A stretch of DNA of 64,000 nucleotides from the NCBI GenBank assembly GCA_913031135.1, contig CAJWEH010000002.1, forward strand, positions 1-64,000. Direction: 5' to 3'. Shown here one piece after another: positions 1 through 64,000 of the stretch. A model generated the notes under the pieces. The model was not told where the DNA came from, did not search any database, and saw only the letters and a list, made by a program, of their open reading frames with translations. Within the stretch, counting starts at the first letter, position 1. Each line of letters starts with the position of its first letter. A program made the position numbers and the translations under genes. This DNA comes from an uncultured Puniceicoccaceae bacterium. GTDB lineage: Bacteria; Verrucomicrobiota; Verrucomicrobiia; Opitutales; Coraliomargaritaceae.

Positions 1-1
1 G

Positions 2-64
2 GCTAATGCATTAGGGCTGATTTTTGGGAATATTATTCGCTCTTTTATATCTTATACGAAATAA
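2..64 (+). CDS. C-terminal end of an unknown gene, cut by the window edge
   Basis: Frame 2 is open from the first base and ends at TAA 62-64. The last residues include ALGLIFGNIIRSF and then SYTK. The tail is hydrophobic and then polar, as at the end of a membrane protein, but only about 20 residues are visible and no family can be named. The next small membrane gene starts 4 nt after the stop, so the two are probably co-transcribed. Confidence 0.45.
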   Translation, partial: ANALGLIFGNIIRSFISYTK

Positions 65-68
65 TTTT

Positions 69-269
69 ATGATGGTTCCCTTTTTCAGTATCGGTTGCTA
101 CATCATTAATTATGGATTGGCAAAAGGAGGGTTCATCGGTTTTGAATCCTATCCCAACGAATCCTTAATTCTCCTATTAGCCACACTCGTAGGCGTATTA
201 CTCCTTGTCGTACTGATGCCCTTTGTATTTGGAGCGAAAAAAGAAACGATACAACATTCAAAAACTTAA
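69..269 (+). CDS. Small two-helix membrane protein of unknown function
   Basis: This 66-residue protein is read from ATG 69, just after the stop of the preceding gene. A TTG further upstream (24) is in frame, but it would overlap the preceding frame. Two hydrophobic stretches are visible, near residues 3-22 and 31-52, joined by a loop with Gly, Phe and Ser and followed by a charged tail (GAKKETIQHSKT). This suggests an inner-membrane hairpin protein. I recognise no family. The tight spacing suggests it is an accessory of whatever transporter or enzyme the upstream gene encodes. There is no clear Shine-Dalgarno sequence. tRNA-Ser follows 49 nt downstream. Confidence 0.5.
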   Translation: MMVPFFSIGCYIINYGLAKGGFIGFESYPNESLILLLATLVGVLLLVVLMPFVFGAKKETIQHSKT

Positions 270-318
270 AAATTCGATTGATCTTTGAAGTAGGGGTGTT
301 TTTATCTAGGTGTTTTTC

Positions 319-409
319 GGAGACGTGACTGAGTGGCCGAAAGTACTTCTTTGCTAAAGAAGCGAACCTCAAAAGGGTTCCGAGGGTTCGAATCCCTCCG
401 TCTCCGCCA
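319..409 (+). tRNA. tRNA-Ser (anticodon GCU)
   Basis: The acceptor stem GGAGACG (319-325) pairs with CGTCTCC (399-405), followed by discriminator G and an encoded CCA (407-409). The anticodon arm is ACTTCT/AGAAG-type pairing around the loop TTGCTAA (351-357), with anticodon GCT at 353-355. A long variable arm and the T arm GGTTCGAATCC give the class II shape expected of tRNA-Ser. It reads AGC/AGU codons. It borders the eroded islet that follows, which fits the common use of tRNA genes as integration sites, although no attachment repeat was found. Confidence 0.96.
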
Positions 410-424
410 CTTGTGAAACAAGTG
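408..424 (+). terminator. Perfect hairpin directly after tRNA-Ser
   Basis: CACTTGT (408-414), GAA loop, ACAAGTG (418-424). The stem is 7 bp and perfect, and starts inside the encoded CCA. It may mark the tRNA transcript end. No T-run follows (the next bases are caaaaagccc), so intrinsic termination is uncertain. It could instead be a recombination or processing landmark. Confidence 0.35.
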
Positions 425-530
425 CAAAAAGCCCAGTAAGGGATGAGAACGGTTCGACGTAAGGAGCAAAAGCGACTGGAGATGGCGAAAAAAAGGGAAT
501 AAAATCAAGGGCAGGGGAGTCTAATGTGTA

Positions 531-1334
531 ATGTGCGAACTACCCCTGTTAAAATTGGAAAAATCCGAAACATTAAGAATTCAATTTACACCTGAAGATG
601 ATCAACTTGTTGAGTTGGATGCTTTAATAGCAATTCTTTCCTCGGTTCAAAATGAATACAAATCACTTATTACTAATAACAAAAGCTCTTCTTATTCTAA
701 AAAAGAGGACTCGCTAAAAATTGCAGAATTAAAAAAGGGAAGTTTTATTGCGGAATTAATAACAATTTCCCAACTAACAATGCCCCTTATATCTTCAACT
801 AGTTTACAATTATTCATTGAACATTTTAAATCATTACTAAGCCATTTTTCCCCTAATTCATTTGAAGCAAAATTAGATTTACCAGTGTGACTATCAAATT
901 GTAAAAATGTAATAAATTTTAGCAATGCATGCATTGGAGGCGATGTGTCTATAAACTATATTAGCAATGATGTTAAAGATAACGAAAATGACATAGAATT
1001 AGATTCTCAAAAAACTCAGATAATTCATGAAAATGCTAAAAAACAAAAGGAACTTTTAGAATCTAAATTACACGATAACATTTATCAAAAAGTATTATTT
1101 AAATGGAGTGCAATTGATCTTGATGAGACAAAACATGACTTTGCTTCCGTAGACGACATTGATAGAAATTCACAAAAAGTTGAGTTTGCTGAGGGTATTA
1201 AGGAAAGATTAATGAGTTCAACAAATAATGAAAACTGGCAAGACGCAACTCATTATGTCGACATTGAGGTTTTTAAGAAAAACAACAAGCTTGCACACTA
1301 CTTAGTTACGAAAGTATACGACGAACAGTCTTAA
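531..1334 (+). pseudogene. Unknown 267-codon gene interrupted by one in-frame TGA
   Basis: An open frame of 119 codons (531-887) stops at TGA 888-890. The same frame then runs on without another stop to TAA at 1334, so a single nonsense codon divides a 267-codon gene. The N-terminal part has an acidic start and a motif LKKGSFIAELI. The C-terminal part has KVLFKWSAIDLD and a closing beta-rich stretch (HYVDIEVFKKNNK). The parts look like the two halves of one roughly 250-270-residue family I have seen as unnamed hypothetical proteins in accessory DNA; that recognition is from memory and weak. The second half could still be made alone, because GGAGG (936-940) precedes GTG 945 by 4 nt. The gene is AT-rich. 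Other genes here end in TGA, so TGA is a true stop. Confidence 0.6.
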
Positions 1335-1464
1335 TCTTTCAAGGCATTAAACACCGCCGCTTGTGCTTAAATGTTATCGATCACTCAGATCGGTATTGCT
1401 TTAAAGCCAATCATAAAAGCGTTATATAAAGACTCTCCTTCATAAGCCCTAGTGCTTTTGAGCC

Positions 1465-1487
1465 CCCTCAGCGCTACGGGCTGAGGG
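1465..1487 (+). terminator. GC-rich hairpin, possible terminator
   Basis: CCCTCAGC (1465-1472) pairs with GCTGAGGG (1480-1487) around a 7-nt loop. The sequence after it is atttataattt, a weak T-rich tail. It could end transcription from the interrupted gene upstream, but the tail is poor, and it may be only a palindrome left over from a former element. Confidence 0.35.
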
Positions 1488-1519
1488 ATTTATAATTTCA
1501 ACCATCCCCTGTAACCAAG

Positions 1520-1639
1520 CTAAGTTAAGCTCTTACCAGCAACCAGTTTTTCGTGGAGGGCGAGGGCGTATTCGGATTGGTTGAGTATGTAGCGGTGGAT
1601 GCCGGGGGCGCCGCCTTGGATTTGGATGAGGACTTGGCT
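1520..1639 (-). pseudogene. 3' fragment of a second metF
   Basis: On the minus strand the sequence encodes QVLIQIQGGAPGIHRYILNQ and SEYALALHEKL, ending at TAG (1520-1522). This aligns with the last 31 residues of the MetF core encoded a few hundred bases away (GAPGIHMYIMNQSKFMLALY). About half of the residues are identical by eye. Upstream the frame runs into a stop at 1640-1642, so only the end survives. The fragment is much richer in G+C than its surroundings. It is a remnant of a different metF allele, not a recent duplication. Confidence 0.75.
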
Positions 1640-1644
1640 TCAGA

Positions 1645-2019
1645 TTAGCTTAATTCAATTATGCAACTGCCTTGGTCTGCAGACTTGCATTCCATTTTGA
1701 ATTTTGGTGTTCCAGATTTTGAGACATCGGTAATGCCAAATACTTTTTTATCCGTGCATCCCATTTGAAATTGGTAAAAATTGTCTTCAACTTTGGGGTC
1801 TGAAGAGAATATCAGTCCAATCAAATCGGCTTCTGTTAGATCGCTTGGATCAAAGCCTGGGCATTATAGGATTGTGCGATCAGTTGGTTGGAGTGTATAG
1901 GCTTGATTGTATGTATCATTAATTAAGAGTTTTTGGTCATCCCAATTCGGATCATAAGTTAAGACAATTGGGCTTTTTGAGACGTTTTTGATTATCATTG
2001 CTAAATTTAAAGTGCTCAT
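1645..2019 (-). pseudogene. Unknown 124-codon gene interrupted by one in-frame TAA
   Basis: From ATG 2019-2017 the minus strand is open for 51 codons (MSTLNLAMIIKNV to PTDRTIL), meets TAA at 1866-1864, then stays open in the same frame for another 72 codons (CPGFDPSDLTEADLIGL onward) to TAA 1647-1645. The composition looks protein-like, with acidic loops, SGTPKFKME and a Cys-containing end. I recognise no family. Neither half is long enough to be called easily alone. No Shine-Dalgarno is visible. It is probably a decayed gene or a sequencing artefact in a real one. Confidence 0.5.
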
Positions 2020-2201
2020 AATGGTTTTTTGTAATACGGGGTTTTGGGTTATAAGAAATAATAAGTCGGTATATTCCCATAATTATTAGATTAGTAAATT
2101 TACTTTTTACTATTAGAAAAAATATTTATAGGGCTTAAGTCAAGCTTATTGCTATCTGAGGCTGTGGCCGTGGCTCAGTCTGCTTTTAATGATTTTAAAT
2201 C

Positions 2202-3098
2202 CTAGAATGCAATATTGGCTTCTTTAAACTTTTGATAGAGAGCCAGCATGAATTTGGATTGATTCATTATGTACATGTGTATGCCTGGTGCACCGTTTTC
2301 TAGTAAGCCTTTGACTTGTTGAAACGTCCATTCAACAGCAGCGGCTTCGAGTGCTTGAGGTTCTTGATTGGCTGAAGCTGTAGATAAAGCGTCTTTTAAG
2401 GCTTGTGGGAGTTCGGCTCCGCAGAAGTCACAGAAGCGTTCTACGCGTTCGAGGTTTGTTGGGATCATGAGTCCTGGTATGATGGGGCATTCGATGCCGG
2501 CGTCTTGGCACTGCTCGACAAATCGGAAGTAGTGTTCGTTATTGAAAAAGAGTTGGGTGGTGATGAAGGAGGCGCCTGCGTCGACTTTCTTTTTGAGGTT
2601 TGCGATGTCGGTTTCGAGGTCGCTTGCTTCGGGGTGCTTTTCGGGATAGCCGCCGACTCCGATTTCAAAGTCTGGGCATTGTGCCTTTATGAATTGAACG
2701 AGTTCATTGGCATAGTGAAATCCTTCTGGGTGTGGAGTGAAGTGTTGGTCTCCTATGGGTGGGTCTCCACGTAGTGCCATGATGGTTTGGATTCCATTGG
2801 TTTCGTAGTCTTTGAGGATTTTTAAGAGTTCGTCTTGTGAGTGTCCGACACAGGTTAGGTGTGGCATCACTTCATAGTGGTGGGTGTTTTTTAGGGTCTC
2901 AGCGTATTCGAGGGTACTGGCTCTGGTGGAGCCTCCGGCGCCATAGGTGATGGAGACAAAGTCGGGGTTTAGGACTTTGAGTTGTTCTGATGTTTTGAGG
3001 AGTTGCTGGGCTGCCGTTTCGCTTTTTGGAGGGAAAAATTCAAGTGATAGGGTGAGGGTACCCGCTTGAATTTTGGATCGTATGCTGGCGCTTTTCAT
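2202..3098 (-). CDS. metF: 5,10-methylenetetrahydrofolate reductase
   Basis: This cytosolic flavoenzyme reduces methylene-THF to methyl-THF for methionine synthesis. At 298 residues it has the usual length of the bacterial enzyme. The family signatures are present: LEFFPPKSE near residue 19, TYGAGGSTR (52-60), ALRGDPP (about 110), the GVGGYPEKHPEA block, and GIHMYIMNQS near the C-terminus. It is divergently transcribed from the dcw operon. A 7-bp inverted repeat sits just upstream of the start and may be an operator. A GC-rich fragment of another metF lies downstream, so this locus has probably undergone gene replacement. Confidence 0.95.
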   Translation of the reverse strand: MKSASIRSKIQAGTLTLSLEFFPPKSETAAQQLLKTSEQLKVLNPDFVSITYGAGGSTRASTLEYAETLKNTHHYEVMPHLTCVGHSQDELLKILKDYETNGIQTIMALRGDPPIGDQHFTPHPEGFHYANELVQFIKAQCPDFEIGVGGYPEKHPEASDLETDIANLKKKVDAGASFITTQLFFNNEHYFRFVEQCQDAGIECPIIPGLMIPTNLERVERFCDFCGAELPQALKDALSTASANQEPQALEAAAVEWTFQQVKGLLENGAPGIHMYIMNQSKFMLALYQKFKEANIAF

Positions 3099-3103
3099 TA
3101 CAT

Positions 3104-3127
3104 ATCAATAAATAATGATATATTGAT
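3104..3127. promoter_or_regulatory. Inverted repeat upstream of metF
   Basis: ATCAATA (3104-3110) and TATTGAT (3121-3127) form a perfect 7-bp inverted repeat with a 10-nt AT-rich centre, ending 5 nt before the metF start. Its place fits an operator for methionine-linked control, but the sequence is very AT-rich, the chance likelihood is not small, and no regulator gene is in the window. Confidence 0.3.
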
Positions 3128-3234
3128 GTGTAAAGAACTAAATGACGGTTTGATTTCTAGCGGAGGCTAGGGTTTAAGCAGGTGAAACTATGATCAGTAG
3201 TTTTGTAAAAATTAGGTGATAGGGGTGAATTTCC

Positions 3235-3262
3235 TTGACTAGTGGAGTGTAGTGGGGATAAA
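3235..3262 (+). promoter_or_regulatory. Probable promoter of the dcw operon (PmraZ)
   Basis: A -35-like TTGACT (3235-3240; 5 of 6 to consensus) is followed after 16 nt by GATAAA (3257-3262; 4 of 6 to TATAAT). A start point near 3269 would follow. This places transcription just before ATG 3283 and downstream of the other in-frame ATG at 3262. The spacer is filled by MraZ-box repeats, the arrangement expected for autorepression. Confidence 0.6.
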
Positions 3263-3267
3263 TGGTG
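3243..3267 (+). promoter_or_regulatory. Three tandem MraZ boxes
   Basis: TGGAG (3243-3247), TGGGG (3253-3257) and TGGTG (3263-3267) recur at an exact 10-nt period, that is, separated by 5-nt spacers. In E. coli MraZ binds TGGGN repeats with 5-nt spacers in its own promoter. Here the repeats lie between the -35 and the start point, directly ahead of mraZ, so the same autoregulation is inferred. Confidence 0.75.
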
Positions 3268-3282
3268 ATTATTGGTACCATT

Positions 3283-3744
3283 ATGGAAGAGATAGGCTCA
3301 AATTACTTTGTTGGTGAATTTCATCGTTCGATTGATGAGAAGGGTCGGCTTGCGATTCCATCTACTTGGCGCCCAAAGGATACGCGCTTAGTGGTACACT
3401 TGTTGGCGTTGCCTACGCCTGATGGTAATATCACCGTGTATCCGCCTAAGATGATTGAGCAGTTGGAGTCTCGAATTGCTCAAGTGAGTATTGGTGATAT
3501 TGAGGGTCAGAAGGCGATTACGGAGCTGATGTCTTTGGCGCATAGTTTTACTTGGGATAAGCAGGGGCGGATTAATCTGAATGAACGATTGATTGCGCAT
3601 TCTGGTATTGAAAAGGGGGTTATTTTGGTGGGTAAGTTGTCGACTTTTAGCGTCTTTAGTGAGGCGAGTTATGAGGCGTTTCAATCGAGCTATTCTGGGA
3701 AGAGTGAGGAATCTGCGGAGGTCTTTAGGCGATTTGGTCTGTAA
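3283..3744 (+). CDS. mraZ: Transcriptional regulator MraZ
   Basis: MraZ is a ring-forming DNA-binding protein with AbrB-like folds that controls the dcw operon it heads. With the ATG 3283 start it has 153 residues. The first SpoVT/AbrB-like repeat shows GEFHRSIDEKGRLAIPSTWR, and the second WDKQGRINLNERL. ATG 3262 is also in frame, but it lies inside the third MraZ box and ahead of the likely transcription start, so 3283 is chosen. It is first of a long co-directional series; the next gene begins 16 nt later. Confidence 0.93.
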   Translation: MEEIGSNYFVGEFHRSIDEKGRLAIPSTWRPKDTRLVVHLLALPTPDGNITVYPPKMIEQLESRIAQVSIGDIEGQKAITELMSLAHSFTWDKQGRINLNERLIAHSGIEKGVILVGKLSTFSVFSEASYEAFQSSYSGKSEESAEVFRRFGL

Positions 3745-3760
3745 TAATGGAGGGGGTCTT

Positions 3761-4003
3761 ATGAAGTCAGTTTTTAAAACCATAGCACGAGAGAATTTTT
3801 TAAGATCTGGTTATATAATGGGTTCTGAGAAGTGTCGGCGTTTACCTTGGGGTGCGTCGATGCCCTCGAGTAGTCCGCTGGAGTTGTCGGAGGCGGTGGG
3901 TTATGCTTTACGACATAAGGGCAACCGGATGATGGATCCGTTATGGGAAAAATCTTTTAATGTGAATGCTTTGATCAATGCTTTTATCCGTAGACGAGAT
4001 TAA
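3761..4003 (+). CDS. 80-residue protein of unknown function between mraZ and rsmH
   Basis: The start is ATG 3761, supported by a strong GGAGGGGG (3749-3756) four bases upstream, one of the best ribosome sites in the window. The protein begins MKSVFKTIARENFLRSG, has a central PWGASMPSSSPLELSEAVGYAL and ends in a basic helix (NALINAFIRRRD). It has no signal peptide or membrane segment. mraZ is usually followed directly by rsmH, so this is an extra gene. Its position suggests a lineage-specific division or translation-linked factor, but no function can be assigned. It ends 7 nt before the rsmH start chosen here. Confidence 0.7.
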   Translation: MKSVFKTIARENFLRSGYIMGSEKCRRLPWGASMPSSSPLELSEAVGYALRHKGNRMMDPLWEKSFNVNALINAFIRRRD

Positions 4004-4010
4004 TGGAGGT

Positions 4011-4952
4011 ATGGGAGAGGCGAAGCATGTCTCTGTTTTATTGGATGCTTCGATGGATTATTTGCGTCCTGAGCAGGGGGGGATTTTCTTGGATGGTACT
4101 TTTGGTGGGGGTGGTCATACTCGTGCTATTTTGGAGCGTGCGTCGGATGTGATTGTGGTTGCGATCGACCAAGATCCTGAAGCGGCGAAACGGGCTGAGT
4201 TGTTTCAAAAGGAGTTTGGTGAGCGTTTTAAATTTTATGCGATGAATTTTTCTGAGTTGGATCGTGTGGAGGAGGGTGATTTTGATGGGGTGTTGTTTGA
4301 TTTTGGATTGTCTTCGTTTCAATTAGATAGTGAGGAGCGTGGTTTTAGTTTTCGATTTAATGCTCCTTTAGATATGCGTATGAATAATCGTGAGGGGATC
4401 ACGGCTAGCGAATTTTTGGAGACGGCTTCTGAGTCGGAGTTGATTGAGGCGGTTAGGGATTTTGGTGAAGAGCGAAGTTGGAGAAAGGTCGTTGGGGCAA
4501 TTTTAAAGGCTCGGGGTACGGGCGTTTTAAGTGAAACCAAGTCGTTTGCTCAGTTGATTGAGGAGACGATTCCTTCTAGAGGATTTAAATCTTCTAAAGG
4601 ATTTAAGCCTTCGAAGATTCATCCTGCTACGAAGACCTTTCAGGGAGTGCGAATCGCAATCAATAAGGAATTGGATTCGATAAGGATTGCTTTAGAGTCT
4701 GCGTTCCGTCGTTTAAAGAGCGGAGGGGTGTTAGTTGCGATCAGTTTTCATTCTTTGGAGGATCGTATTGTGAAGCGTTTTTTTAGAAAGTTAGCGGGTC
4801 GACCAGAACACAGAAACGATGGGCAGTTTTCGGATGAGCGTGCGGTTCTTGGGAAGATGATTGCAACCAAGGCGGTGCAGGCGAGTGAGTCTGAGATCAA
4901 TCAAAATCCGAGAAGTCGGAGTGCACGAATGAGGGGGGTGCAGAAGTTATAA
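4011..4952 (+). CDS. rsmH: 16S rRNA (cytosine1402-N4)-methyltransferase RsmH (MraW)
   Basis: This enzyme methylates C1402 of 16S rRNA using S-adenosylmethionine. The SAM-binding block LDGTFGGGGHTRAIL lies near the N-terminus, followed by VVAIDQDPEA, GVLFDFGLSSFQLD, the RGFSFRFNAPLDMRM block and ISFHSLEDRIVKRFF near the end, in family order. The length from ATG 4011 is 313 residues, which is usual. An earlier in-frame ATG (3978) would overlap the preceding gene. GGAGG ends just 1 nt before ATG 4011, which is tight, so the exact start is not certain. Confidence 0.94.
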   Translation: MGEAKHVSVLLDASMDYLRPEQGGIFLDGTFGGGGHTRAILERASDVIVVAIDQDPEAAKRAELFQKEFGERFKFYAMNFSELDRVEEGDFDGVLFDFGLSSFQLDSEERGFSFRFNAPLDMRMNNREGITASEFLETASESELIEAVRDFGEERSWRKVVGAILKARGTGVLSETKSFAQLIEETIPSRGFKSSKGFKPSKIHPATKTFQGVRIAINKELDSIRIALESAFRRLKSGGVLVAISFHSLEDRIVKRFFRKLAGRPEHRNDGQFSDERAVLGKMIATKAVQASESEINQNPRSRSARMRGVQKL

Positions 4953-4959
4953 GGGTATT

Positions 4960-5331
4960 ATGATTCATTTTTCAAAACAGTCCTCTAAGAGTGCGCAGTT
5001 TAGTTTAGCCTTAACCTTAGTTTCGGTTTTGGTGGTGAGCTGTGTGGGTTCTTTTTCTATCTTATGGATTCAGCAAGAGATTTCTAAGATCGCAAAGGAT
5101 ACTGTGGCTTTAGAAAGGAAGCACGAAGAGTTGCTTCGTAAATTGGACTATTTGGATAGCCGCATCACTGATATCCATCAACCAGTGGCTATGCAAAGTC
5201 GGATTTCAAATCGATTATTACCTGTGAAGGATTCACAAATTGTATGGGTCGATGAAAATCAATTACTTGAGGCCAATGCGTATGCTGAGGCACGAACTGG
5301 CTATCAAAGTTTAGTGGAAAATAATTTGTGA
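4960..5331 (+). CDS. ftsL: FtsL-like divisome protein
   Basis: The protein is 123 residues. A short basic N-terminus precedes one membrane segment (about residues 14-38), then a charged coiled coil (EISKIAKDTVALERKHEELL) reaching about residue 75. This single-pass bitopic layout and the place between rsmH and ftsI match FtsL, which bridges FtsQ/FtsB to FtsI/FtsW. FtsL sequences are poorly conserved, so the call rests on topology and position. The gap to rsmH is 7 nt. The tail after the coiled coil (VKDSQIVWVDE) is not distinctive. Confidence 0.75.
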   Translation: MIHFSKQSSKSAQFSLALTLVSVLVVSCVGSFSILWIQQEISKIAKDTVALERKHEELLRKLDYLDSRITDIHQPVAMQSRISNRLLPVKDSQIVWVDENQLLEANAYAEARTGYQSLVENNL

Positions 5332-5340
5332 GGGGTAATT

Positions 5341-5562
5341 ATGGCATCTGAGACATCTTATTTAAAACCCTTAAAACTCTCTCAATTTTTTCGCTTGGTT
5401 TATTATAAGATTAAAGCGGTGTCTTTCGTTTTTTGGGGGTGCGTTAGTGGTCAGAAAAAAGTTTTTTTGAAGCCGTCCTCTAAGACTCTGAGGGGCTTGA
5501 TGTTATTGAAGGATCAACAGATTTATAAACGGAAGTCTTGGGTTTTATTTAAAGATGAGTAA
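5341..5562 (+). CDS. 73-residue protein of unknown function between ftsL and ftsI
   Basis: This basic small protein starts at ATG 5341, 9 nt after ftsL with GAGGGG just upstream, and overlaps the ftsI start by 8 nt, so it is probably translated as part of the operon. It opens MASETSYLKPLKLSQFFRL, has a weakly hydrophobic centre (IKAVSFVFWGCVS) that might touch the membrane, and ends in a Lys-rich half. I recognise no family. Its conserved-looking context argues for a real gene, but low-complexity composition leaves some doubt. Confidence 0.55.
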   Translation: MASETSYLKPLKLSQFFRLVYYKIKAVSFVFWGCVSGQKKVFLKPSSKTLRGLMLLKDQQIYKRKSWVLFKDE

Positions 5563-7321
5563 AGCTTTTACATCAGAGTATCGTTTGCGATGGATCCTGC
5601 TTTCGATTGCGTTCGCATTTTGCGTGCTTTTTGCACGCTTATTTTTTCTCCATGTTATCGATAGCGAACGCTTAACGGATTATGCAGAGGGCACGAGGAA
5701 AACGGTTCAAAAACTCAGTTCTAAGCGGGGTGATATTTTAGATATTAATGGGAATATTTTAGCGTCTACGAATTTGGCTTATACGATCGGGGTGGATCCT
5801 AATTTTATTGACTTTAAGGATGAGAAAAAGTGGGTACACTTGGCCTTTATTTTAGATATTCCTTATGGGGAATTGATGGAAAAATTTGAGCGTAAGTTTC
5901 GGGAATCAAGTGGTCGAATGATTCGTTGGACGCCGTTAGCGAAGGAAGTCGATTTGAAATGCTACCAGGCAGTACAGTCTTTGAATATACAGGGGGTTTA
6001 TGGGAATCAAAAGTATACTAGGGTGTATCCTGGAAACAGTTTGGCTGCTCATATGATTGGTTTCGTGAATCACGAGTCCGTCGCAGTCTCTGGAATTGAG
6101 CGACTGTGTGATTATTATTTAAAAGGGCAGGATGGTTGGCTCGAGTCCGAAAAGGATGGGCTCCGTAGGGAGCTTGCTCACATGAGATCGAGAGAAATAG
6201 CGCCGGTGAATGGTCATAATGTGTATTTGACGATCGACCAACGAATACAAAATGTGGTCGAGCGGGAGATTGATTTAATCGTGGAAGAGACAAATCCAGA
6301 CGGGGTTAGTATCATCGTGAGTAAACCACAAGATGGTTCCATTCTCGCTTTAGCGAATTATCCGACCTTTGATTTAAATGAGTTTAACAATTTGGAGTTG
6401 TACCCTTTAACAAATCAGAAGAATCGGGCTATCAGTGATGTGTTGGAGCCAGGGTCTACTTTTAAAATTGTTCCTGCCTCTGGGGCGCTCAATGAGGGAA
6501 TTGTTCATCCTTCGGATGTTTTTGAGACGAAGTTTGATCGGGTTGAGTATCAAAATCGAATTGTCCGACTTCCAAGTGACCATAAATTATATGATAAGTT
6601 AACAATGAGAGACATTATTGTTAAGTCGAGCAATAGGGGTGCTGCCCATTTGGGAATGCTTTTAGGTGATGAGCGTCTTTATGGTTATGCTGAAAAATTT
6701 GGCTTTGGCACTCGTACGCAGTTTGGGCTGAGTGGTGAAGTTAGGGGCACTCTGCATCCTATTGATCGTTGGGATGGCTTGACGATTAGCCGTATGCCAA
6801 TGGGGCATGCCATCAATGCAACGCCGTTACAAATTCATTATGCTATGAGTGTGATTGCGAATAAGGGGATATTGATGAAGCCTCGAATCATTGATCATTT
6901 CGTCAATGAATCTGGAATGGTACTCTTTAAATACCCAGCTCAAGCGAAGCATCGGGTGATTTCAGAAAGCGTCGCCGAGACTATGTCGGAGATATTAGGT
7001 GAGGTGACTGGCTCAAATGGAACGGCTAAGCGTGCCTTCTTAAAAGGTTATGATGTAGCTGGTAAAACGGGAACGACTAAAAAAATTGTGGATGGGAAGT
7101 ATTCGAGTGAATTCCATGTAGCTTCGTTCTCTGGATTTTTTCCTGAAGGGAATCCGGAACTAGTGATCACGGTTATAGTGGATGCTCCAAAGCTCAAGGG
7201 AGGTACTGGATATGGGGGTGCAGTGGCTGCTCCTGCTTTCAAAAATATTGCTCAGAAGTCTGCTCGTATTTTAGAAATTCGTCCCTCTGAGTATGTTGCA
7301 GATTGGATAACAAGCCAATAA
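5555..7321 (+). CDS. ftsI: Septal peptidoglycan transpeptidase FtsI (class B PBP)
   Basis: This inner-membrane enzyme cross-links septal peptidoglycan together with FtsW. It is 588 residues. A membrane anchor lies near residues 12-34, then the dimerisation (pedestal) domain with RGDILDINGN, then the transpeptidase domain. The active-site motifs are S301-T-F-K304 (within LEPGSTFKI), S358-S-N360 and K504-T-G506 (AGKTGTTKK), in the right order and spacing. It lies in the operon after ftsL, with an 8-nt overlap into the preceding small gene. No key residue is missing. Confidence 0.95.
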   Translation: MSKAFTSEYRLRWILLSIAFAFCVLFARLFFLHVIDSERLTDYAEGTRKTVQKLSSKRGDILDINGNILASTNLAYTIGVDPNFIDFKDEKKWVHLAFILDIPYGELMEKFERKFRESSGRMIRWTPLAKEVDLKCYQAVQSLNIQGVYGNQKYTRVYPGNSLAAHMIGFVNHESVAVSGIERLCDYYLKGQDGWLESEKDGLRRELAHMRSREIAPVNGHNVYLTIDQRIQNVVEREIDLIVEETNPDGVSIIVSKPQDGSILALANYPTFDLNEFNNLELYPLTNQKNRAISDVLEPGSTFKIVPASGALNEGIVHPSDVFETKFDRVEYQNRIVRLPSDHKLYDKLTMRDIIVKSSNRGAAHLGMLLGDERLYGYAEKFGFGTRTQFGLSGEVRGTLHPIDRWDGLTISRMPMGHAINATPLQIHYAMSVIANKGILMKPRIIDHFVNESGMVLFKYPAQAKHRVISESVAETMSEILGEVTGSNGTAKRAFLKGYDVAGKTGTTKKIVDGKYSSEFHVASFSGFFPEGNPELVITVIVDAPKLKGGTGYGGAVAAPAFKNIAQKSARILEIRPSEYVADWITSQ

Positions 7322-7343
7322 ATAAAAAGGAGGAATTTTAAAG

Positions 7344-8837
7344 ATGTTATTAAAAGCGTTAGTGGATGTATTGGATGTTGAACATCAGCAAATCAGTTCA
7401 AATGTAGAATTTCATTCCATCATTACGGATAGTCGGCGTGCCGTAAAAGGTGGTTTGTTTTTTGCAATTTCTGGATTTAAACAAGATGGAAATTCATTCA
7501 TTGAAGATGCGATTGAACGAGGTGTCGTTGCGGTGGTCTCGGAAGAACCTGTTGGGAAATTTTTTCCGATTGATTTTATTCAGGTGCATAATGTGCGACA
7601 GGCCTTGGCGAAGGTGTCGAAATTATTCTATGGTTCACCAGATGAAAGTCTTAATGTAACGGGAGTGACTGGAACGAATGGTAAGACAACCGTTAGTTTA
7701 TTGGCACAATATTTAATGGGAGGGAGTCAGTCGGTGGGTCTACTGGGAACGATCCGTTATGATATAGGCAATAGGACTTTGCCTTCACATCGGACGACTC
7801 CTGAATCGGTGGATTGCTTTAGTTTGTTTTCTCAAATGAAAATGGCTAATTGTAAGGATGTGGTCATGGAAGTGAGTTCGCATGGTATTGATCAGCACCG
7901 AGTCGATTATATTCATTTTAATACTGCTGTTTTTTTAAACCTTTCGCGTGATCATATGGATTATCATGAGTCGATTGATGCGTATTTTGAGGTTAAAAAG
8001 AAGCTCTTTACGGGAGCGTTGGGGTTTTTGGTAGAGCGTGCATTTGTTAATATCGATTGTCCTTATGGGAAAAAACTTTATTCAGAGATACCTGAGGGCG
8101 TTAAAAAATATTCGTTTGGTATGTCAGATTCAGCGGATTTTTGGGCGAGTGCGGTTCGTGTACAATCTACGGGCTTAGAGTTTATGCTAAATCATCCTGA
8201 GGGACAGTGTTTGATTCGATCCAACCTACTTGGGCGGCATAATGTTTTAAATCTTTTAGCTTCTCTTAGTACATCATATATGAATGGTGTTCCGATGGAT
8301 TTTTTAAGAGCTAGAGTGCTGAGTTTCCCTGGGGTAACTGGAAGACTGGAGCGTATTATAGCGGGACAAGATTTTAATGTTATCGTTGATTATGCACATA
8401 CGCATGATGCGATCCAGCATGCTTGTGAAATGATTCATGAAATAACTAAAGGTAAAAAAATTATTGTTTTTGGATGTGGTGGTGAGAGGGATCGAGGGAA
8501 ACGTCCGTTGATGCTTGCGGCTGCGATTCAAGGGGCGGATCTAGTGATTGCGACTTCAGATAATCCTAGAAATGAACCATTAGACACTATTTTTGAGGAC
8601 ATGAGGAAGGGAATTGCCGAATCGGATTTAGAAGAAAAAGTGACTTTTATTAAAGATCGGAGAAATGCAATTGCGGAAGCTTTTCATCATGCACGATCGG
8701 GTGATTGTGTCTTAATTGCGGGAAAAGGACATGAGATGTATCAAGAGTTAGAAGGACGAATGATTCCTTTTGATGATCGAAAAATCGCTAGAGAATTGAT
8801 TGAAAATCGTTATTTTAAGCCTAATAATCAGGAATGA
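7344..8837 (+). CDS. murE: UDP-MurNAc-L-Ala-D-Glu:meso-diaminopimelate ligase MurE
   Basis: This cytosolic Mur ligase adds the third stem-peptide residue. It has 497 residues. The P-loop G110-T-N-G-K114-T-T and the central and C-terminal ligase domains are clear. The motif D406-N-P-R409 is the known signature for choosing meso-diaminopimelate over lysine, so the wall is predicted to be DAP-type. That agrees with dapA and dapB at the right end of the window. An AGGAGG-like site precedes ATG 7344. The stop overlaps murF by 4 nt. Confidence 0.96.
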   Translation: MLLKALVDVLDVEHQQISSNVEFHSIITDSRRAVKGGLFFAISGFKQDGNSFIEDAIERGVVAVVSEEPVGKFFPIDFIQVHNVRQALAKVSKLFYGSPDESLNVTGVTGTNGKTTVSLLAQYLMGGSQSVGLLGTIRYDIGNRTLPSHRTTPESVDCFSLFSQMKMANCKDVVMEVSSHGIDQHRVDYIHFNTAVFLNLSRDHMDYHESIDAYFEVKKKLFTGALGFLVERAFVNIDCPYGKKLYSEIPEGVKKYSFGMSDSADFWASAVRVQSTGLEFMLNHPEGQCLIRSNLLGRHNVLNLLASLSTSYMNGVPMDFLRARVLSFPGVTGRLERIIAGQDFNVIVDYAHTHDAIQHACEMIHEITKGKKIIVFGCGGERDRGKRPLMLAAAIQGADLVIATSDNPRNEPLDTIFEDMRKGIAESDLEEKVTFIKDRRNAIAEAFHHARSGDCVLIAGKGHEMYQELEGRMIPFDDRKIARELIENRYFKPNNQE

Positions 8838-10213
8838 CAGTAGAAGGACAGTTTCTTGCAGAATGCACAGATGGGGAATGGGTTCATGGGATACCTACTG
8901 CTGTTAATGAAATTGTTTTTGATTCTCGTTTAATTGAGCAGGATAAAAAACAAGTGTTTATTGCTATGACCCACGGGGGACGAGATGGACATGATTTTGT
9001 TGATTCGGCAATTTCAGCGGGTGCTTTGGCTTGTATTGTAGAGCGGGAAATGGATCGTGCCTGCCCTCAATTAATTGTGCCTAATACATTGAATGCTTTG
9101 AGTGATATCGGTAGGACCATTCGTGAGCGTTATGAGGGAACTGTTATTGGGATCACAGGAAGTTGCGGAAAAACCAGTACAAAGGGTTTGTTAAAACATG
9201 CATTAGGGCGTGAGGTGACTTTTTCCAAAGAGGGGAATTGGAACAATAAGATGGGGGTTCCGTTAACACTCTTTGACCTGCATAAGAGTGCTTCTCGTTA
9301 TGCCGTTATAGAAGCGGGCATCAGTGAATGTGATGAAATGTCTGAGTTGAGTGCGATGATTCAGCCAGATCTATGTCTCATAACGAACATAGGAGAAGCT
9401 CATTTAGAAGGCTTAGGAAATTTGCAAGTGGTGGCTGAAGAGAAGTCAAAAATAATGGAATTTTCTAAAGAAGGAGCACAATTGGTAACCGCTGAAAGCG
9501 TATTGCACTATAAGGTGTTTGATGCGTATAAAGAGGGGGTTACCTGTGTTTGTCCGCTTTCTGAAAAGGATAGAGTTTCTGATGAAGCTTCGTATTTTTA
9601 TGACTATGAATATCTGAGCACGGGTACTTCAAAAGTTCATGTGAGGCATTTGAACAGGAGTGTTGAGTTTGAAATACAGTCTTTGAGTCCTGGTATGATT
9701 CAAAATGCGGTTTTAGCCTTAGCGACTGCTGGGACGCTCGGTTTAGAATTGGAGTCAGTTGCTAAAAGATTGGAATCATGGAAGCCTGAAATGAACCGAG
9801 GGTCGATACTCAATCAAGGGGGAGTTTTATTTTATAACGATTGTTATAATGCAAATCCTAGGTCTATGCTAGATTCGCTTTCGTCCTTTCGAGTGGTGGC
9901 TAAAAATCATAAGCATAAGTTGTATGTATTAGGTACAATGAATGAACTGGGAGAAGAGACCGAGTCCTTGCATCGTGCCGTTGCTCGAGAAATTGCACCC
10001 AATCCTAATGATCAAATGGTTTTTGTTGGATCAAAGTCGCTCACATCTGCTTATTTAGAAGGAGCAAAATTAGCTGGTTGGAAAGAAAGTTCCTTGCAAT
10101 GCGTGGAATCTGTAAAATATTTAAAGTCGATGGTGGAACAATTTTCTGGAGCTGTTTTCTTAAAAGGAAGTCGAGTGTGTCGATTGGAAACCCTTATTCC
10201 TGAGACGGATTAA
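8834..10213 (+). CDS. murF: UDP-MurNAc-tripeptide:D-alanyl-D-alanine ligase MurF
   Basis: It adds D-Ala-D-Ala to the UDP-MurNAc-tripeptide. It has 459 residues. The ATP loop GITGSCGKTST has K113. The WNNKMGVPLTL block, typical of MurF, and the C-terminal YNDCYNANPRSM block are present. The ATG overlaps the murE stop by 4 nt, indicating coupled translation. D-Ala-D-Ala would come from Ddl encoded further down the same operon. Confidence 0.96.
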   Translation: MTVEGQFLAECTDGEWVHGIPTAVNEIVFDSRLIEQDKKQVFIAMTHGGRDGHDFVDSAISAGALACIVEREMDRACPQLIVPNTLNALSDIGRTIRERYEGTVIGITGSCGKTSTKGLLKHALGREVTFSKEGNWNNKMGVPLTLFDLHKSASRYAVIEAGISECDEMSELSAMIQPDLCLITNIGEAHLEGLGNLQVVAEEKSKIMEFSKEGAQLVTAESVLHYKVFDAYKEGVTCVCPLSEKDRVSDEASYFYDYEYLSTGTSKVHVRHLNRSVEFEIQSLSPGMIQNAVLALATAGTLGLELESVAKRLESWKPEMNRGSILNQGGVLFYNDCYNANPRSMLDSLSSFRVVAKNHKHKLYVLGTMNELGEETESLHRAVAREIAPNPNDQMVFVGSKSLTSAYLEGAKLAGWKESSLQCVESVKYLKSMVEQFSGAVFLKGSRVCRLETLIPETD

Positions 10214-10216
10214 ACT

Positions 10217-11317
10217 ATGTTGAGTTATTTGTCAGATTTAGAGAGCTTTTTTGGACCGTTTCGATTGTTTCGTTATTTGTCATTGAGAATCGCATTTTGT
10301 GGTATTAGCTCAATGTTGATTGGATTTTGGATTGGACCGATGATTATTCGCTACCTCAGGGCAATTAAGATGAATCAAGTTTTAAGGACACAATCTGAGG
10401 TGGGTGATCTCGCTAAATTACATCAAGGAAAAGCGGGAACTCCGACAATGGGTGGGTTTATTATTTGTATTTCGGTGACCATAAGCACCATTTTATGGGC
10501 GCAGCCTAATGTTTATGTGTATGTCTGCTTGTTGGTCTATTTAGGTTTAACTTTGTTGGGTTTTATCGATGATTATTTGAAAGTCTTTAAGAGTAACAGC
10601 AAAGGATTATCGAGTATGAAAAAGTTTTTAGGGCAGGCGATTATTTCAATAATGGCAATTGTTGTTTTGTTGCTTGTTCCTGAGTCGAGTGAACGCGTAA
10701 AAGAATTATGGGTTCCGTTTTACAAACATGTTCTGATCGAGCAGATGCCATTGTTTATTTTGATTCCATTTTTCTTTTTAGTTCTTTCAGGTTCTAGTAA
10801 TGCGATTAATTTAACCGACGGGATCGATGGGCTTGCTATTGGTTGCACGATTACGGTTGTTTTGTCCTATGTTATTATGGCGTATGCTGCTGGGAATAAG
10901 ATTATTTCGGAATATTTGTTTATAAGCTATATTCCTGGTATTGGTGAATTGGCGGTCTTGAGTGCTGCAATACTCGGTGCGAGTCTGGCTTTTTTGTGGT
11001 ATAATTCATACCCTGCTGAGGTGTTTATGGGGGATACTGGTTCTTTAGCCTTAGGTGGTATTATAGGGGCAATTGCATTTTTAATTCATCAGCCTTTTAC
11101 TTTGGTGATCGTGGGTGGTATTTTTGTTATAGAAGCCTTATCGGTTATGCTCCAAGTTTTTTCATTTAAAACATTTGGACGGAGAATTTTTAGAATGTCG
11201 CCAATCCATCATCATTTTCAGTTGGGTGGATGGGTTGAGAATAAAGTGGTGATTCGTTTTTGGATTTTATCGCTCTTGTTTGCGATTGTTGGAATAGCTA
11301 GTTTAAAACTTCGTTAA
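10217..11317 (+). CDS. mraY: Phospho-MurNAc-pentapeptide transferase MraY
   Basis: This polytopic inner-membrane enzyme moves phospho-MurNAc-pentapeptide to undecaprenyl phosphate, giving lipid I. It has 366 residues and about ten hydrophobic segments. Signatures seen are GKAGTPTMGGF, FIDDYLKV, the catalytic NLTDGIDGLA block (about residues 198-207), EVFMGDTGSLALGG and SPIHHHFQLGGW. It starts 3 nt after murF and ends 1 nt before murD. Confidence 0.97.
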   Translation: MLSYLSDLESFFGPFRLFRYLSLRIAFCGISSMLIGFWIGPMIIRYLRAIKMNQVLRTQSEVGDLAKLHQGKAGTPTMGGFIICISVTISTILWAQPNVYVYVCLLVYLGLTLLGFIDDYLKVFKSNSKGLSSMKKFLGQAIISIMAIVVLLLVPESSERVKELWVPFYKHVLIEQMPLFILIPFFFLVLSGSSNAINLTDGIDGLAIGCTITVVLSYVIMAYAAGNKIISEYLFISYIPGIGELAVLSAAILGASLAFLWYNSYPAEVFMGDTGSLALGGIIGAIAFLIHQPFTLVIVGGIFVIEALSVMLQVFSFKTFGRRIFRMSPIHHHFQLGGWVENKVVIRFWILSLLFAIVGIASLKLR

Positions 11318-11318
11318 T

Positions 11319-12587
11319 ATGGTGCAGGCGGTTGCAGTATTTGGTGCGGGTGTCAGTGGTATTGCAGTCGCTAGTTTGGCAAAAAAAGAAGGGTACAAGA
11401 TCGATCTTTTTGATGAGCGGGAAAAGGGCTGTCGATCAGACTTTGATGAGAGTCAGCTTGATTTGTACACGCATTTTATTTTTAGCCCAGGATTTTCACA
11501 AAGCCACCCTTGGAGAAAATGGACAGAGGGTCGTTCAAATGTCTATGGAGAGTTAGGCTTTTCAGCTCAGCGTTGGAGGGGCAAGCTGATTGGGGTGACT
11601 GGTACTAATGGCAAGACTAGTCTTACGCGGTTTTTAAAATTGTGTTTGAGCAAGCGAAATCCCTATGTGCATGCGGTTGGTAATATTGGGATACCTCTAT
11701 CTGAATTGGTTGCGAGTGATCATAACCGTGAGGATGCGATTGCCATTTGTGAAATCAGTTCTTTTCAGGCAGAACTTTTAAATGGCTTAGTTTTAGATGC
11801 GTTGTTGTGGACAAATTTTTCTGAGGATCACTTAGATCGACATGGGGATATAGGAACCTATTTTAAGGCAAAGTTTGGATTGAGGAGCACCTTAAATGAA
11901 GAGGGTTATTTTTTTGTTGGAGCGCAAAATTTACTTTATAAGGAGCGAGATTTTTGGACGGAACAACGAGCAATTATCGTATCACATGATTCCTCACTCC
12001 CATCTGGACTTAGTGAAGCGTCAGTCTTTTCATCCTACCCACAGCGATGGAATTTCCATTTAGCGCATGCATTTCTCAAGTGCTATGGGGTGGATGAATC
12101 GGATATCGTTTCTGCCGCAAATGAATTTTTTTTAGATGCGCATCGTTTGCACGTGATCTATGAGCACGCGGGGCTTCGAATTTGGGATGATTCTAAATCA
12201 ACCAATCTGAATTCAGTATTGGGTGCTTTGGAACATTTGGAGGAAGCGGTTATTTGGATTGGTGGAGGCGCTTCAAAAAAGGAGTCGATTGCTCGTTATG
12301 CAAAAGGTATTAGTCATCATAAAAATGTGGAGCAGGTTGTTTTGTACGGGGAAGTTGGTCGTGCCCTTGAGGAGGAATGTTTGAACTACTCAATGAATGT
12401 TCTGTACAAAAAGGATTTGGGTGAGGCGATTCGCTGTGCTTTGAAATTTGCGGAATCATACAAAAGAGTCGAACTATTGTTTAGTCCTGGATTTGCTAGT
12501 TTTGATCAATTTTCTTCTTATCAAGAACGGGGAAAATATTTCACAGACTATGTTTTTAGTTTACTGAAGCAAAATCCATCTTTATAA
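11319..12587 (+). CDS. murD: UDP-MurNAc-L-alanine:D-glutamate ligase MurD
   Basis: It adds D-Glu to UDP-MurNAc-L-Ala in the cytosol. It has 422 residues. An N-terminal Rossmann-type stretch (AVFGAGVSGIAVA) is followed by the P-loop G95-T-N-G-K99-T-S, the EISSFQAELL block and DDSKSTNLNSVLGAL, all typical of MurD. The C-terminal domain ends with SPGFASFDQFSSYQERGKYF. It is separated from mraY by 1 nt. Confidence 0.95.
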   Translation: MVQAVAVFGAGVSGIAVASLAKKEGYKIDLFDEREKGCRSDFDESQLDLYTHFIFSPGFSQSHPWRKWTEGRSNVYGELGFSAQRWRGKLIGVTGTNGKTSLTRFLKLCLSKRNPYVHAVGNIGIPLSELVASDHNREDAIAICEISSFQAELLNGLVLDALLWTNFSEDHLDRHGDIGTYFKAKFGLRSTLNEEGYFFVGAQNLLYKERDFWTEQRAIIVSHDSSLPSGLSEASVFSSYPQRWNFHLAHAFLKCYGVDESDIVSAANEFFLDAHRLHVIYEHAGLRIWDDSKSTNLNSVLGALEHLEEAVIWIGGGASKKESIARYAKGISHHKNVEQVVLYGEVGRALEEECLNYSMNVLYKKDLGEAIRCALKFAESYKRVELLFSPGFASFDQFSSYQERGKYFTDYVFSLLKQNPSL

Positions 12588-12609
12588 ATTCTAAAAAGTT
12601 AAATTTATT

Positions 12610-13524
12610 ATGAACACATCTAAAGTTTTTGGTTTTATTTTAGCCCTTCATGTAGGGGTCATCTCAATATTATTTGTACAACCGGGTTGTCAATCTTCAG
12701 TGCAAGCACCGACGCAGTCTGATTATCAATTAAATTCACTTGAGCAGGCGAATTCAGAGGCACCTAGTGCCTTAGATTTAGCGTATCAAGAGAGTAGTCT
12801 GATCGATGCGTCACTGAGTGAATCGGATTATGATCAATTGAATGAAATCGAGGGTGTCTTTTTAGAAGAGGAAGCGTTTACAGTTTCGGTCAATGAAGTG
12901 TCTATGGATACCTATACGATTCAATCGGGGGATACGCTTTGGGATTTGGCTAAGCGTTTTGATACAACGGTTGCAGAGTTGTGTGAATTAAATGGTTTGA
13001 TTAAAGACTCAGTCCTACAAATTGGCAGGGAGATTGATGTGCCGACAGGGGACAGTAAAGAAATGGAAATTACAAAAGAAACGGCTACCCTGTATCAACC
13101 GAGCACCTACGAGGGTGTTGGGCAGTCATATTTGATTGCACCTGGAGATTCACTTTCAAGAATCGCTAAAAAGTTTGGTACAACAGTGGACGCTTTAAAG
13201 GCGGCTAATAGCTTGACTTCAGATAGAATTTACAGTGGTCAGAAGTTGCTCATTCCAGTTGATGGGGTCGTTGTTGAGGCTCCAGCAGTGGAGACTGTTG
13301 AGGTTTCAGTTGAAGAAGCTCCAGTTGCTGTTGCAGCAGTTGAGCCAGTGGCAACTGAAGTAACGAGTTCGTCGATTGTTCAAGAGGCAGAACCCTTAGA
13401 TACTTTTGGTAGTTCTATCGAAGACGATTTATCCAATATCGAAGCTTTAGAGTCAGGGGAAATCAACTTTGATGATTTTGAAGAGGTTGAACTGGATTAC
13501 GTTAACGTAGGAGCAGAAGAGTAA
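12610..13524 (+). CDS. Exported protein with two LysM domains
   Basis: The protein has 304 residues. An N-terminal hydrophobic segment (about 7-24) precedes Cys27, a possible lipoprotein site although the lipobox is poor. LysM repeat 1 spans about residues 102-146 (YTIQSGDTLWDLAKRF) and repeat 2 about 174-217 (YLIAPGDSLSRIAKKF). The rest is acidic and Val/Glu-rich. LysM domains bind peptidoglycan, so it is likely anchored to the wall in the periplasm. Its place between murD and ftsW, inside the operon, suggests a structural or regulatory role at the septum. No hydrolase domain is present. Confidence 0.85.
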   Translation: MNTSKVFGFILALHVGVISILFVQPGCQSSVQAPTQSDYQLNSLEQANSEAPSALDLAYQESSLIDASLSESDYDQLNEIEGVFLEEEAFTVSVNEVSMDTYTIQSGDTLWDLAKRFDTTVAELCELNGLIKDSVLQIGREIDVPTGDSKEMEITKETATLYQPSTYEGVGQSYLIAPGDSLSRIAKKFGTTVDALKAANSLTSDRIYSGQKLLIPVDGVVVEAPAVETVEVSVEEAPVAVAAVEPVATEVTSSSIVQEAEPLDTFGSSIEDDLSNIEALESGEINFDDFEEVELDYVNVGAEE

Positions 13525-13552
13525 TTGCAACGCGACTACTTATTCAATAAAA

Positions 13553-14695
13553 ATGCCTCAAATTAACATCTGGAGAAATTCAAATGCACGAATTTCTTCT
13601 GTTAGTTTGATCATTATATTAGTCGTTTCGGCTTTAACGACATTGGGACTTTTGGTCTTGTTCAGTGCTTCAAAAGCCTATTATGCCAATCCGAGTCTGA
13701 TCGTTCAAAAACAGTTTATTTGGTTACTGCTGAGCCTGTTTTCTGCAATCGTCATTTTTAGGTTAAATCTAGAAAAGCTCCGTGACTTTATTTTTATTTT
13801 AGGGGTATTTTCTCTTCTGTTACTATTTTTAGTTTTAATTCCAGGGATCGGGGTTGAGGTGAATGGTGCTCGCCGATGGATTGATTTCGGTGTTATGCGC
13901 TTGCAAGTCTCGGAAATTGGTAAGATTGGTCTACTTTTCACTTTATCGCATTATTTAGCGATGCATCGTAGATCCTTAGATCAGGTGATTAGTGGCTTTA
14001 TCATTCCTTGTTCTATTTTAGGAGTCTTTTGTGCTTTAATATTTCTTGAGCCTGATTTTGGAACTGCTTTTTTGTGTGGATTGGTGGGTGGTATCCTTTT
14101 TTTTGTATCGGGAATGCACTTAAAGTATTTGTTACCAACGGCGTTGTCTGCCTTAATTGTTTTTATCATTGCTATTTTAAATGATCCTGAACGGTTGAGT
14201 CGCATAACATCTTTTTTAGATGTAGAATCAAATCGCTCAGACAGTGGGTACCAGTTGTGGCAGGGGATTTTGGCATTTGGGGTTGGTGGCATCGATGGGG
14301 TCGGATTGGGCTCTGGTCGTCAACAGATGTCTTTTTTGCCAGAAGCGCATACCGATTTTATTTTTGCCATTGTGGGTGAAGAGCTCGGTTTATTTTTTAC
14401 TAGCGGAATCGTATTTTTATTTTTGTTCCTCTTCATTTGTGTTCTGACTCAGTTAAAATATGCACCTAATTTATATCAGTTTTTATTAGTTTTAGGTGCG
14501 ATTCTCTTTATAGAATTTCAAGCTTTGATCAATATAGGAGTGGTAACGGGTTGTCTTCCCACAAAGGGTATGTCATTACCCTTTATCTCGTATGGAGGTT
14601 CTAATTTATTATTTATGTTTAGTTTAATTGCTATTATTTTAAATTGTTTCAGTACTTGGCAGGAATCACCTATAGCGGAAGTAAGAGATTTATGA
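13553..14695 (+). CDS. ftsW: Septal peptidoglycan glycosyltransferase FtsW
   Basis: This SEDS-family inner-membrane protein polymerises septal glycan with FtsI. It has 380 residues and about ten membrane segments. Signatures are the GARRWIDFG loop, HTDFIFAIVGEELG and KGMSLPFISYGGSNLL. FtsW rather than RodA is chosen from position between murD and murG and from the single neighbouring ftsI. The TGA overlaps the murG ATG (ATGA), so translation is coupled. Confidence 0.95.
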   Translation: MPQINIWRNSNARISSVSLIIILVVSALTTLGLLVLFSASKAYYANPSLIVQKQFIWLLLSLFSAIVIFRLNLEKLRDFIFILGVFSLLLLFLVLIPGIGVEVNGARRWIDFGVMRLQVSEIGKIGLLFTLSHYLAMHRRSLDQVISGFIIPCSILGVFCALIFLEPDFGTAFLCGLVGGILFFVSGMHLKYLLPTALSALIVFIIAILNDPERLSRITSFLDVESNRSDSGYQLWQGILAFGVGGIDGVGLGSGRQQMSFLPEAHTDFIFAIVGEELGLFFTSGIVFLFLFLFICVLTQLKYAPNLYQFLLVLGAILFIEFQALINIGVVTGCLPTKGMSLPFISYGGSNLLFMFSLIAIILNCFSTWQESPIAEVRDL

Positions 14696-15792
14696 CGGAT
14701 GTTTTAATTGTGTGTGGAGGCACTGGGGGGCATTTAGCTCCGGGGATAGCACTCGCTCAAGAATTTAATGCGCAATCGTACTCGACCAAGCTCTATATCA
14801 GTAAAAAGGCAATTGATGCTGAGATTGTTAAGAAATACAAGGAATTAGAATTTGATTCGGTATCTGGTAAGGCGTTTTCGAATGGTATTTTAGGGCGACT
14901 TCAATTTATACTCGATTTACTATTTAGTATTCCTAAAATTATTTTAGAAATCAGAAGTCATAAACCTAAGGTCATTGTTTTATTTGGAGGTTTTTTATCA
15001 GTAGGTTTTGGTTTGATTGGTTTTATATTGAATCAAAGGCTTGTTTTGCATGAGGCGAACTGCAGAGTCGGAAAAGCGGTTCGGCTCTTAAAGCATTTTG
15101 CCTCACGTATTTATTTACCCGATGGAGTGTCTTTAAAAAAGATTTCTAAAGGCGTGGTCAAACATTGTGGCTATCCTTTACGAAAGGAGTTTGTAAAAAG
15201 AAATCAGGGAGAGGCACGGTCAGATTTAGGACTCAACTCAGATGGACGGGTTTTAGTGGTGATCGGAGGAAGTCAAGGAGCTGAGGTTTTAAATCAATGG
15301 GTTATGGATCATTTTGATCATTTAGCTGATTTAGGAATTTCTATTTATTGTGTTACAGGCTTAAAGAGTGGGCTCTCAAGTGAAGACACAATTTCACTGA
15401 GTGGCAATCGGTCGGTTTTTGTTAAGATGGTTCCTTTTTCAGATGATATGGTTTCGGTTCTTTCATCGGCTGATTTGATTTTATCACGAGCGGGTGCTGG
15501 TTCAATTGCTGAGATTACTCGATGCGAAGTTCCTAGTATATTAATTCCCTATCCTTATGCAGCAGATGATCACCAGCTAATGAATGCTCGAATGCATGAG
15601 CAAGCAGGGGCGGGAATTGTTGTGAGTCAGAACAGAATCGATACGCTCAGAGGTGAGGTTGAAGATCTGATTTTCAATGACCAAGTTCTCGAGCAATTAA
15701 AGATTAATTTAGCAGGCTTAAATAAGATCGATTCTTCTAAATTAATTGTCCAAGATATCATGTCTGATTTTTTCCCAAAACAGAAGCATTGA
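14692..15792 (+). CDS. murG: UDP-GlcNAc:lipid I GlcNAc transferase MurG
   Basis: This GT28 enzyme on the inner membrane face turns lipid I into lipid II. The start is ATG 14692, overlapping the ftsW stop; earlier in-frame codons fall inside ftsW. It has 366 residues. It shows the GGTGGHLAPGIALA nucleotide loop at the N-terminus, LVLHEANCRVGKA, VIGGSQGAEVLN at the start of the second domain, and the SRAGAGSIAEI donor-binding block. murC-murB follows after 3 nt. Confidence 0.95.
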   Translation: MTDVLIVCGGTGGHLAPGIALAQEFNAQSYSTKLYISKKAIDAEIVKKYKELEFDSVSGKAFSNGILGRLQFILDLLFSIPKIILEIRSHKPKVIVLFGGFLSVGFGLIGFILNQRLVLHEANCRVGKAVRLLKHFASRIYLPDGVSLKKISKGVVKHCGYPLRKEFVKRNQGEARSDLGLNSDGRVLVVIGGSQGAEVLNQWVMDHFDHLADLGISIYCVTGLKSGLSSEDTISLSGNRSVFVKMVPFSDDMVSVLSSADLILSRAGAGSIAEITRCEVPSILIPYPYAADDHQLMNARMHEQAGAGIVVSQNRIDTLRGEVEDLIFNDQVLEQLKINLAGLNKIDSSKLIVQDIMSDFFPKQKH

Positions 15793-15795
15793 GTC

Positions 15796-18072
15796 ATGTT
15801 TCAGAATAAACGGATACTATTTCTAGGTGTTGGAGGAGCTGGTATGGCACCTTTGGCACTTTGGTGTTCGAGTCAATCAACAAGCTTATTTGGCTATGAT
15901 GACTTTCTGAAGCATGAGACTGAAGATTTATTGACGCAGACTGGGCTTACTCTTTTAGATTTATTACTACTAGAGGATCTCAAATCCTTTGATTTAATCG
16001 TTTACTCAAATGCTTTTCCGCTTGATAACCCATTTTTGCTTGAGGCGAAACGGTTGAATATCGAGTGTTTTCGTAGGGGTGAGTTTTTAGCTCAGATCGC
16101 ACAAAAGAAAAAGTTGATTGCAGTGGTGGGAAGTCATGGAAAGACGACTACTAGTGCTTTGATTGCTTTTTTAGTTCAGAAGTACGATCAAACGATCGAT
16201 TATATTTTAGGGGGTTTTTTGAAAGATGGTTCGTCGCCAGCTTTTGCGTGTGGATCAGATTGGCTTTTAGCAGAAATAGATGAGAGTGATGGATCAATTG
16301 ATCAATTTTCGCCAGAGCTGACTGTGTTTTTAAATTTGAGTTGGGATCATTCTGACTATTACAAGGATTTTGATGCTTTAAAAGGCGTATTTGCTGCTTT
16401 ATTAGAACGAACAAGTGGGACAATTTTTGTTGAAAAAGCGTTATTGAAAAGCTTGGGCTTTAGTTCATCACTTTTTCCACGCTGTCAGTTTATTGAGTGT
16501 CACTTGACGGAGGGATCGAAAGATTCTGAGCATGAGGCGGTTAACGGTAACTTATTAAGCTCTGAATTTAATCAAAAAAACCAATGTTTTGCCTTAGCAG
16601 TTGCGGAACATTTAGGGTTTGCTCAAGAAAGTGACCGTTCTATCTTTCATTCTTTTGTTGGGGTGAAGCGAAGGCAAAATTTACTGGTTTCCGATTCAAA
16701 TTTGACAGTTTTTTTAGATTACGCACATCATCCTTTTGAGATTGAGCATTTGATTCAATCAGTTCGTAAAGCCTATAATGATCATGAGCTCGTTTTGGTT
16801 TTTCAGCCACATCGTTACTCTAGAACACACAGCTTAAAAAAAGAAATAGCAACTGTTTTAAGTGAAACAAATCGTTTGTTTTTATTGCCGATTTATTCTG
16901 CTTTTGAAAAGGAGTTCGGTGGATTTGATTTAGAGCAGTTCAAAAAGTTAATTGAGACTCAGAGTATCTCCTTAATCAATCTGAATATTTTAGGTTTAAA
17001 TTCCATTTTAGAGAGTATCGACCCATCAAAGAAGACGGTTGTGTTATTTGTAGGTGCTGGTTCTATCAACGAATTTTCGAAAGCGTTTACTGCTCTCTAT
17101 AAGGGAGGGACGCTTGCGCGAGCATGGCTTGATTTTGCTCATGCTAATGTGTCTAAGGAGTCTGTGGTGAAGTTGGATGAATCCTTGTCTGAGAAAACAA
17201 CTTTTAAAATTGGGGGGTCTGCGGCATTTTATGCTGAGCCTGCTTCTGTTTCAGATTTGTTATCTTTGGTTGAATCGGCTCTAATTTTTGGTCTTGAATA
17301 CTTTTGCCTAGGCAGAGGTTCAAATATTTTAGTTTCGGATAACGGTTATGGTGGTCTCGTGCTTCGATTTAATCATAAGCGATGGCGTGTAATTAAGGCT
17401 GTTGGCCCAAATCACTTATGGGTTGGTTGTGGAGTTAGGCTTAAGGAATTGTGTGGCTATGTTGCTCGTTTAGGTTTTTCGGGCTTTGAGTTTTTGGAAG
17501 GAATTCCTGGCACGCTTGGTGGTGCTTTGCGTATGAATGCTGGAGCTATGGGTAAATGGATTTTTGACGTTGTCGAACGTGTACTGATGCTTGATGCTAA
17601 TGGAGTTATCCAAGCGATGCCAAAGAATTCATTTACAGTTGAGTACAGGCGGGTCAAAGAAATTAGTGAAGGGATTGCTTTGGGTGCGTTATTAAAACTG
17701 GGTGCTCCTGAATCCACCCAAACGATTCGAACAAAGATTGATTCGTATTCGGATGTTCGCAAAGGTAGTCAACCAATTGCTCCTAGTGCTGGTTGTATCT
17801 TTAAGAATCCAAACGGGAATTATGCGGGACGCTTAATTGATGAACTCGGACTAAAGGGAGCGTCTTTTGGGAAGGCAGAAGTTTCGGATGTCCATGGCAA
17901 CTTTATTATCAATAAAGGAGGATCAACTGCATTAGAGGTACAGTCTTTGATTCGCCGTATTCGTAAAAAAGTTAGAAATGAATCAGGTTATGAATTAGAG
18001 CCGGAAGTTTTATTACTTGGTGAGAGTTGGGATGATGTTCTAAAGGAGATTGGTGATGAAAAAGAACTTTGA
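15796..18072 (+). CDS. murC-murB: MurC-MurB fusion (UDP-MurNAc-L-alanine ligase / UDP-GlcNAc-enolpyruvate reductase)
   Basis: One continuous frame of 758 residues carries two enzymes. Residues 1 to about 435 are MurC, with the GVGGAGMAPLA start, the P-loop G112-S-H-G-K-T-T-T and LFLDYAHHPFEI. From about residue 455 comes MurB, with TTFKIGG, RGSNILVSD (about 507), GIPGTLGGAL, SAGCIFKNP (about 664-672) and the closing ELEPEVLLLG. The fusion joins the reductase that makes UDP-MurNAc to the ligase that uses it. The MurB proton donor, Ser in E. coli, appears as Cys (SAGC). The end overlaps ddl by 17 nt. Confidence 0.95.
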   Translation: MFQNKRILFLGVGGAGMAPLALWCSSQSTSLFGYDDFLKHETEDLLTQTGLTLLDLLLLEDLKSFDLIVYSNAFPLDNPFLLEAKRLNIECFRRGEFLAQIAQKKKLIAVVGSHGKTTTSALIAFLVQKYDQTIDYILGGFLKDGSSPAFACGSDWLLAEIDESDGSIDQFSPELTVFLNLSWDHSDYYKDFDALKGVFAALLERTSGTIFVEKALLKSLGFSSSLFPRCQFIECHLTEGSKDSEHEAVNGNLLSSEFNQKNQCFALAVAEHLGFAQESDRSIFHSFVGVKRRQNLLVSDSNLTVFLDYAHHPFEIEHLIQSVRKAYNDHELVLVFQPHRYSRTHSLKKEIATVLSETNRLFLLPIYSAFEKEFGGFDLEQFKKLIETQSISLINLNILGLNSILESIDPSKKTVVLFVGAGSINEFSKAFTALYKGGTLARAWLDFAHANVSKESVVKLDESLSEKTTFKIGGSAAFYAEPASVSDLLSLVESALIFGLEYFCLGRGSNILVSDNGYGGLVLRFNHKRWRVIKAVGPNHLWVGCGVRLKELCGYVARLGFSGFEFLEGIPGTLGGALRMNAGAMGKWIFDVVERVLMLDANGVIQAMPKNSFTVEYRRVKEISEGIALGALLKLGAPESTQTIRTKIDSYSDVRKGSQPIAPSAGCIFKNPNGNYAGRLIDELGLKGASFGKAEVSDVHGNFIINKGGSTALEVQSLIRRIRKKVRNESGYELEPEVLLLGESWDDVLKEIGDEKEL

Positions 18073-18985
18073 GCATTTTTTTGTTTTATCAGGGGGCACG
18101 AGTGCCGAGCGTGAGGTTTCCTTAAAGAGTGGTTCTGCGGTTGCTAAGACATTGAGCAAACAATATCCAGTAAAGAATGTTGTTCTTGATTCTGAAAGTA
18201 TTCCAGATGGCATCGACAGTAATCGTCATATCGTATTTCCTGTTTTACATGGGGCTTTTGGGGAAGATGGTCGCTTACAAGCCTTACTTGAGCATGAGGC
18301 GATTGAATTTGTAGGCAGTGGTTCAGAGGCTAGTGCTTTGTGTATGGATAAGTTGGCTTCTAAATTAAAAGCAAAAAAAATAGGTGTTCCTGTTGCGGAA
18401 AGTCTATCGGTAAACGCTTCTTCGATTCCGCTCGCCGATACGATTATAAAAGAGTTAGGAAGCGATCTCGTTATAAAGCCAAATCGTTCGGGCAGTAGTG
18501 ATGGTCTATCTTATATTTCCAATCGCTCTTCCTTAGGGCTTGCTTTGTCGAAAATTGAAGAGGGCGATTGGCTCCTTGAGCGACGAATTGAAGGACGAGA
18601 ATTTACGGTTGGGCTTTTAGAGGGCTCGGCATTAGAGATCGTTGAAATAAAGTGCCGAGGAGGGCAGTTTGATTATCATGCTAAATATGAATCGAAACAG
18701 ACGCTTTATGAAAGCCCTGCTGTTATCGATAAGGATTTAGAGCAAAAGATTAAAGGACTGGCTGAAACAATATATAAAGCATTTGCTTGCCGGGATTTTG
18801 CTCGGATTGATTTTATGGTAGAAGATAACAGACCTTATTTTTTGGAAGTGAATACGATTCCTGGAATGACTGAGACGAGCCTTTTACCCAAATCAGCTGC
18901 TGCAAATGGGCTAATGTTTGATGAGCTTTGTCAAAAAATGGCATCCTTTGCCTTGGAACGCTTTCTTAAACCTTCGATGGAGTGA
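18056..18985 (+). CDS. ddl: D-alanine-D-alanine ligase
   Basis: It joins two D-alanines for MurF. From ATG 18056 it has 309 residues. AGGAG (18044-18048) lies 7 nt upstream and supports this start over the TTG and GTG just before it. ATP-grasp features are clear: LSGGTSAEREVSLKSG, LHGAFGEDGRLQALLE, VIKPNRSGSSDG, and the metal-binding ARIDFMVEDNRPYFLEVNTI with PGMTETSLLP. It overlaps murC-murB by 17 nt, and the ftsQ start (TGATG) by 1 nt. Confidence 0.96.
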   Translation: MKKNFEHFFVLSGGTSAEREVSLKSGSAVAKTLSKQYPVKNVVLDSESIPDGIDSNRHIVFPVLHGAFGEDGRLQALLEHEAIEFVGSGSEASALCMDKLASKLKAKKIGVPVAESLSVNASSIPLADTIIKELGSDLVIKPNRSGSSDGLSYISNRSSLGLALSKIEEGDWLLERRIEGREFTVGLLEGSALEIVEIKCRGGQFDYHAKYESKQTLYESPAVIDKDLEQKIKGLAETIYKAFACRDFARIDFMVEDNRPYFLEVNTIPGMTETSLLPKSAAANGLMFDELCQKMASFALERFLKPSME

Positions 18986-19917
18986 TGAAATTTGATTTTA
19001 AAGATAATAAATCGGTTTCGTATCGCGGTTCACATAGTTGGCGTGACTTAAACGAACAAAGATCTAAACGAATCGTTACCATCGCTTCGGTTTTACGAAG
19101 AATCAGAGGTTACTTGAGATACTTGATTGTACTGTGCTTGCTCTTTGGTGGCTTTTGGTTTTGGGATACTTTTTTTCGAGCAACCAATGTGACTGAAATA
19201 GATTCTAATGTCAGTTCCACAAATTATTTGAGTAAAGTTTTATTTAAAACGGACGGGGTGTTGGATCAAAATTGGTTGGCTAAGGTGACGCAATTAAATA
19301 AAAGGATGAAATTGATGGATGTGGATATTCACGGAATAAAGATGAAGTTAGAAGCATTGGATCAAATTACAAAAGCCGAGGTCGTTCGAATTTTTCCTGA
19401 TGCGATTAAAATTGAATTGTTTGAAGAACAGCCGATGTGCCGTTTAAACTTAAAGACAAGAAGTGGTGAAATAGAGTCCAAAATGGTTTCATTGAATGGA
19501 GTGGTTTTCTCCGCATATGGCTACGAGGATTCTTTTTATAATAGTTTGCCTGAGTTTATCCCTTACAATGGTACCATTGAAATTTCAGAGCCTATCAATG
19601 GGATCGATAGGATTCGTCTTCTAATGGATCGCTATACAAATGAAGTTTTCAAAGAGGATTTAAAAATTGATCAAATTAATGCTAAGAATTTCCCTGCTGA
19701 AGTTGGAATGCCTGGTCAGGTGATCGAAATTAAAACAAAGCGTATCCCTCGCATATTATTAAGTGCTTATGATGATTTTGATGAACAAATCAATCGATTG
19801 AGGTATCTATTGATTCGTATTAGTGTGATGGGAGACCCTGAAGTCCTAAAAGTCGATTTATCTTTAAAGCACTCTGCTGCAGTTCAATTTAAAGACCCTC
19901 AAATTCGTGCATTCTAA
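18985..19917 (+). CDS. ftsQ: Cell division protein FtsQ
   Basis: This bitopic divisome protein has 310 residues. A basic cytoplasmic N-terminus of about 45 residues precedes one membrane segment (RYLIVLCLLFGGFWFWDTFF region), then a POTRA-like region and the FtsQ/DivIB domain with KAEVVRIFPDAIKIELFEEQ, which matches the family's 'v.r.wP..l.i...E..p' pattern. The C-terminal ILLSAYDDFDEQINRLRYLL fits the domain end. The start is the ATG sharing its A with the ddl stop. Position before ftsA and ftsZ supports the call. Confidence 0.9.
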   Translation: MKFDFKDNKSVSYRGSHSWRDLNEQRSKRIVTIASVLRRIRGYLRYLIVLCLLFGGFWFWDTFFRATNVTEIDSNVSSTNYLSKVLFKTDGVLDQNWLAKVTQLNKRMKLMDVDIHGIKMKLEALDQITKAEVVRIFPDAIKIELFEEQPMCRLNLKTRSGEIESKMVSLNGVVFSAYGYEDSFYNSLPEFIPYNGTIEISEPINGIDRIRLLMDRYTNEVFKEDLKIDQINAKNFPAEVGMPGQVIEIKTKRIPRILLSAYDDFDEQINRLRYLLIRISVMGDPEVLKVDLSLKHSAAVQFKDPQIRAF

Positions 19918-19956
19918 TCTTTATTTTTGAATTAAAATATACCATTTTGTTTTTTA

Positions 19957-21162
19957 ATGGGATACTCAAAGGTCGTCGGAGCAATTGAAATAGGCACATC
20001 AAAAGTAGCCATTTTAATTGGCGAAATATCAAATGATGGCTCTCTCAACATTATTGGACATTACACTGGACTGGCTAAAGGAGTAAAAAAGGGAGTGATT
20101 GTCGATTTAGAGGCAGCATCGGCTTCTGTGCATGCCTCCATTTTAAGAGCAGAAAATGAAGCTAATGTGAAAATTAGTGAGGTCTATTTGGCTCAGACTG
20201 GTATGCATTTAAAGGGCATTTTCAATGTTGGAACAGCGAATGTGAGTAGTTCGGATGGATTGATTTCAAAATCTGATATCGAGCGTGCAAAAGAAGATGC
20301 CAAGCGGCCAAGATTGCCTGAAGGTCGTGTTTTCATAAACCATATACAAAATCCATTTTCTATAGATGGGGTCAAAACAGAAAATCCCTTACATAAGAAA
20401 GGTAGGCGCTTAAAGGTTGGTTATTGGGCAATTCATGCAGATAGCAAAATTTTGCAGGATTCTCTTAGAGTGATCCGTGGGGTTCCTTTAGATGTAGAAG
20501 ATGTCATACTTTCATCGATTGCTTCTAGTAATGTTTTATTACATGAGAATGAAAAAAAAGCGGGTGCATTGGTTGTTGATATTGGAGGAGGAACAACGGA
20601 TTTTGCATTATATCGCGACGGTTTTATTGTCTATACAGGTGTCATTCCTGTCGGGGGTGATCATATTTCTAATGATTTAAGTATGGGATTACGAACCTCT
20701 GTGGAGGTGGCAGATAAACTTAAATTGAGAGAGGGTCTTGCGCTTGAAGTTAAAAAAGATCCTAAGGCTTATGTTTGGCTGGTTGGAAACCAGATAATTG
20801 GTGATCGAGAGATTCCTTTAATCTCTGTTTCAAAAATAGTAGAATCTCGTCTAAAAGAAATATTTGAAATCATTGTCGAAGAGTTGACTGAGTTGAAGCT
20901 CTTTAATAAAAAAGAGATTGCATCTGGAGTGGTTTTGACTGGAGGCACTTCAAAAATTATCGGGATTGAGCACTTGGTTGCTAGGGTGATGGATTTAGAG
21001 TGTCGTTTGGGTTCTTGTCATTGGGATATTTCTGAAGATTTAAATGTCCCTGAATATACAACCGCACTTGGCTTGCTTTCTTATGCGGTTGCAAATAATG
21101 AAGGATCTCAAAGTAAGGGAGGGTCTATTATAAATTTTTTAAGGGGGTTTTTAGACCGTTGA
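19957..21162 (+). CDS. ftsA: Cell division protein FtsA
   Basis: This actin-like protein tethers FtsZ filaments to the membrane. It has 401 residues. The nucleotide motifs are AIEIGTSKVAILIG at the N-terminus, VVDIGGGTTDFALY (about 204-217) and GVVLTGGTSKIIGIEHL. The 1C subdomain region follows the first motif, as in FtsA and unlike MreB. The last residues (SIINFLRGFLDR) form the amphipathic membrane-targeting helix. The intact anchoring helix matters because its partner FtsZ is unusual here. Confidence 0.95.
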   Translation: MGYSKVVGAIEIGTSKVAILIGEISNDGSLNIIGHYTGLAKGVKKGVIVDLEAASASVHASILRAENEANVKISEVYLAQTGMHLKGIFNVGTANVSSSDGLISKSDIERAKEDAKRPRLPEGRVFINHIQNPFSIDGVKTENPLHKKGRRLKVGYWAIHADSKILQDSLRVIRGVPLDVEDVILSSIASSNVLLHENEKKAGALVVDIGGGTTDFALYRDGFIVYTGVIPVGGDHISNDLSMGLRTSVEVADKLKLREGLALEVKKDPKAYVWLVGNQIIGDREIPLISVSKIVESRLKEIFEIIVEELTELKLFNKKEIASGVVLTGGTSKIIGIEHLVARVMDLECRLGSCHWDISEDLNVPEYTTALGLLSYAVANNEGSQSKGGSIINFLRGFLDR

Positions 21163-21188
21163 GTGTTATCGTAGAATGAATCAATCAA

Positions 21189-22436
21189 ATGAGTGAATTA
21201 GATCTAATGAATTTAAAAGTGAGGGTTCTGGGGCTAGGGGGCGCAGGTTCCTTAATCGTTGACACATTTTGTAATCAAGCTTCTGCAAATGTAGAATGCT
21301 ATGCACTTGACTCAGATTCTAAGTTTTTAGGTTCAATAAAGTCAGCGAAAACAATGTTAGTTGGTCAAGAGGTCTGTCGGGGTATTGGTTGCGGTGGTGA
21401 TATAGAATTGGCTCAGCAAGCGATTGAACAGGATAGAGATCTTTTAAATCAAATCTTAGAGGGAAGGGATGTTCTTATATTGGTAGCTGGTTTAGGTGGT
21501 GGTATTGGTAGCGCATTGGCTTCTGTTATATCTGAGTTGAGCGGAAAGACCAATGCCTTAATTCTAGGCTTTTTCATATTACCCTTTAGTTTTGAAGGTT
21601 CGAGATATCGAATCAGTAACACTACTGCAGAACACATACGTCCATTAGTGCATGGTATGTTCACGATCCAAAATGACTTATTACTTCAGGAAGGCGAAGG
21701 AAATTTGAGTGCTTTAAATGTTTTTGAAAATGGTAATCGATGGATTTTAAATAGTTTAAATTCAATACAGAATGTGCTCTTTGAAAACGGATTATTAAAT
21801 CAAGATTTAGGATCCTTAAAAAAGGTCTTTAGCCAATTAGGTGGAAAATCTTTTTTTGCAGTAAGTGGAGAGAAGGAAGAGTTTATTTCTGATATGGAAT
21901 CGGTACAAACGTTTATTCAAGCATTTCTGTCAGGACCGTTTTTTCACCTAGATATTCGACCGTCACACCTTGATAAATTGTTGATTATCATAAAAGGGAG
22001 TCAAAATTTAGAACTTTCGGTTATTAATGATATTAGTTCTTTGATTATTAAGGAGTTGAATTTTAAAAAAGATGTCAATCTAGGGGCGTTTATCGATCCT
22101 TCTTTAGTGAATACCTTAGAGATTTGTATCTTTGGTAAATCAGAAGTAGAGGAAAAACAGCTTGAAGCAAAGTCTAGTGATCGAAGTGCAAAAGAAGATG
22201 CTAGTAGTTCATCCTTAGACCTAGGTTTAGAAATGAGCGAGCAAAAGCCTAAAGTACATAAATCAAAACTAGGAAAAAAGCATAAGGAAGAATCAGATTC
22301 GCAAAAAGAGTTTCAATTTTTTGACAATGGTGAAAATAGAGGCTATTTTGAAAATACGGATACTGAGTTTTACAAAGAAATCAATTTGGATATGCCCACG
22401 TATCTACGAAAAGGGATTAAAGTTAAGTATAAATAA
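21189..22436 (+). CDS. ftsZ: Divergent FtsZ
   Basis: This tubulin-like division protein has 415 residues and lies directly after ftsA. The overall fold is readable: LGLGGAGS near residues 14-21, AGLGGGIGSALA (100-111), FILPFSFEGSRYR, QNDLLL (161-166), a variable acidic linker and a normal C-terminal partner-binding peptide (DMPTYLRK). Several key sites differ from canonical FtsZ. The GGGTGTG signature reads GGGIGSA, and the T7 loop NxDxxD reads N204-Q-D206-L-G-S209, with the last Asp replaced by Ser. GTP turnover may therefore be altered. No second FtsZ is in the window. Confidence 0.9.
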   Translation: MSELDLMNLKVRVLGLGGAGSLIVDTFCNQASANVECYALDSDSKFLGSIKSAKTMLVGQEVCRGIGCGGDIELAQQAIEQDRDLLNQILEGRDVLILVAGLGGGIGSALASVISELSGKTNALILGFFILPFSFEGSRYRISNTTAEHIRPLVHGMFTIQNDLLLQEGEGNLSALNVFENGNRWILNSLNSIQNVLFENGLLNQDLGSLKKVFSQLGGKSFFAVSGEKEEFISDMESVQTFIQAFLSGPFFHLDIRPSHLDKLLIIIKGSQNLELSVINDISSLIIKELNFKKDVNLGAFIDPSLVNTLEICIFGKSEVEEKQLEAKSSDRSAKEDASSSSLDLGLEMSEQKPKVHKSKLGKKHKEESDSQKEFQFFDNGENRGYFENTDTEFYKEINLDMPTYLRKGIKVKYK

Positions 22437-22451
22437 AAGTATGGTTACAGT

Positions 22452-23306
22452 ATGGGATTAAAGGTACAGTTATTATTGTTTGGGGCAGTTTTTATGCAGT
22501 GTATTTTAAGTGCTGGCTCAATTAGTGGCTTTGTTGAATCAACAACTGAGAATCGTTACAGGCTCACAGTTTTGAGCTCTGATATTGTAGACTTCAATGT
22601 TGGTGATGCCTATGAATTTAATGTGGGGCTGGGCGATCAAGGTTCGATGTACGAAGGTCGCAAAATTCAAGCGGAAGTCGTTTATTATAGTGAAAGGTGG
22701 AATTTAGAAAAAATTTTTCCAATTGATGGTTTTGGGGCTAAAGCGTATCGAGATGCAAACACAAAGTTTCACAAGCGAGTTGCGACGATGAGTCGTAGAA
22801 ATTTCATTAAAGAAGGCGAGTATGTGCTTCCGTTTTCAGGGATCAACCAAGACGGAGATTTTTTTCAAATAAAAGATTTTTTGGGTAAAGCGGTGGTGAT
22901 CAATTTTATTTTCACTCGTTGCCGTGCCCTTGAGATGTGTCCTGCTTCTACAAAGCGCATGTCAATTTTACAAGAGCGTGCGAGAGAGTTAGGGTTGGAT
23001 GATATTCATTTTTTAACAATATCTTTTGATCCCGAAAATGATTCACCAGGTATCTTGAAGCAGTATGCGGAATCTTATGAACTTGAGTTAGATAATTTTA
23101 CTTTAATGACATCTAAGTCTGAATGGATTGATGACTTGATGCGGTATTTTGGGATTATTCGTATGCAAGAGGATGGTACGATTAATCATACGATGGCGAC
23201 ATTGCTATTAGATCCACAAGGGCGTGTTCATTTCAGGAAAGAAGGCTCTAAGTGGGGTATTGAAGAGTTTTTATCTAAGGCTGAGGACTTATTGGGTAAC
23301 AGGTGA
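22452..23306 (+). CDS. Sco1/SenC-type thioredoxin-fold protein
   Basis: This exported protein of 284 residues has a signal peptide (about 1-21), an N-terminal beta-rich region, then a Sco domain. The metal/redox site reads C157-x5-C163 (FTRCRALEMCPAS) with the distal H246 (NHTMATLLLDP). Sco proteins deliver copper to cytochrome c oxidase or act as periplasmic thiol reductases. The longer spacing between cysteines differs from the usual CPxxCP; I recall such variants in related bacteria but cannot confirm here. It starts 15 nt after ftsZ and overlaps the next gene by 1 nt. Confidence 0.85.
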   Translation: MGLKVQLLLFGAVFMQCILSAGSISGFVESTTENRYRLTVLSSDIVDFNVGDAYEFNVGLGDQGSMYEGRKIQAEVVYYSERWNLEKIFPIDGFGAKAYRDANTKFHKRVATMSRRNFIKEGEYVLPFSGINQDGDFFQIKDFLGKAVVINFIFTRCRALEMCPASTKRMSILQERARELGLDDIHFLTISFDPENDSPGILKQYAESYELELDNFTLMTSKSEWIDDLMRYFGIIRMQEDGTINHTMATLLLDPQGRVHFRKEGSKWGIEEFLSKAEDLLGNR

Positions 23307-24196
23307 TGGAGCAGTCTATAAAATTATCAAATAAAAAAATCGGTGTCTTTGTGATTACGCTGATTTTTATTGGTGTTTATTTTGTAATTAAAGCACTACC
23401 TGATTCAGAATGTGGCTTTTTGCATTATGAAAAAGTTGTCAATGAAAATGGCGAGATTGAATATTGTGCAACTAACAGTGCGGGATTTATCGATTTATCA
23501 AAACTTCAGTATCCTGTTCAATTAATTATGGATTGGGATTCCGATTCAAAACAGGGGCAATTGTCTCTAAAATTAGATGGGGGGCATTTTTTATTGCCTC
23601 ATGAGCTTGCTTACACGCACACCAAAAAGATTCACTTGTTATTAGTTGATGAATCATTGGAAGACTACCACCACTTACATCCCGATATAACTGAACTCGA
23701 TCAGACCTATACTTTTAACTTTAATCCTAAAACAAAGGGAGTGTATAAGGCCTATGCGGAGGTTGTGCCCAAAAGAACTAGAAGACAGTTAATTGCGAGT
23801 TCAGAATTAAAAGTAGGGGATGATTTAAGGGTGCAAAATTTTTCAAGAAAAACTCAGGATATTCAAAATGCTTTGCACTTTGAGCTTTTGGGTGTGCCTG
23901 AAGTCTTAGAGGTGAATAAAGATTATCGATTTAAGTTAACCGTTTTAGATCCAAGTGGTATGCCCGCACAGCTTGAGAGGATTATGGATGCCAAAGCACA
24001 TATGGTAGCGTTTGACTCAGGTCGTTTGGGTTTTGCTCATATGCACCCAGTTGAAGAAGTGGTTGATCTAGATTCTCTTGAGAATTTGGACTTTTATTTT
24101 AATGTTCCTAAAGCAGGGTGGTATCGTCTTTTTGCCCAAGTACAGATTAATGGAGCATCCGTTTATGGAAGTTTTGATCTTCTAGTTAAAGGTTGA
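23306..24196 (+). CDS. Membrane-anchored His-rich protein, possibly copper-handling
   Basis: This 296-residue protein has one N-terminal membrane segment (about 11-30) and a periplasmic part with two similar blocks. The first contains HLLLVDESLEDYHHLHPD (H122, H123, H125) and the second AHMVAFDSGRLGFAHMHPVE (H232, H245, H247). Each is followed by a 'GxYxxYAEV / GWYRLFAQV' strand. Paired HxHP motifs suggest metal binding. Translational coupling to the Sco gene (TGATG) supports a shared role in periplasmic copper delivery or storage. I do not know a named family. The 3' end overlaps the convergent lpxI by 11 nt. Confidence 0.7.
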   Translation: MEQSIKLSNKKIGVFVITLIFIGVYFVIKALPDSECGFLHYEKVVNENGEIEYCATNSAGFIDLSKLQYPVQLIMDWDSDSKQGQLSLKLDGGHFLLPHELAYTHTKKIHLLLVDESLEDYHHLHPDITELDQTYTFNFNPKTKGVYKAYAEVVPKRTRRQLIASSELKVGDDLRVQNFSRKTQDIQNALHFELLGVPEVLEVNKDYRFKLTVLDPSGMPAQLERIMDAKAHMVAFDSGRLGFAHMHPVEEVVDLDSLENLDFYFNVPKAGWYRLFAQVQINGASVYGSFDLLVKG

Positions 24197-25076
24197 TAGC
24201 GCCTTCCCTAAAATGATTTGAATCTACCCCAATAAGTTGTACTTGATTGGCTTTTGCTTGATTAATGATTTCTTCTTTATCAAGTATGATGACAGAATCC
24301 GTTTCTAAAACAGCAGTTTTTATGTTGGATTTGATCATAAGTTCGAGGGTTTTCATTCCAAAGATAGGAACATCAAAGCGGTGGTCTTGATTTTGCTTGA
24401 TCGTCTTAAAAAATACTAGTGCGTCGGTTTTAAAGTCGCTTACTCTTTTTAGCATTTCATTTGTTCCTTCATAGGCTTCAACAGCAAGCACAGTATTTTT
24501 TCTAGTCACTATGCCTTGTCCAATGTTCAGTTTAGCAATCTTTTGAACGATTTTTTGTCCGTATTCAATATAGTTTGGCTGAACTTGAATCGTTCCACCG
24601 GTCATGCAGCCTTCTTTAGCAAGATGCTCATCCAAAAAAGAGCGAGCATCCAAAACAGTTTTTCCGATCGCTTCTATTTCTTGGACAAAAGCCCCGAAAA
24701 TTGTTTCGGCGTTATGGCATTGAATGCTACCGAGTAGGTCTTGCATTTTAGCATCAGGATTCATCCCCTTAAATAAAAGGTGACTATTAATTTTGCCCGC
24801 CATAATGACATAGGGACATTGAAATGTTTTAATTGAATCTAGGATCTTAGATAATTGGCTGACATGAAGAGATTGGTGGTTTCTCACATCAAAGCTCTGA
24901 ATCAATGCAGGGTCGGTTTGGTCTATAAATGAAATTAGTTTAAGGGGGATCGCCTTCTCTTTGATTTTTTCGCTGATTAATGCTGGGTAGCGTCCTTCTC
25001 CAGCGATTAAAACGATGGGTTCATTATTATATTCAACTGGTAGGAATTGTGAATGCATCTTATTATCTTTAATCAT
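24186..25076 (-). CDS. lpxI: UDP-2,3-diacylglucosamine pyrophosphatase LpxI
   Basis: LpxI makes lipid X for lipid A synthesis and replaces LpxH in some Gram-negative lineages. The protein has 296 residues. It shows IAGEGRYPALISE at the start, DARSFLDEHLAKEG in the middle and the C-terminal signature: GQGIVTRKNTVLAVEAYEGT, then QNQDHRFDVPIFGMKTLE. The ATG shares its A with the stop of the FecR-like gene, so the two are coupled. Its presence predicts an LPS-bearing outer membrane. Confidence 0.92.
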   Translation of the reverse strand: MIKDNKMHSQFLPVEYNNEPIVLIAGEGRYPALISEKIKEKAIPLKLISFIDQTDPALIQSFDVRNHQSLHVSQLSKILDSIKTFQCPYVIMAGKINSHLLFKGMNPDAKMQDLLGSIQCHNAETIFGAFVQEIEAIGKTVLDARSFLDEHLAKEGCMTGGTIQVQPNYIEYGQKIVQKIAKLNIGQGIVTRKNTVLAVEAYEGTNEMLKRVSDFKTDALVFFKTIKQNQDHRFDVPIFGMKTLELMIKSNIKTAVLETDSVIILDKEEIINQAKANQVQLIGVDSNHFREGAINL

Positions 25077-25876
25077 TAATCAAAAGTTTTAGGGCTTTCA
25101 AATGGTTTTTTGAAATATGTATCAGGGATAAGTATCATACCTTTAGCGATGCTCGTATCCATTGTGCTAAGGGGTTTAAAATAGACCCTGTTATGATCAT
25201 AATTTAAGAATTCGATGTATTCGCTCCATTTTGCATTTGCCTGGTCTAATGGTTTAATGGACTCGACGATCTCTAAATCCATAGAAATAACATTAGTTTC
25301 ATAATAGCAAGAGTCTCTTAAATAAAACGATTTAGCTGTATTGATGAATTTTGCATGAATATTTCCTTTATAAAGGGCGATTTTCAAGATGTCATAATCA
25401 TAGGAGATAAGGCAATCAGCCGAATAAAATTCGAGTTTAATGTTTGGAAATTCAATGATGAAGCTTGAAAGCGGAGATTGCTTGGTAGTTTTCAGAGCAA
25501 TGGAGCCATAGTTTAAGATTCCCCATAGGTTGGAACTTGAGGGTTCTGATTGATTCGAAATCGGATTAGACTCAAAAGGCTCTTGGCTAAATTCTTTTAT
25601 GGTCAATCTTGAATTTTCTAAAATGCCAATACTTGTGTTATTTGATAACTTAAAAAAAAGAGTACTTTCATAAGCAGTGTCAAAAATAGTGGCTTGCTCA
25701 AAGAGAATACTATCATGAAGTTTCGTTTTCTTTCCTTCTGAATGGTCGAGGTGTTTTACGGTTGCATGGCCTTCTAGGCTAGAAATATAAGCAATGCCTG
25801 AAAAGTCATCTCCTTTTGCCACTGTCTGCGTTAGCAAAATGAAAGCGCAAATGAGTATGCATTTCGTTTGAAACAT
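25076..25876 (-). CDS. Secreted FecR-like protein
   Basis: A signal peptide (about 1-21) is followed by a FecR-like beta domain: GIAYISSLEGHATVKHL, then TLFFKLSNNTSIGILENSRL. The protein has 266 residues. FecR domains in Verrucomicrobiota often occur in lone periplasmic proteins, without a sigma/anti-sigma pair; none is nearby here. The C-terminal half has no recognised motif. It lies between leuS (7 nt upstream) and lpxI (1-nt overlap) as the middle gene of a three-gene run, so it may be an envelope protein rather than a regulator. Confidence 0.7.
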   Translation of the reverse strand: MFQTKCILICAFILLTQTVAKGDDFSGIAYISSLEGHATVKHLDHSEGKKTKLHDSILFEQATIFDTAYESTLFFKLSNNTSIGILENSRLTIKEFSQEPFESNPISNQSEPSSSNLWGILNYGSIALKTTKQSPLSSFIIEFPNIKLEFYSADCLISYDYDILKIALYKGNIHAKFINTAKSFYLRDSCYYETNVISMDLEIVESIKPLDQANAKWSEYIEFLNYDHNRVYFKPLSTMDTSIAKGMILIPDTYFKKPFESPKTFD

Positions 25877-25883
25877 TGAGATA

Positions 25884-28466
25884 TTATCTGACTACTAGGT
25901 TGACGATTTTATTCGGAACATAAATGGCTTTAACGATTGCTTTTCCATCTAATTGAGCGATGACTCGTTCGTGCTTTTTTGCGGATTCAATGGCTGTTTC
26001 TTTTGTATGTTCTTTAGGAAGCATGGTGTCTCCTCGATATTTCCCATTGACTTGGAAAATGATTTTTACTGTTTCAGATTCCAATTTTTGGGCATCCACC
26101 TTCGGCCATTCTCGTTCACTAATAGATTGTTCATTTCCTAATCGAAAGAAAAGTTCTTCTGCAATATGAGGTGCTAAAGGGGCAATAAGAACCAAGAATT
26201 GTTCAACGACTTCTTTTGGTAGGCTTTCAAGCTTAGAGAGTTGATTGAGTAAAATCATCAGTTGGGAAATCGCTGTATTAAATCCAAGGTTTTCGTAGTC
26301 GTGGGAGACTTTATCGATGGATTGGTGGACTAATCGATCTGTTTCTGAGTCAAGTTTAACTGAGTTTGTTAGGTCGATTTTTGGATTCAGCGTATAATCA
26401 TTATCGATGATAACGAGTCGCCACAATTTTCTTAAGAATCGGGCTACTCCTTCAATGCCTTTGGTATTCCATGGCTTCATGGCTTCAAGTGGTCCTAAAA
26501 ACATTAAATAAAGGCGTAGCGTGTCAGCCCCGTAGGCTTCGATGATTGTTTCTGGGTTTACCACATTTCCACGGCTTTTAGACATTTTTTCACCATCTTC
26601 TCCGAGTATAATTCCTTGGTGGAAGAGTTTTTTGAAGGGTTCTGCTTCAGTGACTACTCCGATATCGTAAAGGACTTGATGCCAAAAGCGTGCATATAAC
26701 AAGTGCAAGACAGCATGCTCTGCCCCTCCTATATATAAATCAGGCGTTTTCCAATAAGCTTCTAGCTCCTTGTCGATTAAGGCTGTTGAGTTCTGAGGGT
26801 CTATGTATCTTAAATAATACCAGCAGGAACCTGCCCATTGTGGCATGGTATTCGTTTCTCTTAAGCCACGAACGGTAAAATTGCTAGCTTGCGATGTGGT
26901 TTCTCCAGTTTCTCGATTAAAGTGAACCTCCAGCCATTTTGAAGCATGGCTTAGTGGGCTTTGTCCATCAGCCGAAGGTTTATAACTTTCTATTTCGGGT
27001 AGTTCAAGTGGTAGTGATTCATCAGGAAGACAAATCGCATATAATAGTTCATCGCCTATCTTTGATTTTATTGTGGTACCTTTAGGTTTAAATTGGGCAT
27101 TCACTTGAGCATAATCTGATTCATTGACCCAAATAATTGGAAATGGTTCGCCCCAGTATCTTTGACGAGAAAACAACCAATCTCTTAGTTTATAGTTCAC
27201 TTCAACCAGACCTTTATTTGCTTTTTCCAAGTTTTCGATGACGGCTTTTTTAGCGCTTTCTGAATCCATCCCATTTAGCGAATCTGAATTTTTGAGTGGT
27301 CCGCTCGCTGTGAATGCTTGAGTCAAGTTACCTCCAGCATCCTTTTTCGCTGTTCCGCAATCATCAATGACTTGAATGATATCGATGTTGAATTTTTGGG
27401 CGAATTCAAAGTCTCGTTCATCATGTGCGGGAACTGCCATAATAGCACCTGTTCCGTATGAAACTAATACGTAATCAGAAATCCAAATAGGAATTTTCTT
27501 TTTGTTAATTGGATTGATTGCAAATGCACCGATGTGGAGCCCGGTTTTATCTTTATTGAGTTCGGCACGCTCTAAGTCGGATTTTGTTTTCGTTTTTTCT
27601 ATGTATGCGGATACCGCGTCTTTTAGTTCTGGTGTGGTTAGCGTATGAACGAGAGGATGCTCGGGAGCAAGCACGAGATAAGTGGCTCCGTAAAGCGTGT
27701 CAGGGCGTGTGGTAAAGACATCAATGGTATCGTCACTTGAGTCGACATCAAAGCAGACCTTTGCTCCTTCGGAGCGACCGATCCAATTGGCTTGTAGACG
27801 TTTCGTTGAGTCTGGCCAATCGACCGCTTTGAGTCCATCTAGCAAACGATCGGCATAGTCTGTGATTTTAAGAACCCATTGTCTAATTGGCCTGCGTTCA
27901 ACAGGAAAATTGCCGCGTTCAGATCTTGGACCTTCAGGTGTATTGAGTACTTCTTCATTGGCGAGTACGGTTCCTAGTTCAGGACAAAACCAAACGGGCT
28001 TTTCTTCTACGTAGGCTAATCCCTTTTTGAACAGTTGGGTGAAGATCCACTGAGTCCATTTGAAATATTGAGGGTCAGTCGTATTCACTTCTCGTTCCCA
28101 ATCATAACACAGTCCAATCTGTTTGAGCTGTTCTTTGAATCGGCTAACATTTTCTGTGGTTGTGATTTTTGGGTGTTTTCCTGTTTTAATTGCGTATTGT
28201 TCTGTCGGCAGTCCAAAAGCATCCCAGCCCATGGGGTGAAGCACGTTGTATCCTTGTGCTTTTTTGAAGCGTTTGTAAGCATCACTAGCAGTGTAGCCTT
28301 CTGGATGACCTATATGAAGGCCTGCCCCAGACGGGTAAGGAAACATATCCAGTATATAAAATTTGGGTCTTTTATCGAAATTGATGGCTTGGAATGTATT
28401 GTTTTCCGACCAGTAGGCCTGCCATTTTGGTTCTATTTTAGAAAAGTTATATTCTGAATTTTGCAT
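25884..28466 (-). CDS. leuS: Leucyl-tRNA synthetase
   Basis: This class I synthetase charges tRNA-Leu. It has 860 residues, the usual length. The HIGH motif is at 51-54 (GAGLHIGHPEGYTASD), the editing domain contains the TTRPDTLYGATY block, and the KMSKS loop (GEKMSKSRGN) is near residue 627. The anticodon-binding domain follows. No T-box or other leader is evident in the 118 nt before the divergently transcribed neighbour. It heads a leuS, fecR-like, lpxI run. Confidence 0.97.
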   Translation of the reverse strand: MQNSEYNFSKIEPKWQAYWSENNTFQAINFDKRPKFYILDMFPYPSGAGLHIGHPEGYTASDAYKRFKKAQGYNVLHPMGWDAFGLPTEQYAIKTGKHPKITTTENVSRFKEQLKQIGLCYDWEREVNTTDPQYFKWTQWIFTQLFKKGLAYVEEKPVWFCPELGTVLANEEVLNTPEGPRSERGNFPVERRPIRQWVLKITDYADRLLDGLKAVDWPDSTKRLQANWIGRSEGAKVCFDVDSSDDTIDVFTTRPDTLYGATYLVLAPEHPLVHTLTTPELKDAVSAYIEKTKTKSDLERAELNKDKTGLHIGAFAINPINKKKIPIWISDYVLVSYGTGAIMAVPAHDERDFEFAQKFNIDIIQVIDDCGTAKKDAGGNLTQAFTASGPLKNSDSLNGMDSESAKKAVIENLEKANKGLVEVNYKLRDWLFSRQRYWGEPFPIIWVNESDYAQVNAQFKPKGTTIKSKIGDELLYAICLPDESLPLELPEIESYKPSADGQSPLSHASKWLEVHFNRETGETTSQASNFTVRGLRETNTMPQWAGSCWYYLRYIDPQNSTALIDKELEAYWKTPDLYIGGAEHAVLHLLYARFWHQVLYDIGVVTEAEPFKKLFHQGIILGEDGEKMSKSRGNVVNPETIIEAYGADTLRLYLMFLGPLEAMKPWNTKGIEGVARFLRKLWRLVIIDNDYTLNPKIDLTNSVKLDSETDRLVHQSIDKVSHDYENLGFNTAISQLMILLNQLSKLESLPKEVVEQFLVLIAPLAPHIAEELFFRLGNEQSISEREWPKVDAQKLESETVKIIFQVNGKYRGDTMLPKEHTKETAIESAKKHERVIAQLDGKAIVKAIYVPNKIVNLVVR

Positions 28467-28584
28467 ACGCTTTATAGGGATAGATGCATTTAGATAAGTT
28501 GTTCATGCTTCGTCAATATTTCTAGAGAGTGCATGCTACTTTCTAAGTCTTGACCTAATTCATATATTTTTGCGAAAATACAGC

Positions 28585-29145
28585 ATGTTTTTCGTCAAGA
28601 ATCTATCGGCAGTTAGTGTGAGTGCATTGTTCCTTATTTGTTTATTTCCAATTGGAGCGGTATATGCCTCTAAGCCTTTTATTGGGTCAAATAAAGAAAG
28701 TCGATTTTCGCAAAAAGAGTATCCTTTAAAGAAGAAAGACTTTAATAAGGAGAATAGGTTCTCTGGAAGTCGTTTTCAGTTTAAAGAATGGGATAAGCAT
28801 TACTCAAAGCTCGGTCAGAAAAAAGTATTCAGTGAAAAATCTCAAAATCAGTTTAATAATAAAATAGATAAAGAGTTATCAAATTTTGAAATGCTTGAAT
28901 ACCGTGAATCTAACTGGAATGATTATTTTTCTAAAATTCGTAAAGAGGCTAATATTGAAGTGGATCAAAATGCTCAAATATTAAGTGACCGTGTCACTTA
29001 TACCTTACTCTTGCAGGACACTCAACAATTTGAAGAGATGGCTGAAAAAATGGATTTGAGGTCAATTAATCGATTTCAATTTAGAAACAACCGTCCTGAG
29101 GGAGAAATACCGGTTGATTCAGTAGATGGTACTAATGGTAATTAG
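28585..29145 (+). CDS. Secreted basic protein of unknown function
   Basis: From ATG 28585 the protein has 186 residues; an upstream in-frame TTG is disfavoured because the ATG gives a clean signal peptide (VKNLSAVSVSALFLICLFP then VYASKP). The mature part is rich in Lys, Phe, Glu and Asn, with a repeated 'KE.RFS' flavour (NKESRFSQKEY, NKENRFSGSRF). It has no Cys after the signal and no recognised domain. It may be a periplasmic structural or stress protein. The antiporter gene follows closely and may be co-transcribed. Confidence 0.6.
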   Translation: MFFVKNLSAVSVSALFLICLFPIGAVYASKPFIGSNKESRFSQKEYPLKKKDFNKENRFSGSRFQFKEWDKHYSKLGQKKVFSEKSQNQFNNKIDKELSNFEMLEYRESNWNDYFSKIRKEANIEVDQNAQILSDRVTYTLLLQDTQQFEEMAEKMDLRSINRFQFRNNRPEGEIPVDSVDGTNGN

Positions 29146-29187
29146 TCATTGCATTTACACCAAGTTTTCATTTTTTGTTTTCTGTTT

Positions 29188-30774
29188 ATGAAGGATCTAT
29201 TTCGTTTTTTTTGTTTCACATTCATTTTTATTTCTTTTGGGCAGGGATGCTTACTTGCTGGAGGTGGTTCGGATGTGTATGATAAGGCTCCGTTTCCAGT
29301 TCAGTTGAGTTATTATTCTGAATTGGAGTCTGAGTATGCTATCGAGCATTCCGTTGATCAAGAGGACCTCTCTTTAATGAAGCGTTTGATGTTGAGGGCA
29401 TCTGTGGATCCGGTGAATTTAATTGCTACTTTACTATTTTTTGGAGCGATTCTCCACACCTTTGCGGCTGGTTATTTTATGAAGTTGTCTCATAAACTTG
29501 AGGAGCAGCACAAAGAGAATCTGTGTAACCGAAACTTTTGCTATGTTGATGGAAAGTCCCCTGTTGATTTTAAAGCGAAATTATTTCATTTCCTTGGTGA
29601 GGTAGAGGCGATTTTTGGCATATGGATTCTTCCATTGTTAGTGGTCATTACTTGTTACCACGGATGGAGTACAGCTGCGTATTATATTGATAGTCGTAAC
29701 TTTACAGAGCCTTTATTCGTCGTTGTGATTATGTCGATTGCAGCGTCTAGGCCGATTATCACCTTTTCCGAAAAAGCGCTGAGTTGTTTTGCTCAATTAG
29801 GGAAACAGTCGATTGCAGCGTGGTGGATTTCAATTCTAGTGGTGGCGCCTTTGCTTGGGTCTTTTATCACTGAGCCAGCAGCTATGACAATTGCTGCACT
29901 TTTATTGGGGCAACAATTTTATCAATACAAGCCATCTGAAGTCTTTAAGTATGCAACGATTGGACTTCTTTTTGTGAACATCTCGGTCGGTGGAACTTTA
30001 ACGCATTTTGCGGCACCACCGGTATTGATGGTAGCAACAAAATGGGAGTGGAATGTTCCTTTCATGTTAACTAATTTTGGTTGGAGGGCTTTTTTAGGTA
30101 TTATCTTCGCAACCGCACTTTATTATCTTTTATTTAGAAAAGAATTTAAAAATCTTGAGGAGAGCCGAGTACAGGCAGAGGACATTGTTAGTGAAGATCC
30201 AGTTGAAAGAACTCCGATTTGGGTGATTGGAGTGCACTTGTCCTTTTTAGCATGGACGGTCTTTACGCTCCATCATCCAGCCCTATTTATTGGGGGTTTT
30301 TTAATGTTTATAGCCTTTACGATAGCAACGGATCACCATCAAAATGCGATTTCATTGAAGAGTCCTTTGTTGGTCGGATTTTTTCTTGCGGGCTTGGTCA
30401 CACATGGGGGACTCCAAGCATGGTGGATTGAACCCGTTCTCTCGATGCTATCTGAGCAAATGCTTTTCTTTGGTTCTACGATTTTGACTGCGTTCAATGA
30501 TAATGCTGCTATCACATTTTTAGCCTCTCAGGTGCCTGCTTTTGATCACCGGTTAGTGGATGATGTGGCATTGGCAAAGTCCCTCCAGTATGCAGTAGTA
30601 GCGGGTGCTGTGACGGGTGGAGGTTTAACAGTGATTGCGAATGCACCGAATCCAGCTGGGCAGAGTTTGTTAAGCCGATTTTTCAAAGGGGGTGTTTCTC
30701 CACTAAATTTATTACTCGCTGCTTTAACGCCTACCTTGATTATGGTCGTTGTCTTTATCGTGATTCCGAATTAA
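29188..30774 (+). CDS. Putative Na+/H+ antiporter (PF07399-type)
   Basis: From ATG 29188 the protein has 528 residues. A signal-like first helix is followed by about eleven membrane segments. The stretch TEPAAMTIAALLLGQQF, then GGTLTHFAAPPVLMVA, and the second-half ILTAFNDNAAITFLASQVP resemble the paired half-sites of ion transporters and fit the putative antiporter family PF07399. Transport of sodium or protons is inferred from family membership only. An earlier TTG at 29149 is in frame, but the ATG fits the protein start better. Confidence 0.8.
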   Translation: MKDLFRFFCFTFIFISFGQGCLLAGGGSDVYDKAPFPVQLSYYSELESEYAIEHSVDQEDLSLMKRLMLRASVDPVNLIATLLFFGAILHTFAAGYFMKLSHKLEEQHKENLCNRNFCYVDGKSPVDFKAKLFHFLGEVEAIFGIWILPLLVVITCYHGWSTAAYYIDSRNFTEPLFVVVIMSIAASRPIITFSEKALSCFAQLGKQSIAAWWISILVVAPLLGSFITEPAAMTIAALLLGQQFYQYKPSEVFKYATIGLLFVNISVGGTLTHFAAPPVLMVATKWEWNVPFMLTNFGWRAFLGIIFATALYYLLFRKEFKNLEESRVQAEDIVSEDPVERTPIWVIGVHLSFLAWTVFTLHHPALFIGGFLMFIAFTIATDHHQNAISLKSPLLVGFFLAGLVTHGGLQAWWIEPVLSMLSEQMLFFGSTILTAFNDNAAITFLASQVPAFDHRLVDDVALAKSLQYAVVAGAVTGGGLTVIANAPNPAGQSLLSRFFKGGVSPLNLLLAALTPTLIMVVVFIVIPN

Positions 30775-30792
30775 TAGTCTTGATTTAAATTT

Positions 30793-32535
30793 ATGGGCAA
30801 AGGCGAGATCATCAAGATTCTAAAAGAAATTGGCGTTCTTTTAGAATTAAAAGGTGAAAATGCTTTTAAGGTCAGAGCCTACCAAAGCGGGGCGAGAACA
30901 CTTGAGCGCTTAGAGGATAATTTTGAACAAATTGTAGAAGCGGGGCGCTTAAAAGAATTAAAGGGGATTGGACAAGCCTTGGTTCAAAAGATTGAGCTTT
31001 TGTATCGTGAGGGGCGCCTCCCATTTTATGAAGATTTAAAGGCTTCGGTGGCTCCTGGCTTGCTAGAATTTTTAGAGATTCCAGGACTTGGGGGTAAAAA
31101 AGTTAAAGTGATTTATGATCAGCTTGGTATTGATACGATGGATGCTTTGAAGGAGGCGTGTACTTCTGGGACAATTGAAGCTCTCGAGGGTTTTGGGAAG
31201 AAATCTGCAGAGAAAATTCTTTCAGGTATTGAAAACAGAAAAGCGTATGGGAAAAGGCACCTCTGGTGGTCAGTGACGGGTTTAGTTGAGCGAATTTTAG
31301 CTATTTTGAGGGCACATCCTAATACCATTAGGGCTGAAGTTGCGGGAAGTTATCGAAGGTGTATGGAAACGGTGGGCGATTTAGATTTCATTGTTGCTTC
31401 TGAATCAGCTTCGGAGTTGATGGAATTGTTTGTGGCACTTGAGGGGGTCAAAGAGGTTACCGCCAAGGGAATAACGAAGTCTAGTGTTCGTTTTGAAAGT
31501 GGTATACAGGCAGACCTAAGAGTGGTTCCTGAAGAGGCTTTTGTCTTTGCGCTTCATCATTTTACGGGCTCTAAGGATCATAATGTACTGATGAGGCAGA
31601 GGGCTTTATCGATGGGGTATCGTTTGAGTGAATGGGGCATTTTTGATAAAAATTCCGATGATGCAGAGCCTTTGAAAGTATCAAGTGAGATTCAAAGTGA
31701 ATGTGATCTTTTCAAATTTTTTAACTTATCTCCTATCGTTCCTGAATTGCGAGAAGGCTTTGATGAGGTATCTAGAGCGGAAGCCTCAAACATGCCATCT
31801 TTAGTTGAAGCGTCTTCGATTAAAGGGGTCTTTCACAATCATACCACAGCTTCTGATGGTTTAGATACACTTGAAGATATGGTAAAGGCGGCTGAACGGC
31901 TGGGTTGGTCGTACATTGGTTTTGCTGATCATTCCAAGGCTAGTTACCAAGCAAATGGTCTATCTGAAGATCGAGTCTTGAAGCTTATTGACTCGATCAA
32001 ACAGTTTAATGATTCAAAGCAATCGAAGGTGAAAGTGTTTTCGGGCATAGAGTGTGATATCTTAAGTGATGGTCGTTTAGATTTAGAACAATCTGTTTTA
32101 GAGCAGTTAGACTATGTTGTTGCTTCAGTTCACTCAGGCTTCACTCAATCCGAGTCTGAAATGACTCAACGAATTATTAAAGCTATTGAGCAGCCCGTGG
32201 TCACCATGCTTGGGCACCCCACTGGTCGATTATTGCTTAGAAGAGAAGCGTATGCTGTGGACATTGACAAAATCATTGACGCAGCAATTGCAAATAAGGT
32301 CATCATTGAGATTAATGCAAACCCTCAAAGGCTTGATATGGATTGGAGGCATTGGCGTAAGGGTCTAGATCGTGGTTTACTGTGTTCAATTAACCCAGAT
32401 GCTCATTCGACTCAGCATTTAGATTATTTTAGAGCCGGTGTGAATATAGCTAGAAAAGCCGGAATGGAGGACCATCATATTATAAATACAAGAAATGTGA
32501 GTGATGTAAGTCTCTTGTTTACAGAGGGTTATTGA
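30793..32535 (+). CDS. polX: Family X DNA polymerase with PHP domain (PolX)
   Basis: This cytosolic repair polymerase/3'-5' exonuclease has 580 residues. N-terminal helix-hairpin-helix motifs (LKELKGIGQALVQKI, LEIPGLGGKKVKVIY, ALEGFGKKSAEKI) precede the polymerase domain with catalytic D196, D198 (VGDLDFIV) and D241 (QADLRVV). The C-terminal PHP domain begins at about residue 345 with FHNHTTASDG (H348, H350) and includes IGFADHS and SVHSGF. All expected residues are visible. The role is in base-excision repair. Confidence 0.95.
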   Translation: MGKGEIIKILKEIGVLLELKGENAFKVRAYQSGARTLERLEDNFEQIVEAGRLKELKGIGQALVQKIELLYREGRLPFYEDLKASVAPGLLEFLEIPGLGGKKVKVIYDQLGIDTMDALKEACTSGTIEALEGFGKKSAEKILSGIENRKAYGKRHLWWSVTGLVERILAILRAHPNTIRAEVAGSYRRCMETVGDLDFIVASESASELMELFVALEGVKEVTAKGITKSSVRFESGIQADLRVVPEEAFVFALHHFTGSKDHNVLMRQRALSMGYRLSEWGIFDKNSDDAEPLKVSSEIQSECDLFKFFNLSPIVPELREGFDEVSRAEASNMPSLVEASSIKGVFHNHTTASDGLDTLEDMVKAAERLGWSYIGFADHSKASYQANGLSEDRVLKLIDSIKQFNDSKQSKVKVFSGIECDILSDGRLDLEQSVLEQLDYVVASVHSGFTQSESEMTQRIIKAIEQPVVTMLGHPTGRLLLRREAYAVDIDKIIDAAIANKVIIEINANPQRLDMDWRHWRKGLDRGLLCSINPDAHSTQHLDYFRAGVNIARKAGMEDHHIINTRNVSDVSLLFTEGY

Positions 32536-32540
32536 TTATT

Positions 32541-32599
32541 AGGTGACTTTTTCTTGTAATCATAACTAAAATTTGCTTAGGTATAGATTCGTGTCACCT
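32541..32599. promoter_or_regulatory. Inverted repeat in the leader of rny
   Basis: AGGTGAC (32541-32547) and GTCACCT (32593-32599) are perfect complements 45 nt apart, with a smaller CTAA/TTAG pairing between them. They lie between polX and rny. They could form a stem in RNA upstream of rny, or be two binding half-sites. A -10-like TATAGA occurs inside, so part of this may be promoter. There is no evidence beyond the pairing. Confidence 0.3.
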
Positions 32600-32642
32600 C
32601 AGCGAGCCTACTCTTAAATTATTAATTTATTAAAAGCTGATT

Positions 32643-34136
32643 ATGGATCCTGACACGATTTTGATGTTTTCAATTGGGCTTATCTTGGGTGTAGTTTTGG
32701 TCGCCCTGATTATGCAACGTCAAATTCGGCTTTTTAAATCCAATTATAAGCAGAAGTCAGAAATTTTGCTGAAGGAAAAGACGCTTGAGTTGAGGGAGCA
32801 AATTTCTGGCTTAGAGTTGAATGTCCAATCAAGAGAAGGAGAGTTGGATCGTAAACTGAAAGAAGTTAGCTTATTGGAGCGTAGGCTGATTGATAAAGCT
32901 AATGATTTTGTTGATAAAGAAAATGAAATCCTCAAGGAGCAAAAGTTTTTGGATTCCGCGAAATTTAATGCTAAAAAACTTGAGCGTTTTTACCGATTGA
33001 AATTACATCAGATTACTCAAATGAGTGCTAAGGAGGCTCGTCAGTTATTGATAGAGGATACTAAAAAAGAGTGTGCAGAAGAGCTTAAAGACATCAGGCG
33101 TGAACAATTAGGTAAGGCGGAGGCTTCGATTAATCAGGAGGCGAAGCAAATTTTATTAGCAACGATGCAACGATTATCGAGCCAAGCGATGACGGATGCG
33201 ACAGCGACTTTGGTAAAACTGCCCAGTGAAGAAATAAAAGGTCGTATTATTGGTCGAGAAGGTCGAAATATTCGAACATTTGAACACGTAACTGGTACGA
33301 CTTTAATGATGGATGAAGCCCCTGACTCGGTTTTAGTTTCATCATTTGATCCTGTTCGGAGAGAGGTCGCTAGGATTGCTTTGGAAGCTTTGGTGCGAGA
33401 TGGTCGTATACATCCGGCAAGCATCGAGGAGGAAGTGCAGAAGTCAGAACAAGAAATGCTTTCGGGGATAATGGAAATTGGGGAAAACGCTTTGCGTAAA
33501 CTGCGGATTTCAAATATGCCAGTTGAGTTATCTTCAATTTTGGGACATTTGCATTATCGCTTATCCAACAATCAAAACACTTTGGATCACTCTGTTGAGG
33601 TGGCAAATTTCTGTGCCTTATTAGCATCTGAACTAGGTTATGATGTGAATATCGCTAAAAGAGCTGGTTTGCTTCATGATATTGGTAAAGCCATGACTGA
33701 AGAAGGACATGAAAGCCATGCAATTGCAGGGGCTAAATTTGCGAAAAAACATGGTGAAGGAGATTTAGTGGTCAATGCAATCGCTGCCCATCACAAGGAG
33801 GTCGAAGCCAAAAGTGTTTATGCTAGCTTAGTTATGATCGCAGATTCAATTTCGGCTATGCGCCCAGGAGTACGAACCTCATCAGTGGATGGATTTATGC
33901 ACCGAGTTCGTACGATTGAGGACATTGCAAAAGAACAACATGGGGTTGAAGATGCTTATGCGATTCAAGCTGGAAAGGAACTGAGAGTTATCGTTAAACC
34001 TGAAGATGTGGATGAGGAGGAAACCCGTCAAATTGCTCGAAGAATACGTTTAAGAATTGAGAATGAATTGACTTATCCTGGAGCTATTGACATTACTGTT
34101 ATACGTGAGCAACGATTTAACGAAACGGCTGTTTAG
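32643..34136 (+). CDS. rny: Ribonuclease Y
   Basis: This membrane-anchored endoribonuclease starts mRNA decay. It has 497 residues. An N-terminal membrane helix (about 6-25) precedes a long charged coiled coil (to about 180), a KH domain ([20 protein letters not shown], about 200-220) and an HD domain (H345-D346 in [13 protein letters not shown]). The terminal [11 protein letters not shown]-like end ([13 protein letters not shown]) is typical. The next gene starts inside its 3' end, in another frame. Confidence 0.95.
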
Positions 34137-35190
34137 TCAGTTACTTAGACTCAGCACGCTTTTTTTTCTGAGCGTTCTGAGCGTTCTGAGTGCGTTATGC
34201 TCTAATGAAACGGTTCGGATTACTTTGGACTCTGGAGAGGTCTTCATAGGTGAACAACTTGTCAGTGAGTCAAGTGACTTAACGGTAATTGAGCATGAGC
34301 TCTTAGGGGTTTTAAAATTTCCGACCGAGGCGATTCTTGAAGTTTATCCAATGATTGATGAGGAGGAGCCAGTGGTTTCTACGGAGGAGCCAAAGATTTT
34401 GGACGAAAAGCTTAACGAAACTCAAACAGTGAGCCAAGAAGCGCAAAATCCAGCTGAAGTATCTGAAACAGCTGAAGCATTAGATATTATTGAAATTATC
34501 AATCGGTGGGAGGCACCAAAATCATGGTCAGGGAATCTGAAAATTGGTATTAATCAATCAACTGGAGATCGAAAATACGTTCAAACATATATGCGAGGTC
34601 TGCTGCGGATTCAAAAAGAAGCGAGTCCAAATAGCTTCCAATTAAAAGGGGAGTACATTTATCAAGAAACTGAGCGAACGGATGGTGATAAATATATTTC
34701 TTCCGATCGATTTTACACCGACTTTACTTACCGAAGACTATTTTCTTCTCATTGGTTTTTTCAAAATCTTACAACGCTAAGAAGAGATGTGATTAAGGGG
34801 ATTGAACAAGAATTACAGAACTTATCGGGTGTTGGATACCGTAAAAAACTAGGGGAAAAGGTGGAATTTTTGATTGGTTCAGGATTAGGTTTTCAAAATA
34901 AGTCATTGAATTCTGTGTTGGTCGAGGATCAGAAAGACTGGGTTGTGAATGTGTTCCAAGAATTAAATTGGACCCCTAAAGATCGAATGAGGCTCAGTCA
35001 AAAGATGAATTACTTTAGGAATCCGAATACAATCAACATTTACAACTACGATTTTACTTTGTCTTTTAATTATCGCCTGACCGATTTACTCGGTCTAGAG
35101 ATGCGATACACGAAAGATTATGATAATGGTATTGATGACAAATACGGCGATAACACCCGTTTTCAAAATGCATTAACTATTTATTTTTAA
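34105..35190 (+). CDS. DUF481-family outer-membrane protein
   Basis: With GTG 34105 as start the protein has 361 residues and a signal peptide ending near LSALCSNE. After a short beta domain ([16 protein letters not shown]) and an acidic Glu/Pro-rich spacer comes a beta-barrel-like region (about 140 to the end) with alternating aromatic strands, ending in Phe (NALTIYF), as outer-membrane barrels do. This is the DUF481/YdiY layout. Function unknown. The start lies 32 nt inside rny. The signal peptide has a 9-nt tandem repeat giving [10 protein letters not shown]. Confidence 0.75.
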
Positions 35191-35359
35191 GCCATCATTT
35201 GGTTAGTGCTTCTTTTACTTAAGTTAAAGTCAGTTAAGAATAATGAAAGTTCTGTTGAATTTTGAAAATTCACATTTCACGCCTTTAGTATAGTAAAGAT
35301 CCTTTTAAAAATTTCGGTTTTTACTTTTACTTTTTTAGGAGATAAGGTTTACTGTAAAA

Positions 35360-36346
35360 ATGCTACTTAGATTATCCCTTTTTTACTTCTTACTCATAAG
35401 CTTACTTATGTCTCTTCCTATGACACCTTCAAACCTGATCAATGATGAAGCGTGGGCTATCGCTTATTCTGGGTTCAGATTGGGGCAACATCCCGACCGG
35501 GGTGATGGAGCTAAGAATCCAAGCGAATCAGATATAATTGAGGATTTAGATATTTTAGTTAAAGAAGGCTTTCAATTAATTCGTATGTATGATTGTGATC
35601 AAAATACGCAAGATACATTGAATGTAATTCGAAGTAATGAATATCCGATTAAAGTGCTTTTAGGTGTTTGGTTAGATGCTGAACTGAGTAATCACGATGG
35701 CTGTGGATGGCTTGAAGAACCGATTCCCCAAGAAGAGCTTGAGGCAAATAAAAAGAGTAACTTAAAAGAAGTGATGGAAGCCATTAGGCTGTGCGAGGAA
35801 TATAGCGACATCATAGTAGCGGTAAACGTTGGTAATGAAAGCCTCGTAAGTTGGAATGATCACATGAATACAGAGGAGGGCGTCATCAGTTATATTCAAA
35901 CATTAAAGTCTAAAATAGACCAACCTGTAACAACCGCGGAGCCGTATTATTGGTGGAGAGATGTTGGAAAAAAGATAGCACAAGAGGTCGATTTTTTAGG
36001 AGTACACATATATCCATTATGGGAAGGACAATCCATTGATAATGCTATAGAGTACACGATTAACGGGATTAGGGATGTTGTCAGGCTATATCCAGATAAG
36101 AAAATTGCTATTTTAGAAGCTGGCTGGGCAACAACTGCTAATGAGTTTGGCGATCGCGCCAGTGAAGCGTACCAAAAAGAGTATTATAATGATCTTAAAA
36201 AGTGGGCAATTGATAATAACATTACCGTCTTTTTCTTTGAGGCATTCGATGAACCTTGGAAGGGTGAATCAGATGCCCCCGATGCTGCCGAGAAAAACTG
36301 GGGCATTTATTTTGAAAGCAGAGAGCCTAAGCAGGTGTTACAATAA
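35360..36346 (+). CDS. Secreted GH17-like beta-glucanase
   Basis: A signal peptide (about 1-20) precedes a TIM-barrel of the GH17-like kind; the protein has 328 residues. AYSGFRLGQHPD opens the barrel. The predicted acid/base is E160 (VNVGNES) and the nucleophile is E253 (ILEAGWATT), with FFEAFDEPWKG and AEKNWGIYF after it. The family cleaves beta-1,3-glucans such as laminarin. Periplasmic or secreted use of algal glucan is inferred. The 169 nt upstream hold a palindrome-rich AT tract but no clear promoter. No other polysaccharide gene is adjacent. Confidence 0.8.
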   Translation: MLLRLSLFYFLLISLLMSLPMTPSNLINDEAWAIAYSGFRLGQHPDRGDGAKNPSESDIIEDLDILVKEGFQLIRMYDCDQNTQDTLNVIRSNEYPIKVLLGVWLDAELSNHDGCGWLEEPIPQEELEANKKSNLKEVMEAIRLCEEYSDIIVAVNVGNESLVSWNDHMNTEEGVISYIQTLKSKIDQPVTTAEPYYWWRDVGKKIAQEVDFLGVHIYPLWEGQSIDNAIEYTINGIRDVVRLYPDKKIAILEAGWATTANEFGDRASEAYQKEYYNDLKKWAIDNNITVFFFEAFDEPWKGESDAPDAAEKNWGIYFESREPKQVLQ

Positions 36347-36419
36347 TAACGAAACTCATTTGTAGTTTATTTTAAACACTGTACTTCTTAATATCTAATT
36401 ATCGATAGGCGATAGGGCA

Positions 36420-36500
<81 letters not shown>

Positions 36501-36566
36501 TAAATTATCCTTATTGTTTTAAGATTTCCAACTGTGTCTCTAGGTCAAGTTTTAAAGTGTTATGAT

Positions 36567-37826
36567 TTAATCTAGTGATATTTGTAGGCGTATGTAGCCT
36601 TGAGGAGAATCGGCTAGGGGAAGGGTGCGTCTGTACACTTCAGTTATGGTACCGTCTGTATTTTCAATACTATTGATCAGGCTAATGTTGGATTGGGTAT
36701 TTTGCCAATCGTGGAGGTTTGTGCTCGTGAGTACGGAGTAACTGACACCACCATTGAGTGAACTAGGTCGTATCAAAGCATAGTTGAAATAGTCTTCTGA
36801 ATTCGTGCTATCGATATAATAGTATGGGGCTCGCTCTGGTTCTGCTTCATTCGGGTTGGTTTGGAAAGCGTATTCAAGGATTTGTGGCATGCCGTCGTTA
36901 TCTGTATCGGATTGGTAATCACTTTCCGTTTCATATAAGCTATGATCAACGAGCCACCCTAAATAGGTACTAGTGTCCGGTATGTGGGATTGTATCGTTT
37001 CCCTGTACTGTGACAATTGTACATAGGTATTGGAATCCCTGGAGAAAATAGAACCACTAAAGGTACTGCTTTCATTGGTCGAGACGAGTGTGGCGATCCC
37101 TGCCAATTTCCAGATACCATCCTCTTTGATAAAAAGCCCTGAGCCTGAATCAAAAAGTCCAAGTCCTGCTTCATTATTACCGTTATTAGAATCTAGATTT
37201 GTTTTTAAACTATGGTAATTATAATTGTAGCCAGTATCCGCCTCTTGTAATTGAACCGATGCAATGCGATTCGTTCCCCAGCGTTTTTGAATGGTAGAAT
37301 TATCTCCCCAATTCCAAGTACGGGCGTTGCCTGTTTGGTTCGCTTGATTGGGATCTCTTCCTCTACCCCAACCAATCAGAGTCGTATTTTTATTCGATTC
37401 TGTATTGATTTGAGTGTAAAATAAAGTGTCTGGCAAATTGGGATCTTCTATTAATTTAAATAATTTACAGTCAGCTTCTTCAATTTTAATTGAAGCGAAT
37501 TCAGGATCTATTTTATAAAAGATTGTTCCATCAAAGGTGACATAACGATTATTCAGGCTGACATGATTGGCTGTCAGTAAGTACTTACCACTGATAGAGA
37601 CTGCGGAACCACTAGTCCCACTCCCACTTGCATAGCACACTCGTGCAACCGAGTTAAAAATAGTTTCTTTGCCTGTGCCCGTCGCATCTGTATTGGCTGC
37701 ATTATCGCCACTGTAAAGAATGAGCGCCTTGGCTTTTGGTAGAATTCCTAGAAAACTCAGAAGCATTAAGGCTATAAGTGCTAATTGATAGCCTAGAGGA
37801 GAATCCAGGTGCCTTCTGGCGTGCAT
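36567..37826 (-). CDS. Secreted trypsin-like serine protease
   Basis: This 419-residue protein has an N-terminal hydrophobic segment (about 15-34) and an S1-family core. The triad is read as H88 (LLTANHV), D119 (EEADCKLFKL) and S227 (FDSGSG, in place of GDSGG). The C-terminus has DTDNDGMPQILEYAFQTNP (about 316-334) followed by a beta-rich tail (YSVLTSTNLHDWQ), a combination I associate with exported Verrucomicrobiota proteins. No membrane anchor or sorting motif is seen at the very end. The Ser-box variant (DSGSG) leaves some doubt about activity. Confidence 0.78.
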   Translation of the reverse strand: MHARRHLDSPLGYQLALIALMLLSFLGILPKAKALILYSGDNAANTDATGTGKETIFNSVARVCYASGSGTSGSAVSISGKYLLTANHVSLNNRYVTFDGTIFYKIDPEFASIKIEEADCKLFKLIEDPNLPDTLFYTQINTESNKNTTLIGWGRGRDPNQANQTGNARTWNWGDNSTIQKRWGTNRIASVQLQEADTGYNYNYHSLKTNLDSNNGNNEAGLGLFDSGSGLFIKEDGIWKLAGIATLVSTNESSTFSGSIFSRDSNTYVQLSQYRETIQSHIPDTSTYLGWLVDHSLYETESDYQSDTDNDGMPQILEYAFQTNPNEAEPERAPYYYIDSTNSEDYFNYALIRPSSLNGGVSYSVLTSTNLHDWQNTQSNISLINSIENTDGTITEVYRRTLPLADSPQGYIRLQISLD

Positions 37827-37903
37827 TTGAGTTTTAGGGTATGAGTTTGGGGTTATATTAGAATGTGAGCGTACTCTTTATTCCAATAAATTAAATTAAA
37901 GGG

Positions 37904-38566
37904 TTATCGTCTTTGAAGAAGAAAGTATAAGAGCCACCCTAAGCTAGAAATGAAAGCTGCGACATAAGTGAATGCAGCTGCATCTAGTGTTTCATTGACG
38001 CCTTTGATTTCATCGGACTCAACGATTCCGAGTCCGACTAATTGTCTCTTTGCACGGACACTTGCGTCGAATTCAACTGGCAGGGTGACGAGTTGAAATA
38101 TGGTTAAAACTAAGTAGATGAAAATACCGAGGTAAATTAGTGATGTTCCCAAATTGAAAAAGAAACCACCAAACATAACGATGGGTAATAATTGTGAAGA
38201 AAAATTTGTAATAGGTACTAATGCCATGCGGAGATTTAAAGGGGCGTATGCTTCTTTATCTTGTATCGCGTGTCCTGCCTCATGTGCAGCTACCCCAAGG
38301 GCGGCTAGGCTTGTTCCATGATAGTTATCTCGAGAGAGTGCAAGGCGTTTATTGGAGGGATCATAATGATCTGTAAGTGTTCCAGCACATTGTACGATTT
38401 CTACATTATGAATACCTGCACTTCTCATTACCGCTTCAGCTGCTTCTCGTCCCGTGATCCTTCCTCTAGACTGAATTTGGGCATTTTTGCTATAGGCACT
38501 TTTAACTCTCATTTGAGCATATAAGCCTACTGCGATTGGAATAAGTATTAAAATAATGAAATTCAT
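37904..38566 (-). CDS. YugP-type neutral zinc metallopeptidase
   Basis: This 220-residue membrane protein belongs to the Zn_peptidase_2 (YugP) family. An N-terminal hydrophobic segment is followed by the zinc-binding motif H95-E-A-G-H99 (VAAHEAGHAIQDKEAYAP), then membrane segments and the typical LPVEFDASVRAKRQL and GVNETLDAAAFTYVAAF. Its substrate is unknown. It is read divergently from the neighbouring thioredoxin-like gene. Confidence 0.9.
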   Translation of the reverse strand: MNFIILILIPIAVGLYAQMRVKSAYSKNAQIQSRGRITGREAAEAVMRSAGIHNVEIVQCAGTLTDHYDPSNKRLALSRDNYHGTSLAALGVAAHEAGHAIQDKEAYAPLNLRMALVPITNFSSQLLPIVMFGGFFFNLGTSLIYLGIFIYLVLTIFQLVTLPVEFDASVRAKRQLVGLGIVESDEIKGVNETLDAAAFTYVAAFISSLGWLLYFLLQRR

Positions 38567-38642
38567 AATATTTATAATAGATGAAAATTTTTAATTTTCA
38601 ATATTTAGCTGACAATTTTTTCTTTAAATCAATAGTAACAAT

Positions 38643-39143
38643 ATGAAATTACTAGGATTATTTATTTTTATCACAGCAGGCGTTTCTCTTGCAGTTTATT
38701 TTGGGAATAGTTCCAAAGCAGAGGTATTCAGTGAAGTCAATGGAACCGAGAGAGTCGAGGCACTGAATTGGTCTACAAACTTTGAAGAGTCTTTGGCAGA
38801 AGCGAAGGAATCAGGGAAGTTTATGTTGCTTTTTTTTACTGGTTCGGATTGGTGCCCTCCTTGTATTGCTTTAGATCGTGAGGTATTGAGTAAAAAGCCT
38901 TTTCATGACTTTGCTAAGGAGCATTTAATTCTTGTTAAAGTGGATGAGCCTGAGGGATACATTTTAGAGGAAGCAGTGCGATTACAAAATGAACGCCTCA
39001 ATGTGATTTATCGGGTCTTTTTTAGTTATCCGACTGTGGTATTAACGGATTCAGAGGGAATGGAGATCGCAAGAACTAGCTATCGAAGGGGTGGTGCTAA
39101 TAGATATGTTCGGCACTTAAAGTCTTTATTGGGCTTGAAATAG
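38643..39143 (+). CDS. Membrane-anchored thioredoxin-like protein
   Basis: A single N-terminal hydrophobic segment (about 3-20) anchors a periplasmic thioredoxin fold of 166 residues. The redox motif is C71-P-P-C74 (GSDWCPPCIALDRE), close to the DUF255/thioredoxin_7 type, and the cis-Pro is in FFSYPTVVLTD. It probably reduces or oxidises periplasmic thiols. It is flanked by genes on the other strand; only 4 nt separate its stop from the end of typA. Confidence 0.85.
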   Translation: MKLLGLFIFITAGVSLAVYFGNSSKAEVFSEVNGTERVEALNWSTNFEESLAEAKESGKFMLLFFTGSDWCPPCIALDREVLSKKPFHDFAKEHLILVKVDEPEGYILEEAVRLQNERLNVIYRVFFSYPTVVLTDSEGMEIARTSYRRGGANRYVRHLKSLLGLK

Positions 39144-39147
39144 CGTA

Positions 39148-40983
39148 CTATTTATTTTTTTCAGCTTTTGCTAACTTTCTTCGTTGATTGGAATCGAGTA
39201 CACGCTTGCGAAGTCTTAAAAAGTTTGGTGTGGCTTCTACGAGTTCATCGGAGGCAATGTACTCAATGGCTCGTTCGAGAGAGAAATTAAGTGGAGGGGC
39301 TAATTGAATGCCCTTATCGGATCCAGAGGCGCGCATATTGTCTAGTTGTTTTGCTTTGGTTGGGTTGACGGGCAGATCTTCTTTTCTAGGGTTTTCTCCA
39401 ATGATTTGTCCTTCATAAACTTCTTCGCCGGTTCCTATGAATAATTTTCCTCTATTTTGTATCATGTCTAGGGCGTAGGGCATTGATTTCCCTTGATCCA
39501 TGCTAACGAGTGTCCCTGTTTGTCGGGTATTAATTTCTCCGCAGTAGGGACGGTATTCTAGAAAGGAATGACTGAGCACGCCATGACCAGAAGTCATGGT
39601 GGTTAGGTCACTTTCAAAACCAATGATTCCACGAGTCGGCCCTTCTGCTTCGACCGTCACGCCTGCATTGTGGTGTTCTAAGTTTGTGACTTTTGCTTTT
39701 CGCTTGGAGAGATTTTCCATGACGCCACCGAGGTGTTCTTCGTCTACTTCAATCCACAGTTGCTCGAAAGGTTCACATCGGGTGCCTTCGATGTCTTTAT
39801 AGAGGACAGTCGGTCTAGAAACGAGTACCTCGAAGCCTTCTCGTCGCATCGTTTCAACGAGTACAGCAATCTGCATCGCGCCACGGGCATTAACTAAAAA
39901 ACGGGTGCCGTCTTCGGTGTCTTCAAGAGAAATGGATATATTGGATTGGGTTTCACGCTGAAGGCGTTCTCGGATTTGGCGAGAGGTCACTTTTTTTCCA
40001 TCACGACCCGCTAGTGGTCCGTTGTTAACCGAAAATTCCATTTGAACAGTTGCGGGATCAATTTCCACGAAGGGTAGGGATTCTGCTGAGCTCTCGGCGG
40101 CGAGTGTTTCTCCGATATCAATGGATTCAAATCCCGCAAGACCGAGGATGTCTCCTGCGTGTGCGACTTCAATATCATCTGTTTTGAGACCAGAAAAAGT
40201 TTTCATCTTGGTGATTTTGACTCGGTCTTTTGAGCCATCTTTTCGCAAGGCAAAGATGGATTGCCCTTGTTTGATTTCGCCTGAGAGAATACGCCCAATT
40301 GCCATTCGTCCAACATACTCATCCCAATCAATATTGGACACTAACATTCTAAATGGAGCGTCTTCAACACTTGGTGGTGGAATCCGTTCAACAATGGTTT
40401 CAAAAAGGGCTGTCATGTCTGTCCTTGCTCCATTGACTTCTCGGTCTGCAAAGCCGTTTTTAGCAGAGGCATAGAGGAAGGGTGCATTAAATTGATCATC
40501 GTCTGCTTCAAGGTCTAGGAAAAGCTCGAGCACTTTATCGTGTACCCATTCTGAGCGTGCTGTATCTCTGTCTATTTTGTTGATCACGCAGATCGTTTTG
40601 AGCCCTTGGTTCAGGGCTTTCTTGAGTACCCATCTAGTTTGAGCTTGAGGTCCACCGACTGCATCGGTCAGTAACAGGACACCATCGACCATTTTCATGA
40701 CTCGTTCGACTTCAGCTCCAAAGTCTGCGTGTCCTGGAGTGTCTACAATATTAATGGTATAGGTCTTATTATTTTTTTTATCTTCCCATCGTATAGCCGT
40801 ATTTTTTGCTTTAATGGTAATGCCTTTCTCTCTTTCAAGGTCCATAGAGTCCATCATTCGCTCTTCGGTCGATTGGTTTTCTCTAAAGGTCCCGCTTTGT
40901 TTGAGCAGGCAATCTACCAGTGTGGTTTTTCCGTGATCAACGTGTGCAATGATCGCAATGTTTCTAATTAATTCGGCATTCAT
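39148..40983 (-). CDS. typA: Ribosome-associated GTPase TypA/BipA
   Basis: This translational GTPase has 611 residues from ATG 40983, which precedes the conserved [19 protein letters not shown]. The G domain has [33 protein letters not shown] and [11 protein letters not shown]-like domains III and V and the BipA-specific C-terminal domain ([18 protein letters not shown], then [17 protein letters not shown]) follow. It acts in 50S assembly and in stress and cold adaptation. An upstream in-frame extension of 11 codons has no support. Confidence 0.96.
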
Positions 40984-41058
40984 GTTACTATGTCTTCTTT
41001 GAGAGTCCCTTCTCAAATGAATGAAATCCTATAAGTAGCAAGAAATTTGATAAAAAAC

Positions 41059-42423
41059 TTATACGCCAATAGGTTGGCATGGATTTGGATTAATGATTTT
41101 TGTTTGAGGAACTTGCTCATTGAGTTGCTCTTCAAACCATTTTCGGGCAGCGGTTTCTCCGTGATTTAATACAATTGCTCTAGCATCGGATTGAACGGCG
41201 TAGTTCAATAGTGATTCTCGATCTGCGTGGCCACTCAAATCAAATTGTTCAATCGAAGCACGAAGGGGTGATAAGTAGTCATAGGCTCGAAAATAAAAGG
41301 TTTCAGAATCACTTTCGTTACTGGCTAATAGTTTTCCACCTGGAGTGTCTGGATCATTATATCCAACAAAGCAAATGCCATTTTCTTTATGGGCTAAGAG
41401 TGATGCGGCCAATTTATAGGAGGGTGTGTGTTCAACCATCATTCCACTACTCACTATATAAATTCCCTTGTTTTTAATGTTTTTGCCAGGGCGTAGCTTG
41501 GGGTCGGGAGCTTTGATCTTTAATTGGTCTAAGATGCGATGTTCAAAGTCTATCAAGCCGGTTTTTTTGTGAATTTTATCAAAATAATTACAAATGTCGA
41601 TTCCAAGACCGGTTGAGTAAATGGGAGCTTTTTTGAGAATTCCAAAATTGATCGATTCTTGGATGATTTTGAAAATTTCTTGCATTCTACCCAGAGCAAA
41701 GACGGGTATTAGGCAGCTGCCGTTTCTTTCTAGGATAGCATTAATACTTTCAATTAGTCGATCGACTTCGGTTTCACGATTACTGGATTTGTCTCGCTCA
41801 GTAGCACCACGTGTTGTTTCTAAGAAAAGCACATCGATTTTGCCTTTTGGTAAATGTGCACCAGGCAAGGTTCTTTGAGCTTCAAAGAGGACATCGCCTG
41901 AAAAGACTATGCGTTGGTGTTTGTGGATGATTTCAAAAGCACTTGCACCCGCTACATGACCGGCAGGGTGAACTATGATTTGGACTGAATCAGATCCCTT
42001 ATAAAAAACTTCCGCCTTTTCAAATGCTAAGGCTAATAGTTGATTTTTCACATGGTCTATATCTCTATGCTGATAGAGCGGTAATTCAGTCAGCCCGAGT
42101 TCCTCTCTTTGACGTTTCATCACATTAATTGAATTCCGCAACATTCTGGGTGCTAATGTGAGATTTGGGATTGATGTGACAATGGGGGCATTGGGATGGC
42201 TTTTTGAAATAATTGGGAGGGAGCCGATGTGATCCAAATGGCAATGGGTTAGGAGGATCAAGTCAATTTCCCTGCCATTGATCGTACTGAAATTGGGCAT
42301 GGCGTCTCTACCTTCTTTTTTAGGGTGTAGACCGCTGTCTACAAGGATGTTGAAGGATCCAATTGAGATGAGTGTTGAATTCGCCCCAATTTCGCCATGC
42401 GTATTTAAGTCAATGAATTCCAT
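41059..42423 (-). CDS. Beta-CASP metallo-beta-lactamase (RNA-processing nuclease family)
   Basis: This 454-residue cytosolic protein has the metal site H60-x-H62-x-D64-H65 (LLTHCHLDHIGSL), then HPAGHVAGASAFEI, FSGDV and the beta-CASP motifs (IPVFALGRMQEI, SSGMMVEHTPSYKLA, DLSGHADRESLLNYA). This matches the CPSF-like/YsnA group of nucleases. RNA cleavage is inferred from the family; no KH domain is present. It is upstream of typA on the same strand, and the purine genes run divergently. Confidence 0.85.
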   Translation of the reverse strand: MEFIDLNTHGEIGANSTLISIGSFNILVDSGLHPKKEGRDAMPNFSTINGREIDLILLTHCHLDHIGSLPIISKSHPNAPIVTSIPNLTLAPRMLRNSINVMKRQREELGLTELPLYQHRDIDHVKNQLLALAFEKAEVFYKGSDSVQIIVHPAGHVAGASAFEIIHKHQRIVFSGDVLFEAQRTLPGAHLPKGKIDVLFLETTRGATERDKSSNRETEVDRLIESINAILERNGSCLIPVFALGRMQEIFKIIQESINFGILKKAPIYSTGLGIDICNYFDKIHKKTGLIDFEHRILDQLKIKAPDPKLRPGKNIKNKGIYIVSSGMMVEHTPSYKLAASLLAHKENGICFVGYNDPDTPGGKLLASNESDSETFYFRAYDYLSPLRASIEQFDLSGHADRESLLNYAVQSDARAIVLNHGETAARKWFEEQLNEQVPQTKIINPNPCQPIGV

Positions 42424-42536
42424 TTATATAAAGTGAAGGGATCTAAAAAAATGAGCCAAAAAATCACTATTATCGTTAAATTCGTAGAATCAAGCGTTTC
42501 TTTGAAGTTCCTAATGAAGATTTCAATTTTTGAATG

Positions 42537-42552
42537 TTTACATTATTGTAAA
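42537..42552. promoter_or_regulatory. Perfect 16-nt palindrome upstream of purF
   Basis: TTTACA, TTAT centre, TGTAAA: two perfect 6-nt half-sites, 32 nt before the purF ATG and 113 nt from the divergent nuclease gene. Its form suits an operator for a dimeric repressor acting on the purF-purH pair. It differs from the E. coli PurR site, and no regulator gene is nearby. The sequence is AT-rich, so chance cannot be excluded. Confidence 0.4.
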
Positions 42553-42584
42553 ATTGCTAACTGTAATTCGTATCAGATTTATCT

Positions 42585-44498
42585 ATGAGTGATTTTTTAA
42601 AGCATGAATGTGGCATCGCGATGGTTCGTATGCTCAAACCTTTAGGCTATTATAAAGAGAAATACGGTTCGTCGCTTTATGGCTTTAATCAGTTGTTTTT
42701 GTTGATGGAAAAGCAACACAATCGCGGGCAAGATGGATCAGGTGTTGGGTGTTTGAAACTCGATATGCCGGTCGGCCACCCCTATATTGCACGAAAGCGA
42801 AGTATAGAAACTAATTCTCTTGCAAGAATTTTTAATAATTTATTGTCCGATTATGATCAAATGGTAAAAAAAGGGATTATTTTCCCTGAATTCCCGTATT
42901 CTGTGAAAGAGAATTTTAGTTTTGGGGGAGAGATTTTGCTAGGGCATCTTCGATACGGGACTTCTGGAGTCTACTCATCAAAAAATTGCCATCCCTTTGT
43001 GCGTCAGTCTAATTGGCCAACTAAAAGCCTTATGCTTGCAGGTAACTTTACGATTACAAACGAGAAGGATATTAATCAACAATTGATCGATCATGGTCAG
43101 CACCCAATTTTTGGCACAGATACGCAGGCAGTTTTGGAGGAAATTGGATTTCACTTAGATGAAGCTCATGATTCAATCTATCGAAAAATGCGGAAAGATA
43201 ATATTGAGGGGCTTCAGATTCCAAAGATTATCAGCGATGAGTTAGATCCTATTCGTATTTTAAAAGCGTCTGCTAAAAATTGGGATGGTGGTTACACGAT
43301 AGCGGGGGTGATTGGGAATGGCGATAGTTTTGTTATGCGTGATCCCAATGGAATTCGCCCTTGTTTCTACCTTTGTGATGAGGAGGTTGTTGCATTTGCT
43401 TCGGAGCGAGTCGCATTGATGACGATATTTAATAAAGAAGCTTCTGAAATTCAGGAACTAGAGCCAGGAATGGCGATGGTTGTGAAACGCAATGGACGCA
43501 TTTATTCCGATCGTTTTATTGATGAGCGCAAACATCACCCTTGTTCTTTTGAACGTATTTATTTTTCAAGAGGGAATGACCCCGAAATCTATCAAGAGCG
43601 AAAAGCGCTGGGTGCCGCTTTAAGAGACCAAGTAGTTGAGGCAATCGACAATGATTTTGGGAATAGCGTGTTTAGTTTTGTGCCGAACACGGCCGAAGTG
43701 GCTTATTATGGCTTGCTTGAATCCTTACGATTGCATCGGCGAAAAGAGGTGAAAGCAGAATTGATGGAGGCTTATAAAACAGGGAAGTTAGATGAGCAAT
43801 TGATCGATCGTTTGATCATGGGGAATTGGCCAAAAGGCGAGAAGATCGCACACAAAGATATTAAATTGCGAACCTTTATTTCTCAAGAGAAAGGAAGGAG
43901 TCAGTTGGTTTCTCATGTTTATGATATTACATATGGCGTGGTTAAAGAAAAAGATAGTTTAGTTGTGATTGATGATTCAATCGTTCGAGGGACTACACTT
44001 AAAGAGTCGATTTTGAAGATTTTGAGTCGGACAAATCCTAAAAAAATCATAATTGCATCAACTGCTCCTCAAATTCGGTATCCGGATTGCTATGGTATCG
44101 ATATGTCCGAGCTTTCAAAATTCATCGCTTTTAAGGCAGTGATTGAATTGGTTAAAGATGATAAAGCGACGGATCTATTGAAAGAGATTTATCATGAATG
44201 TTTGAATCAACAAGACAAGCATCCGAGTGAAATGAAAAATTTTGTGAAACAGATTTATGATCGCTATTCTGATGAGACCGTTGCCCAAAAAATAGCCGAA
44301 CTCGTCTATCCAAAATCGGTATCTTGGAAGGGAGAGCTTGAAATATTATTCCTAAAAGTCGACAAAATGCGAACGGCTCTAGAAGGTCATGATGGGGATT
44401 GGTATTTTACAGGCAATTATCCGACCTACGGGGGACTTTCTGTTTTGAATAAGGCTTATATTAATTTTTATGAAAATAAGGATGGTCGAGCCTACTAA
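42585..44498 (+). CDS. purF: Amidophosphoribosyltransferase, long form
   Basis: The enzyme makes 5-phosphoribosylamine from PRPP and glutamine, the first purine step. At 637 residues it is longer than the usual 450-500. The glutaminase nucleophile is the Cys in HECGIAM at position 9, so a short propeptide must be removed to expose it. HNRGQDGSG and GHLRYGTSG follow. The PRPP-binding loop is VVIDDSIVRGTT. The additional length is spread through the glutaminase domain (about 85-110, 190-240) and the C-terminus. I recall similar long forms in Bacteroidota. purH follows after 27 nt. Confidence 0.9.
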   Translation: MSDFLKHECGIAMVRMLKPLGYYKEKYGSSLYGFNQLFLLMEKQHNRGQDGSGVGCLKLDMPVGHPYIARKRSIETNSLARIFNNLLSDYDQMVKKGIIFPEFPYSVKENFSFGGEILLGHLRYGTSGVYSSKNCHPFVRQSNWPTKSLMLAGNFTITNEKDINQQLIDHGQHPIFGTDTQAVLEEIGFHLDEAHDSIYRKMRKDNIEGLQIPKIISDELDPIRILKASAKNWDGGYTIAGVIGNGDSFVMRDPNGIRPCFYLCDEEVVAFASERVALMTIFNKEASEIQELEPGMAMVVKRNGRIYSDRFIDERKHHPCSFERIYFSRGNDPEIYQERKALGAALRDQVVEAIDNDFGNSVFSFVPNTAEVAYYGLLESLRLHRRKEVKAELMEAYKTGKLDEQLIDRLIMGNWPKGEKIAHKDIKLRTFISQEKGRSQLVSHVYDITYGVVKEKDSLVVIDDSIVRGTTLKESILKILSRTNPKKIIIASTAPQIRYPDCYGIDMSELSKFIAFKAVIELVKDDKATDLLKEIYHECLNQQDKHPSEMKNFVKQIYDRYSDETVAQKIAELVYPKSVSWKGELEILFLKVDKMRTALEGHDGDWYFTGNYPTYGGLSVLNKAYINFYENKDGRAY

Positions 44499-44525
44499 TA
44501 ATTAATTTTTAAAAACTATAATTCT

Positions 44526-46085
44526 ATGTCTAAATTAGCGTTAATTTCTGTCAGTGATAAATCAGGGCTTGTGCCATTTGCCAATGAGCTAGTGGAAGTC
44601 CATGGTTATAAGATATTATCAACGGGGGGGACTGCCAAATTATTGGAAAGCAATGGCGTCCCTACAACCGAGGTAAGCGAATATACCGGTTTCCCCGAAA
44701 TGATGGAAGGGCGAGTCAAAACCTTGCACCCTAAAATTCACGGAGGACTCTTAGCACGTAGAGATAAAGAGGATCATTTGGCTGCTGCTAAAACGCATGC
44801 CATCGAGATGATTGATTTAGTCGTAGTCAATTTATATCCCTTTGAGGAGACGGTTGCAAAGCCAGAGGTAAGCTATGAAACGGCTATTGAAAATATCGAC
44901 ATCGGTGGTCCTTCGATGCTTAGAAGCGCCGCAAAAAACCATGCTTCAGTGAGTGTGATTGTCGATAATGAAGATTACAGCCTCTATTTAGCAGCACTAG
45001 GTGATCCATCACGATTAGATTCTTTGAGGAAAGAGCTTGCATTAAAAGTATTTCAAAGGACTGCCAGCTATGATGGTGCTATTGCCTACTATTTAAAAGA
45101 ACAGGTGGATGCATCGAGGGAAACGCCAGACCTTGGCGCTATTTCTGGAATTCCAAGTGAGCTTGAGATCTCCTTAAAACGAGTCAAAGAATTGAGGTAC
45201 GGAGAAAATCCTCATCAAAAGGCGGCGCTATATGGAAACTTTTTTGACTGTTTTGAGCAACTTCAAGGTAAAGAGCTTAGCTTCAATAATATTATCGATA
45301 TTACAGCAGCTACGTATTTGATAGGAGAGTTTCAAAAGCCGACAGTCGCTATTTTGAAACACACAAACCCTTGTGGTGTTGCCAGTGATGAATCTTTAGT
45401 TAAAGCTTGGGAAAAGGCTTTTGAGACGGATAAGCAGGCACCCTTTGGTGGAATCATTGTCGTGAATCAAACCGTAGATTTGGCATTTGCTGAAGCTGTT
45501 TCGAGCATTTTCTGTGAAGTGATTATTGCTCCAGAATTTAGTTCAGAGGCTTTGGAGCTTTTATCTAAAAAGAAAAATCTGAGGCTTATGACGGTTAAAG
45601 ATAGTTTGCCTGCCGATTCTTTAAGGGAGATGCGTTCTGTAGTTGGAGGGGTATTAGTACAAGACAGAGACCTTTCTTTATCTAAGCAGTCTGATTTGGA
45701 AGTGGTAACAGAACGACAGCCTACGGATGCAGAGATGCGTTCTATGCGATTTGGATGGAATGTCGTGAAGCATGTGAAATCAAATGCGATTGTTTACACT
45801 GGAGATGAACGGACACTAGGAGTGGGAGCTGGTCAGATGTCACGAGTGGATAGCTCTAAAATTGCAGTTTGGAAGGCGGGTGAAGCAGGCCTAGACCTAA
45901 ACGGATCGGTCATTTGTTCGGATGCCTTTTTCCCATTTTCTGATGGACTGATTGCGGCTGCAGAGGCAGGGGCGACAGCAGTCATCCAGCCAGGGGGTTC
46001 TGTTCGAGATGCAGAGGTCATTGCAGCTGCAAATAAGCGTAATATGACGATGGTCTTTACGGGGCGTAGACATTTTAAACATTAA
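44526..46085 (+). CDS. purH: Bifunctional AICAR transformylase/IMP cyclohydrolase
   Basis: It performs the last two steps of IMP synthesis. It has 519 residues. The IMP cyclohydrolase half starts [15 protein letters not shown] and has [31 protein letters not shown]. The transformylase half has [31 protein letters not shown]-like ([11 protein letters not shown]), [20 protein letters not shown] and [14 protein letters not shown]. All are in family order. It is next to purF with a 27-nt gap. Confidence 0.97.
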
Positions 46086-46132
46086 TTAAGATCGCTTATT
46101 TATTTTGAAGTGGGTGTCTTAGTTTTATTCAG

Positions 46133-46819
46133 GTGAAACTAATTCTACATGCATATGAAGGTCTTTGTTCTGAAGAGCAGATGGCAATGGATGAGTGGAT
46201 GCTTAAAGCTTTTGGCTACCAGCAGTCCTATCACATGCGACTTTATTCAATGAAGGAAACCTATTCAATCGGGCGAATCCAAAAATATGCGTCCCTTAAC
46301 GGTGTCTTTGAGCAGAACTCAAGCTATAAAATAGTACGAAGACCAACTGGAGGGGGACTCGTACAGCATGATGACGACTTTGTTATCAGCTTTGTGATTC
46401 CATCTGGTGAGACACTGTATGACTTAAAGGTAATTGACCTATACGCCTATCTTCACCAATTATTTTCGGAGGTATTAGAGTCACTGCAAATTGAAAGCTA
46501 CTTAAACCCAAATTGTGGCGATTCTAAACCAAGCGTTTGCTTTGAATCTCCAACAAAATTTGATATTTTGAGAAAGGGTAGTACTGAAAAAATCGTCGGC
46601 TCAGCGATTAAAAAGACAAAAGAAGGTCTTTTAGTTCAAAGTAGTTTCAATTGTGGTTTGAAAAAAAGAAATTTTTCTAGACTATTTCTAGATCGTTTAA
46701 TTGAAAAGTTCCAATTTTTTGAATCCGTTGAAAAAAGCGATAGATTTAATGACCAGTTGGAATCTTGGAAAGCGCTAAGCGAGCATTATAAGAGTCAAGC
46801 ATGGAGGGAAAAATTATAA
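46133..46819 (+). CDS. Lipoate-protein ligase A-like / octanoyltransferase
   Basis: This protein of 228 residues starts at GTG 46133. The family motifs are AMDEWMLKAF near residue 22, RRPTGGGLVQHDDDFV (about 65-80) and the lysine-containing KIVGSAIKKTKEG. The enzyme attaches lipoyl or octanoyl groups to lipoyl-domain lysines. Its position just before gcvT, gcvH and gcvP points to GcvH as its target. It is shorter than E. coli LplA (no C-terminal domain), so ligase or transferase activity cannot be separated from sequence. Confidence 0.8.
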   Translation: MKLILHAYEGLCSEEQMAMDEWMLKAFGYQQSYHMRLYSMKETYSIGRIQKYASLNGVFEQNSSYKIVRRPTGGGLVQHDDDFVISFVIPSGETLYDLKVIDLYAYLHQLFSEVLESLQIESYLNPNCGDSKPSVCFESPTKFDILRKGSTEKIVGSAIKKTKEGLLVQSSFNCGLKKRNFSRLFLDRLIEKFQFFESVEKSDRFNDQLESWKALSEHYKSQAWREKL

Positions 46820-46823
46820 TAGT

Positions 46824-47888
46824 ATGAGTCTAAAATCACCACTATATGAAGAGCATAAAGATTTAGGGGCTGTTTTTACTGACTTTTCTGGCTGGCAAAT
46901 GCCTGTCCATTTCGGAAGCATAATAAAAGAACATAAACTCGTTCGTGAATCAGTGGGTGTTTTTGATATCAGCCATATGGGCGTGATTTTTGTTTCGGGT
47001 ACTATGGCAAGGGTTTGGTTGAATGAACTTTTAGCAAACGATTTGAGCATTTTGGATACCGGACATTCTCAGTATACCTTTTTGTTAAATGATCAAGGTG
47101 GAGTGATGGATGATTTAATTGTTTACAGATTGGGTGATGAGACCTTTTTGTTGGTGCCGAATGCATCTGGCGTTGATCTAGTGTATGAAACTATGGTCAA
47201 GCAGTTGCCTGAGTCCGATGTCTTTTTAGAAAATAGGAGTGGTTCCGTGGTTTCTTTAGCCGTTCAAGGAAAGGAATCGCTAGCTTTGATGGAAAGAATG
47301 AATCCAAAAGTGAAGCATTTGCAGAAGAATGAGCTCTTTGTCTGTGAAGGTGATTGTGATTCGATGGTGATCGCTCGAACGGGATACACAGGGAGCGATG
47401 GCTTTGAGATTTTTACTAATATAGAACAAGGTAAACAGATATGGGAGTGGTTATTGAAAGACCATGGCTCAATTCAATGTTCCGCCTGTGGTCTAGGGGC
47501 TCGCGACACACTTCGAATTGAGGCGGGATATCCGCTTTATGGGAATGAATTAGATTCATCGATGACACCATTACAAGCGGGCTTGGGTTTCTTTTTAAAG
47601 CCTAGCTTAAAAAATGAATTAAGGGCGATGAATCCCGAACGTTTGCCGAGAATTGTTTATTATCAATTGCTTGAAAAAACACCGCCTCCCAGAAGTGGTT
47701 ATGAGATTTATGAGGGAGACGAAAAGATAGGGGTTGTTACGAGTGGATGCTTATCTCCATTGACTGGAGATGGTGTTGGTTTTGCCTTAGTTCAGAAGGA
47801 GATAACGTTAAATGACATAGGTAACTATAAACTTTTTGTAAGAAATAAAAAATATTCTTTGAAGTTTACAAAAAGAGGTATTATCTAG
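46824..47888 (+). CDS. gcvT: Glycine cleavage system T protein (aminomethyltransferase)
   Basis: GcvT transfers the methylene group from the lipoyl arm of GcvH to tetrahydrofolate, releasing ammonia. It has 354 residues. Signatures are [53 protein letters not shown] and [17 protein letters not shown]. The C-terminal part shows [17 protein letters not shown]. It begins 4 nt after the lipoate ligase-like gene. gcvH follows after 4 nt. Confidence 0.95.
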
Positions 47889-47892
47889 AATT

Positions 47893-48276
47893 ATGTTCGA
47901 TCCAAAAGACTTAAAATTTACGCAATCTCACGAATGGATTTCTGCTGATGATTCGCTAGTGACTGTTGGAATTAGTGATCATGCTCAGGACTTGTTAGGG
48001 GATATTGTTTTTATTGAATTGCCGGAAATTGGTCGATCTGTGAGTGTTGGTGAAGCGGTTGCTGTTGTAGAAAGTGTGAAAGCAGCTTCAGATATTTATG
48101 CTCCGTTAGGAGGTACAATAGAAGCGGTCAACGAAGCCTTAGATACCGATCCGACTTTAGTAAACGCTTCGGCTTATGGTTCTGGTTGGTTATTTAAAAT
48201 TCGTATAGAATCAGCGGATGCCCCTAGTGATTCGTTAATGGATTATAAGACCTATCAAAGCGATTTTGTTGAGTAA
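47893..48276 (+). CDS. gcvH: Glycine cleavage system H protein
   Basis: This 127-residue lipoyl carrier shuttles the aminomethyl group between GcvP and GcvT. It shows [31 protein letters not shown] and the lipoylation site K63 in [14 protein letters not shown]. The end [13 protein letters not shown]-like stretch ([13 protein letters not shown]) is typical. It sits between gcvT and gcvP. Confidence 0.97.
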
Positions 48277-48282
48277 GCTACA

Positions 48283-51114
48283 ATGACAAAATTTGTTGAT
48301 CGTCACATAGGTCCTTCCGAGGAAAATATTAAAGAGATGCTGACCTCTGTGGGTTTCGATTCTATGGATCAACTGACCACAGAGCTTGTCCCTGACTCGA
48401 TTGCACTTAGGCAAACACTCAATCTGCCAGATGCATTGAGTGAATCGGATGCCCTCGATCGATTGCGGAGAATTGCTTCGAAAAATAAGTGTTTTCGTAA
48501 TTTTATCGGTCAAGGTTATTACGGTACGCACACGCCTTTGGTTATTCAGAGAAATGTATTAGAAAACCCTTGTTGGTATTCAGGTTATACGCCTTATCAA
48601 GCGGAGATTTCTCAAGGTCGGCTTGAGGCCTTATTTAACTTTCAAACAATGGTTGCAGATTTAACGGGCTTACCGATAGCGAATGCCTCTTTATTAGATG
48701 AACCGACTGCAGTTGCTGAAGCGATCATGCTCTGCCATCGAGCAAAACGAGGAAAGGGGAGCAAAGTCTTCCTCTCTGAAACCTGCCATCCTCAAACCAT
48801 TAGTATCTGTCAGTCTCGAGCGGAATTATTGGGCTGGAAGGTTATCATTGGTGATTGGAAAGCATTTGAGGCTGATGAGCATACCTTTGCTTGTGTTGTG
48901 CAATATCCCGATACCAATGGAATCATTGAGGAGTATGCAAGCTTTACTGAGCGTATGCACACGCAGGGTGCTTTAGTGATAGCTGCTGCTGATCTCTTAG
49001 CGCTCACCGTGTTTGTTGAGCCAGCTCAATGGGGAGCAGATGTTGTTGTAGGAAACAGTCAACGATTTGGTTGTCCAATCGGTTTTGGAGGACCACATGC
49101 AGCATTTTTTGCCACAAAAGAGGCTTACAAAAGGTTAGTTCCAGGCAGGATTGTGGGTCGCTCAAAAGATCGTTCTGGTCAAAATGCTTTGCGTTTAGCG
49201 CTTCAAACTCGAGAACAGCACATTCGGCGTGAAAAGGCTACGAGCAACATATGCACAGCTCAAGTATTACCTGCGGTGATTGCTTCGATGTTTGCACTGT
49301 ATCACGGACCGCAGGGCTTAAAGGCTATGGCCTCTAAGATACTTAAAATTGCTAATGGCTTAACGCATAAAATTGCGGAGATGCCTGAGTATTCGGTCTT
49401 GTCAGGTCATATCTTCGATACAATTAAAATTACTTCTGAAGCCCATATCATTCGTGAGATCAGGGAAAGAGCCCTAGAAGAGTCGGTTAACTTGAGGTAT
49501 TATTCAGAGACTGAAATAGGACTTTCTATTGATGAAACCTTTCATGCGAGCGATGTAGAAATTTTGGGAAAGATTTTAAATTGTGATTTCGGTTCACTTG
49601 AAGCCGTAATTGCTTCGTTTAGCGATGGGCATGAACTTGCAAGAGAGACAGCCTACTTAGAACAAGCAGTATTTATAAAAAATCGAAGTGAGCAGGAATT
49701 AACCCGTTACATTCACCGCCTCGCAAAAAAAGATATCACGCTAGCAGATTCAATGATTCCACTAGGTTCGTGTACCATGAAGCTGAATGCTTCATCTCAG
49801 CTAGAGCCGATTGCTTGGTCGGAGTTTAATCAACTGCATCCCTATGCGCCTGAGGATCAAAGTTTAGGTTACAAGATGTTAACATCTGAGCTGTCTGATT
49901 GGTTGGCAGAGATTACTGGATTTAGTTCAGTTTCTTTACAACCGAATTCAGGGGCTTCTGGTGAGTATGCTGGCTTGGTGGCCATTAGAAGTTACCATGA
50001 AAGTAGGAATGAGGGGCATAGAAATGTTTGTTTGATTCCTGAAAGTGCGCATGGTACCAATCCAGCTAGTTCATCTTTAGCAGGCTTTACCGTTATTTCC
50101 GTTAATTGTTTGGAGGGTTGTGTTGATGTCGATGACTTGCTTGCAAAGGCTGAAGAATATCGAGATGTTTTAGGGGCTTTCATGTTAACCTATCCATCAA
50201 CTTATGGTATTTATGAATCTGAGGTTCGAAGTATTTGTGAGATTATCCACGAGCATGGAGGACAGGTTTATTTGGATGGTGCCAATATGAATGCTATGGT
50301 GGGTCTTTGTCGTCCTGGAGACTTTGGTGCTGATGTTTGTCATTTAAATTTGCATAAGACTTTTTGTATTCCGCATGGTGGAGGAGGTCCTGGTTCGGGT
50401 CCTATAGGGGTCGCCGAACATCTAGTTGAATTTCTGCCCTCGGATCCTTGCTCTGTAGGAGATGGTTTTCAAAGACCGGTAGCTGCTTCTATGTTTGGGA
50501 GCGCTTCTATTCTGCCAATTCCTTGGATGTATATTCAAATGATGGGTGCTGAAGGGCTTAAAAAGGCATCTCAAGTTGCTATCCTAAATGCGAATTATTT
50601 GCTTAAACGCTTGGGTGAGGATTATGATGTTTTATACCGAGCGAAGTCGGGGTTAGTTGCACATGAAGGAATCATTGATTTAAGAGGGTTTAAGAAAAAT
50701 GTTGGAATCGATGTAGACGATGTTTGTAAACGCCTCATCGATTATGGTTTTCACGCACCTACTATGTCTTGGCCTGTTATTGGTACGATCATGATAGAGC
50801 CTACAGAGAGTGAAAGTTTGGAAGAATTAGAGGCCTTCATACATGCTATGCGATCGATTCGAGAAGAAATTCGCTTAGTAGAAGTCGGTGAATCGGATCC
50901 TGAAGATAACGTTTTAAAACAGGCTCCCTTTACAACGGCTGTTTTGACTGCAGATGTCTGGCCCTATAGCTTTTCAAGAAGCCAAGCAGCTTGGCCAAGT
51001 GGACTTGATGTCAGTAAGAAATTTTGGCCTCCTGTGACTCGTATTGATAATGCACTTGGGGATAGAAATCTCATTTGTACCTGTCCTAAAGTAGAAGATT
51101 TTGCTGAAGCATAA
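48283..51114 (+). CDS. gcvP: Glycine cleavage system P protein (glycine dehydrogenase, decarboxylating), single-chain
   Basis: GcvP is the PLP-dependent decarboxylase of the glycine cleavage system. It is one chain of 943 residues, not split into two subunits. It begins FVDRHIGPSEENIKEML, includes YGTHTPLVIQRNVLENP and ends in the domain with the PLP lysine K692 (LNLHKTFCIPHGGGGPGSGP). The EPTESESLEELEAFI stretch and C-terminal RSQAAWPSG are as expected. With gcvT, gcvH and the lipoate ligase-like gene it forms a glycine-to-one-carbon unit. No glycine riboswitch was seen upstream. The L protein gene is not in the window. Confidence 0.97.
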   Translation: MTKFVDRHIGPSEENIKEMLTSVGFDSMDQLTTELVPDSIALRQTLNLPDALSESDALDRLRRIASKNKCFRNFIGQGYYGTHTPLVIQRNVLENPCWYSGYTPYQAEISQGRLEALFNFQTMVADLTGLPIANASLLDEPTAVAEAIMLCHRAKRGKGSKVFLSETCHPQTISICQSRAELLGWKVIIGDWKAFEADEHTFACVVQYPDTNGIIEEYASFTERMHTQGALVIAAADLLALTVFVEPAQWGADVVVGNSQRFGCPIGFGGPHAAFFATKEAYKRLVPGRIVGRSKDRSGQNALRLALQTREQHIRREKATSNICTAQVLPAVIASMFALYHGPQGLKAMASKILKIANGLTHKIAEMPEYSVLSGHIFDTIKITSEAHIIREIRERALEESVNLRYYSETEIGLSIDETFHASDVEILGKILNCDFGSLEAVIASFSDGHELARETAYLEQAVFIKNRSEQELTRYIHRLAKKDITLADSMIPLGSCTMKLNASSQLEPIAWSEFNQLHPYAPEDQSLGYKMLTSELSDWLAEITGFSSVSLQPNSGASGEYAGLVAIRSYHESRNEGHRNVCLIPESAHGTNPASSSLAGFTVISVNCLEGCVDVDDLLAKAEEYRDVLGAFMLTYPSTYGIYESEVRSICEIIHEHGGQVYLDGANMNAMVGLCRPGDFGADVCHLNLHKTFCIPHGGGGPGSGPIGVAEHLVEFLPSDPCSVGDGFQRPVAASMFGSASILPIPWMYIQMMGAEGLKKASQVAILNANYLLKRLGEDYDVLYRAKSGLVAHEGIIDLRGFKKNVGIDVDDVCKRLIDYGFHAPTMSWPVIGTIMIEPTESESLEELEAFIHAMRSIREEIRLVEVGESDPEDNVLKQAPFTTAVLTADVWPYSFSRSQAAWPSGLDVSKKFWPPVTRIDNALGDRNLICTCPKVEDFAEA

Positions 51115-51212
51115 TCATTAGATATTCTAGAGCCTAGTTTCTAGTTTGCATGTTACTGGAATCAGAGGTTCAATTACTTGCACCTTTTGTAATTTTTGCT
51201 TAGATTTATTTT

Positions 51213-51986
51213 ATGAAAATTACCCAAGCTTTAGTACTTTCTTTAGTTCTTTTTCTTTTTGCTTGTACAACAGTTCAAGAAACTAATCGACGAGCCTTAC
51301 ACATTGTGTCACAGGAACAATTGAATCAATTGTCCAAAGAGGAATTTGAGCAATTAAAAAAAGAGTCTAAGTTATCGAATAATTCTGAGTATCACAAAAG
51401 AATTGAGGCGGTGATAGGGGTTTTGTCAGAAGTCATTTCGCTTGATTCAAACCAATACAATTTTCAATGGGACTATATCCTAATTAAGGATGACGAGATT
51501 GTGAATGCCTTTGCTTTGCCTGGAGGTCAGATTGGAATTTATACGGGACTATTTAAGGTGGCTTTAACAGAAGCTGACCTAGCAGTTGTCATTGGGCATG
51601 AGATGGCACATGTCATGGCTCGACACGGTGGAGAACGAATGTCTCAACAGTTGCTAGCTTATGGTGGTAGTTTCTTATTAAGTATTCGAAGTGAAGATAC
51701 TAGTCCCGAACGTCAAAGGCAATTGATGTCGGCTTACGGTCTTGGCTCAAAGTTAGGTTTTCTTTTACCGTATAGTCGTGTGCATGAAAAAGAAGCGGAT
51801 CGTTTGGGGCTTTATTATATGACTCAAGCAGGTTATGATCCACGAGTAGCAATACCATTTTGGCAACGCATGTCTGAGGAGAAGTCGATCGTCATGCCAG
51901 AGCTGTTATCGACGCATCCGTCCGATCATAATCGAATCGCTCACCTAAAACTTATTTTAGAAGAGCTTGGATTACCTTATGAATAA
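51213..51986 (+). CDS. M48-family metallopeptidase lipoprotein
   Basis: A lipoprotein signal (LVLFLFACTT) precedes an M48 domain; the protein has 257 residues. The zinc motif is H129-E-M-A-H133 (VIGHEMAHVMARHGGERMS), with the third ligand in EKEADRLGLYYM. GGQIGIYTGLFK is a family feature. The layout resembles LoiP/YcaL/BepA-type outer-membrane protein quality proteases, but without a TPR domain. No specific substrate is known. Confidence 0.88.
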   Translation: MKITQALVLSLVLFLFACTTVQETNRRALHIVSQEQLNQLSKEEFEQLKKESKLSNNSEYHKRIEAVIGVLSEVISLDSNQYNFQWDYILIKDDEIVNAFALPGGQIGIYTGLFKVALTEADLAVVIGHEMAHVMARHGGERMSQQLLAYGGSFLLSIRSEDTSPERQRQLMSAYGLGSKLGFLLPYSRVHEKEADRLGLYYMTQAGYDPRVAIPFWQRMSEEKSIVMPELLSTHPSDHNRIAHLKLILEELGLPYE

Positions 51987-52025
51987 TAAGTTGTATTCAA
52001 ATACGGAGAGGTCTTTTATCGTTTT

Positions 52026-53408
52026 ATGAAATTTCAACCATTAGAGGCACTTAAAGCATATGTTGCGTTTCCATCCGTTTCAACGGATCCTAATTTTCAA
52101 GAGGGGATGTCTAAAGCTCGTGATTATGTCACAAACCTTTTAGAGACTTTAGCGTTTAAAGTGGAATCGATAGAGACCGAATGCCATCCCATTTTATTAG
52201 CAGAGCGAATCGTTGGCGATGGATATCCTCACATAGTATTATACGGACATTATGATGTTCAGCCACCCGATCCATTAGAGTTATGGGACTCGCCCGCCTT
52301 TCAGCCAGAAGTGCGTGATGCGTGTCTTTATGGACGAGGTGCCGCAGACAATAAGGGTCCTACAATTGTTCATATTTCTGCCCTAGCTCAAGCCCTTGAA
52401 AGGAATCCAAACTTAAAGCTCAACATAACCTATGTGATTGAAGGAGAAGAAGAGATGGGAAGTCCAAGTATGCCCAAATTCTTTGATTTATATGCAGATC
52501 GATTGTCTAAGGCTGATTATTTGATCGTATCGGACACAGGGAGTCCTTCTACCGACCAATTAGTGGTCACAACTGCTTTGCGTGGTTTAGTTGAAATAGA
52601 AGTCAGAGTTCAAGGACCAAACTCAGATTTACACTCTGGTATTTATGGAGGTGCTATTTATAATCCTTTGCATGCTTTGTCTGAAATCTTAGCTTCTTTG
52701 CATAATTCAGATGGAAGCGTTAATGTGCCAGGGTTTTATGAGGGCATCTCAGAAATTCAGGAATGGGAGCGAGCGGAATTAAAAAAGTATCCTCAAGAGC
52801 TTGAAGCGTATCAAAGTATGTTAGGTGTGAGGGGGTTCTATAACCCTAGAGGATTTAGCCCATTAGAGGCAGTTCGCTTTGAGCCAACCTTAGAGATTAA
52901 TGGCATGGGAGGTGGTTATCAGGGTGAGGGAACTAAGACGATTATTCCAAGTGAAGCGTTTGCCAAAATCACTTGTCGGCTTGTCGACGGTCAAGATGGC
53001 GCCGATATACAAGATAAAGTGATCGCTACAATAAAAGAGCGTTGTCCTAATGCTGTTGATTTAGCCGTACGTCGTGGTTGTTTTGCAAATGCCTACTCTG
53101 TTGAGCCAGTGCATAAAACCTTAAGTTCAAAGAGTAATTTCCAGGTTTTAAAAGACGTATTTAACATAACAGATTCTGCTATTACGAAGCATTTTGGTAA
53201 GCCACCATTATATCTTAAAGAGGGTGGAAGCATTCCAGTGATTGCCGATTTTAAAGCTCGTGCAGGATTGGACTCAATTATGGTTGGTTTGTTTACACCA
53301 AAGGATAAGCTTCACGCTCCTAATGAAAGCTTTGATCTAGGATTAATGAATCGAGCTATCGATGCATTCTGCGACATATTTCTATCGATAGGAGAGAATG
53401 ATTCCTAA
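52026..53408 (+). CDS. M20-family peptidase (dipeptidase-like)
   Basis: This 460-residue cytosolic enzyme of the M20 group has YGHYDVQPPDP, YGRGAADNKGPTIVH (metal Asp), EGEEEMGSPSMP (catalytic and bridging Glu) and a dimerisation domain in the middle with DLHSGIYGGAIYNPLHAL. The metal-binding His near the end is in KLHAPNESF. It resembles CNDP-like dipeptidases. Substrate not inferable. It ends 9 nt from the convergent Pal-like gene. Confidence 0.88.
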   Translation: MKFQPLEALKAYVAFPSVSTDPNFQEGMSKARDYVTNLLETLAFKVESIETECHPILLAERIVGDGYPHIVLYGHYDVQPPDPLELWDSPAFQPEVRDACLYGRGAADNKGPTIVHISALAQALERNPNLKLNITYVIEGEEEMGSPSMPKFFDLYADRLSKADYLIVSDTGSPSTDQLVVTTALRGLVEIEVRVQGPNSDLHSGIYGGAIYNPLHALSEILASLHNSDGSVNVPGFYEGISEIQEWERAELKKYPQELEAYQSMLGVRGFYNPRGFSPLEAVRFEPTLEINGMGGGYQGEGTKTIIPSEAFAKITCRLVDGQDGADIQDKVIATIKERCPNAVDLAVRRGCFANAYSVEPVHKTLSSKSNFQVLKDVFNITDSAITKHFGKPPLYLKEGGSIPVIADFKARAGLDSIMVGLFTPKDKLHAPNESFDLGLMNRAIDAFCDIFLSIGENDS

Positions 53409-53417
53409 TATAAAACT

Positions 53418-53969
53418 TTATTTCAAAAGGATTAAATCCGCCCGTCTATCTTTCCTTGAATTTGTTTTGGAAAGTCCAATTTGAGCTTCAAGACTACCCG
53501 TTGAAACAGTATTAATTCGAATGGGATCAATGCCAAGATTTTGTAAGTAATTGGCTACGCTATTCGCTCTTAAGTCTCCAAGTGCTAGATTGTATTCTTC
53601 TGTTCCATACCAATCACACATTCCTTTGACTAAAAGATCTAAATTGGGATTATCTAAAAGATATTCAGCCGCTTTTTGTAAGGTTTTCCTTTGCGATTCT
53701 TCTATGAAATTAGAATCAAAGCCAAAATATACGGGATCCATTACTCCAAGTAACATTTCTCTGCCGTTGTAGTATTGATCACTCAAGTTACCGTCTCTTG
53801 TTTGAAGTTGACCCTCATCAGGACCATAATTGAGAATAGAACCATCATCGAATATGGCAGTGCGAGCAGTGCTCTCGCTTTCCGTCGGTGGTTGATAATT
53901 CGTCACACAAGAACTTAAAAATAAACTTAAAACTATTACTGTAAGAAAAACTAATTTATTACGAAACAT
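53418..53969 (-). CDS. OmpA/Pal-like peptidoglycan-associated lipoprotein
   Basis: The 183-residue protein has a lipoprotein signal ending in LSSC (C21) and a C-terminal OmpA domain (about 75-183). The latter includes PVYFGFDSNFIEESQRK, LLVKGMCDWYGTEEYNLALG and the peptidoglycan-contacting SRKDRRADLIL. Such proteins tie the outer membrane to the wall. The Tol genes are not nearby, so Pal proper is not assigned. Confidence 0.87.
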   Translation of the reverse strand: MFRNKLVFLTVIVLSLFLSSCVTNYQPPTESESTARTAIFDDGSILNYGPDEGQLQTRDGNLSDQYYNGREMLLGVMDPVYFGFDSNFIEESQRKTLQKAAEYLLDNPNLDLLVKGMCDWYGTEEYNLALGDLRANSVANYLQNLGIDPIRINTVSTGSLEAQIGLSKTNSRKDRRADLILLK

Positions 53970-54033
53970 AGTAAGAATTAATATTTATTCTATTTATGTC
54001 GCAACCCTTTTCTAGTAAAAGAGTGATCAATTT

Positions 54034-54885
54034 ATGACAAATTTTACAATTTTACTCTTTGATAACGGTTCTTTACAACCTGAGGCAACTTTCCGTCTAA
54101 GGGCATTGTCGAAACAATTATCGGATGCTATTTCAATGAAAGTAGAGCCAGTCAGTTTATTGCATTCGTGTAAGATCAAGCCTGAAAGTTTGAATGGTGT
54201 GCCAGCAACGATAATTCGTAGACGATTTAAAGAAGCGATTCAAATGGGCGAAAAAAAAATTATCTGTGTCCCGCTTTTTCTGGGTCCTAGTCTAGCAATC
54301 ACTGAGTATTTAGTTGAACTGATCGATGAAGCTAAATCCTTAGATCCAGAGATGACCATCCATGTAGCCGAACCATTATGTGGTTCTGATGTGAACCATC
54401 CTGATGAACGATTAGTTATGATTTTAAAAGAGCTAATTGAAGCAGCCATCACTTCCTCAAATGCCAATTACCAAAATATTGTGTTAGTCGATCATGGTTC
54501 CCCGATTGAGAAAATGGCTTTTTTGCGCAATGCAATAGCTGAAAAACTGTCTGTTTTATTTAGAGAACGAAGGCTCAAAATAACGGCGAGTTCAATGGAA
54601 AGACGAGAAGGGGAAGCGTATGTTTTCAATGAGCCACTTCTTGAAACGATTCCAGATTACTTAGGCTTAAAGCCCAACGAAAGTCTTATTGTGGCAATGT
54701 TTTTTTTAATGCCTGGAAGGCATGCTGGTGATGGTGGGGATGTCGATGCGATTTTACAATCGCTTCAAAAGCAGAATAAAATTTGTTCTTATAAAAAAAC
54801 TGAGCTTATTACCACTCATCCTATGATTATTGATTTGTTAGCAGATCGAGTGAAAAGCGTTTTGATCAATAAATTAGAGGCTTGA
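54034..54885 (+). CDS. CbiX/SirB-like chelatase-family protein with one degenerate half
   Basis: This 283-residue protein has two similar halves like class II chelatases (CbiX). The C-terminal half keeps both His motifs: VLVDHGSPIEKMAFLR and FFLMPGRHAGDGGDVDAIL. In the N-terminal half the equivalents read LLFDNGSLQPEAT and PLFLGPSLAITEYL, so both His are gone. Metal insertion into a tetrapyrrole (sirohaem or cobalamin) is the family role. Whether this one is active is uncertain. It overlaps the convergent phosphotransacetylase partner by 12 nt. Confidence 0.72.
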   Translation: MTNFTILLFDNGSLQPEATFRLRALSKQLSDAISMKVEPVSLLHSCKIKPESLNGVPATIIRRRFKEAIQMGEKKIICVPLFLGPSLAITEYLVELIDEAKSLDPEMTIHVAEPLCGSDVNHPDERLVMILKELIEAAITSSNANYQNIVLVDHGSPIEKMAFLRNAIAEKLSVLFRERRLKITASSMERREGEAYVFNEPLLETIPDYLGLKPNESLIVAMFFLMPGRHAGDGGDVDAILQSLQKQNKICSYKKTELITTHPMIIDLLADRVKSVLINKLEA

Positions 54886-56040
54886 TTTAAAAGCATTTTC
54901 AATCGCATCTAAGTCTAGGTATTCTTTTGAAATTTCCTTAATGATAGGGATTTTATCTATGTCGTTAGGCTGCGTCTTAATTGTCATTTTGTTGATTCGA
55001 GTCGTTACTCTAAAACTATCTTCATTTGATGAAATAAATGGGATCTCTGAATTTTTAATTTTGTTAAGCAGAGTTTGCTCCAAGTGAAATCCATTTGTTA
55101 AAATAATGCCTGACAGTTTTTTATCATCTTTTGAGTTTAAAACGGATTCAATGATATCAATACGATCAGATGGCGTAATGATTAAAGTACCATGTTCTAA
55201 TTCATTCATAATGCCTTTCGCGGCTTTAGCACCGATTATAACTTTTCTAATCTTTTTATTATGGGGCTGAGTCACTTGATTAAGCCATAAGCCATTAATT
55301 TCATTAAAGACTTGGGATAGGCTCGGTGTTGCAAGTTGGTCGTATTGAGGAATGCAACCCAATAACTTTAAGTTCATTCTCTCGAGTGCTTTTGAACAGT
55401 AATGTTTTATGAATTCCATTTTATCAGGCTCAATCTTATTGATGATCACACCAATGATTTCGACTCCTTTACTTGTAAAAAGAGCTTTGTTGAGGGCAAT
55501 TTCATCTATGGGACGACCAATTCCCCCACTAGCCACGATTATGACTTTAGCATTTAATGTCTTGGCAACTTCTGCATTCGATAAATTGAAAACAGAGCCA
55601 ACGCCGGCATGCCCGGTTCCTTCAATAATGATATAATCTTTTTCATATGCTGAGCGGTCAAAGGCACGGCAAAGATTATTGATCAATTGAGGGTACATCG
55701 TTTCAGGTTCATCTAGGTATTCTTTGGTGAAGTTCTTATGCACGACAATGGGACTCATTGCTTGTATGGGAATCGAAACATCAAAGGTTTCATTGAGGAG
55801 CAAGCAGTCTTCGTCAATTTTTTCTCCATCGATATCTACAAAGCGTTGCCCTACTGGCTTAATGAAGCCCATTTTTTTTGTGCTGTGAGACAGTGCGGAG
55901 TAGAGAGCGAGACTCGTAGTTGTTTTGCCATCATTCATTCTCGTAGCTGCAATAAAGATCCGTTTAGTGGATTTATTTCTTGGAGCTGTGAGAACTTCTT
56001 TGTCGTTGGAATCTGTGAATAGTGATTTAAAATCGATCAT
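54874..56040 (-). CDS. BioD-like/DRTGG protein, regulatory half of phosphotransacetylase
   Basis: This 388-residue protein starts with a P-loop of the dethiobiotin-synthetase/AAA_26 type (IAATRMNDGKTTTSLALY), then IIIEGTGHAGVGSVFNLSNA and a DRTGG-like middle (LIITPSDRIDIIESVL). This is the composition of the N-terminal part of long Pta proteins such as E. coli's. Here it is a separate gene 11 nt after the catalytic pta, so it likely forms a complex with it or regulates it. The N-terminal domain has a functional-looking Walker A. Confidence 0.78.
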   Translation of the reverse strand: MIDFKSLFTDSNDKEVLTAPRNKSTKRIFIAATRMNDGKTTTSLALYSALSHSTKKMGFIKPVGQRFVDIDGEKIDEDCLLLNETFDVSIPIQAMSPIVVHKNFTKEYLDEPETMYPQLINNLCRAFDRSAYEKDYIIIEGTGHAGVGSVFNLSNAEVAKTLNAKVIIVASGGIGRPIDEIALNKALFTSKGVEIIGVIINKIEPDKMEFIKHYCSKALERMNLKLLGCIPQYDQLATPSLSQVFNEINGLWLNQVTQPHNKKIRKVIIGAKAAKGIMNELEHGTLIITPSDRIDIIESVLNSKDDKKLSGIILTNGFHLEQTLLNKIKNSEIPFISSNEDSFRVTTRINKMTIKTQPNDIDKIPIIKEISKEYLDLDAIENAFKSSL

Positions 56041-56051
56041 TATATTTATAC

Positions 56052-57131
56052 CTACGTTTTTAATATATCTTTTATGTCATCATTAAGGGTATTATCAGAG
56101 GTAGGGTATAGTAGATCATGATCGATTGCCTGGGATGCTACCATGACGGCAGTTCCAAAAATATCGCCCGCATAAGTGCCACGGCTTATTTCCGCAGCTG
56201 GCTTTGAAAGACCGGTAAGGATAGGTCCGTACTGTCGGGATCGGGTAAAGTAATTAATTGTTTTTGCTGTAATATTTGCAGATTGAAGGTCAGGGAAGAT
56301 TAAGACATTTGCATTTCCCGCAACGGATCCACTAATGGATTTGTTTTCAGCAATTCTCGGATCTAATGCGGCATCCATTTGTAACTCGCCATCGATCTCA
56401 ATATCAAAATTATAGTCTTTGGCGAGTCTTTGTGCTTCTTGTGTAGCTAATTGTATTTTCTCAACGGATGGGTGCGGGTTCTTTTTTGAGGAATGGCTTG
56501 TATAACTTAAGAAAGCTACTCGTGGCTTTTTATTGGTTAATTGATAGCTTATCGCTGCTGTTTTAACTGCGATGTAAGCTAAATGCTCAATACTTGGATT
56601 TGGAATCACAGCGCAATCAGCAAGAAAGAGCTCTTTGTCTTTCCCAGTTGATACTTCTTCTAGATCAAAAATATTTAAGGAAGAGATTAAGTTGGTAGCA
56701 TCTTGAAATGGGATGATTTGCAATAGTGGTCTCAAGGCACTTTCGGCGTGACTATTGGCACCTGCCACTAATGCATCTGCTTGAGAGCTTGCTAACATAA
56801 GTGAGCCAAAATAGGAGGCATTATTTAGCACAGACTCTAAATCTTTCTCAGAGTGAGATTCAAATCGTTTGATCGACTTAAGAATCTGTTTGAATTGTGC
56901 TCTATCTTCAGACTCTAGATGATTGATGACCCTTATGTTATCGAGTTTAATATCGAGTCTTGTGGCAATAGTTTTAATCTCTAATCGGTTTCCTAAAAGA
57001 ATCGGTATGCCTAAGTCTTTAGAGGCAAATTTCCTTGCAGCTTGTAAAATACGCGCATCGTTTCCCTCTGGAAAAACAACCCTCTTAGGGTGGCGGACTA
57101 AGCGTTCACAAAGATTATTGATTAAAGACAT
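56052..57131 (-). CDS. pta: Phosphate acetyltransferase (catalytic domain)
   Basis: Pta interconverts acetyl-CoA and acetyl phosphate. The 359-residue protein is only the catalytic PTA_PTB part: VVFPEGNDARILQAARKF, ADALVAGANSHAESALRPLL, VIPNPSIEHLAYIA, ELQMDAALDPRIAENK, SGSVAGNANVLIFPDLQSAN and GPILTGLSKPAAEISRG. The BioD/DRTGG part is a separate downstream gene, the reverse of the order in fused proteins. No ackA is in the window. Confidence 0.93.
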   Translation of the reverse strand: MSLINNLCERLVRHPKRVVFPEGNDARILQAARKFASKDLGIPILLGNRLEIKTIATRLDIKLDNIRVINHLESEDRAQFKQILKSIKRFESHSEKDLESVLNNASYFGSLMLASSQADALVAGANSHAESALRPLLQIIPFQDATNLISSLNIFDLEEVSTGKDKELFLADCAVIPNPSIEHLAYIAVKTAAISYQLTNKKPRVAFLSYTSHSSKKNPHPSVEKIQLATQEAQRLAKDYNFDIEIDGELQMDAALDPRIAENKSISGSVAGNANVLIFPDLQSANITAKTINYFTRSRQYGPILTGLSKPAAEISRGTYAGDIFGTAVMVASQAIDHDLLYPTSDNTLNDDIKDILKT

Positions 57132-57243
57132 GATGAAAAGTTATCAATTTAATATGGCATAATGGCAATTCTTCAATAAAACAATACTCTATATTTATCG
57201 TTTTGTATTAAGCAAAATTTCATGAACCCTTATAAAATACTTA

Positions 57244-58788
57244 GTGAGTAAAGAATTAAGAGATATTATATCTGTCAGTGGTACAACGATTCTATCTCGA
57301 ATAACTGGTCTGCTAAGAGATGTATTAATCATTGCATCACTAGGTGCAAGTATTTGGAGTTCAGCATTTTTACTTGGTTTTACATTGCCGAATTTGTTTC
57401 GTCGTTTGTTTGGAGAAGGTGCTTTAACTTCTGCTTTTATACCTATTTTTTCATCGATTCATAAAGAGGGCGGTGCCACAAGAGCTAATTTATTTTTCAA
57501 TCGTTTTTTTCTTCGTTGGTTTTTGTATTTGTTGATCTTTGTTGTTTTGTCTCATTTTTTAATTCTATGGTCTTTAAATTTTGACTTTCTTTCATTTCGT
57601 TGGGCTGAGGCATTACAACTCTTAGATATACTGTTACCCTATGTCATTCTTGTTTGTTTGGCTGCTATGGCCAGTGGTGCATTGAATGTTTTTGGAAGGT
57701 TCTTCGCTCCAGCAGCAGCGCCTATTGTTTTTAATCTCTGTTTAATTGTATTTATATTGATTGGGATGTTTACTATATCAGGCGAGAGAAATTTAGTCAT
57801 TTGGCTTTGTTATGGGGTGATTTTTGGGGGTATTTTTCAATTATTGGTACCGCTATATGAGTTATTAAAAGAGGGTTGGAAACCACGCATAATTTTTAGT
57901 TTAGGAGACCAAAAGAAAGATTGGTCAGATTTTTGGGCTCTATTCACTCCTAGTATATTAGGTGCAGCGGTTCTTCAAATAAATGTCTTAATCAGTCGAT
58001 TATTAGCCTATTCTCTTGAAGACTCAGCGGTGTCTCTATTATACATTTCAAGTAGACTCATGGAGCTTCCTCTTGGTATTTTTACCATTGCTATTGTCAC
58101 TGTTTTTTTTCCTGCTATGGCTCGTGCTCATGGCGATGATGCTGAGAGATCATTTGAATCAGTCTTTTATAAAGGTTTTCGATTGATGGTTTTGATAGTT
58201 GTGCCTGCTTCTTTGGGGCTAATACTTCTTTCAAAGCCTATTTTAATTACACTCTTTCAATGGGGTTCTTTTGTGCAATCGGATGTTTTGCAGACTGTTC
58301 CGATTCTAATTATTTTTGCGTTATCGCTTCCTTTTTATTCGATGGCTACCTATTTTACTCGTGCTTTTCATGCTCAAAAGAACATGAAAACCCCGGTCAG
58401 AATTTCAATTTATGTTTTATTGATAAATACAATACTTAGCCTAGTCCTCATGCGTTCTTTTGGAGTCAATGGTTTGGCGCTAGCTAATTTACTGAGTTCA
58501 ATAGCTTTCTCCTATCTACTTCAGAGCGCCCTTCGAAAACAGTATCAAATTGTTGCTTTAAAAGGAATTCAATCGATACGATTGCCTATGTTTATTGGGC
58601 TCATTTTCATTTCATCTATCTGTTTGATAGGACAAGTTGTTATTAGTTTATTTGAGCTGAATACTAAATTACAATCTATTCTAGCATTGCTGACTTTAAT
58701 TCCGATAAGCGCGTTGCTCTATTTCTACTTATTGAATAAAAATAATGTAACGGACATGGCTTTTTTAAAGAGCTATTTAAGTCGTTAA
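57244..58788 (+). CDS. murJ: Lipid II flippase MurJ
   Basis: This polytopic inner-membrane MOP-family protein translocates lipid II. It has 514 residues and about fourteen hydrophobic segments. Signatures are SVSGTTILSRITGLLRDVLI, LPNLFRRLFGEGALTSAFIP, PYVILVCLAAMASGALN, FAPAAAPIVFN and SSRLMELPLGIFTIAIVTV. The start is GTG 57244 (the reading MSKELRDI). A -10-like TATAAA (57231-57236) ends 7 nt before GTG, so the message may be leaderless. It completes the lipid II pathway of the dcw operon at a separate locus. Confidence 0.94.
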   Translation: MSKELRDIISVSGTTILSRITGLLRDVLIIASLGASIWSSAFLLGFTLPNLFRRLFGEGALTSAFIPIFSSIHKEGGATRANLFFNRFFLRWFLYLLIFVVLSHFLILWSLNFDFLSFRWAEALQLLDILLPYVILVCLAAMASGALNVFGRFFAPAAAPIVFNLCLIVFILIGMFTISGERNLVIWLCYGVIFGGIFQLLVPLYELLKEGWKPRIIFSLGDQKKDWSDFWALFTPSILGAAVLQINVLISRLLAYSLEDSAVSLLYISSRLMELPLGIFTIAIVTVFFPAMARAHGDDAERSFESVFYKGFRLMVLIVVPASLGLILLSKPILITLFQWGSFVQSDVLQTVPILIIFALSLPFYSMATYFTRAFHAQKNMKTPVRISIYVLLINTILSLVLMRSFGVNGLALANLLSSIAFSYLLQSALRKQYQIVALKGIQSIRLPMFIGLIFISSICLIGQVVISLFELNTKLQSILALLTLIPISALLYFYLLNKNNVTDMAFLKSYLSR

Positions 58789-58793
58789 CAACC

Positions 58794-59657
58794 TTAAATA
58801 CGGGGTGTTTTTAATAAGAATTCGGAGAGTAGAGACTCATAGCTGACCGGATGCTCTCTAGAGCTAGCCCACTCAAAATGAGCTTGTCCTAGCAGGTTCT
58901 CTTTATTGCTCCGTTTCATCAATCCAATATAGGTATGTGCTTGGATTTCTTGCTGAAGTGTTTCAACCTGACTTAATAATTGTGTATCACTTAAGTCTTT
59001 ATTTATGAATTTAAGTATAGGGTAAGGCCAGTTTGATTCTTTTTTGGATGATTGAATGAATTTAAGAATCGTTTTTTGATTTTCTAAATCATTTATCTCA
59101 GCCATAGCAAAATAGGATAGAATTAATAAGGAGGGTGCACGTAACTCGCTATTGTCGTAATACAATTTTGCAACTTTAGCTTGTTTAATAGCTTCATTAT
59201 ATCGACCTTGGCACATATAAACTTTTGAAAGTGTTTCATGAAGGGTTGGGTTTTCAGGAGCTTCTAAGAGTGCTTTTTGGAAAAAATCATGTGCAGCGTT
59301 AAAGTCTTTAAGATAAAAAGCACAATTTCCAAGTGCTTCGGTTATTGCATCATTATTTGAGTCTAAATTATAGGCTATTGTGTAAGTGTTGTAAGCTTCA
59401 TTAATTTCACCTAATTCAAATAAACACTTTGCCTTTCCTGTTAAGGCTGAAAGATGAAAAGGATTGTCTTTAAGTAAATCATCGAATTTAGAAAGAGCTA
59501 TTTTATACTGTTTATTATAAAGCTGATAAAAAGCATCATCCTGTTCATTAGTGACAGTAATAACAGTTGGTTGATCGAATATTAAGGCTTCCATTTGCTC
59601 TGCAAAAAGGTTCGATACAAATAGTATACTTAAAATTAAATGAATCATTTTATACAT
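58794..59657 (-). CDS. Secreted TPR-repeat protein
   Basis: From ATG 59657 the protein has 287 residues and a signal peptide (MYKMIHLILSILFVSNLFAE). The mature part has TPR-like helices: FYQLYNKQYKIALSKFDDLL, then LTGKAKCLFELGEINEAYN, LGNCAFYLKDFNAAHDFFQKAL and LSKVYMCQGRYNEAIKQAK (four or more repeats, about 40-190). It probably mediates protein contacts in the periplasm. Nothing points to a specific complex. Codons before 59657 overlap the divergent neighbour and are excluded. Confidence 0.75.
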   Translation of the reverse strand: MYKMIHLILSILFVSNLFAEQMEALIFDQPTVITVTNEQDDAFYQLYNKQYKIALSKFDDLLKDNPFHLSALTGKAKCLFELGEINEAYNTYTIAYNLDSNNDAITEALGNCAFYLKDFNAAHDFFQKALLEAPENPTLHETLSKVYMCQGRYNEAIKQAKVAKLYYDNSELRAPSLLILSYFAMAEINDLENQKTILKFIQSSKKESNWPYPILKFINKDLSDTQLLSQVETLQQEIQAHTYIGLMKRSNKENLLGQAHFEWASSREHPVSYESLLSEFLLKTPRI

Positions 59658-59708
59658 GATTCTTGAATGATGGGGAATTGCCAATACATTTTTAAAATTA
59701 AACCAACC

Positions 59709-60341
59709 ATGCGAATAAAGTTAAAAGAATGTGAACCAATTGGAACAAATGCTTATTGCCTTTTAAATGATGATCTTAAGCAGGTAATTTTAGTGGATGC
59801 ACCACTCGGTTCTTTTGAATGGAGTAGCGAATTTTGTAAAAAGTATAATTATGAGCTTGTTGCAGTCCTGCTGACCCATGGTCATTGGGATCACATTTTA
59901 GATGCGCATTTATTTAATGAGCAAAAGATTCCACTTTATGGTCACCAGGCAGATTCACTTCTTTTTGAACAACCAGAACGAATGATGCAATATGCGATTC
60001 CCGGTATCAATATAAGGGCTTTAGAGATTAATCATTGGATTGAAACAGGAGCTATTTCAGTTGGTGGATTCTCTTTTGAGGTTTTTGAAGTCCCAGGGCA
60101 TTGTCCTGGTAGCTTAATGTTTTATCATAAGGATTCTAATGCAGCTTTTGTTGGGGATGCTATTTTTGCGGGTGGTGTGGGCCGCTGTGATTTGCCTGGT
60201 GGAGATTTTAAAGTCCTTGAAGCATCTATCTTAAATAAGATTTACACACTACCTCTTGATACTCAACTATACCCAGGGCATGGACCTATGACAACTGTTA
60301 GAATTGAGCGAAGTGGTAATCCTTTTGTGAGTATCCCTTAA
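59709..60341 (+). CDS. Metallo-beta-lactamase-fold hydrolase (glyoxalase II-like)
   Basis: From ATG 59709, the 210-residue protein shows the family's CEPIGTNAYCLLND-like start, metal motif LLTHGHWDHILDAH, FEVPGHCPGSLMFYH, FVGDAIFAGGVGRCDLPGGD and LYPGHGPMTTV. This is the short glyoxalase II-like hydrolase pattern with both metal sites intact. The substrate, probably a thioester, is not certain. It is followed after 1 nt by ribD. Further upstream in-frame codons lie opposite the divergent TPR gene. Confidence 0.85.
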   Translation: MRIKLKECEPIGTNAYCLLNDDLKQVILVDAPLGSFEWSSEFCKKYNYELVAVLLTHGHWDHILDAHLFNEQKIPLYGHQADSLLFEQPERMMQYAIPGINIRALEINHWIETGAISVGGFSFEVFEVPGHCPGSLMFYHKDSNAAFVGDAIFAGGVGRCDLPGGDFKVLEASILNKIYTLPLDTQLYPGHGPMTTVRIERSGNPFVSIP

Positions 60342-60342
60342 G

Positions 60343-61470
60343 ATGACTACTAAAAAGAACGACGGGTACTACATGCAAATAGCTATTGACTTAGCTAAAT
60401 CTGCGTGGGGTAAAACACACAACAATCCAATGGTTGGATCCTTGATTGTGCATCAGGGTGCCATAATTTCAAAAGGGTTTCATGAAAAGTCAGGCTCTCA
60501 TCATGCGGAGATCAATGCACTCAAGGCTTTTAATGAAACTCCTGATGATACGACCCTATTATACATAACGCTTGAGCCATGTTCAACGACTGGAAGAACA
60601 GGAGCCTGCACGGAAGCAATCATTCGTTCCGGGATTCAAAAAGTTGTTATTGGGGCACTGGATCCAAATCCAAATCATGCAGGTCGTGGAATTTCTCTTT
60701 TAGAAGAAGAGGGTATTTCGGTCACTTTTGGGGTGCTCGAAGAGCAGTGCCGAGATCTTAATTTAATATTTAATCATTGGATTGTTCATAAAAAAACTTT
60801 TTCTGCTTTGAAAGTAGCAATGACATTAGACGGCTCCCTAGCTGCTTCAAATGGTCAGTCCAAATGGATTACAAGTGAGGAGGCACGATCAGATGTCATG
60901 ACTTGGCGCCGTTTATTTCCTGCTATTCTTGTGACACAAAAAACGATTGACCAAGATAATCCTAGGTTGACGAGTCGAAGTTCTGAAGCAGTTTTTTGTC
61001 CTCGAAGATTTGTGTTGAATCGCTCGCTTAAGAGTCTCGATCAATACATGAAGTATTCGGTTTTTTCTGATGAATATAAACACAAGACGACTGTTGTTTA
61101 TGGAGAGTTAGCATCGGAAGAAGCAGTACAAAAACTAAAAGCCTTAGAGATTGATGCATGGCGAATTAAGGAATCGGACCATGGAATTGACATGAATGAT
61201 TTTTTCAATCGGTGTGCTGAAGAAAATTTATGCGGGATTTTTATTGAAGCAGGGGCGCAATTTGGAACACATCTCTTGGAAAAGAAACTGGTTGATTATT
61301 TATATGTCTATCAAGCACCTAAATTATTATTGGACTCGGATGCTCGTGCATTAGGTACTTGTAGAAAAACAAGTCATATAGATGAATCCTTACAAATGGA
61401 GGGTGTTATTCATAAGACCTTTAAAGAAGACCATTTAGTTCGTGGTTTTATAAAGAAGGAATCTCTATGA
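60343..61470 (+). CDS. ribD: Bifunctional riboflavin biosynthesis deaminase/reductase RibD
   Basis: The N-terminal deaminase and C-terminal reductase carry out two steps of riboflavin synthesis. The 375-residue protein has the zinc site HHAEINALKAF and EPCSTTGRTGACTEAII, slightly different from the usual HyGRTPPC block but with the ligand Cys kept. KVVIGALDPNPNHAGRGI follows. The reductase part begins KVAMTLDGSLAASNGQSKWI, with DQDNPRLTSR after it. It overlaps the convergent ruvA end by 6 nt. Confidence 0.93.
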   Translation: MTTKKNDGYYMQIAIDLAKSAWGKTHNNPMVGSLIVHQGAIISKGFHEKSGSHHAEINALKAFNETPDDTTLLYITLEPCSTTGRTGACTEAIIRSGIQKVVIGALDPNPNHAGRGISLLEEEGISVTFGVLEEQCRDLNLIFNHWIVHKKTFSALKVAMTLDGSLAASNGQSKWITSEEARSDVMTWRRLFPAILVTQKTIDQDNPRLTSRSSEAVFCPRRFVLNRSLKSLDQYMKYSVFSDEYKHKTTVVYGELASEEAVQKLKALEIDAWRIKESDHGIDMNDFFNRCAEENLCGIFIEAGAQFGTHLLEKKLVDYLYVYQAPKLLLDSDARALGTCRKTSHIDESLQMEGVIHKTFKEDHLVRGFIKKESL

Positions 61471-62067
61471 TAAGGCTTCCTTAATAATCGCTTCGACTGA
61501 TGTTTCTATGCCAAGCTTTTGAATTGCTTGAGAGACTCTTTTATCAGCCTCTGCTATTTTATATCCAAGAATCATTAAACTTGAAACGGCATCCTGATGC
61601 TTGGATGTACTGTTCAAATTAGTTTGAAGTGTTTCACTGGAGGGTGTATTGACTGATTGGCTTGAACTGACTTTGTCTTTGAGTTCAATCACTAAGCGTT
61701 CAGCCGTTTTTTTTCCAATGCCAGGACACTTTGATAGCAGACTTGTATCCTGATTAAATATCGCCTGTTGTAGTATGGGCACTGACATCTTGCTTAAGAT
61801 ACTCAGTCCAATTCTCGGACCAATTCCAGAAACTTTTTCAATGAGTAAACGGAAAAAATCTCGATCATTGCGATTTATAAATCCGTAGAGTGCGGCGCTA
61901 TCTTCTCGGTAGACTGGGTGTATGAATAATTCACAAGTTTCACCAAGCGGTGGGATTTTTTCAGCAGTTGTAATGGGTATCTGTACTGAGTAACCGACAC
62001 CATTGACATCCAATATAATCTCTAAGGGAGAAGATTCTATAACGGCACCTTTTAGATAATGGATCAT
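61465..62067 (-). CDS. ruvA: Holliday junction DNA helicase subunit RuvA
   Basis: RuvA recognises Holliday junctions with RuvB. It has 200 residues. The N-terminal OB fold (MIHYLKGAVIE, VNGVGYSVQIP) is followed by helix-hairpin-helix motifs (LIEKVSGIGPRIGLSIL, LLSKCPGIGKKTAERLVIEL) and a C-terminal domain that meets RuvB (DAVSSLMILGYKIAEADKRV). Neither ruvB nor ruvC is in the window. Confidence 0.96.
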   Translation of the reverse strand: MIHYLKGAVIESSPLEIILDVNGVGYSVQIPITTAEKIPPLGETCELFIHPVYREDSAALYGFINRNDRDFFRLLIEKVSGIGPRIGLSILSKMSVPILQQAIFNQDTSLLSKCPGIGKKTAERLVIELKDKVSSSQSVNTPSSETLQTNLNSTSKHQDAVSSLMILGYKIAEADKRVSQAIQKLGIETSVEAIIKEALS

Positions 62068-62081
62068 ATTGAGATTTTGGC

Positions 62082-62822
62082 CTAATCAGCGATCCCTAAA
62101 ACATCTTCCATGTTGTATAAACCAGCTTTTGCACTCGTTGTCCAGTGGGCTGCGAACAAGGCTCCTTCGGCAAAGATTTTTCGATCGGTAGCTTTATGTG
62201 TCAGCTCAAGCCGTTCACCATCACCACAAAAGTAAACGGTGTGTTCTCCGACGATATCGCCACCTCTAAGTGCGTGTACTCCTATTTCCTTTGTGTTCCG
62301 TGCTCCGACTTGTCCATTTCTTCCATGGACAATATTCGAATCGTCTAGTTCATAGCTATTTTTGAGTATTTCAATTAAACGCTCTGCGGTACCACTTGGG
62401 GCATCTTTTTTATGATGGTGGTGCATCTCTAAAACTTCAGCCTCAAACTTCTCTTTTAGTAAAGAGGCAGCTTTTTTTGTAAGATAATTTAAAGTATTAA
62501 CGCCAATAGAATAATTCCCCGCCCAGACAACAGGGATTTCCCCTTTTATAACCTCTTGGATTTGCTTTTTGCTTGAGGCGTCATGCCCGGTAGTTCCAAT
62601 GACTAAACCTTTTTTATGTTTAACCGCTAGTTGTGCTATCTCAATGGTCGTTTTATAAAAACTAAAATCAATAATGACATCAGCCTCCTCAATAAACTGA
62701 GCGGGGTTATCACCCATATCACAAGCACCAGTTATAATAGCCTTATTATTTTTTGCACATTCAGAAATGGCTTGCCCCATTCTGCCCTTAGCACCAATTA
62801 AAAGTATTTTTAGGGGATTCAT
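62082..62822 (-). CDS. dapB: 4-hydroxy-tetrahydrodipicolinate reductase
   Basis: It is the second step of the DAP/lysine branch. It has 246 residues. The nucleotide loop is IGAKGRMGQAISE, then GTTGHDASSKKQ, NYSIGVNTL and the catalytic EMHHHHKKDAPSGTAERL. The final GLYNMEDVLG is typical. Its first base shares position 62822 with the end of dapA, so translation is coupled. The product feeds meso-DAP to MurE. Confidence 0.96.
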   Translation of the reverse strand: MNPLKILLIGAKGRMGQAISECAKNNKAIITGACDMGDNPAQFIEEADVIIDFSFYKTTIEIAQLAVKHKKGLVIGTTGHDASSKKQIQEVIKGEIPVVWAGNYSIGVNTLNYLTKKAASLLKEKFEAEVLEMHHHHKKDAPSGTAERLIEILKNSYELDDSNIVHGRNGQVGARNTKEIGVHALRGGDIVGEHTVYFCGDGERLELTHKATDRKIFAEGALFAAHWTTSAKAGLYNMEDVLGIAD

Positions 62823-63712
62823 TATATTAAGGAGAATTCTTTTAAGAGTGCCTTTAATTGATTTTTACTGGCATCTTTTAGTTTTGATAGCGGTAGGCGT
62901 ACAGAATCAGAACGGATGATACCAGTTTCTTTTAGGCAGTATTTTATAGGAACTGGATTTGGCTCCATAAATATAGCATTAAAAAAGTGGTAATAGTTTA
63001 AGAAGATTTCTTGAGCTTTTTTAAAATCATTGTTGTTTGCTGCATTGACCATTTCTACTAAAGGACTGACGATTAAATTCGAAGCAACACTGATAACGCC
63101 CTTAGCTCCACTTGACATGAAAGGAAGGGTTAATGCATCATCACCACTCAGTACACTATAGTTCATCCCTAGTCTTTTAATATATTGAGTAACTTTATCA
63201 CAAGAGCTTTCAGCAGCTTTCATGCAGCAGACGTGTGGGTAGCGCTCATATAGTTTTGCTGCTACATCAACAGAAATCTCAATGCCACAACGAGATGGGA
63301 TCGAATATAAAATAATAGGCTTATCTGTGACTTCAGCAATTGCACTGAAATGAGCCAATAAACCCTCTTCACTTGGTTTATTGTAATAAGGAGCTACTAG
63401 TAGAAAACCATTTGCGCCAGCTTTATCTGCTTCCTTGGTGAGTTCGATTGCTTCATCTGTTGAATTAGATCCAGTTCCTGCATACACGGGCACTCTAGTA
63501 TTTGCAAATTGCACCGTCTGACGGATCACATCGATATGTTCAGAATGAGATAAAGTAGGGGATTCTCCCGTTGTACCAACGGCTACTAACCCAGTAATGC
63601 CACCTTTTATTTGATACTCTACTAATGCTTCTAGATCGTCGTAATCGACACCATCATTATTAAATGGAGTCGCAAGCGCAGTGTAGGTACCTTTAAATTC
63701 TGTTGAAGACAT
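62822..63712 (-). CDS. dapA: 4-hydroxy-tetrahydrodipicolinate synthase
   Basis: This class I aldolase condenses pyruvate with aspartate semialdehyde. The protein has 296 residues. The family sites are VGTTGESPTLSHSEH, the tyrosine in APYYNKPSEEG, SIPSRCGIEIS and the Schiff-base lysine in CCMKAAESS. The C-terminal NPVPIKYCLKETGI matches the family. It precedes dapB with a 1-nt overlap. Confidence 0.96.
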   Translation of the reverse strand: MSSTEFKGTYTALATPFNNDGVDYDDLEALVEYQIKGGITGLVAVGTTGESPTLSHSEHIDVIRQTVQFANTRVPVYAGTGSNSTDEAIELTKEADKAGANGFLLVAPYYNKPSEEGLLAHFSAIAEVTDKPIILYSIPSRCGIEISVDVAAKLYERYPHVCCMKAAESSCDKVTQYIKRLGMNYSVLSGDDALTLPFMSSGAKGVISVASNLIVSPLVEMVNAANNNDFKKAQEIFLNYYHFFNAIFMEPNPVPIKYCLKETGIIRSDSVRLPLSKLKDASKNQLKALLKEFSLI

Positions 63713-63780
63713 AACTGAGTAATAATTGTTAAGAAACGATTTTATTTTAATAGTACATCAGACGAAAATGTCTAACGAAT

Positions 63781-64000
63781 TTATTTAGAAGCTATTTTAT
63801 AACAATTCGTATGAAAAGTATAAATGTATAAGTATGCTATGATTCCAATAACAATTGCACTATCTGCAATATTAAAAGCAGGCCACCTTCCATCGGGAAT
63901 TATATTTGGAACGTGTATCGGAAGGTGTACATCTATAAAATCGATCACATAGCCAATACGCATCCGATCCGTGAGATTGCCTAAGATTCCTCCAATCAAA
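63781..64000 (-). CDS. lspA: Signal peptidase II (lipoprotein), C-terminal part, cut by the window edge
   Basis: This inner-membrane aspartic peptidase cleaves lipoprotein signal peptides. Only the last 72 or so residues are seen: [20 protein letters not shown] with the first catalytic Asp, and [20 protein letters not shown] with the second, then a last membrane segment and a polar tail. The gene begins beyond the right edge. Several lipoproteins in this window would be its substrates. dapA starts 68 nt further on in the same direction. Confidence 0.93.

Follow-up and report, generated by a model that had tools for sequence, protein, structure and literature searches.

A single-copy FtsZ with one remaining T7-loop aspartate, probably a slow GTPase, in an uncultured Puniceicoccaceae bacterium

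Introduction

Both aspartates of the FtsZ T7 loop are said to be conserved across species, and the FtsZs of model organisms are disabled when either is mutated. The related Planctomycetota and Chlamydiota divide without FtsZ. In the FtsZ of S. aureus, the residue corresponding to E. coli D209 swings and places the attacking water, the residue corresponding to D212 stays put and links to an arginine, and Q48 (E. coli Q47) locks a K+ ion into the T7 loop of the neighbouring subunit; the D213N mutation (E. coli D212) abolishes assembly in vitro (PMC8936486). In E. coli, GTP hydrolysis by the D212A protein is much slower; beside the wild-type FtsZ this protein joins division rings, and septa complete division in cells that over-express it together with FtsA (PMC4383033). 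The E. coli D212G and Q47K proteins each complement only in the presence of a suppressor (PMC5405962). Low GTPase activity has also been reported for a natural FtsZ, that of Ca. Thiosymbion oneisti (PMC8953583), and in the related alpha/beta-tubulin some subunits lack an activating T7 loop (PMC3232192), although tubulin is a heterodimer whereas the FtsZ described here is a single homopolymeric protein.

The divergence of verrucomicrobial FtsZ has been published, a serine in the T4 loop was noted for V. spinosum in 2007 (PMC1845146), and verrucomicrobial FtsZs are reported to be among the most divergent FtsZs (PMC9871819). An accelerated evolution of FtsZ was remarked on, without data, for Methylacidiphilum (PMC2474590). 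Here we describe an FtsZ from an uncultured Puniceicoccaceae bacterium, encoded in a stretch of 64,000 nucleotides (contig CAJWEH010000002.1; hereafter the window), which is altered at the same positions as the E. coli D212A, D212G and Q47K mutants. Those are laboratory mutants, of which D212G and Q47K do not complement alone, whereas the changes in the window FtsZ are natural, fixed and combined.

Results

Gene context and copy number

The dcw cluster of the window is complete, running from mraZ at 3262 through ftsZ in the order ftsQ-ftsA-ftsZ, with ftsZ directly 3' of ftsA (Table 1). A murC-murB fusion like that found in this cluster is reportedly present in V. spinosum.

The ftsZ gene had been noticed as the only one in the window, and it proved to be the only FtsZ/tubulin homologue found in the whole genome (G000; 97.6% complete, 1.28 Mb in 95 contigs): the NCBIfam profile TIGR00065 and a lineage profile of 50 rows each gave one match. 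The same two profiles likewise gave one FtsZ in a sister member of the genus (G001; 97% complete), and in less complete members the gene was cut by contig ends. Nearly all genomes of the class carry one FtsZ. In a scan of genome contigs, the only match was a remote archaeal FtsZ.

Table 1 Features of the dcw cluster and of ftsZ in the window.
Feature	Position	Strand	Remark
mraZ, mraW, ftsL-like, ftsI, murE, murF, mraY, murD	within 3262..18985	+	from ORFs, sequence and gene order
LysM protein, ftsW, murG, murC-murB fusion, ddl	within 3262..18985	+	from ORFs, sequence and gene order
LysM-repeat protein gene	12610-13524	+	in the dcw cluster, flanked by murD and ftsW
murC-murB fusion	15796-18072	+	
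ftsQ	18982..19917	+	assigned from position, gene order and sequence type
ftsA	19957..21162	+	membrane-anchor partner; 287.6 bits against a family cut-off of 175.85
ftsZ	21189..22436	+	415 aa, no internal stop in the translation; sole FtsZ of the genome
K45	21321..21323	+	E. coli Q47; Lys in 5/5 genus members covered
T4 phosphate loop, G103-A109	21495..21515	+	GGGIGSA; canonical GGGTGTG
R139	21603..21605	+	E. coli R142, arginine-finger-like; retained
T7 loop, N204-Q-D206-L-G-S209	21798..21815	+	Asn and catalytic Asp (E. coli N207, D209) retained; Ser in place of D212
C-terminal tail, residues 372-415	22302..22433	+	QxEFxF...RGYF...LDMPTYLRKGIKVKYK; conserved across the order

Family membership and predicted fold

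The protein scored 87.4 bits against the Tubulin/FtsZ GTPase domain (PF00091; cut-off 33), 19.7 bits against FtsZ_C (PF12327; cut-off 27; E 0.0011) and 153.1 bits against the equivalog model TIGR00065, whose cut-off is 295.2. The last cut-off is missed by 116 of the 141 class genomes, including one of the V. spinosum genus (G187), and is therefore unsuited to this phylum. An AlphaFold model built from 50 relatives had a mean pLDDT of 84.9, mostly above 90 in the core, and the best 50 Foldseek matches in the PDB were all FtsZ (E down to 1.7e-30), showing a predicted FtsZ fold. The best matches were FtsZ in every library searched, rather than BtubA/BtubB, TubZ or an FtsZ-like paralogue, and the protein also differs from the FtsZ-like paralogues of other classes. 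Three such paralogues (L204, L205 and L206) are second FtsZ-like proteins of 366-376 aa with GGGTGNG and loops such as LDIDFEDF, in genomes that have a main FtsZ too.

With the canonical FtsZs of E. coli, S. aureus and B. subtilis, the window FtsZ shares the fold, the position after ftsA, the glycines of the phosphate loop, D43, R139, N204, D206 and a C-terminal peptide of the FtsA-binding type. It differs from them in its low identity (about 21-27%), its score under the equivalog cut-off, the extension of its conserved tail and the replacement of E. coli D212, T108, Q47, N24, N43 and D187.

Altered and retained residues

The alterations described in the sequence-only reading are present in the protein. 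GGGIGSA stands in place of GGGTGTG at residues 103-109 of the translation, departing from the T4 signature GGGTG[SAT]G, and the T7 loop reads NQDLGS instead of NxDxxD, both in the translation and in a phmmer alignment to solved FtsZ structures. In that alignment, which spans residues 11-314, S209 is set against the last aspartate of NVDFAD (E. coli D212), so that no intact motif residues are hidden elsewhere. Further departures from E. coli are N24 to L22, N43 to D41, Q47 to K45 and D187 to R184. D43, E136, R139, N162 and D206 are retained in all covered members of the genus. With the glycines of the phosphate loop intact, as well as D43, E136, R139 and N162, a loss of GTP binding appears unlikely, but the affinity for nucleotide could be low, since the pocket residues N24, T108 and D187 (E. 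coli numbering) are lost.

FtsZs were collected from some 200 genomes spanning the order, class and phylum, and their residues were read at E. coli positions. The altered motifs are real but not peculiar to this genome: the loss of D212 and, in the T4 loop, the T-to-S and G-to-A changes extend across the order or the family. At position 212 the genus has S or T, other members of the family have S or A, and the remaining members of the order have mostly T, A, H or S. At position 209 the genus and family have D, and all other members of the order have D or E. R142, D45, E138 and N165 are retained throughout the genus and family and almost throughout the order, and many members of the family have Q at 208. 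Serine is frequent at T4 position 110 across the phylum, and FtsZs of the family generally have alanine at 111; a serine at the former place is allowed by the tubulin signature and was noted for V. spinosum in 2007 (PMC1845146). I or V at 108 is specific to the genus (6/6 members covered), and D at 43 is another mark of it. K at 47 occurs in all five covered members of the genus, in 2 of 26 sequences elsewhere in the family, and elsewhere in the order also. Chance, sequencing or assembly error and a pseudogene could be ruled out as sources of these changes, as the frame is intact and S/T at 212, K47, I/V108 and A111 are found in every covered member of the genus.

The tail reads LDMPTYLRKGIKVKYK, and the DMPTYLRK peptide, which the sequence-only reading had recognised as kept, is conserved across the order. 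LDMPTYLRKG is of the type bound by FtsA-like partners, and binding to FtsA is predicted on this basis. The last 44 residues (QxEFxF...RGYF...LDxPTYLRKGIKI) extend further than the canonical peptide and are conserved in every complete sequence of the order. The section upstream of the FtsA-type peptide (QxEFxF, RGYF) is also order-wide, and another partner may bind there.

Selection and FtsZ-specific fast evolution

The ftsZ gene is under purifying selection, as judged by dN/dS in the single unsaturated pair of genus members (dN 0.14, dS 1.26). Divergence in this group is specific to FtsZ: in the same 141 class genomes, FtsA exceeds its cut-off in 140 and FtsZ in 25, and in 179 of 183 comparisons, including one of the window with itself, the window FtsA lies closer to its counterparts than does the FtsZ core. 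This fits the reported divergence of verrucomicrobial FtsZs (PMC9871819), and the FtsA/FtsZ counts put numbers on the remark made for Methylacidiphilum (PMC2474590). M. infernorum shares with the present bacterium a fast-evolving FtsZ next to an ordinary FtsA; the paper gives no residue data, and the organism likely belongs to our family f29 (the name being inferred), whose FtsZ is far more eroded than that of the window. In f29 (L150-L157) the strongly eroded FtsZ matches the FtsZ model with E-values of 1e-6 to 1e-22 beside an ordinary FtsA, several of the genes lie in closed genomes of 2.2-2.5 Mb, and loops such as APFDSINF and VRAEDSPF retain the acid at 209.

Some genomes of the set appeared to lack FtsZ. 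True loss was ruled out for G016 and G042, where ftsQ or ddl runs off a contig end, and the absence in G137, whose FtsA lies at a contig end, is probably an artefact of the same kind. In G023 (90% complete), ftsQ on contig C1 (L232:1762-2703) is followed by neither ftsA nor ftsZ, and neither gene occurs elsewhere in the genome; G053 and G256 also lack both. These three cases may represent chimeric contigs or a real loss of ftsAZ in Verrucomicrobiota.

One acid of two in the T7 loop

In a tree of ftsA, the order forms one fully supported group of 39 rows, of which 38 have lost D212 and all 39 have D or E at 209. In a sister clade the pattern is inverted: all 22 of its rows have lost D209 and carry D or E at 212. 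The sister clade includes the family of Prosthecobacter, recognised by a tubulin-like second gene (L158), and by inference also holds that of Akkermansia. Among 192 FtsZs of the phylum, the acid is present at 209 only in 93, at 212 only in 62, at both in 32 and at neither in five, so that 187 carry at least one; at the family level, neither acid is found in 2 of 93 families against 15.3 expected. These counts cover the Verrucomicrobiota. Misalignment of the T7 loop was rejected as their source, because the same split is seen in the 152 sequences that are securely anchored by a contiguous G204 and a hydrophobic residue at 213 (21 both, 75 only 209, 52 only 212, four neither).

A model with dependent rates at 209 and 212 was favoured over independence with a likelihood ratio of 26.3, a value that none of 114 simulations reached; among 137 random pairs of columns with similar variability, the highest ratio was 23.5. 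By the fitted rates, the loss of one acid is about ten times or more rarer once the other is gone. A sign test on phylogenetically independent pairs pointed in the same direction but had too few pairs to reach significance (median p 0.25), and the count of sequences with neither acid, compared with simulation, likewise agreed without being significant alone (P 0.18). The dependence between the two sites is supported by the rate test and by the random-column control. Coupling of Q47 with 207 or 212 gave ratios of 11.6 and 8.6, within the range of random column pairs. Five FtsZs, L146, L148 and L149 of family f44 and L137 and L200, have no acid at 209 or 212 (e.g. RINRSH, RITKSH, PLPLDN) and are candidates, from their sequences, for a truly non-hydrolysing FtsZ.

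The FtsZ of V. spinosum, which we identified through both published primers (PMC1845146), has the T7 loop RMGIAD, and its gene is essential by TraDIS (PMC12283558). A half-lost loop is therefore compatible with an essential FtsZ. This protein shares with the window FtsZ the phylum, the high divergence, the T4 serine and the half-loss of the loop, but it has lost the opposite half (N207R, D209G, with D212 kept) and carries a long C-terminal extension; because the half-losses are opposite, it serves as an analogy only.

Discussion

We consider it likely that the window protein is the single working division FtsZ of this bacterium, a slow GTPase with one catalytic aspartate. The FtsZ-like fold would bind GTP and form head-to-tail filaments, which FtsA would hold at the membrane through the retained C-terminal peptide. 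At the subunit interface, the one remaining acid, D206 (the water-positioning D209 of E. coli), would hydrolyse GTP slowly with the help of the adjacent subunit's R139 and in the absence of the second acid (E. coli D212), and the lineage would tolerate the resulting slow treadmilling and low filament turnover. D212 would have been lost in the past of the order, the genus having eroded the site further (T108I/V, Q47K). The slow hydrolysis suggested by the sequence-only reading would be the likeliest consequence, by analogy with the much slower GTP hydrolysis of E. coli D212A (PMC4383033). A counterpoint from the same kind of analogy is that S. aureus D213N does not assemble in vitro and that E. 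coli D212G and Q47K need a suppressor to complement, and the window FtsZ is altered at both of these positions (E. coli 212 and 47).

That one acid is kept is best explained by selection for hydrolysis that is reduced but retained, although the pattern could instead reflect a filament interface or assembly process that needs one acid. It also suggests that activity is still selected, which would suit a near-normal hydrolysis in which S209 with D206, K45 in the place of the K+ ion and Q205 rebuild the active site; the fixation of K47 in the genus, its presence elsewhere in the order and the frequency of Q208 in the family point the same way. We nevertheless think this unlikely. Several residues replace D212 (S, T, A, H, G), alanine among them, which would not be expected of a new catalytic residue, and a role of K45 in place of K+ is speculative because the coupling of 47 with 207 and 212 is within the random-pair range. 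It is also improbable, and slightly more so, that the protein binds GTP and polymerises without hydrolysing it, guiding septal wall synthesis as a static scaffold or with turnover by other proteins. D212, T108 and Q47 are lost together and some members of family f44 keep neither acid, as such a scaffold would allow, but the genus is invariant for D206 and R139, and a scaffold would not need the acid that the phylum almost always keeps, unless that acid serves assembly.

There is very little probability that FtsZ is a decaying relic and that division is becoming independent of it as in Planctomycetota and Chlamydiota. The acceleration specific to FtsZ (25/141 over the cut-off, against 140/141 for FtsA), the reduction of the f29 FtsZ and the published view of an altered division in PVC bacteria (PMC2474590) would agree with decay. 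The purifying selection, the conserved tail, the frame intact in the genus and the retention of ftsA and the complete dcw cluster would not; moreover, ftsZ is essential in V. spinosum, and contig ends account for the seeming lack of the gene in G016, G042 and probably G137. Least credible of all is that a second, canonical FtsZ or a tubulin performs division. Something could be missing from a genome that is 97.6% complete in 95 contigs, but the other FtsZ that the sequence-only reading allowed for finds no support in the whole-genome profile searches, which gave one FtsZ each in G000 and G001, nor in the single FtsZ of nearly all class genomes.

Returning to the slow single-aspartate enzyme, because relatives throughout the phylum have lost one acid or the other and almost never both, these bacteria may rely on a weakened GTPase for division. 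We hold more tentatively, at a little under an even chance, that FtsZ was repeatedly cut to one acid across the phylum, with opposite halves lost in sister lineages, and that these bacteria divide with single-carboxylate Z-rings of slow turnover. If this is true, the textbook requirement for both aspartates would be a feature of the model organisms rather than of FtsZ itself. Neither the missing T7 aspartates nor the one-or-other pattern was reported in the freely accessible literature searched. On many occasions, evolution has taken one T7 aspartate from FtsZs that are the sole copy, and at least one such FtsZ is essential (that of V. spinosum, with the opposite half). These FtsZs are natural proteins with which to probe the amount of GTP hydrolysis and treadmilling that a Z-ring requires and what each acid does. 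They also raise the question of whether a weakened GTPase may be a step toward the FtsZ-less division of Planctomycetota and Chlamydiota.
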